In this document: piece after piece, positions 1 through 64,000 of the stretch
Layout: every line of letters begins with the position of its first letter
Numbering within the stretch: position 1 is the stretch's first letter
NCBI GenBank assembly: GCA_016793885.1
Contig: JAEUHE010000001.1
Location: 1 to 64,000, forward strand
Direction of reading: 5' to 3'
DNA: 64,000 nt
From: Verrucomicrobiales bacterium
GTDB taxonomy: Bacteria > Verrucomicrobiota > Verrucomicrobiia > Limisphaerales > UBA11320
The notes under the pieces: model-generated
The model's database searches: none
Told to the model about the DNA's origin: nothing
The model's input: the letters and a program-made list of their open reading frames with translations, nothing else
Translations under genes and position numbers: made by a program

Positions 1-56
1 AGCCTGTCGCTGCGGGGGCTCTGCTACGACAGATTACCTTTTGAACTGCGAAGCGA

Positions 57-350
57 ATGATCTGGATGACACTCAGGACTCAGAAGCAATCCTCTGACAC
101 CCTCCCAGCCGAAGGCCTCCGCGTAGCGGCTTCGTCCAACATGGTTGCGTGGACGGAGGCCGTTGCGGCTCGTGACGGCCTAATAAAGGAGGCCAATCTG
201 TCGGTGGAGCGCGTGGCGCGCGAACGCAATGAGCGGATCGAAGCCTTCAATCGGCTGGCTGAGAAGCACAACGCCGCCGTGCAACGCCTGAACGAGGCGC
301 TCGCCAAGTTGGTTGAGCTCCGCACCAACGCTCCGGCGAAAGCCCCCTAG
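57..350 (+). CDS. Small predicted coiled-coil protein, function unknown
   Basis: Ninety-seven residues beginning at an ATG; an in-frame stop lies only 15 bases upstream, so the start cannot be much earlier. Residues about 36-88 are rich in Ala, Glu, Arg and Leu with heptad-like spacing and the repeated pattern RFN/RLAEKHNAAVQRLNEAL, which predicts a continuous alpha-helical coiled coil. There is no signal peptide or membrane segment. I do not recognise a family. The TAG stop at 348-350 lies inside the CTAGCAGG repeat that begins at 349, so the present 3' end is set by that repeat and the ancestral protein may have been longer. The reading frame is plausible from composition, but no homologue is identified. 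Confidence 0.5.
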   Translation: MIWMTLRTQKQSSDTLPAEGLRVAASSNMVAWTEAVAARDGLIKEANLSVERVARERNERIEAFNRLAEKHNAAVQRLNEALAKLVELRTNAPAKAP

Positions 351-438
351 CAGGCCGTCGGACTTAGAATATCGTTCTGCAGGGTGCCCGCCAGGGCCAT
401 TGTTCGGTTCTCGGGCTTTTTGGATGCCGGCCTGCTAG
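349..438. repeat. Short element bounded by CTAGCAGGCC inverted ends
   Basis: CTAGCAGGCC at 349-358 and its exact reverse complement GGCCTGCTAG at 429-438 enclose about 70 bases. The left end continues as GTCGGACTT, the same motif found at 46991-47010 and, on the opposite strand, at 520-542. The element begins inside the stop codon of the preceding gene. Confidence 0.6.
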
Positions 439-484
439 CAATCACCCCGACTCGGAGCCGGGGTGAGGAAACCCGATCTGAGCA

Positions 485-542
485 CAAATGAGGTTCAAAG
501 CCGGACTCACTCGCGGTGGGGACAAGTCCGACAGGCTGCTAG
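485..542 (-). repeat. Dispersed repeat, inverted copy of 46991-47050
   Basis: Read on the minus strand this segment begins CTAGCAGCCTGTCGGACTT and runs through a short GC-rich middle to a conserved end (GAACCTCATTTGTG). The plus-strand copy at 46991-47050 has the same start, a similar middle and the same end. The copies lie about 46 kb apart in opposite orientations. Confidence 0.7.
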
Positions 543-638
543 TCCGAAGTCGCAGGACAAACGGCGGAACCTTCCTCGGAACACGCTCGCGTGAGTCGTT
601 GGGAGAGTCGGATTGTACGCCCAAGCCCCGGCGATCGG

Positions 639-1124
639 TCAGTCCGCGCGCCAACCTACCACCTCACCGCCAGGGAGCATCACGAGCTTCGAGGTGTCGA
701 CAGCGTTTCGGGCTCGGGTCGAGTCTCCGTCGAGGTGGAGGGTGGTGGCTTTTTGCGGTTTGATCACCACCGGGATGTGCACCACGCCATGCCCTTCCGC
801 ATCCGCCTGAATGGTATATAGGCCGCTGGGGAGAGAGACAGCGGCGGGAATATCCAGGACGGTCGACACTCGGTTTGCCACCCTACGGATGACCGTCCCG
901 TCGCTGGACAGGATGGTGTAGTCGGTGTGGAGAACGGTATCAGGATCGGACAGGTTGATCATGCGGGACTTGGCGGAGAAGACCGTCAGAGTCCCTTCGA
1001 TGCTGGCTGCCTCCCCTGATTCCGGACCTGGGCCGACGCGATCCAGCACAAGGGGAGGTGCGGAAGCGCAGCCCGAAAGGAGCAGCGCTACGCCCAAAGA
1101 ACTTATTCCAGCGAGGGTTTTCAT
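639..1124 (-). CDS. Putative lipoprotein
   Basis: A 161-residue protein with a lipoprotein signal: a short basic N-terminus, a hydrophobic run, then LLLSGC with the lipidated Cys at residue 19 followed by Ala-Ser, which suggests outer-membrane or periplasm-facing anchoring. The mature part is beta-rich. Its stretch with PSGLYTIQADAEGHG resembles the small carboxypeptidase-regulatory or Ig-like beta-sandwich folds of surface lipoproteins, but I do not recognise a named family. No neighbour on the same strand is close enough to suggest an operon; the methyltransferase start lies about 780 bases upstream. The lipoprotein call is secure, the function unknown. Confidence 0.7.
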   Translation of the reverse strand: MKTLAGISSLGVALLLSGCASAPPLVLDRVGPGPESGEAASIEGTLTVFSAKSRMINLSDPDTVLHTDYTILSSDGTVIRRVANRVSTVLDIPAAVSLPSGLYTIQADAEGHGVVHIPVVIKPQKATTLHLDGDSTRARNAVDTSKLVMLPGGEVVGWRAD

Positions 1125-1293
1125 GGCGATTACAGCACGTATTTACTTCGATTGGCTATGCCCGGCCTTGGGTAAGGGCATGGCAACAGGCCACGACCAC
1201 CTTCGGAGAGCAGATTTCGAGTGTAAAATACCCCACTTTCGGAAATCTTCCACTTCATTTTCCGTCGCAAACCGACACGGCGAATTGGTGGAT

Positions 1294-1902
1294 TTACGGG
1301 CCGTCACGTTTCTCCCAAAATTTCAAAGCAGAGTGACCGGTTGCGCCCAGCTGATGATAGCCGGGTGGGATCTCCTCGCATTTTCCATAAAACGTGGCAA
1401 CCCGTGTTCCTACAGGTGCGCGAGCCAACTGTTCCGCCACATGATGGGTATAGCCCTCATAGAGGCTCTCACTCAGCTCGATGGTGCTATCGATGGGCGA
1501 GGTTGTTTGGAGATGCTCCTCGAAAGGATTGAAGAGGTAAAACGCCTGAAATGCCTGGAAGTCCAGACTCGTCACGTTCCCATGCACAATTTGGGCGTTT
1601 TTAATCCCGGCGCGTTGAATCGCGGCTTGTCCAACCCGGCAGAGATCCAGACGCTGTTCGATGCCTTCGAAGCTTCCCGCGGTCGTGACGGCACCTACGA
1701 TGCAGAACTTCCCCGGACCACATCCAATGTCGAGGACTCGTGTGCCGGGAGCCGTGACCAAGAATTCGGCCGCGCGTCGCGCGATTTTTACCGGTGTCCA
1801 GTGGAGGATCGACAACTCCCGCAACGACTGAGGGAAGATCTGATCGAAATCACGATCTTCACCAGCCTTAAGGTATTCTAATCGATTTACAGGCTGCATC
1901 AA
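1294..1902 (-). CDS. Class I SAM-dependent methyltransferase
   Basis: A 202-residue protein with the glycine-rich SAM-binding motif I VLDIGCGPGKF at residues 56-66, an acidic residue ending strand 2 (GSFEGIEQR), and IVHGNVTSLDF at the motif II/III position. The IEHRLDLC-like stretch and the later YLFNPFEEHL segment replace the post-motif NPP(Y/F) of nucleic-acid methylases, so a small-molecule or protein substrate is more likely; the substrate cannot be read from sequence. There is no signal peptide, so it is cytosolic. The start is the first Met of a Met-Met pair. It stands alone between repeat-filled spacers. Confidence 0.75.
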   Translation of the reverse strand: MMQPVNRLEYLKAGEDRDFDQIFPQSLRELSILHWTPVKIARRAAEFLVTAPGTRVLDIGCGPGKFCIVGAVTTAGSFEGIEQRLDLCRVGQAAIQRAGIKNAQIVHGNVTSLDFQAFQAFYLFNPFEEHLQTTSPIDSTIELSESLYEGYTHHVAEQLARAPVGTRVATFYGKCEEIPPGYHQLGATGHSALKFWEKRDGP

Positions 1903-2012
1903 TAAGCTTTGCCAGAGTAAGGTTTCTAGTCTGCTCCATCCACTCGCTGGAGCAAGCTTTCAGCGGTCGGGTTCCGTTCGTCGGGTGTGATTTGAAGCAG
2001 GTGAGAGTGAAA

Positions 2013-2057
2013 GGGGATCCCAGCTCCGCTGGGAAGGACTAAAGCGGCAGAGGGCTC
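2013..2057 (+). repeat. Half copy of paired-hairpin (REP/MITE-like) element
   Basis: Begins GGGGATCCCAGCTCCGCTGG and continues into AAAGCGGCAGAGGGCT, matching the left arm of the complete copy at 3529-3662. The right arm is missing. The preceding GGTGTGATTTGAAGCAGGTGAG also matches the flank of the other copies. Confidence 0.7.
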
Positions 2058-2097
2058 TTATCTTTACCTCCAAAAATGGCGACTAGACAAGCTGGGC

Positions 2098-2402
2098 AAG
2101 GCCAGCGTTTCACACGTTGTCGGCAGGTCCCGAACCCGCAGGGTTCAAAGAAATCTAGCCGGGGGTGCTCGCACCCCCGGAACCGTTAAGAGTACGGAGC
2201 ATCGCGCAGCGATGCCACCGGGTTCTGAGACAGGTGCCACCCAACTCAAGGAACCTCATCGGTTTGTGAGTCCGTTCGCCAACGGGTGGCACACCTTTCA
2301 GGGTGCTGTTGAATAGGGGGCTGACAGACCGGGGGGGCGCTGCGCTCCACGCCCCGGCTAATCTCTTTGAACCCTGTGGGTTCTCGGCTTCGGCCTCAGA
2401 TC
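2098..2402. repeat. Large palindromic dispersed repeat, copy 1
   Basis: The outer arms are GAACCCGCAGGGTTCAAAG...TCTAGCCGGGGG near 2130-2165 and CCCCGGCTAATCTCTTTGAACCC...GGGTTCTCGG near 2352-2391, inverted relative to each other. The central part carries hairpins such as GGGGGTGCTCGCACCCCC and GCATCGCGCAGCGATGC. Copy 2 is at 47202-47419. This copy has about 90 extra bases (about 2232-2322) that are themselves bounded by TGCCACCC and GGGTGGCA. Confidence 0.75.
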
Positions 2403-2519
2403 TCAGGCGAAGAAGTGAGGATCCCCTCCAACTTGGGCATCGACAAAGAATCGCAATCAGGCGACACCTCCCCGATGATCCGAATCTCCTCCCCGGCACC
2501 GGTTGTAAACTGGGCTCAG

Positions 2520-3437
2520 CTAGGGGCGGACCACGTTTAGAGTGGCTATGGGGATATCATACAAATCTCCGTCTCCTTCGCCTGCCGAGACGATCAGGCG
2601 ATCTCCATCGATCGTGATCGCCTCGGCGTCGTTATCCTCCGTCGGCATCCATCGTGCCGCTCCATCGAACCATTTTTCCTTCTCCACCGCGTCGAAGAGC
2701 CAAACGCCGGTATAGGTAAGTACGGCGAGCCGGCTTCCGTCAGCGGAGGCATCCGCGCCGGTCACTTGTCCCTGGGTATCGAAGCTTTCCAGCTTGGTGA
2801 GCACGTTCATCCGATTGGGTTCCATGGATTCCAGTCGATAGAGGGTGGTCCCCGTGTCGCTGCGATGCTTGGTCATGATGTAAACATGCCCATGGGCATA
2901 GAAGAGGGCTTCAGCGTCGAAGTTGCTAACGGGAGAGGGCACTTCTTTCTGATCGGGATAGGAGAAGAAAATCTTTTGCTGGACGCTGGTTCGGCCGACG
3001 GAGGGGTGCGGTTCGAAAATGACATACAGGCACAGGTCGCGACGGTTGTTGCTCCTGCTGTTCCCGAAGTCCCCAATAATCAGGTTGCCCTTGTCGTCGG
3101 TGGTGATGTCCTCCCAGTCGACATTGACCGCATCGGGGATATGCACCCCGTGAGCAGCGCCATCGCGTTCGGAGGCGTACATTCGTCCGTCGCGATGCAT
3201 GGCGAACACTCGCGGAATGTCGCCCGAATCATTGTGCGCCCAATAGACATCGTTCCAAAGCCGGCTCTTGACCAGTCCTGAGGGCTCGATGTTAGCCGGG
3301 ATCTCAAGCGTCGCATAGGGTTTCAGCTCCACGATCGGCAGCTTGGGAAGCTCGATCCGTTTCATGGGGATGGAAGGCTGTGCCAGTAGAAAAGGGCAGG
3401 CGGCGAGAGTGAGGATTGCCGACGGAAAAATCTTCAT
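2520..3437 (-). CDS. Secreted beta-propeller-like protein, function unknown
   Basis: About 305 residues from the Met at 3437, chosen because it directly precedes a signal peptide (MKIFPSAILTLAACPFLLA); an alternative Met lies five codons upstream. The mature protein has repeated strand-turn patterns typical of a propeller: EPSGLVKS...WAHNDSGD, DWEDITTDDKGNLIIGDFG, FDAEALFYAHGHVYIMTK, TGADASADGSRLAVLTY and DAEAITIDGDRLIVSAGEG. The acidic DWED and DAEA motifs resemble extracellular proteins with SdiA-regulated or phytase-like propellers, but no catalytic set is recognisable. It has no operon partner. Export and fold class are well supported, activity is not. Confidence 0.7.
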   Translation of the reverse strand: MKIFPSAILTLAACPFLLAQPSIPMKRIELPKLPIVELKPYATLEIPANIEPSGLVKSRLWNDVYWAHNDSGDIPRVFAMHRDGRMYASERDGAAHGVHIPDAVNVDWEDITTDDKGNLIIGDFGNSRSNNRRDLCLYVIFEPHPSVGRTSVQQKIFFSYPDQKEVPSPVSNFDAEALFYAHGHVYIMTKHRSDTGTTLYRLESMEPNRMNVLTKLESFDTQGQVTGADASADGSRLAVLTYTGVWLFDAVEKEKWFDGAARWMPTEDNDAEAITIDGDRLIVSAGEGDGDLYDIPIATLNVVRP

Positions 3438-3528
3438 GCCGGTTCGTAGCATGGGGCTCTGGTGGCAAGCAAGTTGGATGAGGCGGCAGGGAAGGGGATG
3501 GGTGTGGTTAGAAGTGGGTGAGGTTCGA

Positions 3529-3662
3529 GGGGGATCCCAGCTCCGCTGGGGGGACTAAAGCGGCAGAGGGCTGCCGCACTCCATATGTCATCGTTCCTCG
3601 CGAAGCGTCATGGAGTGCTGTAGCCCTCTACAGCTTTCTTCCACCGACGGAGTCTGGATCCA
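3529..3662 (+). repeat. Paired-hairpin (REP/MITE-like) element, full copy
   Basis: The left arm GGGATCC...GCGGCAGAGGGCTGCCGC...ACTCCAT and the right arm (reverse complement GGATCCAGACTCCG...GCTGTAGAGGGCTACAGC...ACTCCAT) are imperfect inverted repeats of about 55 bases around a loop of roughly 25 bases. Each arm folds by itself into a 7-bp hairpin with an AGGG-type loop. Related copies lie at 2013, 16611 and 23199. Confidence 0.75.
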
Positions 3663-3752
3663 CCTTCAGCCCCCTTTCAGCTTTCGCCCGGGCCCAGCCT
3701 CCAGCCTCAAAGACCTGGACACGCCGTAGTTTTTCTGTCTACGTTTTCCCCT
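3663..3752. other. Short unassigned spacer
   Basis: Ninety bases between the repeat and the candidate RNA structure; nothing recognisable. Confidence 0.3.
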
Positions 3753-3821
3753 AGCCACCTAAGGCAGCAATGGCGGGATCCATTCTCGTAGCTGCAGTCG
3801 CAGGTGGCTTTTTGCTGCCTT
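3753..3821 (+). promoter_or_regulatory. Candidate pseudoknot-forming leader segment
   Basis: AGCCACCT (3753-3760) is perfectly complementary to AGGTGGCT (3802-3809), and the adjacent AAGGCAGCAA (3761-3770) is perfectly complementary to TTGCTGCCTT (3812-3821). The order A-B-A'-B' is that of an H-type pseudoknot, not a nested hairpin. It ends 58 bases before the TTG start of the His-rich gene, so it could lie in that gene's 5' leader. No known riboswitch class is recognised. Confidence 0.4.
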
Positions 3822-3879
3822 CATCGCGAAACGATTCGGTAACTTTGATGCATCCAAGACACCTGGTGGTGCGTAGTGT

Positions 3880-4437
3880 TTGAGTAACCGTGTGACGAAG
3901 CGCTTTCAACAACTGATATCCTGCCTCCTGGCCTTGGGGTTGGTTCTCGCCGGGTGGGTGGCGTTCAGTCCCGCGCTGCACGTGCTCATCGAGCACGGTG
4001 GACACGGGCCTGCTCACGTCCATTTCCATGGTTCCGCACTGTCACGTCTCCACCAGGCTGACGAGACCCGTAACCTCCCCGACCCGGACATCTCGGTTTC
4101 TGGGCCGGTCTTTCGCAGCACGCACCGTCCCTTCGCCCTGCCTAACTTTTCCGTGCGCGCGGCCTGGGACGCACTGGCAAGGCTGACGGCGGCCGATGCG
4201 GTTGGCGGCCCGGGCGAAACGTCGCCAGACCCGGTAGCACCTGCCCCGTCTCACGACCATCACAGCCTTGCTCAAACTCTGGCCGATGGCTGCCTCGAAT
4301 CGTCCTTCCACCCCGTCTTCCAAAAGCTGGGGTTCGACCGGCTGGAACTCACTCTTCCGACCTGGCATGGCGCGATGCTGGAACGATTCTTCGATGCGCA
4401 AGCGGCTGGGCGCGCGCCGCCGTTTATCCGGAGCTGA
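3880..4437 (+). CDS. His-rich exported or membrane-anchored protein
   Basis: A 185-residue product from a TTG start; an in-frame TAG four bases upstream rules out an earlier start, and a GTG four codons downstream is the alternative. Residues about 10-35 form one hydrophobic segment (signal anchor or signal peptide). A His cluster follows (HVLIEHGGHGPAHVHFHG), and a second one, SHDHHS, is near residue 127, suggesting divalent-metal binding. I do not recognise the family. It precedes the TonB-dependent receptor by about 200 bases on the same strand, so a role in handling the metal or metallophore imported by that receptor is a reasonable inference. A possible pseudoknot lies just upstream. Confidence 0.6.
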   Translation: MSNRVTKRFQQLISCLLALGLVLAGWVAFSPALHVLIEHGGHGPAHVHFHGSALSRLHQADETRNLPDPDISVSGPVFRSTHRPFALPNFSVRAAWDALARLTAADAVGGPGETSPDPVAPAPSHDHHSLAQTLADGCLESSFHPVFQKLGFDRLELTLPTWHGAMLERFFDAQAAGRAPPFIRS

Positions 4438-4645
4438 GTTCCGAGGTTCTTCGATCGATCCGCCACACTTGAGTCCGACCGGGACGCGTCGTTGCGTGCC
4501 AGGCTGGGAGAGTTCGGAGAGGATCCATGCCCAGCGCCGCGGTCTCGGCTCCCCCCCTCACCGCTGTCACTTTTTCCCTTTAAATCGAAATCTATCGTCG
4601 GAGCCGCCGTAGCGCGGATCCACCTCACTTTTACCGGTACGACCT

Positions 4646-6841
4646 ATGACACCCAAGCGACCTGTTAGAAAATTTGACTTCGAACCATCTCGTAACCGTC
4701 CCTGGCGAAGGCTTTTTGAGGCGGGCCAGGTGGCCATCGCCTGTTCCCTCTGCTCCACGGCTCGGTCCCAGGAGCCGGTCGGCTCCAACTCCACCAATCT
4801 GCCTCCCACTAGGCTGCCCGACGTCGTGGTGGAAGGACGTGGCGACAGCCTGCTCGGGCTGGCCGATTCTGCCACTCAAGGCACCGTAGGCGCCGCTCAG
4901 CTCGAACTGCGCCCGATCCTTCGTTCGGGTGAAATATTGGAGACCGTGCCGGGAGTGATCATCACCCAGCACGCCGGAGGAGGTAAGGCCAATCAATACT
5001 TCTTGCGCGGCTTCAACCTCGACCACGGCACGGATTTCGCCACCTCGATCGATGACATGCCCATCAATCTCCCCACCCATGGACATGGCCAGGGCTATAC
5101 GGACATGAACTTCATCATCCCTGAGCTGGTCCAGCGCGTGAACTACCAGAAAGGGGTCTACTATGCTGAGAATGGAGATTTCGCCTCTGCTGGGGCCGCC
5201 CACCTCGATTCGTTCCGGGTGTTGCCGCAGAGCGTCGCCATTCTGGAGGCCGGCACGTTTGGCTTTGCCCGTGGCGTGTTCGCATCGTCACCCAAACTGG
5301 GGGATGGACACTTGCTCTACGGGTTGGAGGCCTATCACCATGATGGGCCTTGGAGAAACCCGGACGACTATCAGAAGTTCAACGGCGTGTTGACCTACAG
5401 TCAGGGCGACGAGAGCCGTGGATATAGCATCACTGCGCGGGGTTATCACGGCCGATGGGACTCCAGCGATCAGGTCGCCGCGAGCGCCGTTGCCTCTGGA
5501 ATCGTTCCGTTCTTCGGATCCCTCGATGATACGACGGGCGGCGATTCTCAGCGCTACAGCTTGCAGGCGGAGTGGCATCGCAGCGATGACCAATCCGCGA
5601 CCAAGGTGATGGCCTATGGTTTCTACTACGACTTGGACCTCCTCTCGAACTTCACTTACTTTCTGACCGACACAAATCGGGGCGACCAGTTCGAGCAGCA
5701 GGACAAACGGTTCGCTTCCGGGCTTCAAGCCAAGCATACACTTTACAACGAATGGTGGGGCAAGGAGGTGGAGAATTCCTTCGGACTTCAGGTCCGCAGC
5801 GATAGCATCCGCAACGGACTCTACCAGACGGAGGCGGGACGGCGGGTCGATAAGATCGATGCGGCCAGCGGTGATGTCTTACCCGCGACGACCCGACAGG
5901 ACGACATTCTTCAGAACAGCGTCGGTCTGTATTACGAGAACAAGCTTCAATGGGGAGAACGATTTCGAACGGTGACCGGCGTTCGAGGGGATATCTACCA
6001 TTTCGACGTTACGAGCGTCCGACGGCAGAATTCTGGCGATCGGTTAGATGCCATTGGGAGCCCGAAGGTCAGCTTAATCTTTGGTCCCTGGGCGAAAACT
6101 GAGGTTTATGCGCAAGGCGGGTTGGGATTCCACAGCAACGACGGCCGCGGCGTCACCACTCGGGTGGATCCGGTGACCGGCTTGCCGGTGGATGCCGATG
6201 GCAATGCGATTCGGCGTGCCGATCCGCTGGTGCAGACCTATGGAGCGGAGGTGGGGGTGCGGACCCTCGCCATTGACCGGTTGCAAAGCACGGTGTCTCT
6301 CTGGTGGCTGGATGCCGACTCCGAGCTGCTGTTCGTGGGGGATGCCGGAGCCACCGAGGCCACGCGTCCCAGCCGTCGGTATGGGGTGGAATGGGCGAAC
6401 TACTATCGGCTCACGCGGCATTTGACTCTCGATGCGGACCTCTCGTTTTCGCATGCTGAGTTTCGGGACGGCGCGGTGGAGGGGGACCACATCCCTGGCT
6501 CCATTGAAAGCGTGGTGGCGGCGGGGATTTCGTATCACGCGGACTCTGGGCTCTTTGGAAGTCTGAGGCTCAGATACTTCGGTCCGCGTCCCCTCATTGA
6601 GGACGACAGCATTCGGTCGGGGGCGACCGTATTGCTGAACGCTCAGGTGGGATATCGGTTCAACAAGACCTGGACCTTCACGGCGGAGATCTTGAACGTC
6701 TTGGATCGACGCGATCACGATGTCGACTACGCCTATGAATCCCGCGTTCGTCCCGGGGACCCTGACCCGGCAGGCCCGACGGTGCATTTTCATCCGGTGG
6801 AGCCCATCCAAGCACGATTCGCGTTGACGGCTCGGTTTTGA
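4646..6841 (+). CDS. TonB-dependent outer-membrane receptor, probably metal-related
   Basis: A 731-residue outer-membrane receptor. After a long N-terminal leader comes a TonB-box-like segment (DVVVEG, residues 59-64), a plug domain from about 78 (EILETVPGVIITQHAGGG, then FLRGFNLDHGTDF), and a 22-strand-type barrel ending in the aromatic residue of ALTARF. The plug carries NLPTHGHGQGY at 141-151, a His-containing motif of one receptor subgroup that I associate with metal or metal-chelate uptake. Length fits the family. The His-rich protein lies directly upstream. A perfect 15-bp hairpin follows 30 bases after the stop. The receptor call is secure; zinc or copper as substrate is inference. Confidence 0.88.
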   Translation: MTPKRPVRKFDFEPSRNRPWRRLFEAGQVAIACSLCSTARSQEPVGSNSTNLPPTRLPDVVVEGRGDSLLGLADSATQGTVGAAQLELRPILRSGEILETVPGVIITQHAGGGKANQYFLRGFNLDHGTDFATSIDDMPINLPTHGHGQGYTDMNFIIPELVQRVNYQKGVYYAENGDFASAGAAHLDSFRVLPQSVAILEAGTFGFARGVFASSPKLGDGHLLYGLEAYHHDGPWRNPDDYQKFNGVLTYSQGDESRGYSITARGYHGRWDSSDQVAASAVASGIVPFFGSLDDTTGGDSQRYSLQAEWHRSDDQSATKVMAYGFYYDLDLLSNFTYFLTDTNRGDQFEQQDKRFASGLQAKHTLYNEWWGKEVENSFGLQVRSDSIRNGLYQTEAGRRVDKIDAASGDVLPATTRQDDILQNSVGLYYENKLQWGERFRTVTGVRGDIYHFDVTSVRRQNSGDRLDAIGSPKVSLIFGPWAKTEVYAQGGLGFHSNDGRGVTTRVDPVTGLPVDADGNAIRRADPLVQTYGAEVGVRTLAIDRLQSTVSLWWLDADSELLFVGDAGATEATRPSRRYGVEWANYYRLTRHLTLDADLSFSHAEFRDGAVEGDHIPGSIESVVAAGISYHADSGLFGSLRLRYFGPRPLIEDDSIRSGATVLLNAQVGYRFNKTWTFTAEILNVLDRRDHDVDYAYESRVRPGDPDPAGPTVHFHPVEPIQARFALTARF

Positions 6842-6871
6842 GGAGCGCGGAGGCTCCGGGGGTAATGAGAG

Positions 6872-6904
6872 CCCCCGGGTGCGGCATTTTGCCGCACCCG
6901 GGGG
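6872..6904. terminator. Perfect 15-bp hairpin after the receptor gene
   Basis: CCCCCGGGTGCGGCA (6872-6886) pairs exactly with TGCCGCACCCGGGGG (6890-6904) around a TTT loop. No T-run follows on either strand, so this is a strong stem that may protect the 3' end or help termination, not a textbook intrinsic terminator. Confidence 0.5.
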
Positions 6905-7027
6905 GAACGATCAGGCGGATTTGCTCTGGGTGCGTGCGACGATGGGTGAGAAAGGCGGTGCAGTCGCGACCCGGCTTGGCGGCCCTATATCGGGCTTTCA
7001 GCCCTGGATGGGAAAATGAATGCTTAC

Positions 7028-7212
7028 CTGGGGTTGTCACCCCAGGCTGGGATGGAAAGCACCGTTGGTGCTTAAGCCCGAAGGGCCTTCGACCCCATAC
7101 CAAACTCGGCCTAGACGATTGAGCCGAGATTCATATGGGATTCACTATTGGCGTGCGAGTCAGCGGGCCACAGGCCCAGCACCATTCCAGCCTGGGGTGA
7201 CAACCCAAGGTT
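7028..7212. repeat. Inverted repeat with CCTGGGGTTGTCACCCCAGG arms
   Basis: CCTGGGGTTGTCACCCCAGG at 7028 is itself a hairpin and recurs inverted near 7188 as CCAGCCTGGGGTGACAACCC. The sequence between them (GGGCTTAAGCCCGAAGGGCC-like runs) is palindrome-rich and shows no coding frame. The surrounding gap 6842-7485 contains no recognisable gene. Confidence 0.6.
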
Positions 7213-7302
7213 TCCTCACCCCACACATGCTGAGGGTTGAAAGCCCGTACCATTGCGGGGAGTGACCCGCTGAATTCGACTGATCCTATTGCACTGCGTT
7301 AA

Positions 7303-7337
7303 CCACGGATTTCTCGGATGACACGGACTACAAACCG
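7303..7337 (+). repeat. Partial ACCACGGATTT repeat
   Basis: TTAACCACGGATTTCTCGGATGACACGGA matches the left arm of the complete element at 9674-9763; the right arm is absent here. Confidence 0.55.
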
Positions 7338-7485
7338 CGTTCCTGAGTCGATCGAGGGCTAGCGGCGGTTTTCACGTGGAAAGTGTCCACAGTGTGGCAT
7401 CAGAGTTGTTGCGCACCCCACTTCCTCCACACTCTCAATTCGCAGTTGACTGAGGGAAGCGGGGTCTTGGAATCTTTCACCTCGA

Positions 7486-9651
7486 ATGAAACACGCTCTC
7501 TTCATTTCCTCAGGACTGATCCTGCTGGCAGGCGAGGCCTCGAGCCAGAGCGCGGATGGAACTGTTTCCGACTCTTCCGTCGCTGGCGCTCGTGCAGCAA
7601 ATTTATCAACCAACACCCTCTCTAGCTTGGATCAAGTGGTTGTCACCGCGACGCGACGCGAGCAACGCCTGCTGGAGCTGCCGTTCAGCAGCCAGTCTCT
7701 TCGCGGGGCCGCCGTTCGCCGCGAATCGATGGCCGCGAGCGTTCCCGACGCCATGGTCCAGGTACCTGGAGCCATGATTCAGCAAACGGCGCGCGGGCAG
7801 GGGTCGCCCTATTTGCGAGGCTTTACTGGATTTCGCACCGTGGCACTGGTGGATGGGATCCGGTTGAACAATTCCACCTTTCGGGATGGCCCGAACCAGT
7901 ATTGGAGCACCATCGATGCGCTGGCTGTCGATCGGCTCGAGGTGATTCGGGGGCCGGGGTCAGTCATGTACGGCAGCGACTCCATCGGAGGGACGGTCAA
8001 CGCGCTGATGCGTTCCCCGACTTACCAAGCGATGCCCGGGGCACAGTGGGGAGGAGCGACCTATTATCGATTCGGCTCAGCGGAGCGAGCGCAGGTTGCC
8101 CGAGGCGAATTCAGCGGCTCCGAGTTCGATCGGTGGGGGTTCAATCTGGGAGTCAGCGGCAAGTCGTTTGGCGACGTTCAGGGCGGGGAGGAAGTTGGGC
8201 GGCAGCCGCACACGGGTTACGACCAATGGGATGCCGATGCCAAGGCGCAGTACTTCTTCAGCCCGAACACCAAGCTGACCCTAGCGTATCAGCGCACCGA
8301 ACAGGATGACGTGCAGCGAACCCACCGCACCATCTACGGGTTGACCTGGGAGGGGCTGACCCGAGGAACCGATCGGCAGCATCTCTTCGATCAACAGCGC
8401 CAGCTCAGCTACGCTCGGCTGGCCCATGCCACCGAGCGTGGGGATGAGTTCACCGCGACCCTTTCCTGGCAGATTCAGGATGAGCGACAGTTTGTCGAGC
8501 GAAGCAATCGTACGACGCAACGGACGACAGTGGATGTGGACACCCTGGCGTTGTCACTTCAGGGGCTGAGCCCATCTCAAATAGGAGCGTGGACCTACGG
8601 GCTAGAGCATTACCACGATTTCGTGTCCTCCTCTCAACGAACCTACGCCGCCAACGGTGTCTTGACCTCCACCGCCATTCAGGGTCCGGTTGCTGACGAC
8701 GCCGCTTATGATCTTCTCGGAGTCTATGTTCAGGACGAAGTTCCGATCCTCGAACGGTTAAGCCTCACGGTGGGCGGACGTTTCACTTGGGCGCGGTCCG
8801 ATGCGGGACGGGTTCGTGATCCGATCACGGCTTTGGCCACTTCGTTCAGCGATGACTGGGCGAATGCGGTGGGTAGCGGACGTTTGCTTTGGCATCCGGA
8901 CACGGAAGAGCGTTGGGGGCTGTACACCGGGGCTTCTCAGGGATTTCGAGCGCCGAATCTGAGTGACATGACGCGATTCGATATTGCCCGCAGCGGCGAG
9001 TTGGAGACGGCGGCTTTCGACCTTCAGCCCGAAAAGTTTTTGACTTTGGAATGGGGCGCCAAAACCGCCCAAGCCTGGTGGGAGGCGGAGGCAGCCTACT
9101 ATCATACGTTCATCGACGACCTGATCGTGCGGACTCCCACCGGGGCGGTTATTGGGGGTGCGAATGAGGTCACGAAGCGCAACGCCAGCACAGGCTGGAT
9201 TCATGGAGTCGAAGCCTCCGGTCGTCTGAGGTTCGGTTCAGGAGTCAGCTTGTTTGGCCAAGCCAGCTGGCAGGAGGGAGAAGCGGATGCGTTTCCCACC
9301 TCGGCTGCGGCGAGCGTGCGTGCGCCATTGAGCCGGCTGAATCCCGTCAGCGGGTTGGCTGGGCTGCGTTGGGACTCTCCGACAAAATCGTTTTTCAGCG
9401 AGGTCTTCGGCCAGGCGGCCGCGAAACAGGATCAGCTATCGCCCGACGATGCCCGCGACACGCAGCGAATTCCCCCTGGAGGGACGCCGGGATGGGCTAC
9501 TCTCAATTTCCGCGTAGGATATGCCTGGCGTGAGCAGTTCTTCCTAACGGCTGCATTGGAAAATGCCCTTAACGAGGACTACCGGTTGCATGGCAGCGGG
9601 TACAATCAGCCGGGACGCAATTTCAAGGTGGGGACGGAATGGCGGTTTTGA
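7486..9651 (+). CDS. TonB-dependent outer-membrane receptor
   Basis: A 721-residue receptor with a signal peptide ending near residue 22 (MKHALFISSGLILLAGEASS), a clear TonB box (DQVVVTATR, 49-57), a plug with SPYLRGFTGFRTVALVDGIR and the conserved DRLEVIRGPGSVMYGSDSIGG around 149-169, and a C-terminal barrel ending in TEWRF. The plug resembles iron or haem receptors of the BfrA/HmuR type in general motif, but the barrel shows no diagnostic haem motif that I can confirm, so the ligand stays open. It follows the first receptor by about 640 bases and probably has its own promoter. A dispersed palindrome follows the stop. Confidence 0.88.
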   Translation: MKHALFISSGLILLAGEASSQSADGTVSDSSVAGARAANLSTNTLSSLDQVVVTATRREQRLLELPFSSQSLRGAAVRRESMAASVPDAMVQVPGAMIQQTARGQGSPYLRGFTGFRTVALVDGIRLNNSTFRDGPNQYWSTIDALAVDRLEVIRGPGSVMYGSDSIGGTVNALMRSPTYQAMPGAQWGGATYYRFGSAERAQVARGEFSGSEFDRWGFNLGVSGKSFGDVQGGEEVGRQPHTGYDQWDADAKAQYFFSPNTKLTLAYQRTEQDDVQRTHRTIYGLTWEGLTRGTDRQHLFDQQRQLSYARLAHATERGDEFTATLSWQIQDERQFVERSNRTTQRTTVDVDTLALSLQGLSPSQIGAWTYGLEHYHDFVSSSQRTYAANGVLTSTAIQGPVADDAAYDLLGVYVQDEVPILERLSLTVGGRFTWARSDAGRVRDPITALATSFSDDWANAVGSGRLLWHPDTEERWGLYTGASQGFRAPNLSDMTRFDIARSGELETAAFDLQPEKFLTLEWGAKTAQAWWEAEAAYYHTFIDDLIVRTPTGAVIGGANEVTKRNASTGWIHGVEASGRLRFGSGVSLFGQASWQEGEADAFPTSAAASVRAPLSRLNPVSGLAGLRWDSPTKSFFSEVFGQAAAKQDQLSPDDARDTQRIPPGGTPGWATLNFRVGYAWREQFFLTAALENALNEDYRLHGSGYNQPGRNFKVGTEWRF

Positions 9652-9673
9652 GATCCGCATAAACCAGCACTGG

Positions 9674-9763
9674 ATTAACCACGGATTTCACAGATGACAC
9701 GGATGGAAAGAGGGATTGGGGAGTCGTGTTCTGATCTGTGGAATCCACGAAATCCGTGGTTTC
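9674..9763. repeat. Palindromic AACCACGGATTTC element
   Basis: AACCACGGATTTCACAGAT near 9677 pairs with ATCTGTGGAATCCACG...AAATCCGTGGTTT ending near 9762. Partial relatives lie at 7303 and 47466. It sits between the convergent ends of the TonB receptor and the phosphatase fusion and may act as a transcript end. Confidence 0.65.
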
Positions 9764-9779
9764 GATCCACACCTCTAAG

Positions 9780-10694
9780 TTAATTCCGATAGGCTTTGTG
9801 GCAAGTGCTGCAGCTTTTGATCACCTGTTGAAAGGCGGCATCTCGCGAGGGAGACGCAGAGGTTGGGCTGGCTAATTCGCGGTGGAGGGTTTCGACTGCC
9901 GACACCGCCGATTGCAGTTTCGCGCGGTAATCAGCGGGGCGTTTGGCGGAATCATCCGTCCGAAGCAACTCGCGCACATGCTCCCACAGCAGCTTCGCAG
10001 AGTGGACGGGAGTGAGGTCCGGCTGGCGGGGGATGCTAGACCAACCCAACTTCTGAGCCGCTTTAAGTCTCTCGAATTCTTCATCGATGGCCACCATGGC
10101 ATCGACTAGGGAGGAGGCTTGGGCGATCTCTGGAAGGCGAGTCACGGCAGAAAGGCTTTGAGGGGTGGGTGGCTGAAAGGTCATCGCGCTCCGGTAAAGT
10201 CCCGCATAGTCCATTGAAGTGCCGGCCTGCTTGAGCCAGGCGACTGCCTGATTGGTCGACCAGCCGGCCGTGGCTTCGCAAATGACTGCGACGGCTGCCG
10301 GCCCCCGATGCAGCCCGTGGTGGCAATGAATGTAAATGGGGCCTTGGGAGGTTTGAGCTGCCTTGGTGAGTTCGGCGACCCGTTGCAGCGGTACTCCGTC
10401 ATAACCGATCGGCAGGTGGATGTAGCGAATTCCATGCTGGCGTGCGGTTTCAACCTCCGGTTTGCCACCATCGACGCTGACAATGGTCTTCACACCCAAG
10501 CGAGCCAGTTCGGCGAAGGCCGCTTCTCCCGTGGGCGAGTTGCCGGACAAAAGATTCGTCGTGACTCGGAACACGTTGCGGATGTGGGTGGTGGCGAGTG
10601 GGGTTCCCAGGGCTGCGGGCGGGGCTGGGTTGGATTTGTGATCCGCTGCCGCAGCGAACGTCAGCGTCAGGAGCAGAGCGAGGATGGTTCCCAT
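9780..10694 (-). CDS. Exported dual-specificity-type phosphatase fused to a cytochrome c'-like domain
   Basis: A 304-residue protein with a signal peptide (cleavage near residue 17). Residues about 35-180 form a cysteine phosphatase domain: the P-loop HCHHGLHRG at 123-131 gives the Cys-x5-Arg signature (Cys124, Arg130). A possible general acid cannot be fixed by eye, although the GYDGVP loop at 98-103 is in the right place. Residues about 200-304 are helical and end in CSTCHKAYRN, a single CxxCH haem-attachment site (295-299) at the extreme C-terminus, as in cytochromes of the c' type. The N-terminal domain therefore acts in the periplasm, where c-type haem is attached. The fusion is clear; the substrate and the electron partner are unknown. 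Confidence 0.8.
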   Translation of the reverse strand: MGTILALLLTLTFAAAADHKSNPAPPAALGTPLATTHIRNVFRVTTNLLSGNSPTGEAAFAELARLGVKTIVSVDGGKPEVETARQHGIRYIHLPIGYDGVPLQRVAELTKAAQTSQGPIYIHCHHGLHRGPAAVAVICEATAGWSTNQAVAWLKQAGTSMDYAGLYRSAMTFQPPTPQSLSAVTRLPEIAQASSLVDAMVAIDEEFERLKAAQKLGWSSIPRQPDLTPVHSAKLLWEHVRELLRTDDSAKRPADYRAKLQSAVSAVETLHRELASPTSASPSRDAAFQQVIKSCSTCHKAYRN

Positions 10695-10847
10695 TTTGTT
10701 CCTAGTATGGCTTGACCTACTCTAAGAGTCGTTAGCGCACGCTGTCAAATGCCGCCCGTGTTCTGCTACCGGAGCATGTCAAAATGCTAGCCAATAGTCT
10801 TGCATGATCGGGTAAGGAAACGCAGGATTCTGAATATATACGTGCTC

Positions 10848-11627
10848 ATGAGTATGACTTACTTCACCACCCTTCGAAATCAGTTTGTGGACTCCTTCGG
10901 CTTGACCCTCGCTCGAGCTAGCTTCGTGACGAGTCTGGCAGTCGGCAGTTCGGTTTCGGGCCAATCGATTGCGGTCCCGAATGCCTCGTTTGAGTCTCCG
11001 ACGACTCCGCCGGGCTTCCCGGCGTTTCCTCAAGTGGACCAGTGGCAAAAGACGCCCGAGGTGCCGGGGATCCCGCTGCCAGGAGGCATCACCTGGGACC
11101 AATTGTCCGGAGTCTTCCCGAATACCCCGGCGGGCTCAGGGAATCACATCGACAATCTCGATGGGGCTCAGGCCGCCTATATCCTGGCTATACCTGGCGT
11201 AGGTCTGTACCAGAGTTTGTCGACCTCCTTTGAGGCGGGAAAATCCTATTCGCTGTCGGTTGGGATTCTGGGTGGAGGTGGCATCGCTGAGGGAAGCACT
11301 TTTGAACTTGGCCTGTTTTACACGGATGCTGGGAACAGCCTCGCTCCCGTGGCTGCGACCTCGATCACCTATACGCCCGCAGCTTTTCCGAATGCGACCC
11401 ATCTGCTGGACTACCAAGTCACCTTACCTGCGGTTCAGGCGACCGATGCCTGGGCTGGCAAGAATATCGGCATCCGGCTCCTTTCGACGTTTGGCACCGG
11501 GGCGGGGTATTGGGATCTGGACCAAGTTCGGCTGACAGTGGTCCCTGAGCCCACATCGATCGCCTTGGTGGCCTTGGGCTTCGGAGGGATGCTGATGGCG
11601 GTCCGGCGCTCGCGCTCGGTGCTCTGA
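10848..11627 (+). CDS. PEP-CTERM sorted extracellular protein
   Basis: About 259 residues from the Met at 10848, chosen because it directly precedes a hydrophobic export segment; frame-compatible Mets lie at 10800 and 10854. The mature N-terminus begins IAVPNASFESP, a motif common in carbohydrate-binding-like beta-sandwich domains. The tail has VPEP, a hydrophobic stretch and RRSRSVL, the tripartite PEP-CTERM signal read by exosortase/archaeosortase-type enzymes, so the protein is destined for surface or matrix sorting. It opens an apparent three-gene unit; the downstream paralogue begins 3 bases after its stop. Ligand unknown. Confidence 0.82.
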   Translation: MSMTYFTTLRNQFVDSFGLTLARASFVTSLAVGSSVSGQSIAVPNASFESPTTPPGFPAFPQVDQWQKTPEVPGIPLPGGITWDQLSGVFPNTPAGSGNHIDNLDGAQAAYILAIPGVGLYQSLSTSFEAGKSYSLSVGILGGGGIAEGSTFELGLFYTDAGNSLAPVAATSITYTPAAFPNATHLLDYQVTLPAVQATDAWAGKNIGIRLLSTFGTGAGYWDLDQVRLTVVPEPTSIALVALGFGGMLMAVRRSRSVL

Positions 11628-11630
11628 CAT

Positions 11631-12608
11631 GTGAATCACATCCACTATTCTTTAAGTGGCCTCACGCCGAGTCGACTCCGTCGCTACGGTAGCTTTCGGA
11701 GCTTGGCGCTCTTGCTGCTAGCACTGGTGTGGGCAGGATGCGTTGGTGCGCTTCCGATACCCGTTCCGAACGGCTCCTTCGAATCTCCCCCAGTGATTTT
11801 TGTTTCCACGGAGTTTGATGCTTGGCAGAAGAACGCCAAGCCGGACGGGTATCCGGAGGATGATGACGGGTTTCTCTGGTCGCAGTTGACGGGCCAGTTC
11901 AAGAATCCGGCTCCGGGCGCTTTTGATCGGCTGGAGAACTGTGATGGCGATCAAGCGGTATGGGTGTTTGCGATCCCTGGGGTGGGGATCTTCCAAGATC
12001 TGATTCCCTGGAACCCCTCTGGATCTGATTCGAACTCAAGTGTTGCTCGGTTTCGAGTCGGTAGTTCCTACCAGCTCGCTGCCGGGGTGATCGGGGGAGG
12101 AGGAGGTATGTCCAATGGGGCCCCTCTGCAGCTGAGCATTTATTATCGCGACGGGCTGAGCAACCGTGTGACTCTGGCGTCCACCGTCATTACCAATTCA
12201 CGGATGACGTTTCCAACGCTGACCCGCCTCGTCGAGTTTCAGGTGGAGACGCCTGAGGTGCGTGCCGACGATGCCTGGGTTGGTCAGCCTATCGGGATTG
12301 CCATCGACTCGACGGTCAGCCCGGAACTGGAAGGGGGCTATTGGGATGTCGATGCAGTTCGTCTGACGGAGCGGGCTCCTTTGCGACTTCAAGCCTCCAC
12401 CGTGAACGAACGGGGATTTCGCTTTGAGATTCAGAGTGAGATTGGCCTGCGAATCGCGGTATTGGCCTCGGCGCGGTTAACCGCACCCGTTGCCGAGTGG
12501 ACGCAATTCACGACGCTGACAAATGTCACTGGGAGTCTCTCTTTCACCAGTGGTAATCTTGACGGTTCGTCACGATTCTTTCGAGCGCAGGCCCTTCCTT
12601 CAGAATGA
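11631..12608 (+). CDS. Secreted paralogue of the preceding protein, lacking PEP-CTERM
   Basis: A 325-residue product from GTG, 3 bases after the previous stop, so translation is probably coupled. Its N-terminal domain (residues about 35-245) parallels the upstream protein element for element: IPVPNGSFESPP, a W-Q-K after it, a LWSQLTGQF segment against WDQLSGVF, AIPGVGIFQDL against AIPGVGLYQSL, GYWDVDAVRLT against GYWDLDQVRLT. Where the neighbour has a PEP-CTERM tail, this one has about 80 further residues forming a beta-rich module ending SRFFRAQALPSE. A similar ending (pattern F/Y-[FY]-R near the C-terminus) occurs in three other exported proteins of this window. The stop overlaps the pseudopilin start by 4 bases. 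Confidence 0.8.
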   Translation: MNHIHYSLSGLTPSRLRRYGSFRSLALLLLALVWAGCVGALPIPVPNGSFESPPVIFVSTEFDAWQKNAKPDGYPEDDDGFLWSQLTGQFKNPAPGAFDRLENCDGDQAVWVFAIPGVGIFQDLIPWNPSGSDSNSSVARFRVGSSYQLAAGVIGGGGGMSNGAPLQLSIYYRDGLSNRVTLASTVITNSRMTFPTLTRLVEFQVETPEVRADDAWVGQPIGIAIDSTVSPELEGGYWDVDAVRLTERAPLRLQASTVNERGFRFEIQSEIGLRIAVLASARLTAPVAEWTQFTTLTNVTGSLSFTSGNLDGSSRFFRAQALPSE

Positions 12609-13420
12609 GCGGCCACCCTGGATTGTCACGACAGTGTCCCCCTCGCCGCGCTTCGGCCAAATCTGTTGGCGGCTTCACCTTGGTCGAGTTGCTGGTGGTC
12701 ATCGCGATCACTGGAGTCCTGGCCTCCCTGCTCCTGCCAACGATCTCCCGAGCACGGATGGCTGGATTGAGGGCGGCGTGTGTTTCGAACCTGCGGCAGG
12801 TTGGGGTGGCGGTGCAGATGTATGCTCACGACCATGAAGGGCTGATCCCGTATGGTCCGGTGGCGCCGCCCTTCACGAGTCCCGCGAGCTTCTATCCGTC
12901 CACTGGAACTCCGACCAGCCTGCTTTCCTTGCGCGACGGCAAGCCTGTTGGTTTGGGTCTTCTGCTTTCGTCTTATCTGTCGAGCACACCGCGAATCCTT
13001 TTCTGTCCGGGGGCTGATCAGCCGTTGGACGCAGATGGGGAGCTGGCCAAAGTGGGGGCTCGGCAGGCGCAGGGAAGCTACTACTATCGGCATGCTGGCG
13101 TCGTCCAGCTCTTCTATACCCCACCCGGGCGGCCGGAGCACATTCAACTCGATGCATTGGGGAAGAATCGCAATGGAGATCCCATTCAGGCCCTGGCAAT
13201 CGACACCATGTTTTTGTCACCACCGGGGCTCGAGTCGTTCAATGTCCAGACCCGCACCCATCACCAACAGCGCTTTGCGAACATTCTGTTTGCGGATGGG
13301 CACGTCGGCATCGGGCCGAACGCCGATGGTCGATTCACGGTGGACCTGCGGGAGGGTGATCTGCGCGCCGCATTCAGCAAGATCCTTGAGGTGCTGGAGC
13401 GAGCAGATGTGCAGCGCTAG
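12605..13420 (+). CDS. Type IV/II pseudopilin-like protein of the PVC type
   Basis: A 271-residue protein with a class III prepilin leader: GGFTLVELLVVIAI, cleavage expected after Gly23, with Phe24 as residue +1 and Glu28 at +5, then the hydrophobic N-terminal helix to about residue 46. The C-terminal part contains NILFADGHVGIG preceded by His-His-Gln-Gln, the H-x(9-10)-DG motif of the abundant pseudopilins (DUF1559-like) of Planctomycetes and Verrucomicrobia. Processing by a prepilin peptidase and assembly with a type II-like machinery is the family expectation; neither is encoded nearby. Its ATGA overlap with the upstream paralogue gene implies co-expression with the two secreted beta-sandwich proteins. 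Confidence 0.85.
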   Translation: MSGHPGLSRQCPPRRASAKSVGGFTLVELLVVIAITGVLASLLLPTISRARMAGLRAACVSNLRQVGVAVQMYAHDHEGLIPYGPVAPPFTSPASFYPSTGTPTSLLSLRDGKPVGLGLLLSSYLSSTPRILFCPGADQPLDADGELAKVGARQAQGSYYYRHAGVVQLFYTPPGRPEHIQLDALGKNRNGDPIQALAIDTMFLSPPGLESFNVQTRTHHQQRFANILFADGHVGIGPNADGRFTVDLREGDLRAAFSKILEVLERADVQR

Positions 13421-13422
13421 CA

Positions 13423-14004
13423 TCACCGATTCGGTGCATATTTGGCCAATTTGCGCTGGAGGCTGCGACGGTCGATGCGTAGGAGTCGGGCGGCTTGGGA
13501 AATGTTTCCGTGGCACTCGGCCAGGACACGGTGCATGTGTTGCCACTCGACCCATTCCAAGGAAGGAACTTGGGGGAGCCGTTCCTCCGTTGAGGGAGCG
13601 CCGGCGGCCGAGGGGTCGGCCGCGAGCGCATGCAGGATTTGATCCGTATCGGCTGGCTTGGTCAGGTAGTCGTGAGCGCCGAGCCGGACGGCTTTCATGG
13701 CCGTGGCCACGCTCGCATAGCCGGTGAGCATGACAATCCGGAGCTGGGGCTGGATCTGCAGAAGGCGCGGGATGAGTTCCAGGCCGCCGGACTCGGGGAG
13801 GCGAAGGTCGACGACCGCCGAAACGAAGTTGCCACGTTCGAGTTGTTCCACGGCGGCGGCCGAGTCGGCCACGGATTCGACCTCAATTCCGCGCTGTCGG
13901 AGCGCACTCGCCAGGCAATCCCGGAACCGCGGATCATCGTCCACGAGCAGGATAGGATCGAGTTTGGGGGTGGAACTGTCCGATGGCGGCTGGCCAGCAT
14001 TCAT
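13423..14004 (-). CDS. regA: Redox response regulator of the RegA/ActR family
   Basis: A 193-residue two-domain regulator. The receiver domain has the acidic pair in LLVDDDPRFRD, phosphoacceptor Asp66 (AVVDLRLP), Thr94 in MLTGYAS and Lys116 (DYLTKPAD). The C-terminal helix-turn-helix ends NISQAARLLRIDRRSLQRKL (residues 168-187), the Fis-like DNA-binding helix characteristic of RegA/PrrA/ActR. The start overlaps the kinase stop by 4 bases. In known systems RegA controls respiratory, photosynthetic or nitrogen genes by redox state. Its stop is only 2 bases from the convergent pseudopilin stop. Confidence 0.85.
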   Translation of the reverse strand: MNAGQPPSDSSTPKLDPILLVDDDPRFRDCLASALRQRGIEVESVADSAAAVEQLERGNFVSAVVDLRLPESGGLELIPRLLQIQPQLRIVMLTGYASVATAMKAVRLGAHDYLTKPADTDQILHALAADPSAAGAPSTEERLPQVPSLEWVEWQHMHRVLAECHGNISQAARLLRIDRRSLQRKLAKYAPNR

Positions 14005-15335
14005 GTCGGTGAAGGGGTGTTTAGGGGGACGGTTGGCAGTCGGAGCCGGACTGTGGTGCCTCGTCCTTTTTCAGAATCGATCTCCATGCTGCCACCCACC
14101 TGCTGAACGAAGAGGCGGACGAGGAAAATGCCGAGGCCCTTTCCTGAGCCTTTGGTGGTAAAGAACGGGCTGCCGAGTCGGCTTAGGAAGTCGGGATCCA
14201 TGCCACAGCCTGGGTCGATCACTCGCAGATCCAAGCTGTCGTTGGAGGTGGCGGCGGCGCGAACCTCGACGGTCGAACCCGCGGAGCTGGCTTCGAGACC
14301 ATTTTGGACCAAGGAAACCAGGCTTTGTATGAGGGCCACCCTGGGCAGATGGAGGCAGGTCCCTTCCGACGCGTCATGAATGGCGATCCGCGAGAGTTGT
14401 TCGGGCAGCAACCGCGAGCGCATTTCCTTGAAGCAATCGGACAAGGCATACCCTTCGACATCGGGAGCGGAGTCCCCGATTGCATCGGGGTTGATTTGGT
14501 CCAGGATCACACGACAGCGGTCCACCTCTTCCCGGATGAAGCGGGCGGCCGGAAGGAACTCTTGGGCGGCGCTGCTGCGATAGGCCGTGCGAGTGAGTTC
14601 GTGCGATGCCACAGCGATGCTGGCCAGGGGGCTTCCCAGCTCATGGGCAACCCCCGCGGCGAGGGCTGTGAGAGCAGCCGATCGCTCCGTTTCGGCGGCG
14701 AGGGATTGGGCGCGAGCTAGGTCGCGTTGTTGCTGTCGAATCGAGGCATTGAGCTGGATGACGAAGTAGCTGATGGCGGCGGCGGTCAGCACGAAGGAAA
14801 CCAGCATGCCTTGGAGATGGAGGTTGGTTTCCGCATGCGCCGTGGTGTGCGCCAGCATTCCGTGGGCGAGGTGGCCGGAAGCGGAGGGGAGAAAGAAAAG
14901 GGCGGCGTAACAAAGGGAGCACCAGCCGCAGAGCGCGCCCGTCCACAGTCCGCTGACCAGCATGGCGGCCATGGTGATGTGGATCAGGTAGAAGGAGCCA
15001 AATGGATTGTGCGGTCCGCCGCTGCAGGCGAGGAGTCCGGTCAGGGCGAGCGCATCCAGCAGTAATACGCCAGCGATCCAGTTTGCGCCGTCCCCCGGAA
15101 CTCGATCCCTGAGCGCAGGCAGAGCGATGTTACTGAGCGCTACGAGCGTGACGATGGTCAGCATCTCGGGCACCGGTAAAGGAATCTTGAGACAGGACCG
15201 GACTGCGAGGATGGTGATCGTTTGGCCGATCACGGCCGTCCAGCGGAGTCTGACCAGCCAATCCCACGGCGCGGGACGGAGCAACGGAATGCCGGATCGC
15301 GGCTGAGCTGAGGCGACTAAGACATGAGGGGGCAT
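14001..15335 (-). CDS. regB: Redox-sensing membrane histidine kinase of the RegB/ActS family
   Basis: The kinase probably starts at the Met at 15335 (444 residues); a longer frame reaches 15401, but its first 22 residues do not look like family sequence. Six hydrophobic segments lie between residues about 45 and 215 of the long form, with GGPHNPF after the third (128-134), the ubiquinone-sensing loop signature of RegB. The H-box is AAGVAHELGSPLASI with His253, followed by VDRCRVIL with Cys296, matching the position of the redox-active Cys known from RegB. The N and G boxes (QNGLEAS, DPGCGM, GKGLGIFL) are intact. The downstream regulator overlaps it by 4 bases, and a small cytochrome lies upstream. 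Confidence 0.85.
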   Translation of the reverse strand: MPPHVLVASAQPRSGIPLLRPAPWDWLVRLRWTAVIGQTITILAVRSCLKIPLPVPEMLTIVTLVALSNIALPALRDRVPGDGANWIAGVLLLDALALTGLLACSGGPHNPFGSFYLIHITMAAMLVSGLWTGALCGWCSLCYAALFFLPSASGHLAHGMLAHTTAHAETNLHLQGMLVSFVLTAAAISYFVIQLNASIRQQQRDLARAQSLAAETERSAALTALAAGVAHELGSPLASIAVASHELTRTAYRSSAAQEFLPAARFIREEVDRCRVILDQINPDAIGDSAPDVEGYALSDCFKEMRSRLLPEQLSRIAIHDASEGTCLHLPRVALIQSLVSLVQNGLEASSAGSTVEVRAAATSNDSLDLRVIDPGCGMDPDFLSRLGSPFFTTKGSGKGLGIFLVRLFVQQVGGSMEIDSEKGRGTTVRLRLPTVPLNTPSPT

Positions 15336-15384
15336 GTAGTGGCGGAGTCGGTTCGACTCGCCTCCACAGCAAGGACAAGCAAGA

Positions 15385-15472
15385 GAGAGCGCGTCGCCCA
15401 CCGAAGGCTGACGAGGCCCTGCGGACAGGGCAGGAGCCAGCGAAAAGGGGATCCCCCCCCTGACGCGCTCTC
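15385..15472 (-). promoter_or_regulatory. Structured leader between the cytochrome and regB
   Basis: GAGAGCGCGTC (15385-15395) pairs exactly with GACGCGCTCTC (15462-15472), enclosing a second perfect hairpin GCCCTG-CGGA-CAGGGC (15416-15431). On the minus strand it lies in the 150-base gap between the small cytochrome stop and the preferred regB start. It could be an attenuator, a partial terminator or a dispersed repeat; no T-run follows. Confidence 0.45.
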
Positions 15473-15485
15473 GAAAAGTGGAGGC

Positions 15486-15866
15486 TTAGTCGGGCTTGTG
15501 TTCGCTATGGCAGGCTTTGCAATTGACTGCTTGCTTGAATTTTTCGAGCGCGCCTGGCTCGTCCTTGGCCAGAGCTTCGGCGGCTTTGGCGAGCGCCGAA
15601 CTCTTTTCCTTCCAACTCGCGGCGCTGCCTTTCGGCGGCTCATTGAGCGGGAGTTCCTTGTAGCAGGCTACGAGTTTGGCGATCTCTTCCTTGGAGGCCG
15701 TTCCCTTGGTGACTTTCTTGCAGATCGAATCATCACCCTTGTTGATAGCCTTCATGATCTCCTTGGTGGTGAACTTCGGTTTGGGTTGTGAGTCGGCTGC
15801 GAAAAGCGACCAACTCAGGCCCGTAGCCACGAGTGCGATTGTGATCAGTGCTGCTTGGTTCTTCAT
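15486..15866 (-). CDS. Small exported c-type cytochrome, C-terminal CxxCH
   Basis: 126 residues from the Met at 15866, chosen because it begins the signal peptide MKNQAALITIALVATGLSWSLFAAD; the frame is open further upstream, but that sequence is Arg-rich and unlike coding sequence. The mature protein is a Lys- and Ala-rich helical domain ending CKACHSEHKPD, a single haem-binding site at 116-120, the layout of cytochrome c' and c556-like four-helix proteins. Two further Cys (49 and 68) are present. It lies upstream of regBA on the same strand, so it may be co-transcribed with the redox regulators and report on or take part in electron flow; that link is inference. Confidence 0.75.
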   Translation of the reverse strand: MKNQAALITIALVATGLSWSLFAADSQPKPKFTTKEIMKAINKGDDSICKKVTKGTASKEEIAKLVACYKELPLNEPPKGSAASWKEKSSALAKAAEALAKDEPGALEKFKQAVNCKACHSEHKPD

Positions 15867-16147
15867 GCGATGTCTTGAGGTGTTGTGGTTTTCTACTCTT
15901 CCCACGGGTATGGCACATGCCAGCCGGAGGAGCCTAGAAAGTTGCGGGGAGGGCGGGGCTAGGAGCCGTGTCTGCGCGAATCGTTCAGCGAACCGGCGAC
16001 CACCTCGGAGCCCAAGACCCCCCAAAGCTGTACAGGGAACTCTAGGCGCGTGGAATCCACCGAGCTGGCGAGTCGTGATCGATCAATATCTGTCTGGAAA
16101 CCTGACTCTTCGATCCTGACCCGAGGCGCCAAAGGCCTGGACAGAAT

Positions 16148-16519
16148 TCAAGCCCGAGGGGGTTGATGGGGGGGCGTGAACAGTATGGACTTGGGGGCCG
16201 GGACCGACCTGAGGTCGGGATTAGCCACCTCTGGGTAGGAGAGTGAGAGACGGCAGTCGGCTGCCGTCGCTTCCAACTTCTGACTGGAATTGGACATCTC
16301 CTTCGCTTTCTCCGAGCGCTTGCCTTCCGCCACCACTTTGCAGAGCTTGCACGGGTGCTGGCCATCGAAGGTCTGAATGAAAGCTTCGGACCAGGAGGAG
16401 TTCTGCGAATAGCTGATCAGCATCCCCACCCAGGCGGCGGACTGCAAGACCGTCCACTGCATGCCGAGCAGCATTGCCAGGACGACTGCGATGATTGGTT
16501 TCCCTGCCGAATGGAGCAC
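16148..16519 (-). CDS. Small membrane-anchored HPCxLCK protein, copy 1
   Basis: A 123-residue protein with an N-terminal hydrophobic segment (residues about 8-38), then FDGQHPCKLCKVV, a Cys-x2-Cys motif preceded by His-Pro, then a polar, Lys/Glu-rich part and a Pro-rich tail. A paralogue at 22757-23140 has the same order with TFDGAHPCRLCKFV, so the family is real. I do not recognise a named domain; the layout (one membrane helix, one HPCxLC site, low-complexity tail) resembles small DUF2946-like proteins that occur near metal-transport genes, so metal binding is a guess. It stands alone, between a repeat and the small cytochrome gene. Confidence 0.65.
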   Translation of the reverse strand: MLHSAGKPIIAVVLAMLLGMQWTVLQSAAWVGMLISYSQNSSWSEAFIQTFDGQHPCKLCKVVAEGKRSEKAKEMSNSSQKLEATAADCRLSLSYPEVANPDLRSVPAPKSILFTPPHQPPRA

Positions 16520-16814
16520 GGTTTAGCTTGTGAAATGTTCTTGGTTCCGTCAACCCAAAAGCCTGAGTAGGTGTGGCAGGGGGTGATTGGAGGTGGGTGA
16601 GTTTTTTTGAGGGGCCGCCTCCGTCGGGGGGCAAAAGCGGCAGAGGGCTGCGCGCACTCCCAAATAGCCCAAATTTTCGTGAGGCGTCTTGGAGTGCTGT
16701 AGCCCTCTACAGCTTTTCAACACCGACGGAGGCGGAAATCCCATCGCCGGACGCACAGATCACACCCAGTCTACACCCCCGCCCGTTTTTGATCGTCCAC
16801 GCTCTCCCCAATTG
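16520..16814. other. Spacer carrying a hairpin element
   Basis: A 295-base gap between two minus-strand genes, mostly occupied by the element at 16611-16741. No gene is seen. Confidence 0.5.
16611..16741 (+). repeat. Paired-hairpin (REP/MITE-like) element, full copy
   Basis: The ends are GCCGCCTCCGTCGG and its reverse complement CCGACGGAGGCGG. The left hairpin AAAGCGGCAGAGGGCTG and the right hairpin GGAGTGCTGTAGCCCTCTACAGC match the copy at 3529-3662. The upstream flank (GGTGATTGGAGGTGGGTGAG) is shared as well. Confidence 0.75.
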
Positions 16815-17795
16815 CTATTCCGCCAAGAGGGCATCCCATCGATAACCCATGATCCAGTCGGCCAGTTGCTTCATCTCCTCGGGCGGAACTTTGCCTTTGA
16901 ACGGCAGCATGGGAATCTGACCCCATTTTCCGGTTCCACCGTTTTCCATTTGGGCGATGAGTTTCGGCAAGGCATCGGCATCTTTGCGGTAGCGCGCCGC
17001 GACTTCACGATAGGAAGGCCCGATGACTCGCAGGTCGGGGTTGTGACACGTAAAGCAGGTGTGCTTGGTCGCGAGGGCCTGCATGGCTTTCACGTTCGGA
17101 GGGAGAAAGCGGGCCGACACAATCTGCCATTCTCCTTCGAGGCGCAGGGCTACCCCGAACACATTCAACTGACCTTCGGGCGTGTTCAATCCGGCGACAC
17201 CTTTTCCCACCCGCAAGGAGACTTCCGCGCCGTTGGCCTTCACTTTCGCCACGCCTGACTCATCAAACTTGGGCGCTGAAAAAGTTACGTTCGTGAGTTG
17301 GACGTAGCGCCCGGCCAGGGACGATGCATCTTTGAAAAACTCCGCGCCACGCGGCTCGGAGAGTCCGAAGGGACGGTTGGTGGCGATCAGCTGCACCGAT
17401 GAGGGCTTCACGCTCAGCACAGCGATTCCGAACGGGCCCTCCGTCAGTTTCCCGGAGAGTGTGAGCTCGTTTCGTGGCAGGACATTTAATGTGTCACCAG
17501 CGCCCAGTAAGACGGGCAACCCAGGGGCGCCGGTCGGCTGAAGAATCGCCAGAACTTTGTCGTCCTTGAGGTTTGCTCGAACGCTCACCACGCCCGTAAC
17601 CGTGAACTCGGTGGTCGTATCCTGCGGCTTGGCAGTGGCACCATCGATTTTCTGGAGAACCTCCTCAATGGTGGCCGCGTGGACGAGGGATGGCATAATC
17701 AGGGTTGCCACCAGAGTCGAGAGCAGCCTGGATTTCCGAGCCTGCGCCTTCGGCGGGTGCTGGCGAGCAACCGATAGATCGAGTGTCAGATTCAT
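16815..17795 (-). CDS. Exported c-type cytochrome with N-terminal beta-rich domains
   Basis: A 326-residue protein with an N-terminal signal segment (LLSTLVATLIMPSLVHA, cleavage near residue 41). Residues about 45-240 form two beta-rich domains (repeated EFTVTGVVSV...LPRNELTLSGKL and RYVQLTNVTFSAP) of OB-fold-like character. The C-terminal 80 residues are a class I cytochrome: CFTCH at 247-251, NPDLRVIGPSYREVAARY, and the axial Met at 296 in GQIPMLPF, as in c551/c5. Attachment of such a haem domain to OB-like domains suggests electron donation from a periplasmic binding protein, but no partner enzyme is adjacent. A long N-terminal region before the signal may mean the true start is further in. 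Confidence 0.82.
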   Translation of the reverse strand: MNLTLDLSVARQHPPKAQARKSRLLSTLVATLIMPSLVHAATIEEVLQKIDGATAKPQDTTTEFTVTGVVSVRANLKDDKVLAILQPTGAPGLPVLLGAGDTLNVLPRNELTLSGKLTEGPFGIAVLSVKPSSVQLIATNRPFGLSEPRGAEFFKDASSLAGRYVQLTNVTFSAPKFDESGVAKVKANGAEVSLRVGKGVAGLNTPEGQLNVFGVALRLEGEWQIVSARFLPPNVKAMQALATKHTCFTCHNPDLRVIGPSYREVAARYRKDADALPKLIAQMENGGTGKWGQIPMLPFKGKVPPEEMKQLADWIMGYRWDALLAE

Positions 17796-17918
17796 GTTGC
17801 TGCAGTATGTGCCAGCGAGACGTCCCTACTTCAAGGGCATCGCCTGCGGCATAATGCCACACGCGATCACGAGCTGGATGTGTCTGCCTGTGAGTGTCGG
17901 CCCGATTAGAAATCGCCG

Positions 17919-20420
17919 CTAGGGGATGTGGGGCTTAAGCCGCATGGGCCAGTGGCGCCAGTCCGCCGCGGGATCTTGCGCCAAGGCGGGCGGAAGCCGA
18001 TCTGTGATCTGAGCTTTCAGGCCGGACAATGCAGGGAGGTTCAGTTTGGCGGCCACTTCGAGGGTGAGAAAAAATTGGCCTGAGTCGTGCGCAGATCGAA
18101 ACCGCTCGGGGATCTCCGCCTGGCCACGACGGAACACCTCGCGAACGTATTCCGCGCTCGGGATTCCGACAAACCAAGGGTTCTTAAGGCCGAGGATGTT
18201 CCGGCCCGCATCCCATTCCAACCAAGCGTTTCCCAGGGTGTTTAGCGGCACTGCGGGGTCGGGACCTGGGGGGCCGAGCAGGCACATTGCTACTCCCTCG
18301 GGATGTCGCACGAGCGGATCTTGAATCGCCCCGTTGCCGCGCAGTCGTTCGCAGGCGGATTGGATCCGAGCCCAATCGAGTTGTTTCATGCTTCTTCCTC
18401 CGACCAAACCGACAATGGGGAGCTCGGTATAGAAGTCGCCGCGCACTAGAAAAGCCTCCGGGAATACGGCACGGAAGGTATGCAAGATCACTTCAAACTG
18501 CTCCCGAGTGAGCTGAAAGAGCGGAAGCCACTGGCAGAAGAGCCCGTTCGTGGTCAGGGATGTTCTGACCGTCTGAAAATGTTCCACCGTGAAGAGTCGG
18601 CCTTCGCCAGTTCGCCAGGGGAGGAAGAGATCCCCGATCACCACGTCGTATCGACCGGGATTGGCTGCCGTGAGCCAGCGAGCGTCTTCCTGCAAAACGC
18701 GGAGCCGCGGGTCGGTGAAAAGATTGCGATTGAACGGGGCGAAATGCTTCCGTGCAAACTCGATCACCAGGGGGCTAAGTTCCGCGGCGTCGATGGCCTG
18801 AACGTTGGGATGGAGCGTGACGCCAGCACAGGTGCTGCCGGTGGCCAACCCGAGAAGCGCTACCGATTTGGCTTCGCCATGAAGCAGCAACGGGAGATGA
18901 GCTTGTCGCTCCTGGTTGTACTGAGCCTTGGATCCCCCCAGGGTGTAACTGTTGTTGAACACGATGCGCCAGTCATCGGGTGCCAGGGAGACAGTGGCCA
19001 CCACTCCCTCGCGCCCCACGCGAAGTTCGACGAGTCGTTCGGCCCGGTTCTGTCCCAGTTGGGGCAGTCGCATGACTAGGGTCATCCCTCCGACGGCCAA
19101 GATCACACCGAACCGAAACGCCAACGGAAGCCAGCGTGGGCATGAAGCGCTGGAACCCTTCGCCGTGAAGAACACCCCCATCACCCAGTAGATGCCCCCC
19201 AGCGCGGCGATCCCTCCCCAGATGCCGAGGCTTGGGCCCACCCATCGCTCCGCCGCCTCCGCCCCGATCCAGCCTCCCAGGCCGTTGACCGCAAGTAACC
19301 TGCCGGTGATGGACGTGCGTCGGTCCTCGTTCTCTGCCAGCGCCCAACGCAACAACAAGGGAAATAGCATGCCGCTTGCCACCATTAATGGGACGATCGT
19401 GATCAGGGCCATTCCGGCCACGGCTAGAAAGTAGGCGGCTGGTTTGAGTTCGTAGGGCAGGATGGCCAAGTTGGGACGCAGCTGGAGAAAGAGAAACGGC
19501 TCGAGAAGGCAAGCCGCTCCGCTGCCAGCCAGCACGATCCAGAGGCTGGTTCGGAAATTCCCCGCGGTGGCTCTGGCGAAGGGCGCGATCAACCACGCGC
19601 CTCCCACCAGCCCCAAGAGCACGAAAGCCAGCACGGTGGCACTCGAGAAAAACGAATTGATGGTTACCTGTGCGAACTGATGTTGCAACAGGACCTCCTG
19701 AGCCATGACCAAGAACCCGGAAAGAAAAGCCAGGGTGAGGAGTGGTGGGGGATGCACCGATGCAACGACTGAGGCCGAGGGCGGGGTTTCGTTGTGGGAC
19801 GATATCGAGGAGACGCTGTCAGACGCGCTCCACCTTTGAGCAGACCAGCACAGGGCGGCGGTGAACAGGTTCAGGGCGACCGCTCCGAGTGCGGTCATGG
19901 TCAGCCCCCAGCGGGGAAGTCCATAAGCCATGACGAAACCAATGCCTGCAACCCCACCCAGGGTGTTCACGGAGTAAAGCCAGATGGCTTGTCCGGGTCG
20001 GAACCAAGGCTGATGCGCTAGCGCACGAATGAGCAGAGGAGTCACGAGTCCCATCAAGAGGGAGGGAGGAAGAATCAGAAGGAACGGGAGCATCCACTTC
20101 GCAACCGTGCCCATGCCTCCTTGGTGTGAGATCCAGTGGCTGAACTGGGCCCCCAACGCGAGGGGGAGAGCCAGAATCCCCACGCCCATCTCCGCCCAAG
20201 CCAGCCGATGCCATGGGCTCGGACCGCGATCCCGCCATCGAGATGCAATCCAGCCTCCGCCCGCCAGGCCCAGGAAGAACATCCCCACCACCCGAGCGAA
20301 GGTTCCCTCGCTCGCCCCCAGGATATCCACCAATCGGCGCGTCCACAGAATCTGGTGAGCCAGGGCTGCGGCACCGCTCAAGCCGGCGATGACAGGGGCT
20401 AGGAAGAGCAGGGGATGCAT
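17919..20420 (-). CDS. Membrane protein with C-terminal spermidine-synthase-like domain
   Basis: 833 residues. The first 460 or so hold about 12 hydrophobic helices (starting APVIAGLSGAAALAHQILWTRRL) arranged like a transporter-like membrane part; the SGAAALAHQILWTR start is typical of PVC and proteobacterial 'spermidine synthase-like' membrane fusions. From about residue 490 a Rossmann methyltransferase-like domain follows, with VALLGLATGSTCAGV as motif I, AIDAAELSPLVIE as the acidic strand and VVIGDLFLPWRTGEG as the catalytic-loop region. The canonical DSSDP of true spermidine synthase is not visible, so aminopropyl transfer is uncertain. The domain order is that of a known fused family whose job is undetermined. 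Confidence 0.78.
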   Translation of the reverse strand: MHPLLFLAPVIAGLSGAAALAHQILWTRRLVDILGASEGTFARVVGMFFLGLAGGGWIASRWRDRGPSPWHRLAWAEMGVGILALPLALGAQFSHWISHQGGMGTVAKWMLPFLLILPPSLLMGLVTPLLIRALAHQPWFRPGQAIWLYSVNTLGGVAGIGFVMAYGLPRWGLTMTALGAVALNLFTAALCWSAQRWSASDSVSSISSHNETPPSASVVASVHPPPLLTLAFLSGFLVMAQEVLLQHQFAQVTINSFFSSATVLAFVLLGLVGGAWLIAPFARATAGNFRTSLWIVLAGSGAACLLEPFLFLQLRPNLAILPYELKPAAYFLAVAGMALITIVPLMVASGMLFPLLLRWALAENEDRRTSITGRLLAVNGLGGWIGAEAAERWVGPSLGIWGGIAALGGIYWVMGVFFTAKGSSASCPRWLPLAFRFGVILAVGGMTLVMRLPQLGQNRAERLVELRVGREGVVATVSLAPDDWRIVFNNSYTLGGSKAQYNQERQAHLPLLLHGEAKSVALLGLATGSTCAGVTLHPNVQAIDAAELSPLVIEFARKHFAPFNRNLFTDPRLRVLQEDARWLTAANPGRYDVVIGDLFLPWRTGEGRLFTVEHFQTVRTSLTTNGLFCQWLPLFQLTREQFEVILHTFRAVFPEAFLVRGDFYTELPIVGLVGGRSMKQLDWARIQSACERLRGNGAIQDPLVRHPEGVAMCLLGPPGPDPAVPLNTLGNAWLEWDAGRNILGLKNPWFVGIPSAEYVREVFRRGQAEIPERFRSAHDSGQFFLTLEVAAKLNLPALSGLKAQITDRLPPALAQDPAADWRHWPMRLKPHIP

Positions 20421-20495
20421 CGGTGTTGAACCTGATGGGCTGCTCAGGGTTGAGCGTTACGCACGCAGGGCATGACTTGTGTCATCGGCAATCGA

Positions 20496-21347
20496 TTACT
20501 CCGTTTCGTAGCGGAGCCGGTAGTAACGGATGGCCTCTCCAGCCGGCAACGGTACGCTGATCGACTGCAGATGGTTGTCGCCGCCGATGGGCCTTCCCAC
20601 GGTTTCCCAGAGTGTTTCGTCCGTCAGAGAGGGCGAAGACTCCAGCGAGTAGAGTCCGAAATTACGGGTTCCGAACGAGGCGGTCACAGCATCGTCGGTC
20701 TTTTCCAACCGGTGGATGGTGATGCCCGCCTGGAAGTGCAGGTAGTTAGTCTCCGAAGGTTGATGAACGGGACCTGCGCCGCTCCCGTTGGTCGATACAT
20801 CCAACAGTCGAACGCCGAGCGTGTAGAGACCGGGAACGTCGGTGGTGAAACGTCGACCGTGGCAGTGGCCGTAGGGATCGGATCCTGGCGCGCCCGAGTT
20901 CTGGCTGAGCAGGAAGCTGGGCGACGGATTCGTCTCACCAACCCTGAAGGTGAAGGTTTTTTCCGTCGCTGCATCCTCGCAGTTCTTGCTCTCCCAGAAG
21001 CTCAGGCTTCCCTCTTGGGGTCCTTGGAGGGACACCCACTGCAGGGCGATTCGCGATCCCGGCAGCGCATGGTTCGGGTCAGGACCACCGTTCCCGGGGG
21101 CGATCGCGAGAGCGGTGAATGTGGGACCGCCGTCGAAAAGGCCCACGGCGGGGCCGGCGGTTCTGACGGCGAGGTTAATGACATAGCCGGAGTTCGTGAC
21201 GAAAGCGTCGGCACTGTCGAATGATAGTCGTGAGCCTGGCGTTTCAGCCAGAGCCCCTGCGCTAATGTGAATGTGTTGAGCGGGGGTCCACTGGGTAAAC
21301 CCTAGCACCAAACAAGAGGCGAGAACGATGCAGTTGCGAAAATTCAT
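20496..21347 (-). CDS. Exported paralogue of the PEP-CTERM protein, with FYR-type C-terminal module
   Basis: A 283-residue exported protein; signal peptide MNFRNCIVLASCLVLGFTQWTPA, mature start QHIHISAGAL. It aligns by eye with the adjacent upstream gene product: QH-H-GA start, a GYV and DGG segment, SFWE against GFWE, PYGHCHGRRFTTDVPGLY against AAGHLHGRRFTVDVAGEY, then LHFQ against LYIKF. Where the neighbour continues into VPEP, this one has about 80 residues ending RYYRLRYETE. The His motifs and overall layout recall the 'all3515' group of Zur-repressed secreted proteins in cyanobacteria; I offer that as a lead, not an assignment. The two genes probably form a unit on the minus strand. Confidence 0.72.
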   Translation of the reverse strand: MNFRNCIVLASCLVLGFTQWTPAQHIHISAGALAETPGSRLSFDSADAFVTNSGYVINLAVRTAGPAVGLFDGGPTFTALAIAPGNGGPDPNHALPGSRIALQWVSLQGPQEGSLSFWESKNCEDAATEKTFTFRVGETNPSPSFLLSQNSGAPGSDPYGHCHGRRFTTDVPGLYTLGVRLLDVSTNGSGAGPVHQPSETNYLHFQAGITIHRLEKTDDAVTASFGTRNFGLYSLESSPSLTDETLWETVGRPIGGDNHLQSISVPLPAGEAIRYYRLRYETE

Positions 21348-21524
21348 AAACTTGGGATCTTAGTGGAGTTGGGGGCAGGCTTGCTACCCAGGACAGACCT
21401 CTCAGGACGGCGTCGAAAATCGACCCGAGAGCTGTTTGGCAAGCGCTGCCCCCCTATTGTTGTTAGACCGATTCCCGCCAGGCCCACACGAGGCTTCCGC
21501 GGTCCGGCATGCGAGCCCGAAGGC

Positions 21525-22223
21525 TTAGCGAACCGAGCGACGCGACCTCAACAGGCAGAGGCTTCCCAGGCCGAGGGCGCCCAAGGCCAGGGTGCCAGGC
21601 TCGGGAACGGTCGCGAACTTGATGTAGAGGATGTCGGAATCTGCCTGGATCGCTCCACCGCCGACACCGTTCTTGGAGGTATCGATGGCTTTGAATCCAA
21701 CCAGGTATTCACCCGCCACATCCACCGTGAAGCGACGGCCGTGGAGGTGGCCCGCAGCGTCCTTGCCCGGAAGCCCGGCACCGGCGGAGGCATCGCTCAG
21801 ATCGAAGCCAAAGGTGCCGTTGGAGGTGCCCGAAGGAACCACAAAGGTGGGCGTCGTGCTGCCGCCTTCCTCTGGATTCTCCCAGAACCCGAACGAACCG
21901 CCGACGGGGCCGACCACCGACACGACCAAGGCCCGCACGAACGCGCCGAGAGCGGCTCCGCCCTCCGTGCTTCCGTTGGCCACGACCGTGATGCCTCCGT
22001 CGTAGTAGCCTGCGTACCGTCCAGCTGGATCGCTGGGCAGCAGCTCTTTGACGTATCCGGAATCCGAGGCGAAGGCCGCACCGTTTTCCCAGACCAGTTT
22101 GTCGTTCTGGTTTTGGCCGGCGGCCCCGACTTCGAGATGGCCGTGTTGAGCTTGAGCCGCCTGTGCGACCAGGCACAGAGCGAAGGTGCTCAAGGAGTTT
22201 TTTAGGAACGAAACAAGTTTCAT
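21525..22223 (-). CDS. PEP-CTERM exported protein, Zur-regulated-type resemblance
   Basis: About 232 residues from the Met at 22223, chosen over the longer frame because it begins a clear signal peptide (MKLVSFLKNSLSTFALCLVA) ending at AQA before QHGHLEVGAAG. The body shares with the downstream gene the HGRRFTVDV motif, SGYV near the start and an FWE-containing core. The end has VPEPGTLALGALGLGSLCLL and RSRRSVR, a textbook PEP-CTERM tail. It is followed by the paralogue lacking that tail after about 180 bases. Metal-responsive expression is inferred only from resemblance to all3515-type proteins; no Zur box was confirmed. Confidence 0.75.
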   Translation of the reverse strand: MKLVSFLKNSLSTFALCLVAQAAQAQHGHLEVGAAGQNQNDKLVWENGAAFASDSGYVKELLPSDPAGRYAGYYDGGITVVANGSTEGGAALGAFVRALVVSVVGPVGGSFGFWENPEEGGSTTPTFVVPSGTSNGTFGFDLSDASAGAGLPGKDAAGHLHGRRFTVDVAGEYLVGFKAIDTSKNGVGGGAIQADSDILYIKFATVPEPGTLALGALGLGSLCLLRSRRSVR

Positions 22224-22756
22224 ACTGCTTCTTTTTCTTAGGTTTCTACCGTGAATGGTTGTTGTTATGGAGGTGCGAGACAGTCTGCGTTGATTTTTCG
22301 CCGACAAGCGAAAAGCAGACAGTCCCTCTTCTGTTGCGCGTCTCGACTGACGTTTGTGGAGTACGATCGGTGGGCTTTGGCCGGCGCTCGGCTCCGTTCA
22401 CATACCCAGGCCATCTGGATTCACACCCGTGTGGATGGGTGGAGGAATGCTTCGAGTGGACTAGGAAAACTTCAGTCCAGCAACGCGACAGAAAATCGGT
22501 TAGGCAGCTCCGAAAGGCGGAGTGACCCTGAGGATATCTGACGAGCACGACGCTGCCATCCCGGCTGTGGATAAGCCGGGGTGGCGGGTGCTGTATGCTG
22601 TAAAATGGATGTAACACTTGAGCTGTTCTGGGGGGGTAATCCTCGCCCCACGATAAACGATGGTCTGAAGCGGCGATGACTGCAGAGGCGCTCCAAACCA
22701 AAAAGCGGAGACGGAGTCCTGCCACGTTGAATTGGAACTCCGGCTGCGGCGGTTGT
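22224..22756. other. Gene-free 530-base stretch upstream of the PEP-CTERM gene
   Basis: Holds the presumed promoter of the PEP-CTERM/paralogue pair. Short frames exist on both strands but show no family feature. A GGGGGGGTAATCCTCGCCCC stretch near 22632 can fold weakly. No convincing operator palindrome was found. Confidence 0.4.
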
Positions 22757-23140
22757 TTAGCTCAAGAGGAGGGGAGGAGGAACGGGCGGAGGACTGCCTT
22801 CGGATGAATAATAAACTCGAAGAGGTGCGCTGGGTATCTGAGAAATGGGATACCAAAGTACGGGGTCGGTCAGCTGGGAGACAAACTCGATCTTAAGTGG
22901 AAGGTGACCGTTTTCCTGCTGCTTATTCGATTCGGACTGGCGGCTCTCGTTCACGAACTTGCAGAGACGGCAGGGGTGAGCGCCGTCGAAAGTCCATTCC
23001 AGCGCCTGAGTGATGGAGGTCTCCTGAGAGAAAGACACCGCCATGCTGGCCCAAGCAAAGGCCTGTACGAACGCCCAATGCCCTCCGATCCAGAGGATCA
23101 GGACAGCAACGGTGCAGAACTTGGCAGCCGGCTTCAACAC
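22757..23140 (-). CDS. Small membrane-anchored HPCxLCK protein, copy 2
   Basis: A 127-residue protein, paralogue of 16148-16519. It has an N-terminal hydrophobic segment (VAVLILWIGGHWAFVQAFAW), then TFDGAHPCRLCKFVNES, a polar stretch and a Pro-rich tail (PPPVPPPLLL). The HPC-x-LC site is conserved exactly between the two copies, which supports a metal- or haem-linked role, and both lie within about 8 kb of TonB- or cytochrome-related genes. No named family is recognised. It sits upstream of the PEP-CTERM pair on the same strand, but a gap of more than 500 bases argues against tight coupling. Confidence 0.65.
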   Translation of the reverse strand: MLKPAAKFCTVAVLILWIGGHWAFVQAFAWASMAVSFSQETSITQALEWTFDGAHPCRLCKFVNESRQSESNKQQENGHLPLKIEFVSQLTDPVLWYPISQIPSAPLRVYYSSEGSPPPVPPPLLLS

Positions 23141-23198
23141 AACAGGTAGGATGATGTTTAAATCCTGACAAAAGTCAAAGTGTTGTTTGCCGCAGTTC

Positions 23199-23386
23199 GG
23201 GTTAAGAGTGGGTGAGATCCGTGTCTCTTGGCGGGGGATACCCGACTCCGTCTGGTCCTGAAAAGCTGTAGAGGGCTACAGGACTATGGAACTATAACCC
23301 TCGTCGGATCGGTGCCCGATCAACTCCACAAAGCGTAGCCGTTTCGCGAAGCGTCTTGGAGTGCGGTCGCCCTCTTGGCACAGCCA
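23199..23386 (+). repeat. Diverged paired-hairpin element
   Basis: GTTAAGAGTGGGTGAGATCC leads into CCCGACTCCGTC..AAAAGCTGTAGAGGGCTACAG, then a longer middle, then CGCGAAGCGTCTTGGAGTGCGG-CGCCCTCTTGG. The left hairpin is intact, the right one degraded. A leader-only relative (GTTAAGGGTGGGCGAGAT) lies near 30393. Confidence 0.6.
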
Positions 23387-23492
23387 AGCCTGAAGCGCTT
23401 ATGGGCTCAACCGAGTTTCGCCCTACCTCTTATTCAGCGCTTCTGGCCGGCAGCGCTCCCGCCCGAACCCGAATATATTATTGCACGGTCCC

Positions 23493-26400
23493 TTAGGGCT
23501 GCGCGGGAGTCGTGAGCCGGTAATAGCGTTCACCTGATGACACGGGGTCCGGATCGGTCAGCGTCAATGCCCGATCGGCGGCCGCGGCCGGCACGTCCAG
23601 GACCTTCTCCCAGCCGCCTCCGGCGAGCGACGTCTTGCGGTAGACTGAGTAGGATCGGTCCGCGACCGCCTGGAAACGGATCCGCACTTGGGAACCGTCA
23701 GTGCTCAGCTCCACACTCTCCAGACGCAATCGGCTGGTTGCTTCCCTTGGATGGGTGCCCGCGATGAACTCCGACTGGTTCGTGAGGCCGTCGCCATCGG
23801 CATCCAAACCAGCGTCACCAGGATTCGCTCGGTCGAAACCATAGAAGTCCTCATAAGCGTCCGGCATCCCATCGGCATCACTGTCGGCGGAAACAAGATC
23901 CGAGGGACGGCCGGCGGTGTGCGTGGTGGTATACCAGTTGGCCGGATCGTTGCCATAGGCCGCGGGGCTTCGGCGCTGCAGCGATGCGCCCCCTCCGTCC
24001 GCATTGGTGGGCCAGGGAGAGCTCTGGGAATACCTAACCTTGTCGATCAGGATCCGGGGCACGTTCCCCTGGTTGATATCCGGCGGAAGCACGGGCTCGT
24101 CTGGAGCCACCAGTTCCACGCTGTCGCTCGAGTTGTCTAGCTTGCCCTCGTAAGGGCCGAAGATCGGAACCGTCGTGGGTGGGGAATACTTGGCCCGAAA
24201 CGAGGCCAGCGCCGCGGCATTCGTGGCGGGGTCAAACCCGACGAGCAAGGCGAAGCCCCGAGCAGGGATCGTGGTGCCGGTTGGGAACTCGTAGCTCACG
24301 GCATCGCGCAATCTCCACGTGTTGGTGGGATAGGCTGGGTCAAAGAGACTTACCGGCGTAGCGCCTGGGTTCTGAAGCTCGATGAACTCGCTGAGGGTGT
24401 CGTCGAGACGGTTGGTGCCGACCACCAGGTCGGGCGGATGATACATCACCTCGGTGATGAGAATCGGACCGATCCTTGGTCCTGAGTTCGCCGCGCCCAG
24501 AGTGGTGATCCTTTGGGAGGGGAACTCTTCCCGGTCGGTGCTGGTGACATGCCGGCCAAAACTAACCCCGTTGAAGGACGCACCAAAATCGAATCCGTGC
24601 GAGTATGGGAGGATCACCCCGGCGTCATCGGCGGCAAACAGCCAGATCTGATCGCCGAGCGCGCTCAGGCGGAAGCCCCGGTCTCCTGCGGCCGCCGCGT
24701 TGAAATCTGATTCATCGAAGACGGCGTAGCCAAGCGGTTGAAGAGTCCGCCCGGCGGGTATCTGAAACTTCCGTGGATCGTTGCGGTCATCGCTGAGATA
24801 CCATCGTCCGATGGACACCGATCCAGCGGTCGGATTGTAGAGTTCGATGGCGTCCAGCTGCGGTAGATCCGTATGGGTGAGGGCCTCGTTGATCAGCACG
24901 GTGGGTATCGCTGGCGGCTCGCCATCGACGGAGCCAGGTGAACCTTGGATGGCTGCGCTCGGACGCCAGGAGGCAGCGCTGTCCCAGGCGTTCTCCAAGG
25001 TGGTTTCCGAACGAATCACCAGAGAGTAACCCAGCCCATCGGTGACGGGGTGCCAGCCATCCTGGTAGTTGAACTCGAACAGCTCCTGATTCAGCGCATT
25101 CTCAAGTCGCAGGGTCTCTCCGGAATCATCGAGCGAATCACGGAAGATTCCAGCAGGCTTAAGGGCGGTTCCGTATCGCGCGGTGAACGCCTCCGTATCG
25201 GCCGCGAGCACCAGCGTCGACCCGGCTGGGAGGAGAATGATCGAGCTCGTGCTGAAGTTGAAATCGATCCCCTTGGTGAATCGTGCGCCATGCAGATCGA
25301 CGGTCTGGGCGGAGATGTTCTTCAGTTCCAGAAACTCGAAACTGGAGGCTGTCCAGCTGCCATTTTGGATGAGCTCGGCAGCCGACGGAGCGAGCGGGTG
25401 GTAATGGATCTCCGTGAGGGCCAGATCACCTGGACGGACAATCCGGAAGGTGGTGTAGCGCGCACTGGTCAGGCCGGACCAAGAACTGCTGATCTGCGGG
25501 TTTCCCGAGCCGGTCAGGTTCCGATGGGCCGCGTTGAAGCATCGTGCTCGTATATCCAGCACTCCATTAATGGTGAGCGGAGCGCTGTACACCAGGGCGG
25601 CTGGTGAGACTCCTCCTCCGGGGAGGCGCGGGTCGGTTCCATTGGTCGTGTAATAGACGCGTGCCCCGGAAGGTCCCGTGAGGGTGAGGGATGTTCCTGG
25701 AAGCGCCTCGCCCGCGAGTCGCCCGAGCGTTGGTCTGGCCAGTAGGTTGGTGTCGATGAAGTTCAGTCGGCGGCTCAACCAGTTTTTGAGAAAGGCGATT
25801 TCGCCGGCTTGATTTCCACCGCGCTTGCCCTGCTGCCAGCGCGCGAGATCGCGCACGGAGGCCTCTACGACCTTTGCGTTCAGGGTGTCGATGATGCGGT
25901 TGAGATTGGTGACGCTGAGGGTATTCGGGCGCAGCTCCTGCCAGCGATCGATCCAGCGCTGCCAGAAGTCGGGGTCCTGAAATAATCGCCCCCACCAGGC
26001 CTGGGTGGCGAAGCCGAAGAAGTCGGTGCCGCCGCCGGAACTCCAAATGCGCGGGTCACTGTCGCGTCCGTCCGTGGAACCGATGGCCCGGTCGAAATCC
26101 CACACCGGCCCGGCTACCAAAAGTCCGCCGCGGTCCTTGTGCATGAATGTGCTGAGCCGGAGTGCATCGACATTGAAGGTCATCACGTTGATGAGGTGAT
26201 GATCGATCCAAGCGGGAACGTCGATGTAGGCGGCATAGCCCGTGAGGGGGTTGGTGTAGCTGGCGCTGTTCAGGGCGGACGCAAAGCGGTTGAGGTACTG
26301 CGTCAGGTAGTCGCGCTGGGGAGCGCGTTGGGGCGTGCGCAACTCGACTTCCTTGGGCTCAAAGTAGGCCGCTTGCTGGCCTCCCGCATTGAATCCCGCA

Positions 26401-28895
26401 TCGCCTGGGTCAGTGCGATCGACCTTGAAGATATAGCCGCCCGTCAGCGCAGGAAGCTGGTTGTCCACGGCATCGAGCCGGGCGATGTTTACCCGCTTGT
26501 CGCTGCGTTTCACTTTTTCAAGGATGTTGTATACGCCGACGTAGTGACTGGAGTCCAGGGAGCCGGTGCCGGTGTTGACGTAGACCTCCGCGAATCGATA
26601 GCGCGGAGCGTAACGTCCCATCTGGTCGCTCACCTCGAAGGCTAGCGGGTTGTGGATGAGCGAAGGATCGAAGAAGAACGGGGCGTGGAAGACGAAATCC
26701 GACTCAGGGGGTAACCCGAGCAGCTCGATATCTTTGTCCGCGTTGAGCTCGTCCCAGGCCTCCACGTTGTAGTTGGCCTTCGCGTTGCCGAGGGTGCTGG
26801 AGCCTCGTTTATCCATGGCGATCCGTGTCGTGAGCACGGGCAGATTGGTCAGGGACGTGCGCCCGTTGGCTCCCGGTTCAAAAACGGCCATGAACGCCGG
26901 CAGGTCTCCGTCGTTGGGAACCGCTGACCCAAATGTGTCGATCACCACGATGGGGATATCGGAGCTGGCGGTGGCGGCCGTGGAGGCGATCGGCAAATAG
27001 AACTCCGACCTGGCCGGACTTGGGATTTTCCCGGGGGCGAAGGCCCGGGCTCGGACGCGCCGTTTGGTGCTCACCGAGATCGGGTCGGTGTATCTCACCG
27101 AGTTGGTGGTGGGCAGGGTGCCATCGATCGTGTAATGAATTCGCGCCAGCGGATCGCTGGTGCTGAGGCTGAGCAAAAACGGGGTTCTGAAGGTGCCCCC
27201 GGGATGGGAGAAAATCACATCGGCGGTGAAACCGTCGCCGCGCACGGAATTGCGTGCTCCCGGTGTGGGGGTGGCGAAGAGCACCGGATCTAGCCGCGTC
27301 GTGGGATCCAGCCCATAGCTGATATCCTCGCGCTGCGCCGGATACTGAGGCCGGAACTGGGTGGCAATCGTGACTCGATCCGGATGCACCAAAGCCAGGT
27401 ACTCTCCGTTCCGCTCGAGCTTGAAATTGGTGTGAAGGGGGGCGGTCGGGTTGACCCGATCCTTCTCATCGGCGTAGACCACCAGGTAGGAGTTTGCATT
27501 GAGAGTGAGGTGCGGAAACTTCCATTTGGCCAAATTTTCCGGGTCGTCGGTCAGGGCAAAGCCAAAGAGATCCACGGGGGTGGTGCCTGCGTTATAAATC
27601 TCAATCCAGTCGGAGGCGTCCCCGTCCTCATCTCGAAGCCCCTTCGCGTTTACCGCGAGAAACTCGTTGAGCACGATATCCGACAGCGCGGCTGTCGAGT
27701 CCAGGGTGTAACTCCAGGAACCACCCGAGAACTCATTGGGCGTGGCTGCCAGATCCCGGATTCCATGAGTATCCTTCCAGCGGACTTGGACGGAGCCATC
27801 CGGGAACCCCGGGAGGGCGAAGAGGTAGTCGGTTGGGGACAGAGCGGTGAGCTGCGATGCGGGCAGGCCATTGACGAGCAAATCCCCGGCATCGACCCCG
27901 GAGACCGGTTCATCGAACTGAATTTCGATGCTGGTGAGCCTTCGGATCAGTGTGCCGGGAATGGGCAGCACGGCATCGGTGCGCGGAGGGGTGATATCCT
28001 GGATCTGGTAGGCCCAGGTAGAACCGGTCGCGGTAGCGATAAATGCGTTAGGGGGCTGAGCGAGGTCGGTAATCCCGTGAGCCGCGGCCCAAGTCACGTT
28101 GACGGTGCCGGACTTTCTCGCCGTGAAGGAGAAGGTGTAGGTGTTGTCTCCGCCGGTGACGGCGGATGCTGGTGAGCCGTTGATCAAGAGGTCTTCCGCT
28201 TGGACACCGAAGACGGGCTCAGTGAAGACGACGGTGATCTCGCCCAATCCGGAGACCGTGCCTGGCGGTGGAGATTTGGACGAGACAGCGGGTGCGATCA
28301 CGTCGGCCACTGCGGTGCGCAGCGCGGCGCTGAACTGGAAGTCACTGCTGTCGTTCAACGAGGCGTTGAAGGCGAGCACTGTCATTAGATTGGTTCCTTC
28401 GCGCAGGTAACTCGAAGGGGAGGGGACGGTGAATGAGCGTCGGAAAGGTAGCGTGCCCTCGTTGACCGCGCTGCTGGCGGTTCTATTAAATGTCAGGTCG
28501 CCATCCGGCACATTCTCACGGGTGAGCAGAGTGCCGTTGATCCAGATCAGGCAACCGTCATCGACGTAGACATCGAGATCGAGTTGGCTGATCCCTGCCG
28601 CTCCCTGCACCTGGAAGAGGCGGCGCAAGAACACGGAGGTGTACAGCCCGCGCATATCCGACAGCTCGGTTCCGGACAGGGGATCTCCATAGAACAGGGG
28701 GGCCGGCCCCTGGGCCCAGGCGGAATCGTTAAAGTCGAGTCGATGCCACGCTTCTCGGGGCGTGGATGCCTCGGCTGTTCCCTTGAAATACTTCCAAGCG
28801 GCGTTGGTGCTGAACAGCGTCGCTCCCTCCGCGGGGAGGAGGCACATCAACGAACACGACACCCACTTCACCAGGCTAACCAGAATACGTCTCAT
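23493..28895 (-). CDS. Giant exported CotH-kinase/lamin-tail protein
   Basis: 1800 residues with a signal peptide ending near residue 25. Order seen: a galactose-binding-like domain (about 30-190, WYxxR-type AWHRLDFNDSAWAQG); two SbsA-like Ig domains (about 195-400, PPPGTVSGLGEITVVFTEPV and GTLIRRLTSIEIQFDEPV); a lamin-tail domain (SDIVLNEFLAVNA); a chitobiase/hexosaminidase C-terminal-like domain (HYTIDGTLPTTNS); a CotH kinase region with VWDFDRAIGSTDGRDSD; a second such domain (VYYTTNGTDP); three more lamin-tail domains (DLALTEIHYHPL, PTVLINEAL, PILITEVMYHPP); an Asp-rich calcium-binding-like stretch (DSDADGMPDAYE, DADGDGLTNQSE); and a terminal module ending RYYRLTTP. CotH kinases phosphorylate proteins, but the target here is unknown. 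Confidence 0.85.
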   Translation of the reverse strand: MRRILVSLVKWVSCSLMCLLPAEGATLFSTNAAWKYFKGTAEASTPREAWHRLDFNDSAWAQGPAPLFYGDPLSGTELSDMRGLYTSVFLRRLFQVQGAAGISQLDLDVYVDDGCLIWINGTLLTRENVPDGDLTFNRTASSAVNEGTLPFRRSFTVPSPSSYLREGTNLMTVLAFNASLNDSSDFQFSAALRTAVADVIAPAVSSKSPPPGTVSGLGEITVVFTEPVFGVQAEDLLINGSPASAVTGGDNTYTFSFTARKSGTVNVTWAAAHGITDLAQPPNAFIATATGSTWAYQIQDITPPRTDAVLPIPGTLIRRLTSIEIQFDEPVSGVDAGDLLVNGLPASQLTALSPTDYLFALPGFPDGSVQVRWKDTHGIRDLAATPNEFSGGSWSYTLDSTAALSDIVLNEFLAVNAKGLRDEDGDASDWIEIYNAGTTPVDLFGFALTDDPENLAKWKFPHLTLNANSYLVVYADEKDRVNPTAPLHTNFKLERNGEYLALVHPDRVTIATQFRPQYPAQREDISYGLDPTTRLDPVLFATPTPGARNSVRGDGFTADVIFSHPGGTFRTPFLLSLSTSDPLARIHYTIDGTLPTTNSVRYTDPISVSTKRRVRARAFAPGKIPSPARSEFYLPIASTAATASSDIPIVVIDTFGSAVPNDGDLPAFMAVFEPGANGRTSLTNLPVLTTRIAMDKRGSSTLGNAKANYNVEAWDELNADKDIELLGLPPESDFVFHAPFFFDPSLIHNPLAFEVSDQMGRYAPRYRFAEVYVNTGTGSLDSSHYVGVYNILEKVKRSDKRVNIARLDAVDNQLPALTGGYIFKVDRTDPGDAGFNAGGQQAAYFEPKEVELRTPQRAPQRDYLTQYLNRFASALNSASYTNPLTGYAAYIDVPAWIDHHLINVMTFNVDALRLSTFMHKDRGGLLVAGPVWDFDRAIGSTDGRDSDPRIWSSGGGTDFFGFATQAWWGRLFQDPDFWQRWIDRWQELRPNTLSVTNLNRIIDTLNAKVVEASVRDLARWQQGKRGGNQAGEIAFLKNWLSRRLNFIDTNLLARPTLGRLAGEALPGTSLTLTGPSGARVYYTTNGTDPRLPGGGVSPAALVYSAPLTINGVLDIRARCFNAAHRNLTGSGNPQISSSWSGLTSARYTTFRIVRPGDLALTEIHYHPLAPSAAELIQNGSWTASSFEFLELKNISAQTVDLHGARFTKGIDFNFSTSSIILLPAGSTLVLAADTEAFTARYGTALKPAGIFRDSLDDSGETLRLENALNQELFEFNYQDGWHPVTDGLGYSLVIRSETTLENAWDSAASWRPSAAIQGSPGSVDGEPPAIPTVLINEALTHTDLPQLDAIELYNPTAGSVSIGRWYLSDDRNDPRKFQIPAGRTLQPLGYAVFDESDFNAAAAGDRGFRLSALGDQIWLFAADDAGVILPYSHGFDFGASFNGVSFGRHVTSTDREEFPSQRITTLGAANSGPRIGPILITEVMYHPPDLVVGTNRLDDTLSEFIELQNPGATPVSLFDPAYPTNTWRLRDAVSYEFPTGTTIPARGFALLVGFDPATNAAALASFRAKYSPPTTVPIFGPYEGKLDNSSDSVELVAPDEPVLPPDINQGNVPRILIDKVRYSQSSPWPTNADGGGASLQRRSPAAYGNDPANWYTTTHTAGRPSDLVSADSDADGMPDAYEDFYGFDRANPGDAGLDADGDGLTNQSEFIAGTHPREATSRLRLESVELSTDGSQVRIRFQAVADRSYSVYRKTSLAGGGWEKVLDVPAAAADRALTLTDPDPVSSGERYYRLTTPAQP

Positions 28896-29000
28896 TTCAG
28901 TTGAATCACGGCACGCGCGCCAGAGAACTACAGGTGCTCAGGGCGTGTGACAGAGTAGTCATACCACATCTATCGAAGAATGACCATCTTTAGGTTCGGC

Positions 29001-29045
29001 CTAGCAGGCTGGCGGACTTGCCCCTAACGGACGCAAGTCCGGCTG
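29001..29045. repeat. CTAGCAGGCT-type repeat end with hairpin
   Basis: CTAGCAGGCTGGCGGACTTG at 29001 resembles the ends at 349 and 46991. CGGACTTG (29013-29020) pairs with CAAGTCCG (29034-29041). It lies just beyond the stop of the SMP-30-like gene (29066), on its downstream side, and may serve as a transcript end. Confidence 0.5.
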
Positions 29046-29065
29046 TGCACCCCCATGGTGCTTTG

Positions 29066-30148
29066 TTAGCTCTTCGGAACCGTCGCGACAGGCTGCTGCT
29101 CGGAAGCGCTGCGTTTCGGCTGCGTTTTGGCGGGACGGTGCCAACGTCCACCCTGCACCCGCATTTCGAGACAGTAGAGCTTTTGTTCGGAGGCGACGAA
29201 CAGGATATTGCCGTCCGGACCGCCGAAAGCGACCGCCGAGCAGAACCCGGGAATCTCGATCAGCCCCAAAGGTTCTCCTGCGGAGTTTACCACCCAAACA
29301 CCTCCGCGACCCGTGAGGTACAGGTTTCCATCGGCATCAAGGGCCATGCCGTTGGGCGGGGTGCGATCTTCGGTGGGGGGATTGAAGAAAACCGATCCTG
29401 GCCCGGTGACGCCGTTGGCCATGATGGGATAGCTCCGCCACAGCCGATCGTGACTATCCGAAACGTAGAGAGTTGTTGCGTCCAGGGACAGCGCCAACCC
29501 GTTGGGCAGCGGCATCTCCGTGATGAGTTGGAGAAGTTCTCCTTTGGGCCGCATCAGGTAGACGGCGCTCCGAGCGTGGCGGAGAAAATCAGGATCCGTG
29601 AAGTAAATGTCACCGTTGGGTGCCTCGCACAGATCGTTGGGTTGGTTGAGCGTGGGTTCCTCCAGAATCACCTCGAGGCTGCGAGGCCCGCGTTTTCCCA
29701 CGGAGTGCTTCACGATGCGATGACCCGAGATCTGGGCTCCGAGCAGGTGTCCCCGCCGACCGAACACAATGCCGGACAATCCCTGAGCGTGCTCCAGCCA
29801 GAGCGCAGGCGGACCCGTCACGCCGAGTCGCAGGACTTGGCTAACATCGAGTTCATCGTCCACGACTGCTAGGTAAAGCTGCTGGTCTTTGAGATTCCAG
29901 GCGAGCCCTTGAACCGAGTTGGTGAGCACATGCCTGACGGTGAGCTTTGCAGCGGGGGCCACCGTGAGCGGACGGGAGGACATCCGGCCATCGTCCCGCG
30001 GGGTTTGAGCTTCTAGCGGCCTTCCGAGCAGCGCCAGCGCCAGCGCAAGAAGGACCCCCAGTCTGTCGGGCTGGAGTGCTTGCCGTTGAAGCGTCGGCCA
30101 GCCTCTGCGCGGGCCGGGGTCTATGGACTCTGGGGCTTTAAACATCAT
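29066..30148 (-). CDS. SMP-30/gluconolactonase-family exported protein
   Basis: A 360-residue six-bladed-propeller-type protein. After an N-terminal hydrophobic segment (RLGVLLALALALLGRPLEAQ, cleavage near residue 48) come the family landmarks: NQPNDLCEAPNGDIYFTDPD (Asn and Asp metal ligands), PNGLALSLDATTLYVSDS (second Asp site) and PNGMALDADGNLYLTGRGGVWV. These correspond to the divalent-metal-coordinating Glu/Asn/Asp set of SMP-30/gluconolactonases, which open sugar lactones. A tail of about 30 basic residues after the propeller is unusual. Neighbours are the CotH giant downstream and the signalling locus upstream, neither an obvious partner. The family is fairly sure, the lactone substrate unknown. 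Confidence 0.8.
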   Translation of the reverse strand: MMFKAPESIDPGPRRGWPTLQRQALQPDRLGVLLALALALLGRPLEAQTPRDDGRMSSRPLTVAPAAKLTVRHVLTNSVQGLAWNLKDQQLYLAVVDDELDVSQVLRLGVTGPPALWLEHAQGLSGIVFGRRGHLLGAQISGHRIVKHSVGKRGPRSLEVILEEPTLNQPNDLCEAPNGDIYFTDPDFLRHARSAVYLMRPKGELLQLITEMPLPNGLALSLDATTLYVSDSHDRLWRSYPIMANGVTGPGSVFFNPPTEDRTPPNGMALDADGNLYLTGRGGVWVVNSAGEPLGLIEIPGFCSAVAFGGPDGNILFVASEQKLYCLEMRVQGGRWHRPAKTQPKRSASEQQPVATVPKS

Positions 30149-30450
30149 TCCTCAGGGAAACCAGCGGACGCTGTCCCCTTCCTTAATCGGCACTCGCTTG
30201 AAGTCCCCAAGGAGGCAAACGGGGAAGGAGAGGGGAGGGCGGGGGGGAGGAACCCGGCTAGCTATGGCTCTGGCAGCGAGTTCTTGTTGTGGCAGGTCTC
30301 TGCCCTCGATCTCAGAACGGGGTTGCGGCCACGCATGACAGGTGGACCCGAGTACTGCCGTTCAAGGAGTTGTAAATCAGGACGATATCATTGTTAAGGG
30401 TGGGCGAGATGAACTCCGCCTGTGGTCCTAACTTCGGTTAACTTTAGATC
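30149..30450. other. Divergent spacer between SMP-30-like gene and kinase
   Basis: A 302-base divergent intergenic region that should carry promoters for both flanking genes. It includes a G-rich run (GGAGAGGGGAGGGCGGGGGG near 30230) and, near 30393, GTTAAGGGTGGGCGAGAT, the leader motif of the hairpin elements. No gene is seen. Confidence 0.45.
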
Positions 30451-32562
30451 ATGTCCATTCGTCAACGAATTCTGTGTGCGCTCGGCTCCTTGCTCCTCGT
30501 GGGCAGCCTGGTGAGTTGGCTGGCGGTACGCATGATCCAAGACATGGAGTCCAGCATCTCCTTTCTGAGCAGCAACAGCGCTGTGCAGGCTGGGACCGCC
30601 GCGAAAATGGTAACGACGCTGGCTCGATTGGAGAATCAGTTAGGCGCCATGCTCTCGACCAGCAAGCGATTGGGGGAGGGGGATGAGCAGGGACACAGCT
30701 ATCTGGATCAGCAGTGGGCAGGGGCACTGACTGAATATCAGAGTTTGCAGACCTACCTGTCCAATTGTGCAACGGCCGCCCGAGCAACTTCGTCTTCGGT
30801 AGGGCGGGGGGAGAGCTTCGGAGGCATGCGCGATGCCGGCACAGTCGAATCGCCCAGACATCTGGGAGAGCTCGACCGGCAGCTGGCCAACTTTCGTCCA
30901 CATTTGGAGACCTTCTACACCAAGGTAAAGGGTTCGCCCTCTGAAGCCAGGATTTACCTGGAGGGAGAGCTGGATTTGGTTTTGGCTGAGCTGAGTCGCT
31001 CGTTTAACCTATATTTGTCTCAAGCGGAGGGTGATCTTGCTGTGGCCGCGATCGAGGCCCGCGCCCAGGCCGGTCGGACGGTGACCAGTATCATCCTGCT
31101 CTGGTGTCTCGCGGCCAGCTGTGTCGCTGGGCTCACTTGGTGGAGTGTTCGATCGCTGGTAGCAAGGCTCGCCGTCATCCGTGAGGCAGTTGCATCTCTC
31201 GGACAGGGGGGGCTCGGGATTCGCTTGCCCACGGGTGAGAAGGACGAGCTGGGAGAGATCGCCGACGCCTTTAACCGCATGTGCGAGGATCTTCATCGGA
31301 CCACCCTGTCCAGGGACTACGTTGAGGCCATTCTGCAAAACACCCCGCTTCCTCTGATTGTTGTTTCGCCTAGTGGCTTCATTCGCTCGGCGAACCGGGC
31401 CTGTGAGCGGCTCCTGAACATCGGTCCCAACGAGCTGGACAGTCTGGCTTGGACTGCGTTGTTTCCGTCGGGAGGAAGCCTGCCTTTGGCAGCCGTGTTG
31501 AGCAAGGATGTCGTGCTTCGAGCCCATGGCAACGTGCTGATCCCGGTTTCCCTGTCCATGTCGGCTGTGCGCGATGAGGATGATCAGCCTGTGGACTGGA
31601 TCTGCCTGGCTGAGGACCTGCGGGAGCGGAAGAAGACCGACGAAGCGATGCGGGAGTTGCAAGCAAGCCTGGTGGAATCCTCGCGCAAAGCCGGGATGTC
31701 GGAGATTGCGACGGGAGTGCTTCACAATATCGGGAACGTGCTTAACAGCGTTAATGTGTCGGCAAACCTCCTCCTGGACCAACTGAGGGCCTCACGAGCA
31801 TCGAGCTTCACGAAGGCTGCCGAACTTCTGCGGTCGAACCTGGATCAGATCGGTCACTTCATCACCCACGACCCCAAGGGCCAAAAGCTGCCCAAGTTTC
31901 TTATCGGGCTGTCGGAGCAACTCAACCGCGAACAAAAGGCCTGGTCGGATGAGCTGGACCAGCTGCTACGCAACATCGAACACATCAAGCAAGTGGTCGC
32001 GGTTCAGCAGTCGTATGCCAAACTGTCCGGGGTGATGGAGCGGCTTTCGGTCGAGACCTTGCTGGAAGATGCGTTGAGGCTGTCATCCGCGTCGCTGGCG
32101 CGCCATCAAATCGAGGTGGTTCGGGCATACGACCCCGTCCCGGAGGTCTTCCTGGATCGGCACAAAACCCTCCAGATCATCATCAATCTTGTGAACAACG
32201 CCAAGCAGGCGCTGCTGAAGCGGCCGTTGGACCGTCGTTTAACCCTGCGCATCCAAAAGAGCCTCGATGGCACGAAGCTCAGGATACAAGTTGCGGATAA
32301 CGGTGAGGGTATCGAAGCGCAGAACCAGCTGAGAATTTTTCAGCATGGGTTCACTACGAAATCCACGGGGCATGGATTCGGGCTTCACAGCGGGGCGAAT
32401 AGCGCGAAGGAGATGGGGGGGGCGCTGTCCGTCTCCAGCCTGGGCATCGATTGCGGAGCGGAGTTTACCCTGGAGCTTCCCCTGAACGTCACTCAGTCCG
32501 GTGGTGGGACTCACGCGCAGGACGACTCCCCGCCTGAACATGCACGCGAGACGGCAGCCTAG
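30451..32562 (+). CDS. Membrane histidine kinase, HAMP-PAS, unorthodox H-box
   Basis: 703 residues. TM1 about 8-28, a periplasmic helical domain to about 208, TM2 about 211-230, HAMP 232-282 (GEKDELGEIADAFNRM), PAS about 290-390 (LPLIVVSPSGFIRSANRAC), then a kinase core. The phospho-site region is ATGVLHNIGNVLNSVNVSAN with His425, where the usual Glu/Pro-following pattern is replaced by Asn-Ile-Gly; the same motif occurs in the kinase at 34447-36501. The ATPase part has INLVNNAKQAL, VADNGEGI and STGHGFGLHSGA. It converges on a receiver gene with a 4-base overlap of the stops. A phosphorelay with the neighbouring receivers is likely; its signal is unknown. Confidence 0.85.
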   Translation: MSIRQRILCALGSLLLVGSLVSWLAVRMIQDMESSISFLSSNSAVQAGTAAKMVTTLARLENQLGAMLSTSKRLGEGDEQGHSYLDQQWAGALTEYQSLQTYLSNCATAARATSSSVGRGESFGGMRDAGTVESPRHLGELDRQLANFRPHLETFYTKVKGSPSEARIYLEGELDLVLAELSRSFNLYLSQAEGDLAVAAIEARAQAGRTVTSIILLWCLAASCVAGLTWWSVRSLVARLAVIREAVASLGQGGLGIRLPTGEKDELGEIADAFNRMCEDLHRTTLSRDYVEAILQNTPLPLIVVSPSGFIRSANRACERLLNIGPNELDSLAWTALFPSGGSLPLAAVLSKDVVLRAHGNVLIPVSLSMSAVRDEDDQPVDWICLAEDLRERKKTDEAMRELQASLVESSRKAGMSEIATGVLHNIGNVLNSVNVSANLLLDQLRASRASSFTKAAELLRSNLDQIGHFITHDPKGQKLPKFLIGLSEQLNREQKAWSDELDQLLRNIEHIKQVVAVQQSYAKLSGVMERLSVETLLEDALRLSSASLARHQIEVVRAYDPVPEVFLDRHKTLQIIINLVNNAKQALLKRPLDRRLTLRIQKSLDGTKLRIQVADNGEGIEAQNQLRIFQHGFTTKSTGHGFGLHSGANSAKEMGGALSVSSLGIDCGAEFTLELPLNVTQSGGGTHAQDDSPPEHARETAA

Positions 32563-33059
32563 GCTGCCGCACGAGCCAGTTCCCAGCGGCGAGTCAGGGC
32601 GTGAACAATTTGGAGCAGCTCAATGTTGTCGAAAGGCTTCTTGAGGATCAGTAAATTCTCCGGGTGAGCTAGTTTGGACACGATCTCCTCCCACGTGTAG
32701 TCGGAGTAGGCTGTGCAGAGAACCACCTGCAGTGTAGGATCCTTCTCCCAAAGGCGCTGAATCGTTTGAATGCCGTCCCAACCGGGAGGCATTCGCATGT
32801 CGACAATGGCCAAGGCGAACGGTTGGTTGCTCGCTGCCGCTTGCTCAAGCTTCAACAAACCTTCTGCACCCTGCGTAGCCGATTCAGTGTCAACTTGAAG
32901 CGGCGCTTGGTGCTTGGTAGTGGTTTCGAACAGCTCGGACTCCAGATCCTCCAAGGCTTGATCACTGGTCCTCTGAGCGCGGAGGATCTTCCGGATATCT
33001 TCGTGGATCGACAAGGTGTCGTCGATAATGAGAACGCGATGTCGCAGGGAGGTGTTCAT
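32559..33059 (-). CDS. Stand-alone receiver protein with extended insert
   Basis: A 166-residue receiver with no output domain. The acidic pair is in LIIDDTLSIHEDIRKIL, the phosphoacceptor is Asp87 in IVDMRMPPGWDG, the switch residue in CTAYSD and the Lys in LILKKPFD (140-141). Between helix 1 and strand 2 it has about 35 extra residues with LEDLESELFE, also present in the hybrid encoded just upstream; this insert is not in ordinary CheY-like proteins. Its start overlaps the hybrid stop by 4 bases. With no DNA-binding part it may act as a phosphate sink, a relay step or through protein contacts. Confidence 0.85.
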   Translation of the reverse strand: MNTSLRHRVLIIDDTLSIHEDIRKILRAQRTSDQALEDLESELFETTTKHQAPLQVDTESATQGAEGLLKLEQAAASNQPFALAIVDMRMPPGWDGIQTIQRLWEKDPTLQVVLCTAYSDYTWEEIVSKLAHPENLLILKKPFDNIELLQIVHALTRRWELARAAA

Positions 33060-34450
33060 GCCGCTTGAGTTCTGGTTGCGTGGGCCGAGTTGTAAAACGG
33101 GATGGTGAGAGTGAACACCGATCCCAAACCGGGCGCACTGTCAGCCGTCAGGGTGCCACCCATGAGATCTGCCAGTCGACGGCAGATCGCCAATCCCAGC
33201 CCGGCCCCCCCGAACCGTCGGGTCGACGAGCCATCGGCTTGCACAAAAGGATTGAACAACTTGGCCAGCTTCTGGTGGGAGATGCCTATGCCCGTGTCTT
33301 GCACTTTCACGGACAGGTAGGTTTGGTCTCTGCTCTTTGAATGGAGCGAGAGTGTAAGGCGCACGGTTCCCTTTTCGGTAAACTTGATCGCGTTGCTGGT
33401 GAGATGGAGCAGCACCTGAGCCAGGTGGGGGGCGTCCCCGAACAGCACCTCAGGAACGTCAGACGTTGCTTCTCCTTTTAGATTGAGGTGCTTGGCGGCC
33501 GCTTGCTGCTGGAAGAAAGCGGTGATGCGATCCAGAACCGCTCGGGGATGAAATTCGGAACACTGAATGGCGATGTTACCCGAATCGATCTTGGAGAAGT
33601 CCAGGAGTTCTTCCACGATTTTAAGCAGGGAATTGCCGCTCTGTTTGATGGTCTCGACCGAATCACGCTGTTCCGCGGTGAGGTTCGTATCCTCCAGCCA
33701 CTCGGTCATCCCGAGGATGCCGTTTAGCGGTGTTCGGAGCTCATGGCTCATGTTGGACACAAACTCGCTCTTCATGCGGCTGACCTCGGCCAGTTCCTGA
33801 ATCGCGGCCTGAAGCTGGGCGTTAGTCTTCTGGAGTTCGGCCGTCCGCTCATCAACCACTCCATTGAGATCTACGATCTGCTGGCGCACACGCCCATAGA
33901 GGTGCCATTTTCGGCTCAACGCGTGGGCAAGTTGGAGCACTTCCACGGGATCGAAGGGTTTCTTGAGAATGACGAAGTTGTCATTGCGACCGAGTCGATG
34001 CAGTATCTGGCTCCAGGAGTAATCCGAGTAGGCCGTGCAGATGACCACCTGCAAGTCGGGCGCATGCTCCCAGAGATTGGAAATGGTCTCAACGCCATCC
34101 CAACCGGGCGGCATCCTTCCATCCACAAACGCCACCGCATAGGGATCCTTGTTCTGCAGCGCCTGAACCACCAGGTCCAGCGCCTCCTTGCCTTGGAAGG
34201 CATAGTCAACGTCAAATCTCCCGTTCCACTCTGGCACCGACTCGGTATCTCCGAACAGATCACGCTCCTCCAAGTCCAGCTGGGTGGAGGCACCGGCCGG
34301 CGTGAGGATCTTGCGATAATCGGCGTGGATGGTAGGATTGTCGTCGACGATGAGAATTCGGTAGCGACGGTTCATCGTGTCCGTTTTGGCACGAGGCGTT
34401 GTCGTTTCAGGCGAAGGTTTGTCCATGGGTTGTTCTGTGGGATTCGTCAT
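33056..34450 (-). CDS. Receiver-histidine kinase hybrid
   Basis: 464 residues, no membrane segment. Residues about 28-185 are a receiver domain of the same subfamily as the neighbouring lone receiver: LIVDDNPTIHADYRKIL, the insert DLEERDLFGD, Asp110 in FVDGRMPPGWDG, and LKKPFDPVEV with Lys164. A coiled-coil linker (QQIVDLNGVVDERTAELQK) follows. Then a conventional HisKA with SNMSHELRTPLNGILGM (His236) and an ATPase domain to about 455 with LTSNAIKFTEKG, VQDTGIGI and GGAGLGLAICRRL. A receiver ahead of a kinase suggests it takes phosphate from an upstream kinase to control its own activity. It overlaps both neighbours by 4 bases. Confidence 0.88.
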   Translation of the reverse strand: MTNPTEQPMDKPSPETTTPRAKTDTMNRRYRILIVDDNPTIHADYRKILTPAGASTQLDLEERDLFGDTESVPEWNGRFDVDYAFQGKEALDLVVQALQNKDPYAVAFVDGRMPPGWDGVETISNLWEHAPDLQVVICTAYSDYSWSQILHRLGRNDNFVILKKPFDPVEVLQLAHALSRKWHLYGRVRQQIVDLNGVVDERTAELQKTNAQLQAAIQELAEVSRMKSEFVSNMSHELRTPLNGILGMTEWLEDTNLTAEQRDSVETIKQSGNSLLKIVEELLDFSKIDSGNIAIQCSEFHPRAVLDRITAFFQQQAAAKHLNLKGEATSDVPEVLFGDAPHLAQVLLHLTSNAIKFTEKGTVRLTLSLHSKSRDQTYLSVKVQDTGIGISHQKLAKLFNPFVQADGSSTRRFGGAGLGLAICRRLADLMGGTLTADSAPGLGSVFTLTIPFYNSAHATRTQAA

Positions 34451-36501
34451 GCCGCCAACGCTGGGTTGAGGATGGTGGTGGGACGCGTTTGGCCCTGGGC
34501 GACGGGCAGCTCAAGATCGAAGGAGGCGCCTCGCCCGAGTCCTTCGCTGCGGGCGGTCAAGGTTCCATTCATCTCCGCCGCTGCATTGGCGCCTGAATGA
34601 AGCCCGAAACCATGGCCATCCTTTTTGGTGGTGAAGCCGTGCTGGAAAATGCGTGTCATGTTCTCGGGGGCAATCCCCACTCCATTGTCCTCGATCGAGA
34701 TCCGCACTCGTCCCGGACCGGCCGAAGCGACCGAGAGCGTTACTAGCCGGTCTTGGGACCGCGAATGAGTTACCGCGTGCTTCGCGTTTCCGATCAGGTT
34801 GATGAGAATTTGCAGAACCTTGTGACGGTCCACGGCAATCGCGGGCACGGCGGAGTAATTGCGGAGAACCCTGATTCCGTGCCGGTCGAGTGCGCACTGA
34901 TGGATGTGCAGCGCATCCGCCAGGAGTTCGGCGGGCTGCAGGGACTCGATGAGTCCCGAAACCCTCGCGAAGCTCTGTTGCATAGCCACGATCTCCTTAA
35001 TGTGCTGGACATTGCGACTCATACTCCCGGCTTCCTCCATGACCCGATCACGCTCACCAACCAAGGCCTGTGTGAGGTTGTCAAGAAAGCCGAGTAACTT
35101 GCTACCCTTGGGATGGTTCTGGAGAAAGTCGCCCAGGTTTCCCTCATGCTGCCGCATGAGTTCCACGGCCTTACTCAAGGAGGAAAGCTTGGATTGCTCG
35201 AGCTGATTGACGACCAGCGTCGCAGAGACGTTAACGCTGTTGAGCACATTGCCGACATTGTGAAGCACGCCAGTGGCTACCTCTGCCATGCCGGCTTGGT
35301 GTGACAGGTTCACCAACTGCTTGTTCATCCGATCGAGCTCCTCCTCCGCCTGCTTTCGGGTGGTGATGTCCGTGTGGGAACCGGCGAACCGCACTGCGTG
35401 GCCGTTGTCCCCGAGCAGGGCTGCTCCCCGCGACAGGATCCAGCGGTAGCTGCCATCCTGGTGACGCATTCGGAACTCCACCTCGTAGACTTTCCCCGCC
35501 GGTGCCGAAAGGTAATCGTCTACCACTTGAAGCACCCTCTCGCGATCGGACGGGTGGAGGTGAGACTTCCAACCGTCCAGGGTGTTCGGAAAGTCTGCTT
35601 CCCCATAGCCGAGCATCGACTTCCAGCGCGGCGAAAAGTACAACTCATCGGTTTCGAGGTTCCAATCCCAGAGCCCGTCGCTGGAGCCCATGACCGCGAC
35701 CTCGTATCGCTGCTGGCTTTGCCGTAGATCGTTCTGAGCCCGGGTTCGTTCCGTTACTTCCTCCTGAAGTGTGCTGTTGATTTTGCGCAGGATCTCGTCG
35801 TTCGCTTGAATTCGGGTCAACATCTGGTTGAAAGTATCCGTCAAGACCCCCAGTTCATCATCACTACTTCGATTGGCCCGCACGCTGTAGTCCTTCTGTT
35901 CGGAGACTCGGCGAGCCGTGTCCGTCAGATCGAGGATTGGCTTGGCCACCGCTTTCTGGATATGTCCGGCGAGCGGGAGCACCAAGATGAGCGATCCCGC
36001 CAAGACCGCTGCCAGCAACCCGCCGTAGAGTCGCAGAAGGTGCCTTCGGGTGCCGGTAAAGTCGGAGCGGATGACTAGAGTGCCCAGACGTTTGCCTTCC
36101 AGCAAAATCGGGTGAGAGAGGATGATTTGCCCGTCGGCAAATTGGGTGGCATCTCCCTCGCTAAACTTGTGAGCGTCGATATCCTCGGAGTCGGCCCCGT
36201 AGTGAGCGAACTCCTGACCATCGGCGAGGAGGATGTGGGCGCAGAAGATCTCGGGTTTGACCTGCAGCGCTCGCAGGACCTCTTCAGCGGCCTTCTCGTC
36301 ATGAAAAGCCACCGCGCCCGTCGTGTTGGCGGCGGTGATCTTGGCAACGCTAGTCAGGTCATCGGTGATTGTCCTGCGAATGCTTACGAACTGGAACAAG
36401 AACAAAGTCGCGCAGGCGAAGGTGAGCACGATCGCGCAGGTTGCGGTCAGGGCCAGTGTCAGCTTCTGGCGGAATGGCAGGTTCTGTAGAGCGCGTCCCA
36501 T
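34447..36501 (-). CDS. CHASE8-like HAMP-PAS histidine kinase of the YfiR locus
   Basis: 684 residues. TM1 14-38; a periplasmic domain 44-150 with SVAKITAANTTGAVAFHDEK and EEVLRALQVKPEIFCAHILL, resembling CHASE8, the YfiR-controlled periplasmic domain of the diguanylate cyclase YfiN; TM2 158-180; HAMP 182-232 (SDDELGVLTDTFNQML); PAS 262-385 (GLWDWNLETDELYFSPRW). The kinase core has ATGVLHNVGNVLNSVNVSAT with His414, matching the convergent kinase at 30451. The ATPase has INLIGNAKHAV, IEDNGVGI and DGHGFGLHSGA. It begins 2 bases after the yfiR-like stop and overlaps the hybrid. By analogy YfiR would bind the periplasmic domain; this is inference from architecture. Confidence 0.87.
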   Translation of the reverse strand: MGRALQNLPFRQKLTLALTATCAIVLTFACATLFLFQFVSIRRTITDDLTSVAKITAANTTGAVAFHDEKAAEEVLRALQVKPEIFCAHILLADGQEFAHYGADSEDIDAHKFSEGDATQFADGQIILSHPILLEGKRLGTLVIRSDFTGTRRHLLRLYGGLLAAVLAGSLILVLPLAGHIQKAVAKPILDLTDTARRVSEQKDYSVRANRSSDDELGVLTDTFNQMLTRIQANDEILRKINSTLQEEVTERTRAQNDLRQSQQRYEVAVMGSSDGLWDWNLETDELYFSPRWKSMLGYGEADFPNTLDGWKSHLHPSDRERVLQVVDDYLSAPAGKVYEVEFRMRHQDGSYRWILSRGAALLGDNGHAVRFAGSHTDITTRKQAEEELDRMNKQLVNLSHQAGMAEVATGVLHNVGNVLNSVNVSATLVVNQLEQSKLSSLSKAVELMRQHEGNLGDFLQNHPKGSKLLGFLDNLTQALVGERDRVMEEAGSMSRNVQHIKEIVAMQQSFARVSGLIESLQPAELLADALHIHQCALDRHGIRVLRNYSAVPAIAVDRHKVLQILINLIGNAKHAVTHSRSQDRLVTLSVASAGPGRVRISIEDNGVGIAPENMTRIFQHGFTTKKDGHGFGLHSGANAAAEMNGTLTARSEGLGRGASFDLELPVAQGQTRPTTILNPALAA

Positions 36502-36503
36502 AG

Positions 36504-37145
36504 CTATTTCCCGGTCACGGATCGCGCCACCCCCAACAAGCGCGAGCTAAACACCAAGCCCGATTCCATGGCTGCGGCGCGGTTGATGTCGAATCGCACC
36601 CGGTTATCGTGCAGGACGAACTGAATCATCCCTCCGGAGTCCCGGAAGCCGTCGAGTTCGCTGATGGTCAGGATAGGCTTGCCCGCGACCAGTTCCTGGA
36701 CGCGTTTGAGCCTGGCGGTTTCAGATCGTGAGATGAACAGTAGGTGGCAGTCCTGGATCGGGCTGTCGCTGGAAACGTTTCTGATTTCCAGAGGGCGGCC
36801 GTTGACGGTCTCTCCGGCGATCGCCTCCTGGAGGGCGGATCCAAAAGGATCGTCCCCACAAATCCCGATGATCAAGGGACTTTTTGGGGTTGCGAAGCTG
36901 GCCGCTGGCCACTGGGTAAACTTCGTGAAATTCAGCAGTGCCACCGCCTTGACCCGGTATTCGATGGAGGGTGGCGTTGCCGCGTTGCCTAGCGACGTCA
37001 GAGCCCAGAGGAAGGCCAAAGCGAACCACATGGCCCAGCGGGTTCGTGGAGGGGCCCGCCGCCGCCGGGGTCTTTTCGCTTCAGCGCAGATGGCTCTCAT
37101 CCCTCTCCGGAGGGCGTCTGGCCTGCGTTGAAGGCTTGGTCCCAT
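36504..37145 (-). CDS. yfiR: YfiR-family periplasmic protein (DUF4154)
   Basis: 213 residues from the Met at 37145; an inner Met at 37031 begins the hydrophobic signal stretch MWFALAFLWALTSLGNA and is the better start if tight coupling with the TonB gene is ignored. The mature part carries the YfiR/DUF4154 landmarks: YRVKAVALLNFTKFTQWP, LIIGICGDDPFG, IQDCHLLFIS (Cys96 and Cys133), KPILTISELDGF, GGMIQFVLHDNRVRFDIN and a final SRLLGVAR. In Pseudomonas, YfiR is a periplasmic repressor that binds the CHASE8 domain of the cyclase YfiN. Here it lies directly between a TonB receptor and a kinase with a CHASE8-like domain, with 2-base gaps on both sides. Confidence 0.88.
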   Translation of the reverse strand: MGPSLQRRPDALRRGMRAICAEAKRPRRRRAPPRTRWAMWFALAFLWALTSLGNAATPPSIEYRVKAVALLNFTKFTQWPAASFATPKSPLIIGICGDDPFGSALQEAIAGETVNGRPLEIRNVSSDSPIQDCHLLFISRSETARLKRVQELVAGKPILTISELDGFRDSGGMIQFVLHDNRVRFDINRAAAMESGLVFSSRLLGVARSVTGK

Positions 37146-37147
37146 GC

Positions 37148-39292
37148 TCAGAAGCGTATGGTCGCCTTGATCCTGAAGCTCCGACCATCTTGAAGGATTG
37201 AGGATTGGGCGAAGTCGTCCGTGACGGGCACTCCGTAGGCGGTATCCAGCAGGTTATAGATGCCTGCGGAAGCCTCCACCCCCCGAATCAACTCTCGGCT
37301 GAAGAGGTTCAAATTGACGGTCACATGCCCGCCTTCGCCTGGTTTGGAGGCGAACCCCAGACTCCTGCTCCGGGCTTGGATTTCCAGGCCGGCAAAGAGT
37401 TTCTCCTCATAGAGTGGCACACTAACGCTCGCTTTCACCATGTGCTTGGGCGAGTTTGGTAGCCAGGCGCCTGTCCCGCCATCCGTTACCGAAGCGTAGG
37501 TGTAAGCGAGGCGAGTTCGAAGGCTGTGCCGCCAGCGTCCTTCCAGTTCGGCCTCAAATCCCTTCATGTTGGCCGACTGATCGTTGTCAAAGCCGATGAG
37601 CCCGGAGAAATCGTGCTGAGTCAGAAGGTCATCCAGCACGTTGTAGAAGAGATTCGCGCTCAGGCTCAGATTGGGGCTGAGGCGCTGTTCGATCACGAGC
37701 TCATGGGATCGGATGTGCTCAGGCCCCACATTCGTTCCCGAAAGCGACATGGACGAGACGTAGTAGAGCTCATAGGCATTCGGAGCTCGGTAGCCCTGGC
37801 CGTACACCAATTTGAAGGTGGTGTCGGTCCACGGCTGATAGATAGCCCCGCCCCGGAAGTTGATGGCACCCCCAAAGGTATTGAAGTGATCGTACCGAAT
37901 GCTGCCGTTCAGAAGGAGGGTCTGGCTCAGGGAAAGTTCGTCTTGAAGGTAGACCCCGTAGTTGCGAAAGCCTGTCTTTCGGTCCACATAAATCTCGCGT
38001 GGGTCCAGATCGTAGTTCTTTTGCTGGACCTCGAGGCCTAGGTTGAACTCGGTACCTACCAGGATCTTGTTGCGATTGAACAGTGTTTTGCTGACGTTCG
38101 CCTCTCCGCCCCACCACCACGCCAGGGCGTCGTCGATGTTGAAGGAGACTGGGTTGGGCGGGGCGGGGCCGGAGCTGGGAAAAGGGTAGACTCCACCGTA
38201 GCGATAGCGGTCCAGGTAGAGCCTCCCCATGACCTCCCAACTTTCGCCGAAGGCGCGCTGGTATCTTCCTTCCAGATAGTCGCGCATGTCCCTGAGTCGA
38301 TAGCGAGGGTCGTTGAAGACGTTGCCGTATTGCGCGGTGGGGACCTGCTTGGTTCGCTCCGACCAGGCGCCGCTGAGCGTGAAGTCGGCATAGCTGAGCG
38401 ACATAAACGCGTTGCGCGATTTTTCATGATCCATGTCGCGAGCGATGCCCCCGTTTTCAGCGCGATATTCCGGGTAGAACAGTTCCGAGTGGCCGGCGCG
38501 GTCCAGCAGGGTTCCTGACAGAAGCATGGCTAGGCCATTGGTGAACTGGCGACCGTAGGTCAGGCGTCCGGAGAAGGTGTCGTAGCTGCCCAAGCCCCCG
38601 GAAACCTCGCCGCCATCCACCGAAGCCGGCGTCCGGGTGACGACGTTGATCACGGCAAAGAAGGCGTTGTTGCCATAGATCGAAAAGCCGGGTCCCCGCA
38701 CCACTTCGACGCGTTCGATAAGATCGACATCGACGGGAAACTCATAGCCGATCGGGGCGGTGTCATAGATCGGATCGGCGATCCGGTGCCCATTCACCAA
38801 GACTAGGGTGCGTCCTCCGTAACTGCCGGCGAAGTGGGCTCCGCGAGTTCCCAAAAAGGAGTACGACCGGTCGTTGTTCACGTAGAATCCGCGCACGCTG
38901 CTGAGCACATCTCCGAGCGTACGATGCCCGAAGTGTTGGATATCCTCCCGCGTTACGACACTGACCGAGGCGGGCGCTTCCGATGAGCGTTGCTCACGCT
39001 TGGAGGCGCTGGACACGATGAGCACGGGAATCTCGCTTAACTCCTCCAGGGACATCGCCTTGAGGGCATCGACACTCAGTCCTTCATCTTCTCCTTTGCC
39101 CGCCCCTGTCGCTTCAGCTGCCGACAGGCAAAGCCCCAGGAGGAGCAGCACGCTGGCGATCAGCCGGCTCGCCGGCAGGGCCAGAGGCTGGGAGCACGTG
39201 GTGAAACGGCTCTGGAGTACGTATCGAACCCGTCTCGGGACATGCCCGATCCAGCTCTGACGTGTTCCGACGAATAGAAGCAAGGCCCACAC
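37148..39292 (-). CDS. TonB-dependent receptor of the YfiR-kinase locus
   Basis: 714 residues by the longest frame. A hydrophobic signal segment is at about 42-62 (LIASVLLLLGLCLSAAEA), so the real start is probably 20-35 codons inside. An acidic stretch SVDALKAMSLEELSEIPVL follows, then a TonB-box-like IVSSASK, the plug (residues 108-220: SVSVVTREDIQHFGHRTLGDVL, RTLVLVNGHRI, VVRGPGFSIYGNNAF) and a barrel with a terminal IKATIRF. The LSLEEL leader is common in receptors of the vitamin B12/colicin I type that sit beside two-component and YfiR genes. The locus context suggests this receptor senses or imports the signal; the ligand is unknown. Confidence 0.88.
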   Translation of the reverse strand: MWALLLFVGTRQSWIGHVPRRVRYVLQSRFTTCSQPLALPASRLIASVLLLLGLCLSAAEATGAGKGEDEGLSVDALKAMSLEELSEIPVLIVSSASKREQRSSEAPASVSVVTREDIQHFGHRTLGDVLSSVRGFYVNNDRSYSFLGTRGAHFAGSYGGRTLVLVNGHRIADPIYDTAPIGYEFPVDVDLIERVEVVRGPGFSIYGNNAFFAVINVVTRTPASVDGGEVSGGLGSYDTFSGRLTYGRQFTNGLAMLLSGTLLDRAGHSELFYPEYRAENGGIARDMDHEKSRNAFMSLSYADFTLSGAWSERTKQVPTAQYGNVFNDPRYRLRDMRDYLEGRYQRAFGESWEVMGRLYLDRYRYGGVYPFPSSGPAPPNPVSFNIDDALAWWWGGEANVSKTLFNRNKILVGTEFNLGLEVQQKNYDLDPREIYVDRKTGFRNYGVYLQDELSLSQTLLLNGSIRYDHFNTFGGAINFRGGAIYQPWTDTTFKLVYGQGYRAPNAYELYYVSSMSLSGTNVGPEHIRSHELVIEQRLSPNLSLSANLFYNVLDDLLTQHDFSGLIGFDNDQSANMKGFEAELEGRWRHSLRTRLAYTYASVTDGGTGAWLPNSPKHMVKASVSVPLYEEKLFAGLEIQARSRSLGFASKPGEGGHVTVNLNLFSRELIRGVEASAGIYNLLDTAYGVPVTDDFAQSSILQDGRSFRIKATIRF

Positions 39293-39376
39293 CCGAGGAA
39301 GTATTCGGCGATTTCAGGCCGAGCTTGAGAGGGAAACGTTTAGGCGTTTCCATGCCTGAGGGCTGGGGCCGGCGGG

Positions 39377-40765
39377 CTACGAGGGCTTCAAGAACTTACC
39401 TGGATTCAGAATGCCAGCCGGGTCGAGGGCTCGCTTGATCGTTTGATGCAGTTCGTTGACCTCGGGTGACACGGCGAGGTTCCACCAGGGTCGTTTGGCG
39501 ATGCCGATGCCATGTTCGCCGGTGACCACGCCGCCCAGCTTCAGCACCCCTTGAAAGAGGGCGTCGAGCGCCTGTTCTGACTTCACCTTGGCTCCGGGTT
39601 GATCGAGGTCCACCATCAGGTTGACATGAATGTTGCCATCGCCCGCATGGCCGAACGACGCTATGGAGATTCCGAACTTCTTCTGCAGCCGGGCGGCCAG
39701 GGCGAACAGAGCCTCAAGCTGCCCTCGAGGGACCACGACGTCCTCATTGAGCTTGGTAAGCCCCGTATCCCGGAGTGCATATGAAAACTCGCGCCGGACG
39801 GCCCAGAGCTTTTCGCTCTGAACGGCCCCCAGGGCTCGTTTGATGAACACAGGACGCAAGGCCCGCACCAGTTTCTCGACGGCCAGGATCTCCTGTCGCA
39901 CCGATTGCGTCTGACCGTCAAGTTCGAGGATCACGAGGGCATTGCATCCTTCGAGATCCTGGCTACCCGTCCGCTGGCGGGCCGCTTTCAGTGTGAACGA
40001 GTCGGCAATTTCGAGGGCGCAGGGGAGGAAACCCTGGGCGAACACGGAGTGGAGCGCCTGGATGGCTTGGCGCATGTGACTGAACCCGACGGCGATGCAG
40101 GCGCGGTAGGGGGGCAGGGGGATCAGCTTCAAGGTTGCCTCGGTGATCACTCCGAGCATGCCCTCGCTTCCAACGAAGAGGCGATGCAGGTCGAACCCGG
40201 TCTTGTTCTTATGGGTGCGGCTGCCAAGCCGGAGGATGCTGCCCGTGGGGCTAACCACTTCCAGGCCGAGTACATAGTCCCGAGTCACGCCATACTTCAA
40301 GCAGCGCGGGCCCCCGGCATTGCTGGCAATATTGCCACCCAGGCTGCAGTCCGCCCGGCTGGCCGGATCGGGCGGGTAATATAGGCCCCGCTTTTCAACC
40401 TCGGCCTGAAACTGAGCCGTGATCACATTGGGTTGCACGACTCCGACAAAATCCTGCGGGTTGACTTCCAGTATCCGGTTCAGCTTCTCCAAGGACAACG
40501 CGATCCCTCCCTGCACCGGCACGCAGCCGCCCACATAGCCATAGCCGGCTCCTCTTGGGGTGACGGGGATACCCTGGCGGGTTGCGTAGCGGAGCAGTTG
40601 AGCGACGGCCTTGGTGTCGCGCGGCCGAGCCACCGCATCCGGCTGATGCCGAGCGAACCACTTGTCGCCGGAGTAGTCTGCGCAGGTGGCGGGGTCCAGG
40701 ATCAGCTCTCCGGGCCGCATCTGTCGCTTAAGGGATTGGAGTGATTTCAGGAGCGACTTGGTCAT
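39377..40765 (-). CDS. glcD: FAD-linked oxidase, GlcD-like
   Basis: 462 residues. N-terminal FAD-binding (PCMH-type) domain about 40-215, with GIPVTPRGAGYGYVGG and NIASNAGGPRCLKYG; C-terminal oxidase domain to the end with FGHAGDGNIHVNLM and TGEHGIGIAKRPWW, the two signatures of the glycolate oxidase GlcD/D-lactate dehydrogenase family. Expected reaction: oxidation of a 2-hydroxy acid (glycolate or D-lactate), electrons entering the membrane chain. GlcE and GlcF partners are not adjacent, so a single-subunit form or D-lactate is possible. It is the last gene of the Mla-operon strand, 9 bases after the DUF2007 gene; functional linkage is doubtful. Confidence 0.85.
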   Translation of the reverse strand: MTKSLLKSLQSLKRQMRPGELILDPATCADYSGDKWFARHQPDAVARPRDTKAVAQLLRYATRQGIPVTPRGAGYGYVGGCVPVQGGIALSLEKLNRILEVNPQDFVGVVQPNVITAQFQAEVEKRGLYYPPDPASRADCSLGGNIASNAGGPRCLKYGVTRDYVLGLEVVSPTGSILRLGSRTHKNKTGFDLHRLFVGSEGMLGVITEATLKLIPLPPYRACIAVGFSHMRQAIQALHSVFAQGFLPCALEIADSFTLKAARQRTGSQDLEGCNALVILELDGQTQSVRQEILAVEKLVRALRPVFIKRALGAVQSEKLWAVRREFSYALRDTGLTKLNEDVVVPRGQLEALFALAARLQKKFGISIASFGHAGDGNIHVNLMVDLDQPGAKVKSEQALDALFQGVLKLGGVVTGEHGIGIAKRPWWNLAVSPEVNELHQTIKRALDPAGILNPGKFLKPS

Positions 40766-40774
40766 GGGAGTGGA

Positions 40775-40999
40775 TTAATTCTCAGCTGCCTTGTCAGCTG
40801 CCAGCAGCTCGGTGGCGTCGGTCAGCTCGGTCTCGGGGACCTTCACCTGAATTCCCCCGGTAGCCATGGAATAGCCCTCCACGCTAAACGCAGAGAGTTC
40901 ATTGACCACTTCGGGGTGGAACCCCGCGGCTTCCAAACGCGAACGGATGAGTTGGGCCTCCATCGGCTGAAAGGTGTTTAGAATGGTGACGAGTTTCAT
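40775..40999 (-). CDS. Small DUF2007-type protein
   Basis: About 74 residues from the Met at 40999, chosen because MKLVTILNTFQPMEAQLIRS is the family-like start; a longer frame opens 11 codons upstream. The protein is a single ferredoxin-like fold of DUF2007 type: MEAQLIRSRLEAAGFHPEVV, a turn, then GGIQVKVPETELTDATELLA. Members are small putative signal-transducing proteins without known activity, frequently co-encoded with unrelated genes. It lies between the PIN/TRAM gene and the oxidase in a tightly packed run on the minus strand. Confidence 0.75.
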   Translation of the reverse strand: MKLVTILNTFQPMEAQLIRSRLEAAGFHPEVVNELSAFSVEGYSMATGGIQVKVPETELTDATELLAADKAAEN

Positions 41000-41042
41000 A
41001 GGCGCGTGCAGGTGGCAATAGGCTCTCGGCAATGCGACGACC

Positions 41043-42050
41043 TCAGGCGGCCAGCGCGGTTTTCAGATCTGCGAAAATGATCACTCCAGCTCCCGTCTGA
41101 AGCAAGCTCGATACTTGCACCTGGGTAGTTTGTCCAACCAGGCCCTGAGCCTGGTTCACCACAATCATGGTTCCGTCGGGCAGGTAGCCGATGGCTTGCC
41201 CGCGCTCCTTGCCTTCCCGCACCAGCTTCAACTGCAGGGTGTCTCCCGGGAGTATCACCGGTTTCATCACGTTGGCCAGCAAGGCCAGGTTCAGGCAGGG
41301 GATGCCCTGCAGCTCGGCCACCTTGGACAGATTGTAGTCCGTCGTGAACAGTCGGCCGTCCAATGTCTGAGTCAGCCGGAGCAGCTTGCTGTCCACCTCT
41401 TTTTCGTCGGGAAACTCCGAGTCGTGAATGCGCACTTCGATGCTTCGATTCTGTTGCAGCCGCTGGAGCATCTCCAAGCCGCGGCGTCCACGCATCCGTT
41501 TGGCGGCATCGGCCGAGTCCGCGACTTGTTGCAGTTCCTTCAGCACAAAGCGGGGCAGAACCAGGATCCCCTCAAAGAACCTCCCTTCCACCAGTTCCGC
41601 GATGCGGCCATCGATGATCGCGCTGGTATCCAGAATCATCAGCATCTCGGGCTTGTTTTCCCGGGTGAAGCGCACATAGGGAATGATGAGCGCGAAGTCC
41701 TCCTTGTTGCTTCGCATGGCGAGGATGATGCCCAGGTAGCCGAAGCTGAGGAACAGGGACACGCGAATCAGCCAGCGCTGGCGCTCATCGGCGTATTCGA
41801 ACAGCCGTGACTGATCCACCATCCAGGCGATCAGCGTTCCCAAAATCAGGCCGAAAGTCGCCGCCGAAAAGGCTCGCAGGGAGAACCCCTTCAGCATTTC
41901 GTCGATGCCGATGACCACGCCCCCGAGGGTGCAACCCACCAACAGTCCAAGCCGGCCGTTTTCAACCAGCGTAGGATGCACTTGGCTCAAGGAGTATCCG
42001 CCTGCAGCGCAGAGCAGGAGAAAAAAGAGCCGTATCGGCCAAAGGTTCAT
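41043..42050 (-). CDS. PIN/TRAM membrane protein (YacL family)
   Basis: 335 residues. Four hydrophobic helices fill the first 125 or so residues. A PIN nuclease-like domain follows: MLMILDTSAIIDGRIAELVE (first acidic residues), GILVLPRFVLKELQQVADS and LFTTDYNLSKVAEL (last acidic site). The C-terminal 65 residues form a TRAM domain (LVREGKERGQAIGYLPDGTMIVVNQA), an RNA-binding module. This is the YacL-type architecture, with PIN and TRAM facing the cytosol. RNA cleavage is plausible because the acidic triad is present, but no function is established. Its start overlaps the mlaD stop by 4 bases, so it is expressed with the lipid-transport genes. Confidence 0.85.
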   Translation of the reverse strand: MNLWPIRLFFLLLCAAGGYSLSQVHPTLVENGRLGLLVGCTLGGVVIGIDEMLKGFSLRAFSAATFGLILGTLIAWMVDQSRLFEYADERQRWLIRVSLFLSFGYLGIILAMRSNKEDFALIIPYVRFTRENKPEMLMILDTSAIIDGRIAELVEGRFFEGILVLPRFVLKELQQVADSADAAKRMRGRRGLEMLQRLQQNRSIEVRIHDSEFPDEKEVDSKLLRLTQTLDGRLFTTDYNLSKVAELQGIPCLNLALLANVMKPVILPGDTLQLKLVREGKERGQAIGYLPDGTMIVVNQAQGLVGQTTQVQVSSLLQTGAGVIIFADLKTALAA

Positions 42051-43030
42051 CGGCGAAGCAAGCCGGAGCCTTTGGTGCCTTCGGGAGGACCAGAGGGATC
42101 CTTTTTGACCGGTCGGGGTTTGTAAAGAATCCCATAGCGGGTCAGGTTGCTGCTCAGCGTCTTCAAATTCATCATGGTTTGCATTACGGTCTCTCGCAAT
42201 TCCTCATCCCGGAGTAGTCCTCCGGCGAGTCCCTGGCCTGCCTGGAGGCCTTTGAGCAGTTCATCGAGCGATTTCGTGGAGGACTGAAGGGTCTGAATGA
42301 CGGTCCCTATCTCGTCCCGGTTTTCCTGGACGGTTCCATTGAGGTTGGTCGCGAGACGGTTCATCTCCTCGGTGAAGCGCTGGAGATTGGTCACCGACAC
42401 CGTCAGACTCGGTCGGTTGGTCAATACCAACAACTCGACTTCATCCGCGATGCGCACCGCTTTTTGGGAGAGGGTTTTGAAGTTGGAAATGCTCAGGTTG
42501 ATGTTGCTTAGGGCGGTTTCGTTGAGCACGACCCGGTCGACGCGGGCGATGGCCTCATCGAGTCGATGGGCGGTTTGGTCGATCCGCTGGATGAAGCCGG
42601 TGGCAGCCTTGGCGGCGTCCTGCAGGTTGAACGGTTCCTCGCAGCGAACCTCTGCTCCGTCGCCGAGCAAGGGAGCGGTCGTGCTTTGGGGGTAGATCGA
42701 CACATGCTGATCCCCTAGGAATCCCGATTGCTCAATCGAAAAGTGGGCATCCTGTCGCAGTGGGTAGCGTCGGTCGATTTCCAACCTGAGGACGACCAAT
42801 TTACCGTCCGGCGCCAGCGAGAGCTCCGCAACGGTGCCGACCTTGAGTCCGCCCAGCAGGACCTGGGCCTGACGCTTGATTCCTCCGACATCCGAGGTCC
42901 GCAGTTTGATCACATAGGTCGGATGGATCAGGGACAGGCCCTTGGAAAAGTTGAGGATCAGGAACCCCAACAACGTGAGGCTGATCAGGACAAAGATGCC
43001 AACTTTGGTGGAGATTCGGGAGTCGCTCAT
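42047..43030 (-). CDS. mlaD: MlaD/MCE lipid-transport substrate-binding protein
   Basis: 327 residues. One N-terminal membrane helix (GIFVLISLTLLGFLILNF, 12-29) anchors it in the inner membrane. The MCE domain follows, about 38-125 (YVIKLRTSDVGGIKRQAQVLLGGLKVGTVAEL, the core RVxxxGxxxGxV pattern), then a long alpha-helical coiled region to the end. MlaD binds phospholipids between the inner-membrane MlaFE complex and the periplasm. Longer than E. coli MlaD (about 180 residues), like other proteins with long helical tails that can reach across the periplasm. It starts 12 bases after the mlaF stop and overlaps the PIN/TRAM gene. Confidence 0.88.
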   Translation of the reverse strand: MSDSRISTKVGIFVLISLTLLGFLILNFSKGLSLIHPTYVIKLRTSDVGGIKRQAQVLLGGLKVGTVAELSLAPDGKLVVLRLEIDRRYPLRQDAHFSIEQSGFLGDQHVSIYPQSTTAPLLGDGAEVRCEEPFNLQDAAKAATGFIQRIDQTAHRLDEAIARVDRVVLNETALSNINLSISNFKTLSQKAVRIADEVELLVLTNRPSLTVSVTNLQRFTEEMNRLATNLNGTVQENRDEIGTVIQTLQSSTKSLDELLKGLQAGQGLAGGLLRDEELRETVMQTMMNLKTLSSNLTRYGILYKPRPVKKDPSGPPEGTKGSGLLRR

Positions 43031-43042
43031 GGGTGGGTTGAA

Positions 43043-43789
43043 TCAAGTCGGGGTGTCTTTGCGATCGGCGATGCCGTTAACAAACTGGTGGACGATCGGA
43101 TCCGCCGAAGCAAAGAGTTCGGCGGTCCCTTGATTGGCGTAGATCCGTCCTTGATGGAGGAGGAGAACCCTCCCGGCGATGGTCCTGACGCTGCGCATGT
43201 CGTGAGTCACCACGACTGTGGTGGTTTTAAGTTGGTGGCAGAGTTGCCGAATCAGCTGGTCGATGCTGTCGGAGGCGATCGGGTCGAGTCCCGTGGTCGG
43301 CTCATCGTAGAGGAGGATGCTGGGCCGGTAGACGATCGCCCGCGCCAAGCCCACCCGCTTACGCATCCCCCCGGACAGTTCGGCCGGCTTCTTGTTTCCG
43401 GTGCCTGGGAGTCCGACCATGTCCAGCGCTTCCGCGACCCGCCTGCCGATTTCTGCTTCGCTGCTCTTTCGCTGGCGCCGTAGCGGGAACGCCACGTTTT
43501 CGTGCACGGTCAGGGAGTCGAAGAGCGCGGCACTTTGAAAGAGCAGACCGAACTGTCGACGCACTTCGAGCAGCTCCCGTTCCGGCAGGTGGGCGATCTC
43601 CCGGCCGTCAATCAGCACCTGCCCCTCGTCCGGGGCGAGCAAGCCGATGAGGTGTTTGAGCAGAATGCTTTTGCCGCAGCCGCTGCGTCCAACGATGGCC
43701 ACCGCCTCCCCGGATTCGATCTTGAGATCGACCCCGGCCAGGACCTGTTGGGTGCCGAATCGTTTGCGAATGTTTCGAGTCTCGATCAT
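43043..43789 (-). CDS. mlaF: ABC transporter ATPase MlaF
   Basis: About 248 residues from the Met at 43789, fixed by its 4-base ATGA overlap with the permease; a longer frame upstream is only a shadow of the permease gene. Walker A is AIVGRSGCGKS, the Q-loop follows in FGLLFQSAALFDSLTV, the signature is ELSGGMRKRVGLARAIV, Walker B is PSILLYDEPTTGLDPI and the switch His is in VVVTHDMRSVR. SGGMRKR in place of SGGQ is typical of MlaF/Ttg2A. It energises phospholipid movement for the outer membrane, with MlaE and MlaD. Confidence 0.92.
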   Translation of the reverse strand: MIETRNIRKRFGTQQVLAGVDLKIESGEAVAIVGRSGCGKSILLKHLIGLLAPDEGQVLIDGREIAHLPERELLEVRRQFGLLFQSAALFDSLTVHENVAFPLRRQRKSSEAEIGRRVAEALDMVGLPGTGNKKPAELSGGMRKRVGLARAIVYRPSILLYDEPTTGLDPIASDSIDQLIRQLCHQLKTTTVVVTHDMRSVRTIAGRVLLLHQGRIYANQGTAELFASADPIVHQFVNGIADRKDTPT

Positions 43790-44574
43790 TCGCTGGCGAA
43801 AATGCGGGTCAGCAACATGGTGAGAAAAAAGTTGCTGATGAGGATGGTGATGGAGCTGAACACAACGGCTTCCGTGGTGGCCTTGCCCACGCCTTCGGCC
43901 CCTTGATGGCAGTGCAGCCCTTTGAAGCAGCCGATCAGCGAGATAAGCCCTCCGAAGATCACTGATTTGATCAGTCCCATGACCACGTCCTCCGCCGAGG
44001 TGTAGCGCACCATGTTGTGCCAGGAGTAGGCCGGATCGATGCCCAGAAGCGTAACGCCCACGATGTAGCCGGCCCCGATTCCCACGCAGATCGAGCAGGT
44101 GGTCAGCAAAGGCATGACAAGGGTGGTGGCCAGGATCCGGGGCACCACGAGGTAGTCCACTGGGTGGGTGGCGAGTGCTCGCAGGGCGTCTATCTGTTCG
44201 GTTACCTTCATCGTGCCCAACTCGGCAGCCATCGCTGCGCCCACACGTCCCGCCACCATGAGCCCGCTCAGCACCGGACCGAGCTCGCTGCACATCGACA
44301 CACTCACCACCGCCAGCGTGGCGGTGTCCATGCGGACTTTGTGGAATTGGAAGTAGGTTTGCGCGCAGAGCACCATGCCGGTGAAAGCGCCTGTGATCAG
44401 CACCACCGAAAGGGACTTAATGCCGATGAAATAAATCTGGTAAAGCAGATGGCTTGCTTCCCACCGGCGCCCGACCAGGGAGGTCAATGCCTCGCTGCCC
44501 AGGAGAGTAATCTGGCCGAGTCCGTCCAGGGTGTTCCCCAGACGGGACCGAAGTTGTGTTATCATCGCCTGCAT
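43786..44574 (-). CDS. mlaE: ABC transporter permease MlaE
   Basis: 262 residues, all-helical permease with five to six membrane segments. Landmarks are GAFTGMVLCAQTYFQF, the conserved ELGPVLSGLMVAGRVGAAMAAELGTMKVTEQIDAL, and the ending SFFLTMLLTRIF. These define the MlaE/YrbE permease that works with MlaF and MlaD for retrograde phospholipid transport. It is the first gene of the minus-strand operon mlaE-mlaF-mlaD-PIN/TRAM-DUF2007-glcD. The auxiliary genes mlaB and mlaC are not in this run. Upstream is a divergent 430-base spacer. Confidence 0.92.
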   Translation of the reverse strand: MQAMITQLRSRLGNTLDGLGQITLLGSEALTSLVGRRWEASHLLYQIYFIGIKSLSVVLITGAFTGMVLCAQTYFQFHKVRMDTATLAVVSVSMCSELGPVLSGLMVAGRVGAAMAAELGTMKVTEQIDALRALATHPVDYLVVPRILATTLVMPLLTTCSICVGIGAGYIVGVTLLGIDPAYSWHNMVRYTSAEDVVMGLIKSVIFGGLISLIGCFKGLHCHQGAEGVGKATTEAVVFSSITILISNFFLTMLLTRIFASE

Positions 44575-45003
44575 GTTCTGAGCCCTGGAGCGCGGGACGC
44601 ACGCAGCCTAGCCTGGATGCCTTCCTCGGACAGCCGCTACCCACCCGTTCTCGCTTCGCCACGTCCCCCTTGATTCGCGTTATTGGGCGGAAGCTCAAGC
44701 TAAAAGTGGGCTGCTCGTTCAATAACAGGACAGTGGATGCGCCAATTTTGGCGCGTGGATCGACCCTGCTCGCGTCGCCCGCCACCAGGGAGTTAGCAGG
44801 GACGGCTGGCCGCGGCGCCGCTTTTCAGGCCTGGAACGCGGAAAATCCCCCTAATCCTTGGGAAGTTGAACTCTTTCCCGGTTCGGCGCCCTAAGGGATT
44901 GGAGAGGGCTGCCGATGGAACAAGGGCATGGCACGACTTGTGCATGTGCCTGGAGTGTCCGAAGCCGGGGCAACGGTGGAAACCGGCACGAAACAGAAGT
45001 TGT
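44575..45003. other. Divergent spacer between mlaE and the small membrane protein
   Basis: A 429-base divergent region that should carry promoters for both sides. It includes the inverted repeat GCGCCAATTTTGGCGC (44739-44754), stem 7 bp, as a possible operator or hairpin. Nothing else is recognised. Confidence 0.4.
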
Positions 45004-45333
45004 ATGCAGAACGGCAATAACGGCATTTTTGTTCGTCCAAATCTCAAGGGGTTTCTGATCGGTGGCATCCTCGTGATGGTATTTCACGTCGTGATGCAGC
45101 AGATCGAGGGCATCTCGATCGCCTCGGCCCGCCCGGAAGTGCCTCCGTCCGTGCGCCAGTGGAACGAGGCGGACTTTCAGGTTATGATCAACCATGTAGC
45201 CGACAAACCTTCGGCCGAAGGCTACTACAAACTCGGTGCCTACCTTCAACACAAGCGGGACTTCAAACGAGCGATGCTGTTCGTTCGCAAAGCCGAGGCC
45301 TTCAACCGGGCGCTCGAGGAAGAAGCGGATTAG
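45004..45333 (+). CDS. Small membrane-anchored protein with a TPR-like tail
   Basis: About 109 residues from the Met at 45004 (MQNGNNGIF), chosen because it sits directly before the only membrane segment (FLIGGILVMVFHVVMQ); a longer frame upstream is unlike protein. The tail SAEGYYKLGAYLQHKRDFKRAMLFVRKAEAFNRALEEEAD reads as a single TPR-like helical pair. No enzymatic motif and no named family. It precedes thymidylate kinase by about 58 bases and may be co-transcribed. Confidence 0.6.
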   Translation: MQNGNNGIFVRPNLKGFLIGGILVMVFHVVMQQIEGISIASARPEVPPSVRQWNEADFQVMINHVADKPSAEGYYKLGAYLQHKRDFKRAMLFVRKAEAFNRALEEEAD

Positions 45334-45391
45334 GCGCGCCTTAGGTCGCGGTGTGACTTAGGACTGGCTCTCTTTCCCACGGCTGAGCAGC

Positions 45392-46075
45392 ATGTGGCTC
45401 AGTATGACCGAAACGCATTTCTCACCTCGCCCCGATTCGGGTCTCTTTATTACTTTCGAAGGGACGGAGGGCGGGGGAAAGAGCACGCAAATTCAGCTGC
45501 TGGAGCAGCGTCTCCGCGCCTGCGGCCGTCGGGTTCGCCTGCTTCGGGAGCCTGGAGGCACTCCGATCGGAGAGGAGATTCGTCATACCCTCAAGCACAG
45601 CGAGAACAACCGCGCCATGACGCCGGAGGCGGAATTGCTGCTCATGAACGCCAGCCGCGCTCAACTGGTGCGCGAGGTGATCAGGCCGGCGTTGGACGCG
45701 GGCGAGGTGGTGTTGTGTGACCGGTTCTTCGATTCCACCGTTGCTTACCAAGGCTACGGCCGCGGCCTCGATCTGGCGCAGGTGCGTGCCATCATCGATT
45801 TCGCGGTGGGAACGACCCGGCCGCATCTGACTCTGTTGCTGGCGGTGCCGGTCGAAGTCAGTGAGCGCCGCCGGGCCGCCCGATTGGGGACCGCGCCCGG
45901 GGTGCGGGATCGGTTTGAGGAGGAAGACCGCGAATTTTTCTCCAAGGTGGAGGCCGGCTTTCGACTCCAGGCCGAGCGCGAACCATCCCGGATTCGGGTC
46001 ATCGATGCCTCGGCCGGAATCGAGGCGGTCCAGGCTCACATCTGGGGCTTCGTAGCGCCGTTCTTTCCGAGTTGA
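45392..46075 (+). CDS. tmk: Thymidylate kinase
   Basis: 227 residues; an alternative start is the Met at 45404. P-loop FEGTEGGGKST near residues 22-32, LREPGGTPIGEEIR for dTMP and lid contacts, CDRFFDSTVAYQGYGRG for the DR(F/Y) substrate motif, and RDRFEEEDREFF in the lid/C-terminal part. Catalyses phosphorylation of dTMP to dTDP by ATP, the essential step to dTTP, in the cytosol. Length fits the family (about 210). The stop overlaps the long frame of the following hydrolase, whose better start lies 33 bases beyond it. Confidence 0.93.
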   Translation: MWLSMTETHFSPRPDSGLFITFEGTEGGGKSTQIQLLEQRLRACGRRVRLLREPGGTPIGEEIRHTLKHSENNRAMTPEAELLLMNASRAQLVREVIRPALDAGEVVLCDRFFDSTVAYQGYGRGLDLAQVRAIIDFAVGTTRPHLTLLLAVPVEVSERRRAARLGTAPGVRDRFEEEDREFFSKVEAGFRLQAEREPSRIRVIDASAGIEAVQAHIWGFVAPFFPS

Positions 46076-46107
46076 GCTTCTTCGCGGCGGATCCTTATGC
46101 TTCGGGC

Positions 46108-46995
46108 ATGACGATTCCCTCGCGACCCACAATCGGACTGGCTCTGGGTGTCCTGATGATGGCCCTCTCCCTGCCAGCGCAGCAAAACCCCGTGCCCTTG
46201 TGGCCTCATGGCGCTCCGGGAGCGCTGGGCACCGAGGAAAAGGACATCCCGACGGTTACCCCCTATCCGGCTGCGGTTGCCACCGGCGTGACGGCTGCCG
46301 TGGTGATCTGCCCGGGAGGCGGATATGGTGGGCTGGCATCCCACGAAGGCAAGGATTACGCACTCTGGCTGAACCAGCAGGGGATCAGTGCGTTCGTGCT
46401 CCGGTATCGGCTGGGTTCTCAGGGATATCGACATCCACGCATGCTTGAGGATGCGGCGCGCGCCCTGCGCTGGGTTCGGGCGAATGCGGCCGCCTGGAAG
46501 GTGGATCCCAAGAAGGTGGGCATCATGGGTTCGTCGGCGGGAGGCCACCTTGCGTCCACCTTGCTCACCCACTTCGATTCCGGGAACGCAGCGTCGGCCG
46601 ACCTCATTGATCGCGAAAGCTCTCGACCTGACTTCGGAGTCCTTTGTTATGCGGTTATCAGCATGGGACCCAACACCCATCAAGGTTCTAAAAACAACCT
46701 GTTGGGGAAGGAGCCTTCCCCGGAGCTGGTCAAATCCCTGTCGAATGAGCTTCAGGTAACCCCGGAGACGCCCCCTTGTTTTATTTGGCACACATGGGAG
46801 GACAAGGGCGTCAAGGTGGAGAACGCTCTGGAATTTGCCGCCGCGCTGCAGCGCCAGGGTGTGCCTTTTGACCTCCATGTTTACCAGAACGGGCGGCACG
46901 GGATCGGTCTCGCCGACCAGCCGCCCTTCAAGAATGCCCACCCCTGGAGCCGGGATCTTGCCTATTGGCTCAAGCAGCGCGGACTGATTCCCTAG
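46108..46995 (+). CDS. Exported alpha/beta hydrolase, esterase-like
   Basis: About 295 residues from the Met at 46108, chosen because it begins a signal-like segment (IGLALGVLMMALSLPAQQ); an in-frame Met at 46072 lies inside tmk. The PLWPHGAPGALG start, VVICPGGGYGGLASHEG (oxyanion loop) and GIMGSSAGGHLAS (nucleophilic Ser in GSSAGG) are those of the esterase/acetyl xylan esterase-like family common in PVC and Bacteroidetes. HTWEDKGV carries the likely catalytic Asp, and GRHGIGLAD the His. Deacetylation of plant or algal polysaccharide is the family expectation. The TAG stop lies within the repeat starting at 46991. Confidence 0.82.
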   Translation: MTIPSRPTIGLALGVLMMALSLPAQQNPVPLWPHGAPGALGTEEKDIPTVTPYPAAVATGVTAAVVICPGGGYGGLASHEGKDYALWLNQQGISAFVLRYRLGSQGYRHPRMLEDAARALRWVRANAAAWKVDPKKVGIMGSSAGGHLASTLLTHFDSGNAASADLIDRESSRPDFGVLCYAVISMGPNTHQGSKNNLLGKEPSPELVKSLSNELQVTPETPPCFIWHTWEDKGVKVENALEFAAALQRQGVPFDLHVYQNGRHGIGLADQPPFKNAHPWSRDLAYWLKQRGLIP

Positions 46996-47050
46996 CAGCC
47001 TGTCGGACTTGTCCTCACCTGAGGTGAGTCGGATTTTGAACCTCATTTGT
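46991..47050 (+). repeat. CTAGCAGCCTGTCGGACTT repeat at a gene end
   Basis: Begins in the stop codon of the hydrolase gene and ends near CCTCATTTGTGAT. It is the inverted counterpart of 485-542. The start CTAGCAG is shared with the elements at 349 and 29001. Confidence 0.7.
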
Positions 47051-47201
47051 GATAAAGAATGACGTAGGAAATGTCGCGACGGCCTGCTGGAGGGCACTGC
47101 GTGCGGGGAGACTGGACCTCACGGATTGGATAGGGGCCACCTCCGAAGAACGGACGTGAATCGGGGCCATGAACCTGGTGGTAGGGGAGCGAGCGGGGCA
47201 A

Positions 47202-47419
47202 CGCCAGCGTTTCACACTTTGCGGGCAGGTCCCGAACCCGCAGGGTTCAAAGAGATCTAGCCGGGGGTGCTCGCACCCCCGGAACCGTGAAAAGTACGGA
47301 GCATCGCGCAGCGATGCCACCGGCTTCTGAGACTTGTGCTGACAGACCGGGGGTGTCGCTGCGCTCCACGCCCCGGCTAATCTCTTTGAACCCTGCGGGT
47401 TCTCGGCTTCGGCCTCAGG
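47202..47419. repeat. Large palindromic dispersed repeat, copy 2
   Basis: Matches 2098-2402 over most of its length, including TCGCGCAGCGATGCCACCGG and the GGTTCAAAGAGATCTAGCC / GGCTAATCTCTTTGAACCC arms, but lacks the roughly 90-base insert found in that copy. Confidence 0.75.
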
Positions 47420-47465
47420 AACTCATGCGAAGAAGGGAGTTTCACTTCCGATCCCTTCAGGATTC

Positions 47466-47494
47466 TTAATCCGTGGAATCAGGGAAATCCGTGG
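47466..47494 (-). repeat. Partial AACCACGGATTT repeat
   Basis: ATCCGTGGAATCAGGGAAATCCGTGGTT matches the right arm of the element at 9674-9763. Confidence 0.55.
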
Positions 47495-47511
47495 TTCATC
47501 AGTGACTCTCC

Positions 47512-47607
47512 CTCTCCGCGTTCTCCGCGCCTCCGCGAGAAAAGATCTCCCCCCTGACTCGGAAGGACTGCCGAAATCTCTCGCGGAGGCGCGGAGAGCG
47601 CGGAGAG
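47512..47607. repeat. 29-base inverted repeat, CTCCGCG type
   Basis: CTCTCCGCGTTCTCCGCG and its continuation (47512-47540) are the inverse of 47579-47607 with one mismatch, around a 38-base loop. It is one of the palindromes that fill the gap upstream of urtA. Confidence 0.7.
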
Positions 47608-47935
47608 GAAGGAGTTCATGGAGAGGCCGTGAATCATGAACAGAAAACGACACACTGTACTTTTCGGTTCATGAGCGCAGTGTCATCGCATTCGAACTTT
47701 GGCGCCTGGGACGCGGTTTGATGCTTCGCCGCTCGGCTGAATGGATGAAAGATCTCCATTCCGATCACGCGTTCAGTGCATATGGGCAGAAAAATCCCTT
47801 TCCGTTTTCCGGCTCGCACATCGACCGACGGCGCTACAGCGCGGGCCTCTGCTCATCGAATGAATGGAGTTGGTGATCATCGAGAACTTCGCGCATGAGT
47901 CTTTATGAAACACCGAGTGATCCTGCGCCTCAGGT
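47608..47935. other. Upstream region of urtA, possible activator sites
   Basis: About 330 gene-free bases. ACACTG (47652-47657) and CAGTGT (47678-47683) form a spaced inverted pair that could be an activator site for a sigma-54 promoter, but this is weak. No riboswitch motif, guanidine-I included, is recognised. Confidence 0.35.
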
Positions 47936-47951
47936 TGGTACCGTGGTTGCT
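47936..47951 (+). promoter_or_regulatory. Sigma-54 promoter upstream of urtA
   Basis: TGGTACCGTGGTTGCT matches the consensus TGGCACG-N4-TTGC[AT] with the GG and GC elements in the exact spacing; only two consensus positions differ. It lies about 68 bases before the urtA ATG. Sigma-54 control with an NtrC-like activator would fit a nitrogen-scavenging operon. Confidence 0.6.
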
Positions 47952-48018
47952 ATAGCGAAGTGCGACCTGCAAACCGACACCACAACATAACCAACCGACC
48001 GGATTAGACTAATAAGCT

Positions 48019-49251
48019 ATGAAAGCACTTCACTCCCTCAAACTCCTGCTGCCCCTGCTGACGGCCGCCGGATTTCTTTCTTCCAGTCAGCCCTTGTTCG
48101 CCGCCAACCCACCCACCTCAGAAGTCAACACGACCGGGCTCGCGGTGACCGATGACACCGTCACCGTAGGCCAGCTGCACTCCGCGACTGGCACGATGGC
48201 GATCAGCGAGACGGGTTCCATTCAAGCTGAGCAGCTGGCGATCGAGCAGATCAACGCCATGGGCGGTGTGCTTGGACGAAAGATCAAGATCATCGTCGAG
48301 GATGGTGCCAGCGACTGGCCCACCTTCGCTGAGAAAGCCAAGAAGCTTCTCGTCAACGACAAGGTGGCCTCCGTATTCGGCTGCTGGACTTCCGCCTCCC
48401 GCAAAGCGGTGCTCCCTGTCTTCGAAAAAGAAAACGGCATGCTCTACTATCCCACGTTTTACGAGGGCTTGGAGCAGTCCAAGAACGTGATTTACACGGG
48501 ACAGGAAGCCACCCAGCAGATTTTGGCTGGCTTGGATTGGATCGCCAAAGAGAAAAAGGCCAAGACCTTCTACCTGATTGGATCCGACTACATCTGGCCC
48601 AGAACGTCGAACAAGATCGCCCGCAAACACATTGAGAATGTGCTGAAGGGCACGGTGGTGGGCGAAGAATACTATGCCCTGGGCCATACGCAGTTCGGCT
48701 CCCTGATCAACAAGATCAAGCTCAAGAAGCCGGATGTCATCTACGCGATTGTGGTGGGTGGCAGCAATGTCTCCTTCTACAAGCAGATGAAGGCAGCTGG
48801 CATCACCTCCGATAAGTGGACCTTGCTGACCATCTCGGTTACCGAAGACGAAGTTCTCGGAATCGGTGGTGAAAACCTGGTCGGCTTCTACTCGGCGATG
48901 AAGTACTTCCAGAGTCTGGAGAATCCCAACAATCAGGCCTTCGTCAAAGCGTTCAAAGCCAAGTATGGCGCGAAGAGCGTCATCGGCGACGTGACCCAGG
49001 CAGCGTATCTTGGGCCGTGGCTTTGGAAGCTGGCTGTCGAGAAGGCTGGAAGCTTTGACATCGACAAGATTGCCGCCGCTTCGCCGGGCATCGAATTCAA
49101 GGATGCTCCCGAGGAGTACGTCAAGATTCACCCGAACCACCATTTGTGGAGCAAGCTCCGCATTGGAAAATGGGGCGCCGATGGTCAGGCCAAGGTGCTG
49201 TATGAATCCGGTTTGATCGAACCCGACCCGTTCCCGAAGGGTTATCAATGA
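48019..49251 (+). CDS. urtA: Urea/short-chain amide ABC transporter, substrate-binding protein
   Basis: 410 residues with a signal peptide ending near residue 29. The mature protein has the UrtA/FmdD landmarks: VTVGQLHSATGTMAISETGS, the GGVLGRKIKIIVEDGASDWPTFAEKA segment, FGCWTSASRKAVLPVFE and LYYPTFYEGLEQSKNVIYTG, and a GPWLWKLAVEKAGS-containing C-terminal lobe. It is the periplasmic binding protein of a branched-chain-type ABC importer, with high affinity for urea or short amides. First gene of a plus-strand operon urtABCDE-fmdA-fmdB. The length matches the family. The sigma-54 promoter lies directly upstream. Confidence 0.93.
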   Translation: MKALHSLKLLLPLLTAAGFLSSSQPLFAANPPTSEVNTTGLAVTDDTVTVGQLHSATGTMAISETGSIQAEQLAIEQINAMGGVLGRKIKIIVEDGASDWPTFAEKAKKLLVNDKVASVFGCWTSASRKAVLPVFEKENGMLYYPTFYEGLEQSKNVIYTGQEATQQILAGLDWIAKEKKAKTFYLIGSDYIWPRTSNKIARKHIENVLKGTVVGEEYYALGHTQFGSLINKIKLKKPDVIYAIVVGGSNVSFYKQMKAAGITSDKWTLLTISVTEDEVLGIGGENLVGFYSAMKYFQSLENPNNQAFVKAFKAKYGAKSVIGDVTQAAYLGPWLWKLAVEKAGSFDIDKIAAASPGIEFKDAPEEYVKIHPNHHLWSKLRIGKWGADGQAKVLYESGLIEPDPFPKGYQ

Positions 49252-49334
49252 GTCTCTGCCATGCGGGCTGAGGATTTGAACTCAGCCCGCATGGGCCGTT
49301 CGTTCCGCGCTTAAACTCTTACGATCTCACAACT

Positions 49335-50249
49335 ATGACCGCTTCTGAGCTAAGTTCCATTCTGCTGATGCAAGGATTCTCAGGTCTGAGCCTGTTCAGC
49401 GTTTTGCTCCTGATGGCCCTGGGTCTGGCGATTATTTTCGGCCAGATGGGAGTGGTGAATCTGGCCCATGGCGAGTTTATGGCGCTGGGCGCCTATGTGG
49501 TTTATCTCTGCTCGACCGTGGTTCACGACAAATTTCCGGCCTTCGCCCCCTACTACTTTGTGGTGGCGATCGTCATCGCCTTCGGTGTGTGCGCTCTCAT
49601 GGGATTGCTGGTGGAGTGGAGCCTGATTCGGTTCCTCTACAAGCGTCCGCTCGACACGCTCCTCGCGACCTGGGGGCTGAGCTTGGTGATGCAGCAGGCG
49701 TTCCGCTCCATCTTCGGCGCACGTGAGGTAACGCCCACGCTGCCCGAATGGTTGATGGGTTCGATCAAACCCACCGGCAACATCGACATTCCGATCAACG
49801 GCCTCTTTGTCATGGGCCTCACCCTGGTGCTCACCGCCGGCGTGTGGCTGTTCATGTTCAAGTCCCGCCGCGGGCTTCAGATGCGAGCCACCGTGCAGAA
49901 TCGTGTCATGAGCGACGCCGTGGGGATCAATACCCGGATGGTTGATCGTTTCACCTTCGCCTTGGGCTGCGGGATTGCGGGTGTCGCGGGTGCGGCCTTT
50001 ACCACCATTGGCTCCACCGGTCCGGACAGCGGCTCGCGCTACATCGTGGACACCTTCCTGGTGGTGGTATTTGGAGGTACGGCCAGCTTGATGGGGACGG
50101 TGGCCTCCGCCTTCGGAATTGCGCAAGGCCAGTCGATTTCCGAGTTCTTCCTCCAGGGAACCATGGGCAAAGTCGTGGTCCTTCTGGCCATCGTCATCAT
50201 TCTCATGATCCGGCCGCAGGGGCTGTTTGCCTCCAAGGTTCGTCAGTAA
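49335..50249 (+). CDS. urtB: ABC transporter permease UrtB
   Basis: 304 residues, eight predicted membrane helices, homologous to LivH. MGVVNLAHGEFMALGAYVVY is the family signature near the start, followed by ATWGLSLVMQQAFRSIFGARE, MRATVQNRVMSDAVGINTRMVDR (the ATPase-coupling loop) and VVFGGTASLMGTVASA. UrtB and UrtC together form the inner-membrane channel for the substrate delivered by UrtA. It begins 83 bases after the urtA stop and is followed by urtC after 35 bases. Confidence 0.93.
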   Translation: MTASELSSILLMQGFSGLSLFSVLLLMALGLAIIFGQMGVVNLAHGEFMALGAYVVYLCSTVVHDKFPAFAPYYFVVAIVIAFGVCALMGLLVEWSLIRFLYKRPLDTLLATWGLSLVMQQAFRSIFGAREVTPTLPEWLMGSIKPTGNIDIPINGLFVMGLTLVLTAGVWLFMFKSRRGLQMRATVQNRVMSDAVGINTRMVDRFTFALGCGIAGVAGAAFTTIGSTGPDSGSRYIVDTFLVVVFGGTASLMGTVASAFGIAQGQSISEFFLQGTMGKVVVLLAIVIILMIRPQGLFASKVRQ

Positions 50250-50284
50250 ACCTCCACGATACTGCTGAGACTCAACTCGTCACT

Positions 50285-51442
50285 ATGAGCAAATTTTACC
50301 AATCGGTGATCGGCGGAAAGCAGGGAGTCTGGGGATTCGCCATTCTCTTCCTGCTGCTGGGCGTCGTGTTGCCCTTCTCGCTGGAAATCTTCCGCCTCAA
50401 CTTGGTCGGGAAGTACCTGACCTTCGCGTTCGTCGCTGTGGGCCTCGTGCTGCTTTGGGGCAAGACCGGGGTGCTGAGCCTGGGGCAGGGGGTCTTCTTC
50501 GGACTGGGTGGCTATTGCATGGCCATGTTCCTGAAGCTCGAGGCTTCGGACCCCATCAGCACCAAGATTCAAAGCACCCCGGGAATTCCTGACTTCATGG
50601 ATTGGAACCAGCTGACCGCGCTCCCCGCCTTGTGGGTGCCGTTCAAAAGCTTCCCGTTCGCCGTGATCGCCATTATGGCCGTCCCCGGGCTGCTCGCCCT
50701 GATTCTGGGGTTCGCCATGTTCCGACGTCGAGTGGGCGGAGTGTACTTCGCCGTCATCACCCAGGCGCTGGCGCTGATCCTGTCCCTGGGTATTGATGGC
50801 AACCAGGGACTTACCGGGGGCCGTAACGGCATCACCGACCTCCGCACGCTGCTCGGGTGGGATATCCGCACCCAATCCGCGCAATACGTGCTCTATTTTG
50901 TGACCATCGGACTGCTCTTCGCGAGCATCCTGTTCTGTCGTTATGTGCTCAGCAGCAAGCTCGGACGGCTCCTCCTGGCGATGCGCGAGAAAGAGGATCG
51001 CGTGCGGTTCTCGGGCTATGATGTGGCCGCCTTGAAGATCTTCGTGTTCTGTCTGGCGGCCATGCTGAGCGGGATCGGTGGGGCGCTGTTTGTGCTCCAG
51101 GTCGGATTCATCAGTCCTTCACTGGTGGGAATCGTTCCTTCGATCGAGATGGTCATCTTCGCCGCCGTGGGTGGGAAGCTTTCCCTCTTCGGCGCCGTCT
51201 ACGGCACGCTGCTGGTCAACACCGGAAAGAGCCTCTTTTCCGAGACCTTCCCGCAGCTGTGGCTCTTCTGCATGGGCGGCTTGTTCATCGCCGTCGTCAT
51301 GTTCTTTCCGAATGGCATCGCTGGCGGTTGGGACGCGCTCGTTGCCCGCATTCGAAACTACCGCAAACGCGCTTCCACCGAAGCGCAAGACGTGGCGGCC
51401 GCGTCCGTCAAGCCCGTCATCCCTGGAGGTTCCAACTCATGA
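50285..51442 (+). CDS. urtC: ABC transporter permease UrtC
   Basis: 385 residues, LivM-type permease. About ten hydrophobic segments; LLLWGKTGVLSLGQGVFFGLGGYCMAMFLK is the family motif near the start, GNQGLTGGRNGITDL the conserved loop typical of UrtC, and LGRLLLAMREKEDRVRFSGYDVAALKIFVFCLAA the coupling region. The C-terminal FFPNGIAGG leads into a cytosolic tail of about 35 residues. Its stop overlaps the urtD start by 4 bases. Confidence 0.93.
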   Translation: MSKFYQSVIGGKQGVWGFAILFLLLGVVLPFSLEIFRLNLVGKYLTFAFVAVGLVLLWGKTGVLSLGQGVFFGLGGYCMAMFLKLEASDPISTKIQSTPGIPDFMDWNQLTALPALWVPFKSFPFAVIAIMAVPGLLALILGFAMFRRRVGGVYFAVITQALALILSLGIDGNQGLTGGRNGITDLRTLLGWDIRTQSAQYVLYFVTIGLLFASILFCRYVLSSKLGRLLLAMREKEDRVRFSGYDVAALKIFVFCLAAMLSGIGGALFVLQVGFISPSLVGIVPSIEMVIFAAVGGKLSLFGAVYGTLLVNTGKSLFSETFPQLWLFCMGGLFIAVVMFFPNGIAGGWDALVARIRNYRKRASTEAQDVAAASVKPVIPGGSNS

Positions 51443-52185
51443 GCTCAACCACTGACTATTTACTGGCCATCGAGGATCTGACCGTTTCCTTCGACGGATT
51501 CCGTGCGGTGGATCAACTGAATCTGTATCTGGACCAGGATGAACTCCGCGTCATCATCGGTCCGAACGGGGCGGGCAAGACGACGGTGCTCGACCTTATC
51601 TGCGGCAAAACCAAGGCGACCGCCGGAAGCATCAAGTTCCGCAACCGGGAGCTGGTGGGGCTGGCGGAGCATCAGATCGTTCGCGCCGGCATCGGCCGCA
51701 AGTTTCAAACTCCCTCCATCTACGAGAATCTTACGGTGTTCGAGAACCTCGAGATCTCGTTTCCGCGCGGCCGCAATGTTCTCGGGTGCCTCACCTTCCG
51801 TCGCACCGCGGACGTGACCGAGCAGATTCACAAGGTAGCCGAGGAGATTTATCTCTCCGAGTTTCTGGATATGGAGGGCGCGTTTCTGAGCCATGGGCAG
51901 AAGCAATGGCTTGAGATCGGCATGCTCCTGATGCAGGAGCCGGAGTTGCTCATGTTGGATGAGCCGGTGGCGGGAATGAGCCCCGCGGAGCGGGAAAAAA
52001 CCGCCAAGCTGCTGCAACGGATCTGCAAGGGGCGATCCATCATCATCATCGAACACGACATGGAGTTCGTGTCCCGCATCGCGCATCGCGTGACGGTTCT
52101 ACACCTGGGCAAGATCCTTACTGAAGGCACCATGGAGGAGATTCAAAGCAACCCGAAGGTTCAGGAGGTTTATCTGGGACATTGA
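51439..52185 (+). CDS. urtD: ABC transporter ATPase UrtD
   Basis: About 248 residues from the Met at 51439, fixed by the ATGA overlap with urtC; the frame is open further upstream only as a shadow. Walker A is IIGPNGAGKTTVLDL, the Q-loop region FQTPSIYENLTV, the linker FLSHGQKQWLEIGMLLMQ in place of the usual SGGQ, Walker B LLMLDEPVAGM and the switch His in IIIEHDMEFV. LSHGQKQWLEIG is characteristic of UrtD, which distinguishes it from LivG. It powers uptake with UrtE. It is followed by urtE after 47 bases. Confidence 0.93.
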   Translation: MSSTTDYLLAIEDLTVSFDGFRAVDQLNLYLDQDELRVIIGPNGAGKTTVLDLICGKTKATAGSIKFRNRELVGLAEHQIVRAGIGRKFQTPSIYENLTVFENLEISFPRGRNVLGCLTFRRTADVTEQIHKVAEEIYLSEFLDMEGAFLSHGQKQWLEIGMLLMQEPELLMLDEPVAGMSPAEREKTAKLLQRICKGRSIIIIEHDMEFVSRIAHRVTVLHLGKILTEGTMEEIQSNPKVQEVYLGH

Positions 52186-52232
52186 GCCCCGCAGGCGCCT
52201 CCCACCCGCGAACACACCCAAGCCAACCAAGT

Positions 52233-52922
52233 ATGCTGCAAATCACCCAACTCAACTCGGGGTACGGCCAAAGCCAAGTCATCTACGATGCGAACTTCAA
52301 GGTTCCGCCCGGCGAAATCCTCGCCATCATGGGGCGCAATGGCATGGGCAAAACGACGTTGCTCAAGTCGTTGATCGGGATCCTCCCGACCCGCAGTGGC
52401 TCGATCAAGGTCGGCGATGCGGAGCTGGCTGGGGTTCCTCCCTTTCAGCGTGTGGGCGCAGGAATGGCTTACGTCCCTCAAGGTCGGATGATCTTTCCGA
52501 CGCTCAGTGTCCTCGACAACATCCTCACCGGTGCCAAGGGGCCGATGTCCAAGAGCGCGATGGATGAGATCTACGCCCTCTTCCCGGTTCTCTTCGAGAT
52601 GCGCAAGCGTCGCGGTGGTAACCTCTCCGGCGGCCAACAACAACAACTCGCCATCGCTCGAGCTCTCGCCAGCAACCCGAAGGTGCTGATCCTCGACGAA
52701 CCCACCGAGGGCATCCAGCCTTCCATCATCAAAGACATCGCCCGCGCACTGAAGCAAATTCGGCAGATGCGCGGCCTGGCCATCGTGGTGACTGAGCAAG
52801 TCGTCAGCTTCATGATGGATGTCTGCGATCGCGTGCTCGTCATGGAGCGCGGCCGATTCATTCACGAAGAACTCCGCAAGGATGTCGATGCCAACAAGGT
52901 CAAAGCACTGCTGGCTGTCTAA
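52233..52922 (+). CDS. urtE: ABC transporter ATPase UrtE
   Basis: About 229 residues from the Met at 52233 (MLQITQLNSGYGQSQVI), the family start; a TTG upstream at 52182 overlaps urtD but is less likely. Walker A IMGRNGMGKTTLLKSL is the UrtE variant with Met in the loop. LSGGQQQQLAIARAL is the signature and LILDEPTEGIQPSII the Walker B, with the GIQPSII continuation typical of UrtE; VTEQVVSFMMD follows in the switch area. Works with UrtD on the UrtBC permease. It is followed by the formamidase gene after 56 bases. Confidence 0.93.
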   Translation: MLQITQLNSGYGQSQVIYDANFKVPPGEILAIMGRNGMGKTTLLKSLIGILPTRSGSIKVGDAELAGVPPFQRVGAGMAYVPQGRMIFPTLSVLDNILTGAKGPMSKSAMDEIYALFPVLFEMRKRRGGNLSGGQQQQLAIARALASNPKVLILDEPTEGIQPSIIKDIARALKQIRQMRGLAIVVTEQVVSFMMDVCDRVLVMERGRFIHEELRKDVDANKVKALLAV

Positions 52923-52978
52923 ACGCGCAACCCCTCTTACCCGCAACACAACCAACAACAAAAGCAACCACCAATCCT

Positions 52979-54325
52979 ATGCCTAGAAGCTCCCCCAAAC
53001 CTAGTATCATCACCCCAGGAAATCGTTTGGTCGACTCTCTCTCGAAGGCCAATGCGAAGGGATTCACCTTGCGGACGACTCCCACCGCCGCTCCGGGCCT
53101 TTCCCGCAAGCCGCTGATCGAGGTCGACTTGAAAACCCCTGCGGACCAGCAGGATGTGATTCACAACCGTTGGCACCCGGACATCCCGATGATTGCGCGG
53201 GTCAAGCCGGGGGATGAATTTCGGGTTCAGTGCGTGGATTGGACCGGTGGCCAGATCGGCTATAACAACAACGCCGCGGACGTGCGCGATGTCGATCTGA
53301 CCAAGGTGCATTACCTCAGCGGCCCGATTGAAGTGGTCGGGGCGGAACCCGGCGATCTTCTCGTCGTTGATATTTTGGACATCGGCACGCTGACGGACTC
53401 CGAGTGGGGTTTCACGGGCATCTTTGCCAAGGAGAACGGCGGAGGGTTTCTGACGGAGCACTATCCCGAGGCTCGCAAGGCGTGTTGGGATTTCCACGGT
53501 GTGTATACCTCGTCCAAGCAGATTCCCGGCGTGAACTTTGCTGGAATCATGCATCCCGGTTTGATTGGATGCCTGCCGTCGAAGAAGCTCCTGGATACCT
53601 GGAACAAGCGGGAGGCCGCCCTGGTGGCCACGGATCCCCGCCGCGTTCCGCCGCTGGCGGCGCTTCCCGACGCGAGCACCGCTCACTTGGGCACCATGAG
53701 CCCGGAGAAGGCCAAGATCGCGGCGCGCGAGGCAGCACGCACCGTCCCGCCCCGGGAGCATGGCGGCAACTGCGACATCAAGAACCTCAGCCGTGGATCC
53801 CGGGTGTTCTTCCCGGTTTACGTCAAGGGCGCGGGGTTGTCCATGGGTGATATCCATTTCTCCCAGGGCGACGGCGAGATCACCTTCTGCGGTGCGATCG
53901 AGATGGCGGGCTGGCTCGATCTTCGAGTGGCCGTCATCAAAGGCGGGATGCAGAAGTACGGGATCATCAATCCGATCTTCCAACCCAGCCCGGTGGAACC
54001 GCGCTACCTCCGTCACCTGATCTTCGAAGGAATCTCGGTCGACGAGGCTGGAAAGCAATACTACCTGGATGCTCACGTGGCCTACCGACGTGCCTGTCTG
54101 AATGCCATCGAGTACCTGAAGAAGTTCGGCTACACCGGCGAGCAGGCCTACGCGATTCTGGGGACTGCGCCGGTGGAGGGTCGGATCAGCGGCATTGTCG
54201 ACATCCCGAACGCCTGTGCGACGGTGGCGATCCCGACGGAGATCTTCGACTTCGATATCACGCCCACGGCCAAAGGTCCCACCAAGATGATCAAAGGCAA
54301 AGCGGACCTGTCGGTGGCCAAGTGA
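52979..54325 (+). CDS. fmdA: Formamidase
   Basis: 448 residues, FmdA/AmdA acetamidase-formamidase family. Landmarks: HNRWHPDIPMIARVKPGDEFRVQCVDWTGGQIGYNNNAADV, HYLSGPIEVVGAEPGDLLVVDI, VNFAGIMHPGLIGCLPS, HGGNCDIKNLSRGSRVFFPVYVKGAGLSMGDIHFSQGDGE, and the tail TEIFDFDI. It hydrolyses formamide to formate and ammonia in the cytosol. The N-terminus is about 30-35 residues longer than that of Methylophilus FmdA; the extension is polar. Placement after urtABCDE mirrors the fmd clusters in which the transporter imports short amides and urea, so the transporter may prefer amides. Confidence 0.92.
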   Translation: MPRSSPKPSIITPGNRLVDSLSKANAKGFTLRTTPTAAPGLSRKPLIEVDLKTPADQQDVIHNRWHPDIPMIARVKPGDEFRVQCVDWTGGQIGYNNNAADVRDVDLTKVHYLSGPIEVVGAEPGDLLVVDILDIGTLTDSEWGFTGIFAKENGGGFLTEHYPEARKACWDFHGVYTSSKQIPGVNFAGIMHPGLIGCLPSKKLLDTWNKREAALVATDPRRVPPLAALPDASTAHLGTMSPEKAKIAAREAARTVPPREHGGNCDIKNLSRGSRVFFPVYVKGAGLSMGDIHFSQGDGEITFCGAIEMAGWLDLRVAVIKGGMQKYGIINPIFQPSPVEPRYLRHLIFEGISVDEAGKQYYLDAHVAYRRACLNAIEYLKKFGYTGEQAYAILGTAPVEGRISGIVDIPNACATVAIPTEIFDFDITPTAKGPTKMIKGKADLSVAK

Positions 54326-54335
54326 GGACACCCGT

Positions 54336-54650
54336 ATGCCGATTTACGAATATCATTGCGAGTCGTGCGGGGTGTTCGACCTCATGCGAACCCTTCAGCA
54401 ATCCAGCCAGTCCGCCACTTGTCCCGAGTGCGGTGGGCCGGCGCAAAAGCAGTTCACCGTCGTCAACCTGCGCGGGACCACTCCGGCGGTCAGGATGGCT
54501 CACGAGACCAATGAGCGCAGCGCTCATGCGCCACATGTCTGCAGCTCCGGCTGCGGGCACTCGCATGCGCCACGCCGCGGAGCCACCGACCGCCCGGTGC
54601 TCCAACGCTCCACCAAGCGCAATCGCCGCCCCTGGATGTTGGGCCATTGA
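54336..54650 (+). CDS. fmdB: FmdB-type zinc-ribbon regulator-like protein
   Basis: 104 residues. The N-terminal 45 residues are the FmdB zinc ribbon: MPIYEYHCESCGVFDLM with CxxC, then CPECGGPAQKQF with the second CxxC. A variable region with a CSSGCGHSHAP metal-site-like stretch and a basic tail follow. FmdB was named as a putative regulator of formamidase and often accompanies amide-utilisation genes; its mode of action is not established. It lies 10 bases after the fmdA stop and ends the operon. Confidence 0.88.
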   Translation: MPIYEYHCESCGVFDLMRTLQQSSQSATCPECGGPAQKQFTVVNLRGTTPAVRMAHETNERSAHAPHVCSSGCGHSHAPRRGATDRPVLQRSTKRNRRPWMLGH

Positions 54651-54750
54651 CGCTGTTGAGAATTTGGTGAAAGAACACGCTGCTTGGGAGCAGTAGTCAC
54701 CAGGCGGTCGGCCGTGAGGGGACGGCTGGCCGCTATTTTCTTTCCCGGGT

Positions 54751-54778
54751 TTGCCCTTGACTGGGCAAACATTATAGC
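54751..54778 (+). promoter_or_regulatory. Possible promoter with TTGCCC/GGGCAA palindrome
   Basis: TTGCCC (54751) and TATAGC (54773) have a 16-base spacing and lie about 110 bases before the next gene's ATG. TTGCCCttgactGGGCAA is an exact inverted repeat around the -35, so it may also be an operator. Weak but specific. Confidence 0.35.
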
Positions 54779-54886
54779 GGTAAGTCGGGATGGTACCCCG
54801 GCCATCTGTCCTCCACCGGACTTCTCATCGTCACGTCCGGCGGGGCTAGATTCGGTGGCTTGAGGGGGCATGACTCGACTTATCCT

Positions 54887-57442
54887 ATGAAGACCTTTTC
54901 GTACCCTGCTTGGTCGCGCTTTTGGGCGGTCGCTGGCCTCAGCGCTTCACTTTCCTCCCTCTGCACCGCGCAAGTTCCGGCCGACAATTTTTGGCCTAAC
55001 CCCAGTTTCGAGGAAGGAGTCGAGCTAGATTTACCGACGGGCACGCCGACGGGGTGGGCTCGGGGTGGCAGCAACCCGGCGCTCTGCGAGATGACCACCG
55101 CGCTGTCCTCGAGCCCAATTCATGCGCTGCTGGTGAATGACACGGATACGCAGGGCTATGCGGAGTGGTATTCCAACCTCAGCTTGGAAGGGCTCGTGAA
55201 TGGCGGGGAAACCGTCAACCTAAGGTGGCAGGAAGCCTATCAGATCGCGGGAGGAGAGATGCGGGTGACAGTCCTCTTCTGGAGTGCGAATAACACTCTG
55301 CTCAGCCAGAACCACTTCGTAGTGCGCGGTGCCAGCGCGGGCTGGAACGGGGACTTGGCCTCCTCCTCCCTGACGGCTCGCCTCGAACCGTTGACGGTGC
55401 CGAGCGGCGCCACCCGGCTTCAGCTCTCACTGGTTTCGGGAGGAGCCCTTTCGGTGACGGGTGAAATGCTGATCGACGATGTGTCTGTCACCAAACCCCG
55501 ACAACCCATCCTCCTGCCCGGTAATTTTTGGGTCAACCCGACGTTTGAGAGCGGCCAGGACCTCGACCAATCCACGGGCACCCCGTCCGGATGGAACCGG
55601 GGAGGCAGTGATCCGCTGATCAACCAGGTCAGTGCCGAAAACTCCCAGAGTCCCTCGCACGCCTTGGCGGTTGTGGATGCCGATGCCGCCAACTATGGCG
55701 AGTGGTATGCGGACGTGGGGCTCGGCGGGCGTGCCAATCCCGGCGATTCGCTCCAGGTTCAGTGGTTCCAGGTGCATGACATCAGCGGGGGTGAGATGCG
55801 GGTATCGATTCTCTTTTTCGACGCAGCGGATGGTGTGGTTGGACAAAACCATTTCCCGGTGACGGGCCAAAGCGACGGGTGGTCTGGATCGATCGGCGCC
55901 TCGCCCCTGGTCAAGCGCTCCGCCCGGGTGACGGTTCCGGATGCGGCGGCGAAGCTGCGGGTTAGCCTGGTCTCGGGCGGGCCGGCGGAAACCCTGGGCG
56001 CTCTGCTGATCGATGATCTGTCCATTGCCACCGTTCCCAACACCCTGTTGTCCGGCAACGTCTGGCCCAACTCCACTTTTGAGGAAGGAACAAATTTGGA
56101 TGAGGCTGGTGGAACCCCGTTGGCGTGGAATCGTGGTGGCAGTGATGTCGGGATCAATCAGGTGACGACGAATCTGGCGAGTAGCCCGACCCACGCCTTG
56201 GCGGTCGTCGACACCAACACGGCGGGTTTCGGAGAGTGGTATGCCAACCTGGATTTAAGCGGCGTAGCGGCCGCTGGGGACACTCTCAAGCTGCAGTGGT
56301 ATGAGGCTTTCCAAGTTCAGGAGGGCGGGGAAATGAGGCTCACCGTGCTGTTCTGGACCGCGGCGAATGCGCTGGTTGGCGAGCAGCACTACGTGGCGCG
56401 TGGGCAAAGTCCCGGCTGGACCGGCTCTGTGACGGGCTCCACGTTGGGGCGTCGGGTGGATCGTTTGGTGGTGCCTGCGGGGGCGACGCGACTCCAAGTC
56501 TCGCTGGTTTCCGGAGGATCTCCCTCCACGACTGGCGTGATGGTCGTCGACGATCTCTCCATCGCCGTCCTGCCCCCCGGCGATATCCTGGTGGGGAACT
56601 TTTGGCCCAACCCGACCTTCGAAGAAGGAAGTGATCTCGATGATCCGGGGGCTGGACTGCCCGCCGGTTGGGGCCGTGGAGGTTCGGACGGACGCGTCTG
56701 CCAGGTTTCGACGGCTCGAGCTATGAGTGGCTCCCATGCTCTCGCCTTGGTGGATGACAACGACAATGGGTATGGGGAGTGGTATCAAACGATATCCTTG
56801 GAAGGCAAGGCACGGGCAGGTGAGCTGCTCGATCTCCAGTGGTATGAGCTTTTTAACACCACGGGCGATATGCGGTTCACCGTGCTCTTCTTCAAGGCGG
56901 GTGGAGGGCTGGTGCTGCAGAAGCATTTCATTGTTCGGGGACAAAGCGAGGGATGGGCGGGTACCGTTGCCGCCTCTCCATTTGTGCGGCGTTTCGAACA
57001 GCTTACCGTGCCAGAGGAGGCGGTTAGCATGTTGATTTCTCTAGTCTCGGCCGGGCCCCTCAATGTGAAGGGGGTGATGCTGGTGGATGATCTCTCGGTG
57101 CGAGTCTTTCCTGCAGATCTCGACTCCGATGGCGATGGCGCTTCGGACGGCGATGAACAGCTGGCCGGAACGGATCCGGCGGATAAGAACTCGGTGCTGG
57201 CCTTGTCGATCGCCCCTTCCGCGGGCGCAGGGTTGTCCCTGTCGTGGCCAACGGTCGCTCAGAAAACCTACTCGCTCTGCGTCAGCGACTCACTGGAGGG
57301 TGAATACCTGCCGGTTCCCGGGGCGGAAAGCCTGACCTCACTGGACGGCCAGCCACTGTCGGTGGCGATCGATGATCGGCTGGCAGCGAGCCATCGGTTT
57401 TATCGAGTGAAGCTTCTAGTGGAGCCGCCAGCCGAAGAATGA
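54887..57442 (+). CDS. Exported protein with four tandem beta-sandwich repeats
   Basis: About 851 residues from the Met at 54887, chosen because it begins a signal peptide (WAVAGLSASLSSLCTAQ). Four units of about 178-181 residues follow, each opening with N-F/V-W-x-N-P/S-x-F-E (NFWPNPSFEEG, NFWVNPTFESG, NVWPNSTFEEG, NFWPNPTFEEG) and ending near a [IV]DDLS[IV] strand; they resemble carbohydrate-binding-type domains. An Asp-rich calcium-binding stretch (DLDSDGDGASDGDEQLAGTDP) follows, then a terminal module with SLSWPTVAQKTYSLCVSDSLEG ending HRFYRVKLL. The same terminal module type occurs in three other exported proteins of the window. Ligand unknown; surface attachment or polysaccharide binding is plausible. 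Confidence 0.78.
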   Translation: MKTFSYPAWSRFWAVAGLSASLSSLCTAQVPADNFWPNPSFEEGVELDLPTGTPTGWARGGSNPALCEMTTALSSSPIHALLVNDTDTQGYAEWYSNLSLEGLVNGGETVNLRWQEAYQIAGGEMRVTVLFWSANNTLLSQNHFVVRGASAGWNGDLASSSLTARLEPLTVPSGATRLQLSLVSGGALSVTGEMLIDDVSVTKPRQPILLPGNFWVNPTFESGQDLDQSTGTPSGWNRGGSDPLINQVSAENSQSPSHALAVVDADAANYGEWYADVGLGGRANPGDSLQVQWFQVHDISGGEMRVSILFFDAADGVVGQNHFPVTGQSDGWSGSIGASPLVKRSARVTVPDAAAKLRVSLVSGGPAETLGALLIDDLSIATVPNTLLSGNVWPNSTFEEGTNLDEAGGTPLAWNRGGSDVGINQVTTNLASSPTHALAVVDTNTAGFGEWYANLDLSGVAAAGDTLKLQWYEAFQVQEGGEMRLTVLFWTAANALVGEQHYVARGQSPGWTGSVTGSTLGRRVDRLVVPAGATRLQVSLVSGGSPSTTGVMVVDDLSIAVLPPGDILVGNFWPNPTFEEGSDLDDPGAGLPAGWGRGGSDGRVCQVSTARAMSGSHALALVDDNDNGYGEWYQTISLEGKARAGELLDLQWYELFNTTGDMRFTVLFFKAGGGLVLQKHFIVRGQSEGWAGTVAASPFVRRFEQLTVPEEAVSMLISLVSAGPLNVKGVMLVDDLSVRVFPADLDSDGDGASDGDEQLAGTDPADKNSVLALSIAPSAGAGLSLSWPTVAQKTYSLCVSDSLEGEYLPVPGAESLTSLDGQPLSVAIDDRLAASHRFYRVKLLVEPPAEE

Positions 57443-57611
57443 GTCTAAACCGGCCAGGCCTTACCACCTCGCACCAACGGGGAGTGGACCGATGACTCTG
57501 GTTCCCCCTGTTTCATGGTCGCTCCTCGGACGAGCGATCCGTTTCAGCCCCCGGACGCGCAGCCAAGCATGTCAGGTGAGGCGCGTCGGAGTCCTGAAGA
57601 CGTACCTCTCC

Positions 57612-59681
57612 ATGACCGTGCTGCGAGGAGGGCTTTTTCTAGGCCTTTGCCTGGGGGGCGCCAGCGTGGCGCAACCGGGCGATCGATTTGGGAATGCGGA
57701 GCTGCTGCCCGAGGTGCCGCCGGGCTTCTCAATTTCGGTGTTTGCCCGAGACCCCGTTGTACGCAATCCGTGGGCGTTGGCCTTCGACGACCGGGGGCGT
57801 CTATGCGTGGGAATGGGCCCTCAGTATCCAGCTCCGCAACCTGATACCCCGGGGGACCGGATCGTGGTGCTGGAGGATGTGGATGGCGATGGGGTGGCGG
57901 AGGTCGCAAAAACCTTCGCGGAAGGCCTGAACTGCATCCAGGGAATGGCATGGCACGGACGTGAGCTCTGGGTTGGCAATGCTCCGGACCTGACAGTCCT
58001 TCGAGATGTGGATGGGGACGACATCGCCGACGAGTACGTGAAGATCTATACCGACTTGGGGAGTTCGGCGCAGGGTCTCTACGGGCTGACCTGGGCTCCG
58101 GATGGCAGGCTTTACTTCTGCAAGGGAAGCTCGTCAGGGCTCAGTCTCGACGGCGATTCACCACGCGAGCCGGGACGGGTTGCTCCGAAACCGTTTCGTG
58201 ATCTGTGGGGAGTGCCGGGACCTCGGGGAAGCCCCGATCTGCCCCCCGCTCAGAGTTTTCATCGCAAGGACTACCGCCGCACCTACCATGACTCTCGGGG
58301 GGCGGAGGGGCGGGAAGGAGGTGTTTTCCGCTGCGATGCACGGGGCCGGGGTTTGGAAATCGTGGCTCGGGGGTGTCGGAATCCGGAGGCTTTGACCTTT
58401 GACTCCGGGTTCAATTGGCTGAGTGCTGACGCCATTACTCTGGAAGCAGGCAAGCTGATTGCCCCTTTTACGGGCGCCCATTTTGGCTGGGGGCATGGGT
58501 GGATGAAGCCGGGTGCAGGCGGCGATGTGATGGGGGTAACCGTTCCTGCGAGCGTCCCCTTGTTCCCAGGGCGAGCGACGGGCCTCTTGTTTCTGGACTC
58601 GCCGCTGTGGCCTTCTGCCTACCGAGGCGCTTTTCTGATCAATGATGCGCTCCGGCAGGCTACTTCGATTTACCGTCCTCAGTGGGACGGCGCGCTGATG
58701 AAAGCCACCTCGGACCCCCAGCCCTTTCTCCAGGCAGGAAAGGGCTGGTATCAACCGATGGATTTGGCGTGGGGCCCTGATGGGGCTGTTTACGTCGCTG
58801 GCTGGGGGCGAGAGCCGGGTGCTGTTTGGCGGGAGGGCCGACAGGAGAACGAGGGCCGAATTTTCCGAATCGCCCCCGTCCCCACGTCGCCACGTCCTGC
58901 CACTTGGCGTAAGCCCAAACGAACGCATCCCCGTGGACTCTGGACCATGGTTGAACTTATCGAGGACCTTTCGAGTGCGCTGCCTGCCTGGAGGGTGAAT
59001 GCTCACGAAGAGCTGATCCTGCGGGGCTTTAACGACTTGGGCACGGTGCGATCTCTGGTCGAACGTGGGCGCCTTGAGCAGAGGGAAGAGACCTGGTTGC
59101 TCTGGGTCATTGGGCGGGCCTATCCAGATCTAGGTCCACAGTACGACCCTGTCATCCGCTGGCTGCGGGCTGATCAGGGATTGAACCGTAGACTTCAAGC
59201 CTTGCGCATCCTGGCCTGGAGACAATCGCGTTCGCGGGCCGACCGAACCCTGGCACCTCCGGTTGAGGTTTTGGACTTAACCGAGGATCCGTTGCCTCGC
59301 ATCCGCCTGGAGGCTTGGCAAACACTCAAGCAAGGCGCCTGGCACTGGACGGACGACTGGATCCTCGGACGACTGGATCGGGAGGAAGATCCAGTGGTCT
59401 TCTTCTCTGCGGTGGACGCCTTGAGGATGCATCCGGATCCGCGCCAACTCAAACGGCTGCTCGCCCAACGCACGGGACCCTCACGTCGAGGCCTCCTGCT
59501 CAGTCTCCTCTCGCTCAACCTCTTGGATCGGGAGGAGGTGCTCTCCCAATCGACGTGCCCGGACGACAAAGTGCGTCAAATCGCCCACTCCTGGCTCGAA
59601 CAGGTTCAACCCGGTCCGACCGGGAGAGGGCTGGGGCTACCATCCGCGCGATCCGCCACCCCGACGGGTGCTCCAAGGTAA
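57612..59681 (+). CDS. Exported PVC-type dehydrogenase-like protein
   Basis: About 689 residues from the Met at 57612, preferred because it precedes the signal peptide MTVLRGGLFLGLCLGGASVA; a frame-compatible start lies 40 codons upstream. The body is a propeller of the 'membrane-bound dehydrogenase' (DUF7133-like, PQQ-sugar-dehydrogenase-type) family abundant in PVC genomes: PGFSISVFARDPVVRNPWALAFDDRGRLCVGMG, GLNCIQGMAWHGRELWVG, DEYVKIYTDLGSSAQGLYGLTWAPDGRLYF, GCRNPEALTFD and GWYQPMDLAWGPDGAVYVAG. From about residue 440 an all-helical HEAT-like part follows. Unlike many relatives it lacks a CxxCH haem site, so electrons, if any, must go elsewhere. It follows the four-repeat gene by 170 bases. 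Confidence 0.78.
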   Translation: MTVLRGGLFLGLCLGGASVAQPGDRFGNAELLPEVPPGFSISVFARDPVVRNPWALAFDDRGRLCVGMGPQYPAPQPDTPGDRIVVLEDVDGDGVAEVAKTFAEGLNCIQGMAWHGRELWVGNAPDLTVLRDVDGDDIADEYVKIYTDLGSSAQGLYGLTWAPDGRLYFCKGSSSGLSLDGDSPREPGRVAPKPFRDLWGVPGPRGSPDLPPAQSFHRKDYRRTYHDSRGAEGREGGVFRCDARGRGLEIVARGCRNPEALTFDSGFNWLSADAITLEAGKLIAPFTGAHFGWGHGWMKPGAGGDVMGVTVPASVPLFPGRATGLLFLDSPLWPSAYRGAFLINDALRQATSIYRPQWDGALMKATSDPQPFLQAGKGWYQPMDLAWGPDGAVYVAGWGREPGAVWREGRQENEGRIFRIAPVPTSPRPATWRKPKRTHPRGLWTMVELIEDLSSALPAWRVNAHEELILRGFNDLGTVRSLVERGRLEQREETWLLWVIGRAYPDLGPQYDPVIRWLRADQGLNRRLQALRILAWRQSRSRADRTLAPPVEVLDLTEDPLPRIRLEAWQTLKQGAWHWTDDWILGRLDREEDPVVFFSAVDALRMHPDPRQLKRLLAQRTGPSRRGLLLSLLSLNLLDREEVLSQSTCPDDKVRQIAHSWLEQVQPGPTGRGLGLPSARSATPTGAPR

Positions 59682-59886
59682 ACTACTTAACTTTTCCTAA
59701 ACGCGCGCAGGCGTCTGCCGATGAATTCTTTGAATCCTCACAAGGGATTTCCAAAAACATGATGTGCATTTCCGATGTTTCGGTGAGTGAGTTAGTGCCG
59801 GCCACGAGGCGGGGCGAAATCTCGCCATTTCCTGGCTGCGCTCGTGGTGTGGATGGGGCGGGGATCGAAATGCGGGATAGCGTCGC

Positions 59887-62800
59887 ATGAATCCTCCTTC
59901 CGCGTCTCAGGAGCGCCCGCCGTCGGTCTTGAACGCCGCGCCTCCCAACTTACTTCGACGCGCACTCGGAAGCCCCGTCACGGCCTGGATTATTGTTCTC
60001 GGAATGCTGCTCGCCACCGCGGTGGCGTGGTGGATGGCCGAACAGTCGGCTCGCGATCGCGCGCGGCTGCGTTTTGGCATTGAGGCGGAGGATGTGGAGA
60101 CTTTGATCGTTTCGCGCATGCAGCGTTACCAGGATGCTTTGGCAGCGGGGGCTGGGCTCTTTGCGGCGCGCGGTTCGGTCACACGCGAGGAGTGGCGGGA
60201 GTTCGTGGGCATGCTGAAAATACAAAGGAGGCTTCCTGGGATCCAGGGCCTCGGCTTTGCGCAGCGAGTGCTTCCCGACCAGCTGCCGGAGCACATCGAG
60301 AAGGTGCGGGCTGAAGGGTTTCCCGACTACACAGTTCGGCCCGAAGGTGAGCGTCCTGAATATTACTCGATCGTCTATTTGGAGCCGTTCGAAGGCAGGA
60401 ATTTGCGAGCGTTTGGCTATGATATGTTCTCCGAGTCCCGCCGCCGTATCGCCATGGAGCGAGCACGCGATACTGCCGAGCCCGCTTTGTCCGGAGCGGT
60501 GACGCTCGTGCAGGAGATGGAGGCCGATGTGCAGAAGGGCTTCTTACTTTACCATCCGGTGTACCGCAACGGCTCCGACCGTGAGTCGCTGGAACGAAGA
60601 CGCAGCGAGTTGTTAGGTTTTGTCTACTGCCCCTTTCGGGTGGCTGACTTGATGCGGGGGATTCTGGGGGCTGGAACTCGGGACGTGCAGTTTCGGATTT
60701 TTGATGGTGCCACGTCATCCCTGGAGTCTTTGCTCTACGATTCCAGCGGTCCGACGGCACGAGACCAGCCGGCGAAAGGCTGGAAACCGGAGTTCACCAA
60801 GATCTCCGAATTGCGCATCGGAGGCCATACCTGGACGTTGCACTACCGGGCTGGTCCGGGTTTTTTCGACCGGAATGCGCAACATCAACCCACGCTGATC
60901 GTGCTGGGTGGCTTGTCGCTCGTGGCGCTCTTATTCATGACTTTCGTGGCAATGCTTGGAGAAAAGGATCGCGCCCTGCGGCTGGCGGAAGTGATGCGAG
61001 CGGGTGCTCAGAAACATCTCGAACGAGCGGAGGACGCCCTGCAGGAGCTGGAGATTCAACGTCGCGCGGCTGAATCGGCTAGCCGCGCGAAAGGGGAGTT
61101 CCTGGCGAAGATGAGCCACGAGATTCGCACTCCGATGAATGGAGTCATCGGGCTCACGGAGCTGCTGTTGGATACCCCTCTGAATGTGCGTCAGAGGACC
61201 TACGCGGAGTCGATTCGGGGGAGTGCGGACAACCTGCTCCTGATCATCAATGATATTTTGGATCTGTCCAAGATCGAGGCCGGGCGGCTGGAAATCGAGT
61301 TGGCGGATCTGGACCTTCACGATGCGGTTGAAGCCGTGGTGGATCTCATGGCTGGCTCAGGACGTAAGAAAGGGGTTCACCTGACGCTGCAAATGGATCC
61401 CGCCGTGCCCGTCTCACTGCGGGGTGATGCGCGTCGGCTCAAACAAGTGCTCACTAATTTGGTGGGGAATGCCCTGAAGTTTACCAGCCAGGGGGAAGTC
61501 GCCGTTCGGGTGACTCGCGTCGGGAACCAGGATGGAGAAGAAACGCTTCGGTTCGAGGTCCGTGACACCGGCTGCGGCATAGCTTCGGATGTGCAGGGAC
61601 GGCTCTTCGCTCCCTTCTCCCAGGGTGATGCCGACACCTCGCGTAAGTATGGCGGCACCGGGCTGGGGCTGGCGATCAGCCGTCAACTGGTCCAGTTGAT
61701 GCGCGGCGAGATCGGGCTCATCAGCGAGCCGGGTAAAGGCGCGACATTTTGGTTCACGTTGCCCTTCCAACAACGCCGTGCTCCGACGGGAGAAACCGAG
61801 TATTTGCTGAACCGAGCCCCCTTGGCGGGACGTCGGGTGCTCTTGGTTGGGGTGCTTCCGCAAGATCGCGAGATCCTCAGTCGTTCGTTTGCCGCTTGGG
61901 GATTGCTGATGGAGTCGGCCTCCAACGGCACGGAGGCGTCAGTGCGGCTGAGGGTGGCGCAGAATCAGAATGATCCCTTCGATTGGATCTTGGTCGAGCG
62001 CCGGCTGGAAGACCAGGATGCGCTAGAATTTGCCCGGCAGGCTCGATCGACAGGCCTCGGTGGCTTCGCGAGCCGTCTGGTGCTTATCGGGGAATCGGAC
62101 GAAAACCTGGAAGAGTCGGGCGCGGATGCCGCCGGGTTCCTGGGGCTCATCCTCCAGCCCATCCGTCAGAGCCAAGTGAGACGATTGATGTTGGAGTTGG
62201 AAACCCCTGGCGGTTCGGCCCGCCGCCCCGAGACCCAGACCGCGCCCCAGGTCTCCCTGGGGTCGCGTCCGCCCGCAAGAGATATGAGAATCCTGCTCGT
62301 AGAGGACCATCCGGTGAACCAGAAGGTGGCGATCGGAAAATTGCTGCAGATGGGGTATGAGGCTTATCCCTGCGCCAACGGTGTTGAGGCGTTGAAAGCC
62401 ATTGAAAAAGTTCCCTACGATGTGGTGTTGATGGATTGCGAAATGCCTGAGATGGACGGCTATACCGCAACCCGGGAGATTCGGCGTCGCACACGTGAGA
62501 AACCGCCGGTGGGCGGGGTGAATCACTCCGTTTACATTATTGCGATGACCGCTGACGCCATGGCCGGGACGCGCGAGCGGTGCTTGCAGGCCGGCATGAA
62601 CGATTATGTGAGCAAGCCGGTGACCACGGCCGATCTCAAAGTGGCCTTGGACCGCGCTGTGGCGCAGTTGCAGAGCAGCGTCGGCCCGTTATCGAACGAG
62701 GTCACCTCGGTGGTTCTCGAGGAGGGGATGCTCGAGGAGTTGCGTCCGCTCCGGTCGGAGGACGGGGCGAGCCAGTTCCTAGCGCTGGTGGATATGTTCT

Positions 62801-63093
62801 TGGAGGATACGCCCCGGCTGCTGGGTGAACTCTCGCGAGCCATGGAAACGGGCGACACGGCCGAGGTGGTCGCGATCTCCCATAAGCTAAAAAGTGCTTC
62901 GGGTTACTTCGGAGCCCGGCAGATGTCGATGACCTGCCATCAGCTGAAGGAGTTGGGTCGCAGCGGGAAGGTTGACTTCGGCGCCGGGTTGATGCGCCGG
63001 TTGGAGCGGGAGTTCGCCCTGGTGCGTGCCAAACTGGGAGAGGAGCGGGAACGCTTCTCGGGCAGCGAGACCGAGCATCGAAACGCCGCCTGA
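59887..63093 (+). CDS. CHASE hybrid histidine kinase with two receivers and HPt
   Basis: 1068 residues. TM1 32-50, periplasmic CHASE domain about 75-315 (GVxGLGF-type [37 protein letters not shown]), TM2 336-357, coiled coil, HisKA with [20 protein letters not shown] (His411), ATPase about 510-625 ([33 protein letters not shown]), a first receiver about 650-775, a second receiver about 798-925 with Asp850 in [14 protein letters not shown], and an HPt domain ending the protein with His999 in [14 protein letters not shown]. The first receiver lacks the usual Asp: DWILVERRL has Glu704 there, and LQPIRQS replaces the Lys. CHASE domains bind small molecules in other systems. A complete relay on one chain. 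Confidence 0.88.
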
Positions 63094-63100
63094 CAGGGCG

Positions 63101-63380
63101 GAAATGTCCGAGCCTCGCCCCCTTACACCAAGATAAAGGCCGGACAGCTCTTTTAGCCGCAAGAAACAAAAAATGACGAAAAAATCCCGAACTCAGAACA
63201 TCTTCCGCCCTGAGTCCGTCTGCTTCTTTCGTCTCTTTTCGATCTTTGCGGCTAATCAGGGAGTTCCAGCTCACAGGCCTCAACTGTTTTGAGTAGCAAA
63301 TTCCTCCTCCTCCCGTTCCTACATTGCGTCCCTTGCGGTTCAACAGCTCTCCGCGTAGTTCCGGAAATCTGTCTCACATC
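63101..63380 (+). repeat. 280-base direct repeat, unit 1
   Basis: Runs from GAAATGTCCGAGCCTCGCCC to GGAAATCTGTCTCACATC. The second unit at 63448 has the same length and is nearly identical. Inside it TTTTAGCCGCAAGAAAC and TTTGCGGCTAA are inverted counterparts. No coding capacity is evident. Confidence 0.85.
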
Positions 63381-63447
63381 CGGTCTCGCAAAGAACGCTA
63401 TGGGGAAAACCGGAGGGAGACCGAAACCAGGTCTGTAGCTCGGTAAA

Positions 63448-63727
63448 GAAATATCCGAGCCTCGCCCCCTTACACCAAGATAAAGGCCGGACAGCTCTTT
63501 TAGCCGCAAGAAACGAAACATGACGAAAAAATCCCGAACTCAGAAAATCTTCCACCCTGAGTCCGTCTGCTTCTTTCGTCTCTTTTCGATTTTTGCGGCT
63601 AATCTGGGAGTCCCAGCTCCCAGGCCTCAACTGTTTTGAGTAGCAAATCCCTTCTCCTCCCGTTCCTACATTGCGTCCCTTGCGGTTCAACAGCTCTCCG
63701 CGTAGTTCCGGAAATCTGTCTCACATC
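63448..63727 (+). repeat. 280-base direct repeat, unit 2
   Basis: Offset of 347 bases to unit 1 with no net indel and only scattered substitutions. The 67 bases between the units are unrelated. Confidence 0.85.
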
Positions 63728-63791
63728 CTGACATCGCGGGTGTGAGTTTTCTCTCTTGGCCTGCCTCACTGCTCGCGTCAAACTCTCCCCC

Positions 63792-64000
63792 ATGCCCGAT
63801 CCCTTTCCAGGTCGCGGGGTGGTTTCGGCCGGTGCGATTCTCATCGCTGGCCTGGCTTTGCTCTGCGTCGACCCGAGTTTGATGGCGGCCGATGCGACTT
63901 TTTATCGCGCGATCAATCTGAACGGCCCCGCTTGCCGGATCGACGGACGGAATTGGGAGGGGCAGGGGACGACCAACCTGGTGGTGCGGGGAAAGACTTT
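63792..64000 (+). CDS. Start of an exported protein, truncated by the window
   Basis: Open from the ATG at 63792 to the window end (at least 69 residues). MPDPFPGRGVVSAGAILIAGLALL gives a signal peptide ending near DPSLMAADA. The mature start ATFYRAINLNGPACRIDGRNWEG resembles the N-terminus of malectin-like domains in PVC proteins. Too short to assign. Confidence 0.6.
   Translation, partial: MPDPFPGRGVVSAGAILIAGLALLCVDPSLMAADATFYRAINLNGPACRIDGRNWEGQGTTNLVVRGKT

Follow-up and report, generated by a model that had tools for sequence, protein, structure and literature searches.

Cysteine-dependent phosphatases are redox-sensitive, and to our knowledge none is known to carry a covalent haem of its own. 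A gene in a Verrucomicrobiales bacterium (assembly GCA_016793885.1, contig JAEUHE010000001.1, positions 1 to 64,000, referred to here as the window) raises the question of whether the two have been joined in a single exported protein, and what such a protein would do. As the first-pass annotation had reported, HCHHGLHRG at residues 123-131 and CSTCHKAYRN, the final ten residues, both lie in one frame of 304 amino acids. The lone candidate start codon of the gene is an ATG, with AGGA 5 nt before it.

9780..10694, minus strand: whole gene for the probable exported PTP-cytochrome c' fusion; a single open reading frame of 304 amino acids plus stop, with full-length homologues
10700..10703, minus strand: AGGA, probable ribosome-binding site 5 nt before the ATG, read from the sequence
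10644..10694, minus strand: probable signal peptide MGTILALLLTLTFAAAA, residues 1-17; a hydrophobic run with an A-x-A end, identified by eye, and a model helix at 3-17

The signal peptide is followed by Asp and has an n-region without Lys or Arg; most homologues have ordinary n-regions. Export of the protein is probable, being well supported by sequence and models, with the signal peptide itself assigned by eye.

The first-pass annotation had named a frameshift or sequencing fusion as something that would refute its reading; signs of one were looked for and none was found, and the same full-length protein occurs in independent assemblies. Homologues, isolates included, effectively rule out the joining of two genes by frameshift, sequencing or assembly error. 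Full-length fusions are encoded by the isolates Singulisphaera acidiphila (complete genome), Chthoniobacter flavus and Tautonia, and on a plasmid of Aquisphaera. A scan of GTDB representative genomes returned 542 related stretches, of which 80 loci were kept. In all 80, which come from other genomes, HCHHGxHR is followed 161-185 residues downstream by exactly one CxxCH, near the protein end; conservation of the P-loop is biased upward because the P-loop was one of the two seed motifs of the scan. Neither CxxCH nor M200 served as a seed. Homologue alignments run end to end, the closest relative being about 56-57% identical. Differences from this relative fall mostly at third codon positions in both domains, so both halves have been maintained as protein, and both look to be under purifying selection. 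For the PTP domain, NG86 estimates are dN ~0.32 and dS ~2.2, with dS near saturation. The presence of the same fusion across independent assemblies means that it is not an assembly artefact and, judging from the homologues, the PTP-cytochrome fusion is both real and old.

The phosphatase part follows the signal peptide.

10146..10592, minus strand: DSP/PTP domain, residues 35-183; Pfam DSP/PTP families and a structural match to TpbA (Z 18.3, model residues 25-183)
10299..10328, minus strand: P-loop HCHHGLHRGP, residues 123-132, with nucleophile C124 and R130; G131 replaces Ser/Thr
10398..10400, minus strand: D99, probable general acid, aligned with TpbA D105; Asp in 75/81 family sequences

Pfam models of the DSP/PTP group match the window protein just under their gathering score, and each of 28 sampled relatives matches at least one such model. 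Structural matches to the PTP-domain model include TpbA (Z 18.3 over 155 residues) and DUSP23 (Z 17.9). TpbA (PA3885), a periplasmic dual-specificity tyrosine phosphatase of Pseudomonas aeruginosa, is the nearest solved protein by both sequence and structure (E 1e-6 with the single sequence, 4e-10 with the profile). Like the fusion protein it is exported and has the same fold, and its C132, R138 and D105 correspond to C124, R130 and D99; D105 is the probable general acid of TpbA (PMC4409338). In contrast to the fusion, to which it is ~22% identical, TpbA has no haem domain and keeps a Thr after the P-loop Arg (HCKHGNNRT). The features of the Cys-based PTP/DSP superfamily that are present in the window protein are the HC-x5-R P-loop, the PTP fold and the acid-loop Asp; the usual Ser/Thr after the P-loop Arg is absent, its place being taken by G131.

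Ser or Thr at this position is usual in Cys phosphatases but is not found in PRLs, and so is not strictly defining. Across 81 family sequences, residue 131 is Gly in 65, Ser in 14 and Ala in 2, i.e. Gly or Ala in 67/81. Around it, H123, C124, H125, H126, G127, H129, R130 and P132 are identical in 81/81, a count subject to the seeding bias described above, and residue 128 is Lys in 57/81 and Leu in the window protein. Nine TpbA-like stand-alone relatives from the same order (L018-L025, L027) all have Thr after the P-loop Arg. Three closer relatives without the haem domain have the loops HCHAGRHRA, HCKNGKHRS and HCHHGKHRG; since similar loops occur in these haem-less relatives, the unusual P-loop is not confined to chains that carry the haem domain. 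In the HCHHGKHRG relative (L142, G488:C171:11600-12952), the place of the haem domain is taken by another stretch resembling a degenerate DSP domain.

Two known groups have P-loops that resemble that of the fusion. PRLs (PTP4A) share HCxxGLxR followed by Ala or Gly and then Pro instead of Ser/Thr; human PRLs have Ala, which is the reason their phosphocysteine has a lifetime of over an hour (PMC12192612). The PFA-DSP/Siw14 inositol-pyrophosphate phosphatases share G-K-H-R (K128 in 57/81; H129 invariant), but they need the Thr after Arg, since T157A leaves 2% activity, and they are without the canonical acid-loop Asp (PMC9038691), whereas the fusion has D99, and G131 rather than Thr. With Ser/Thr missing after the P-loop Arg, the fusion protein need not be an ordinary fast phosphatase. 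By analogy, slow, burst-type kinetics through a long-lived phosphocysteine are predicted for most of the family; given the Ser at 131 in 14/81, slow turnover would not be family-wide.

The remainder of the protein is a predicted helical bundle that ends with the haem-attachment motif.

9783..10112, minus strand: class II cytochrome c (cytochrome c') four-helix domain, residues 195-304; pLDDT 95.5 alone, Z 13.7, PF01322, profile match to cytochrome c'
9786..9812, minus strand: haem-attachment motif C295-S-T-C298-H299 and R303, all in 81/81
10095..10097, minus strand: M200, candidate sixth haem ligand, in 81/81; aligns with the Met of stand-alone class II cytochromes

The main helices are predicted at 195-215, 229-244, 254-275 and 281-302, with CxxCH in the last. 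Mean pLDDT is 90 over the full chain and 95.5 when the haem domain is modelled alone, and the pTM of the whole-protein model is 0.76, a model that does not fix the placement of the PTP domain relative to the haem domain. PTP-domain matches filled the fold search with the whole model, and the haem domain was therefore predicted and searched alone. Cytochrome c' came first in the resulting structural list (Z 13.7), the top of which it shares with the Kuenenia Kusta0087/0088 cytochromes (Z 13.7-13.2); since unrelated helical bundles score Z 12-13 in the same list, the fold alone is weak evidence for cytochrome c'. With the bundle as query, Foldseek returned nothing under E 0.001; the assignment is therefore based on the sequence profile, CxxCH and the fold in combination. 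For PF01322, the window protein scores 24.0 bits against a gathering score of 26.5, and 25/28 relatives match at E 0.01 (best E 6e-9); the profile matches cytochrome c' chains at 9e-5. The domain shares the four-helix bundle, the last-helix CxxCH and an Arg at +4 from the His with cytochromes c' (PF01322) of Shewanella, Alcaligenes and Kuenenia (Kusta0087/0088), with sequence similarity mainly in the C-terminal half. Known cytochromes c' are stand-alone electron carriers or gas binders, whereas the fusion's copy is joined to a phosphatase. M200, in the first bundle helix, aligns with the Met of stand-alone planctomycete class II cytochromes (hhalign probability 97%) and is a candidate sixth haem ligand. 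The source genome encodes CcsA-type homologues (three matches) and ResB homologues (two), i.e. system II cytochrome c maturation, and the predicted CxxCH site would be expected to carry covalent haem.

A PTP/DSP fold with the full nucleophile, Arg and acid set and a class II cytochrome bundle in one chain is thus well supported by sequence and models. The first-pass proposal of an exported chain with a Cys-phosphatase fold and a c-type haem domain is borne out to that extent, with the haem domain now placed in class II and the signal peptide identified by eye. C124 and R130, the candidate ligand M200, and C295, C298, H299 and R303 are co-conserved in 81/81. A second, degenerate copy of the fusion in one genome (L029, G092:C30:42941-43555) has the P-loop block deleted and CxxCH changed to CVACQ; this joint loss of the two active sites counts for the reading that follows.

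The most likely reading is that the protein is a haem-regulated exported phosphatase acting as a slow switch, in which the haem senses redox state or a gas; we put its probability at roughly 0.45. ResB/CcsA would attach haem to the fusion protein outside the cytoplasm. A phosphorylated periplasmic or cell-surface substrate, either a protein or a small molecule, would transfer its phosphate to C124, and the Gly in place of Ser/Thr after the Arg would make release from phosphocysteine slow, so that the protein would act as a slow switch and not as a rapid phosphatase. The haem domain, liganded by H299 and probably by M200 as sixth ligand, may respond to redox state or to a diatomic gas, for example NO, and alter the PTP domain; we infer that haem state is coupled to phosphatase activity in this way. 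The slow-release and haem-sensing steps are the least certain of the proposed mechanism. Weighing against this reading are the failure of the loci to reveal a shared neighbour or substrate, the haem-less relatives with similar P-loops and the Ser at 131 in 14/81. Support for a regulatory role of such domains in these bacteria comes from ECF sigma factors (Sigma70_r2 plus r4) that carry the same type of cytochrome domain, encoded by Singulisphaera sp. GP187 (L129:598-1653, plus strand) and S. acidiphila (L130:1498-2703, minus strand). These proteins have a hydrophobic, probably membrane-spanning stretch between their two parts and end in CIQCHVAFRH, and are candidates for a membrane-bound haem-sensing sigma factor.

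The main rival to haem sensing is an electron-transfer role, in which a low-spin His/Met, c556-like haem keeps C124 reduced or links to a respiratory partner, and the phosphatase works independently of haem state. This reading is less probable than haem regulation. In its favour, M200 is invariant in the first helix and aligned with the Met of stand-alone class II cytochromes, and a haem held by His and Met would be better suited to passing electrons than to sensing a gas. Genes for cytochrome c oxidase and SCO also lie ~2 kb from one plasmid copy. However, this neighbourhood is not conserved, no electron-transfer partner was found, and M200 is only a candidate ligand.

It is also conceivable, if improbable, that the PTP domain serves chiefly as a pseudophosphatase that binds phosphate or protein, comparable to PRLs with CNNM transporters, and that the haem domain is structural or localising. 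The missing Ser/Thr in 67/81 is consistent with such a role, as is the appearance of PRLs among the nearest profile matches, their loop aligning as HCxxGLxR[AG]P; PRLs engage their partners via the active site (PMC12192612). Against this, the Cys/Arg/Asp set is kept as strictly as an enzyme would keep it, and so strict a conservation of CxxCH would not be expected if the haem domain were merely structural. The second redox Cys of PRLs (C49) has no conserved counterpart in the fusion, where the sole other conserved Cys of the PTP domain is C139 (53/81), after the P-loop, and the fusion differs from PRLs in being exported and in carrying the haem domain. Very unlikely is a role in sulfur (persulfide) transfer like that of TIGR01244/Blh proteins, in which the haem would take electrons in sulfur oxidation. 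The TIGR01244/Blh domain (DUF442) has a related fold and gives weak profile matches to the fusion, but the scores are far under the cut-offs (21.6 vs 85.85 bits for TIGR01244, 23.9 vs 625 for Blh), and TIGR01244-like loops in related genomes are C-x4-R (CRTGRR, CRKGPR), whereas the fusion family has C-x5-R as in PTPs.

The first-pass annotation had suggested an architecture search, and the pairing of a DSP/PTP domain with a cytochrome c'-type domain proves to recur widely rather than being a one-off. Among 97 genomes sampled around the source genome (same genus and order), 14, the source included, encode the full-length fusion, and 3 more have pieces cut by contig ends. At one locus in the same genus (L026, G003:C2:56582-56674), only the last 31 residues are recognisable (71% identical, CSSCHKAYRN); decay of the gene or a break in the assembly would account for its appearance. 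By record title, the 80 loci belong to Verrucomicrobiota, Planctomycetota, a Hydrogenedentota MAG, an Abditibacteriales MAG and two MAGs titled only "bacterium". About a third of the Planctomycetota genomes (86/246) give a match stronger than 1e-60; three of these 86 stop short of the model's C-terminal end, and 7/246 have only PTP-domain relatives without the fusion. The fusion was found in 5/68 genomes of the Hydrogenedentota phylum and in 3/121 of the phylum that holds the Abditibacteriales MAG, where one match ends before the CxxCH region. A draw of 240 other Verrucomicrobiota from outside the order gave almost only stand-alone PTP relatives, but C. flavus and some other lineages do carry the fusion. 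Across the genomes sampled, the fusion is patchy between lineages and single-copy in most carriers. The plasmid copy of Aquisphaera giovannonii is annotated as "dual specificity protein phosphatase" and that of a Planctomyces sp. as "hypothetical protein". A search of phages for the fusion protein and a PADLOC search for defence systems gave no match.

The first-pass annotation knew of no characterised example of this fusion, and none was found in literature searches, which covered open-access papers only, so that the absence is weak evidence. Both domains are of known kinds; their combination appears to be undescribed in the open-access literature. A broader proposal is that these are widespread haem-gated phosphatases and form a redox-to-dephosphorylation switch in Planctomycetota and Verrucomicrobiota: outside the cytoplasm, a covalent c-type haem would respond to redox state or NO and govern a slow phosphatase that traps phosphocysteine. 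This proposal is tentative and on balance doubtful. If it is true, the state of electron transfer would be tied to extracytoplasmic dephosphorylation in two large phyla that are poorly understood. Since the fusion is conserved and mostly single-copy, and is present in the cultivated S. acidiphila and C. flavus, haem control of a Cys phosphatase is directly testable.

No conserved neighbour emerged when the neighbours at the 80 loci were clustered all against all and 111 adjacent ORFs were scanned with Pfam; the commonest annotated family accounts for 4/111, and some of the ORFs, which were called mechanically, may be spurious. In the window, a TonB receptor gene (7486-9651, plus strand) adjoins the fusion gene convergently and has a haem/haemoglobin-type score (TIGR01785, 5.6e-57) below the cut-off; the haem-uptake role that it suggested was rejected because the pairing is not conserved. 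Another TonB receptor (4646-6841, plus strand) has relatives near the fusion gene in L031, L093 and L095, the family being near only 4/81 loci; the L031 locus also holds HupE/UreJ. About 2.7 kb from the fusion gene, 13423-15401 (minus strand) encodes a response regulator with a Fis-type HTH and a membrane histidine kinase with an HELGSPL box, a pair that may resemble the RegB/RegA (PrrB/PrrA) redox system; its proximity is not a family-wide association. A family of small proteins with FDGxHPCxLC is encoded at 22760-23140 (minus strand) in the window and at L035:7525-8070, L040:11517-11894 and L049:3640-4218. The two members scanned (L035, L040) have no Pfam match, and the gene adjoins the fusion gene in L035.

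Follow-up and report, generated by a model that had tools for sequence, protein, structure and literature searches.

A TonB receptor, YfiR and CHASE8 kinase locus of a Verrucomicrobiales bacterium as a candidate trans-envelope switch

The TonB receptor-YfiR-CHASE8 kinase locus analysed here is best explained, with a probability that we put at about 0.62, as a switch of three parts that spans the cell envelope and feeds a phosphorelay. YfiR would bind the kinase at its CHASE8 domain, around GAVAF, E74 and K137, and set the kinase activity, and the N-terminal tail of the receptor, just ahead of the presumed TonB box, would bear a YfiR-docking motif. The gene order, the residue covariation between YfiR and CHASE8, and the covariation between YfiR and the receptor motif, the last with a hold-out, support this reading. 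By the window we mean the whole 64 kb stretch of DNA that was analysed.

Composition and recurrence of the locus

All six open reading frames were found at the coordinates and on the strands given by an earlier, sequence-only reading, and the layout described there agrees with ours in its details as well: the minus-strand genes are spaced by 2-base gaps (37146-37147 and 36502-36503) or share 4-base overlaps (34447-34450 and 33056-33059), and the stop overlap with the convergent gene covers 4 bases (32559-32562). Pfam matches Plug (9e-18) and TonB barrel (1.1e-36) on the receptor, with no STN match at E 0.1, and DUF4154 (2.4e-46) on YfiR, which by similarity is expected to be periplasmic. On the kinase that follows, CHASE8 is matched at residues 42-144 (8.4e-17), together with HAMP, PAS_3 and HATPase, in keeping with the CHASE8-like domain that had been placed at residues 44-150; the remaining genes give REC-HisKA-HATPase, REC and HAMP-PAS-HATPase. 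The phospho-acceptor residues H414, H236, H425, D110 and D87 are present by sequence. The operon has no YfiB OmpA/Pal-like lipoprotein, the TonB receptor standing in that place, and no output gene was seen in it. The locus is flanked by genes for an FAD oxidase and an SMP-30-like protein (Pfam), and no Rfam family reaches its gathering score in the window (Table 1).

Table 1. Features of the locus, in window coordinates.
Feature	Coordinates	Strand	Remarks
TonB-dependent receptor, plug and barrel, no STN	37148..39292	-	Listed start codon GTG, not certain to be the true one
Putative N-terminal YfiR-docking motif of the receptor, residues 75-98, DALKAMSLEELSEIPVLIVSSASK	38999..39070	-	K78 at 39059-39061
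YfiR (DUF4154)	36504..37145	-	E112 at 36810-36812; F185; R202
CHASE8-HAMP-PAS histidine kinase	34447..36501	-	H-box HNVGNVLN with H414
GAVAF, kinase residues 62-66, counterpart of the proposed YfiR-binding motif AAVVF of YfiN	36304..36318	-
CHASE8 K137, charge partner of YfiR E112	36091..36093	-
REC (with insert, D110)-HisKA (H236)-HATPase	33056..34450	-	Domains from Pfam
Stand-alone insert-type REC (D87)	32559..33059	-	50% identity over 157 aa to the REC of the REC-kinase
Convergent HAMP-PAS kinase, HNxGNxLN type, H425	30451..32562	+	Likely member, judged from sequence

Elsewhere in the window lie two more TonB-type receptors devoid of the motif (7486-9651, plus strand, and a plug at 4883-5197, plus strand), further kinase and REC-like genes (13423-15401, minus strand, and 59887-63093, plus strand), and the gene for an 1800-residue protein with CotH, four lamin-tail and chitobiase-C domains (23493-28895, minus strand). 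The whole assembly contains seven plug domains, three of them linked to YfiR.

The sequence-only reading had looked to a conserved gene order in other genomes, and the TonB-YfiR-CHASE8 kinase order indeed recurs across phyla. The phylum of the window was sampled with 98 regions, made up of relatives of the same order and a draw from the phylum chosen regardless of neighbours, a few of which overlap; they hold 100 YfiR domains, of which 12 were dropped for short flanks. An adjacent CHASE8 gene was found in 79 of the resulting 88 YfiR loci (75 encoding a kinase, 4 without recognised output and 0 with GGDEF) and an adjacent TonB gene in 66, both being present in 59. The adjacent TonB gene is absent from 22 loci, and the two loci with neither gene are YfiR-kinase fusions. 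The best-scoring relatives fetched for the TonB receptor include receptors of similar loci (for example L093 and L134). In a set from named genomes, taken from the best 80 of 451 matches and hence biased toward similar YfiR proteins, CHASE8 lies within 1.2 kb in 61 and TonB in 59 of the 63 loci whose flanks measure 2.5 kb or more at both ends.

Other groups were sampled as well. The phylum of the Bryobacteraceae genome (30 of 43 listed loci, 29 usable) gave CHASE8 in 26/29 loci, 23 of them kinases and 0 GGDEF, and TonB in 26/29. Among 50 loci from the phyla of the Desulfobacterales and Gemmatimonadetes genomes, 43 were usable: TonB is present in 26/28 for the former, with 23 kinases and 1 GGDEF, and in 14/15 for the latter, with 13 kinases and 0 GGDEF. 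The class of the Steroidobacteraceae genome (30 of 36 listed loci, 26 usable) is more mixed, with 12 CHASE8 kinases, 6 CHASE8-GGDEF proteins and 8 loci with no CHASE8, and TonB in 14.

At the level of genomes, YfiR was found in 39 of 288 genomes of the window's phylum, CHASE8 over the cut-off in 40 and both in 37 (Fisher 1e-40, a value that ignores relatedness). With these 37 shared genomes, and since each of the three YfiR genes of the own genome adjoins a kinase scoring above the NF053592 cut-off, the co-occurrence is beyond chance. Two of the 39 YfiR genomes are without a Pfam CHASE8 match (G125 and G280). In both, YfiR occurs in fusions with a kinase, the two parts being linked, as judged by eye, by a coiled coil plus a membrane helix. 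G280 has in addition a third YfiR, which is unfused; the 72-aa ORF behind it matches the CHASE8 profile built in this work (L191). The natural YfiR-histidine kinase fusions, from genomes without a Pfam CHASE8 match, lie at L202:5970-8696 (minus strand), L203:7718-10372 (plus strand) and L200:1-1881 (minus strand), the last among the loci dropped for short flanks.

Several loci depart from the usual arrangement. L137 has two tandem TonB-YfiR units around a single CHASE8 kinase. In three of the four genomes searched from the genus of the window (L123, L125 and L126) there is no TonB gene within 1.2 kb of YfiR; the flank of the fourth (L124) is too short. By eye, the TonB-less loci have no recurrent upstream partner. 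An apparent TonB-YfiR fusion in L055 was rejected, as its ORF passes through N stretches.

The locus could in effect be a c-di-GMP system of the YfiBNR type, with the c-di-GMP enzyme encoded elsewhere and driven by phosphotransfer, and GGDEF-type genes do follow the kinase in four relatives (L061, L072, L095 and L100). We regard this as very improbable, as the CHASE8 protein itself is the kinase in 75 of the 79 phylum loci, and neither a profile built from 19 sequences nor a motif search found a GGDEF-type ORF in the 64 kb window; the sequence-only reading had likewise noted no GGDEF gene at the locus.

Covariation of YfiR with the receptor tail and with CHASE8

Receptors linked to YfiR share the stretch DLxxLSLEELMxxxVTSVSK immediately preceding the plug. 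A strict regular expression matched only 20 of 132 linked receptors and was replaced by a profile, which finds 171 of 174, 170 of these being its own building set. In 37 sampled receptor loci, which comprise the own genome's full set of 7 plus 30 of the 93 listed in six named genomes, the motif is found in 13/13 receptors at most 6 kb from a YfiR gene and in 0/24 others, with the reservations that 8 of the 13 positives were in the profile training set (5 were not) and that the N-terminus of L256 is cut; reading frames were checked. The 13 score above 8 bits, 10 lying within 2 kb of YfiR and three (L263, L269 and L273) at 3.5-5.8 kb, and the 24 others score below 1, none lying within 6 kb.

The covariation tests that follow use fewer sequences than columns and 8-10 shuffles each, and their p-values are overstated by the relatedness of the sequences. 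With 128 YfiR-TonB pairs the top coupling joins YfiR 112 to TonB 78 at 11.8 sd (maximum of 8 shuffles, 7.46). With 174 pairs it is, at 13.7 sd, the strongest of 42,195 pairs of columns at least 6 apart, within or between the proteins (maximum of 8 shuffles, 7.35). The coupling reads as a matching of charges: over all 174 pairs, K/R78 accompanies E112 in 52/53, the exception being L227, and K/R112 in 0/101 (4 gaps), the other 20 pairs having other residues at 112.

This pattern was then put as a prediction, recorded before the new sequences were read. From 60 new regions, 46 with a receptor N-terminus were kept and 14 dropped; 22 come from the Bryobacteraceae phylum and 24 from the Desulfobacterales phylum, and the training data had a few members of both. 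K/R78 was found in 5/5 pairs with E112 and in 0/37 with K/R112 (3 gaps; p 1.2e-6), the 4 others having an uncharged residue at 112. Positioned by the motif alone, with no alignment, the counts are 5/5 and 0/22 (p 1.2e-5). Moreover, of the 17 gains or losses of E at YfiR 112 on a tree from which these sites were left out, 11 are accompanied by a change at TonB 78 (p 7.6e-13); on the lineage leading to the window's own clade the changes at 112 and 78 are not coincident. Of the own genome's three systems, one reads E/K/K, one E/K/R and one R/A/E. The TonB receptor, which the sequence-only reading had cast as the outer-membrane input, is a likely outer-membrane partner.

Between YfiR and CHASE8 the signal is also found at the level of single residues. 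With 195 pairs, YfiR 202-CHASE8 74 ranks first among the inter-protein couplings, at 7.08 sd (maximum of 10 free shuffles, 6.14). With 228 pairs, the best are 202-74, 185-68, 202-61 and 112-137, at 6.2-7.0 sd, and 10 shuffles within 40 clusters reach a maximum of 5.94, 29 of these clusters being singletons and 81-84% of the rows having moved. Four of the top 10 couplings fall in the known interface region versus 0.28 expected, in a box that was drawn after the 195-pair couplings had been seen. Three of the best four, and 201-71 in addition, lie on the surface that genetic mapping in P. aeruginosa assigned to the AAVVF motif of YfiN and to the YfiR C-terminal patch around F162, the counterpart of F185 in the window (PMC3375315); the other top-20 couplings are elsewhere, some in membrane helices.

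In a hold-out of 33 new pairs, the charge pairs 112-137 (p 0.005, or 0.026 among charged residues only) and 202-74 (p 8e-4, or 0.004 among charged only) held, and 205-71 failed (p 0.24). CHASE8 137 follows YfiR 112 on the tree, where 8 of 15 changes coincide (p 3e-4); the TonB-less YfiR-CHASE8 pairs that would serve as a control for 112-137 are too few (n=19). The position of YfiN F70 is F or Y in 159/161 linked CHASE8 domains and in 33/33 held-out ones. Thirteen CHASE8 proteins are not beside YfiR: of the 8 in YfiR genomes 6 keep this F and 2 do not, and of the 5 in YfiR-less genomes 1 keeps it, a soft contrast since these five are weak family members. Distance correlations over 100 triples give 0.63 for YfiR-CHASE8 versus 0.28 for CHASE8 and its own kinase domain. 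Nearest-neighbour agreement did not favour YfiR-CHASE8 (19/100, versus 31 for YfiR-TonB and 23 for CHASE8-kinase domain).

The AF2 model of YfiR (pLDDT 94) has the YfiR fold and matches best the P. aeruginosa YfiR structures, with TM (query) 0.71-0.73; that of CHASE8 (pLDDT 92) has an extracytoplasmic PAS fold, with WalK, CitA and LapD-like matches.

Could shared ancestry alone account for these signals? The set would then be a cassette inherited together, in which YfiR has the kinase as its sole partner and the TonB gene is a regulated target placed in the operon by chance. Related systems do have residues in common by descent, TonB is found in 66 and not in all of the 88 phylum loci, and the mirror-tree signal between YfiR and TonB is weak once CHASE8 is taken into account (partial distance correlation 0.06). 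However, the within-cluster shuffles stay below the observed top couplings, the tree holds 11 coincident changes, the hold-out came from two phyla of which training had only some members, and the motif is missing from 24/24 sampled receptors away from YfiR. We therefore hold this account to be improbable.

A possible partner switch and its route to the receivers

The simplest reading of the two covariation signals is that YfiR makes direct contact with CHASE8 and with the receptor tail. Both the tail and CHASE8 charge-match YfiR 112, which suggests that their sites overlap. This points to a partner switch, in which the tail and CHASE8 would compete for YfiR and exclude one another. The shared residue fits competition, yet a three-way complex would be compatible with it too. 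YfiR could then be a ternary adaptor that binds the tail and CHASE8 simultaneously, the receptor signalling through it with no removal of YfiR. Each of the two partners co-varies with YfiR, as such an adaptor would have it, and the further tail couplings involve YfiR 116/117 and 68, not mainly the C-terminal patch. Nevertheless, three-way counts show both partners matching YfiR 112 with the same charge, which overlapping sites fit better, and we consider the adaptor unlikely, if a more serious contender than the two other alternatives.

The preferred partner switch would be gated by ligand. In line with what is generally known of TonB boxes, ligand would free the tail, which would capture YfiR and so change the state of the kinase. 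Inhibition as the effect of YfiR on the kinase is assumed by analogy with YfiN. Such a partner switch would have a parallel in P. aeruginosa, where the YfiR surfaces for YfiB and for YfiN are reported to overlap (PMC4655355). There is in our opinion an even chance that a charge code of wider scope is at work in several phyla, TonB 78 and CHASE8 137 both being read by YfiR 112, with tail and kinase competing and opposite codes helping to insulate paralogues within one cell, such as the three systems of the own genome, as a general outer-membrane-to-kinase route distinct from FecA-FecR.

Downstream, the HNxGNxLN kinase would phosphorylate two insert-type RECs, the one in the REC-kinase and the stand-alone one, a route proposed because of their co-occurrence. 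An insert-type REC gene is found in the same region (up to 20 kb fetched, the REC being usually the next gene) in 16/16 phylum loci with a CHASE8 kinase of the HNxGNxLN type versus 9/71 with other CHASE8 kinases, and in 7/8 versus 9/68 loci of the named set, where the miss, L075, sits on a 3-kb contig; the Fisher values of 2e-11 (phylum) and 4e-5 (named) ignore relatedness, and some loci belong to both sets. In 11 relatives the partner is a single polypeptide (687-731 aa) that combines an insert-type REC with a kinase part and shows a weaker REC match at its C-terminus, versus the shorter REC-kinase and separate insert-type REC of the window. The convergent kinase, 52% identical to the CHASE8 kinase across 273 aa of the kinase part, is likely a member of the system, as suggested by the second HNxGNxLN kinase that is near 4 of 16 comparable loci (L131, L134, L140 and L208).

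Relation to known systems

The sequence-only reading had called such loci possibly under-described as a system, but the set has not gone unnoticed. Distant YfiN homologues carrying sensor kinases were already reported in 2012 (Malone 2012, PMC3375315); there, as here, a YfiR is paired with a kinase-bearing protein of the CHASE8 type. Opitutus terrae is named in the legend of Fig. S5 of that paper among divergent YfiN homologues with kinase outputs. NCBIfam moreover names the same kind of trio, as TOL_0244 TonB receptor (NF053590), TOL_0243 YfiR-like (NF053591) and YfiR-associated kinase (NF053592). The window YfiR passes NF053591 (167.9 bits, cut-off 125); the kinase scores 193.8 against the NF053592 cut-off of 194, and 197.1 in a six-frame search; the receptor, at 115.7, is far below the equivalog cut-off of 645 of NF053590.

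TonB occurs 0 times in the main text of PMC3375315, whose section 12 describes no REC-kinase partner, and TonB, YfiR and CHASE8 occur 0 times in PMC4558063. No account of a TonB receptor acting on YfiR was found in the titles and abstract openings of the open-access papers listed. The residue-level evidence pointing to YfiR-CHASE8 and YfiR-receptor contact is new here, and the motif and the pairing of HNxGNxLN kinases with the REC insert are presumably novel.

The P. aeruginosa YfiBNR system shares with the window the YfiR fold, a CHASE8-HAMP input, an AAVVF-type CHASE8 site and, as described for it, an outer-membrane protein as the upstream partner (PMC3375315, PMC4655355). It differs in having the YfiB lipoprotein where the window has a TonB receptor, and GGDEF where the window has a histidine kinase and REC proteins; in our alignments, the window YfiR lacks the cysteines Cys145 and Cys152 that form a pair in its P. 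aeruginosa counterpart.

Another comparison is with the TonB receptors of the FecA/FecR type, which signal by their periplasmic N-terminus. The window receptor would likewise use its periplasmic N-terminus in signalling, but it has no STN match and would act through a short motif and YfiR, with no anti-sigma factor.

The outer-membrane input of the divergent Yfi operons had been left open because almost all of them are without YfiB, as reported by Malone 2012 (PMC3375315). If the receptor motif works as proposed here, TonB receptors would take the place of YfiB as the outer-membrane input of these operons, and kinases in several phyla would answer to a partner switch in the periplasm.
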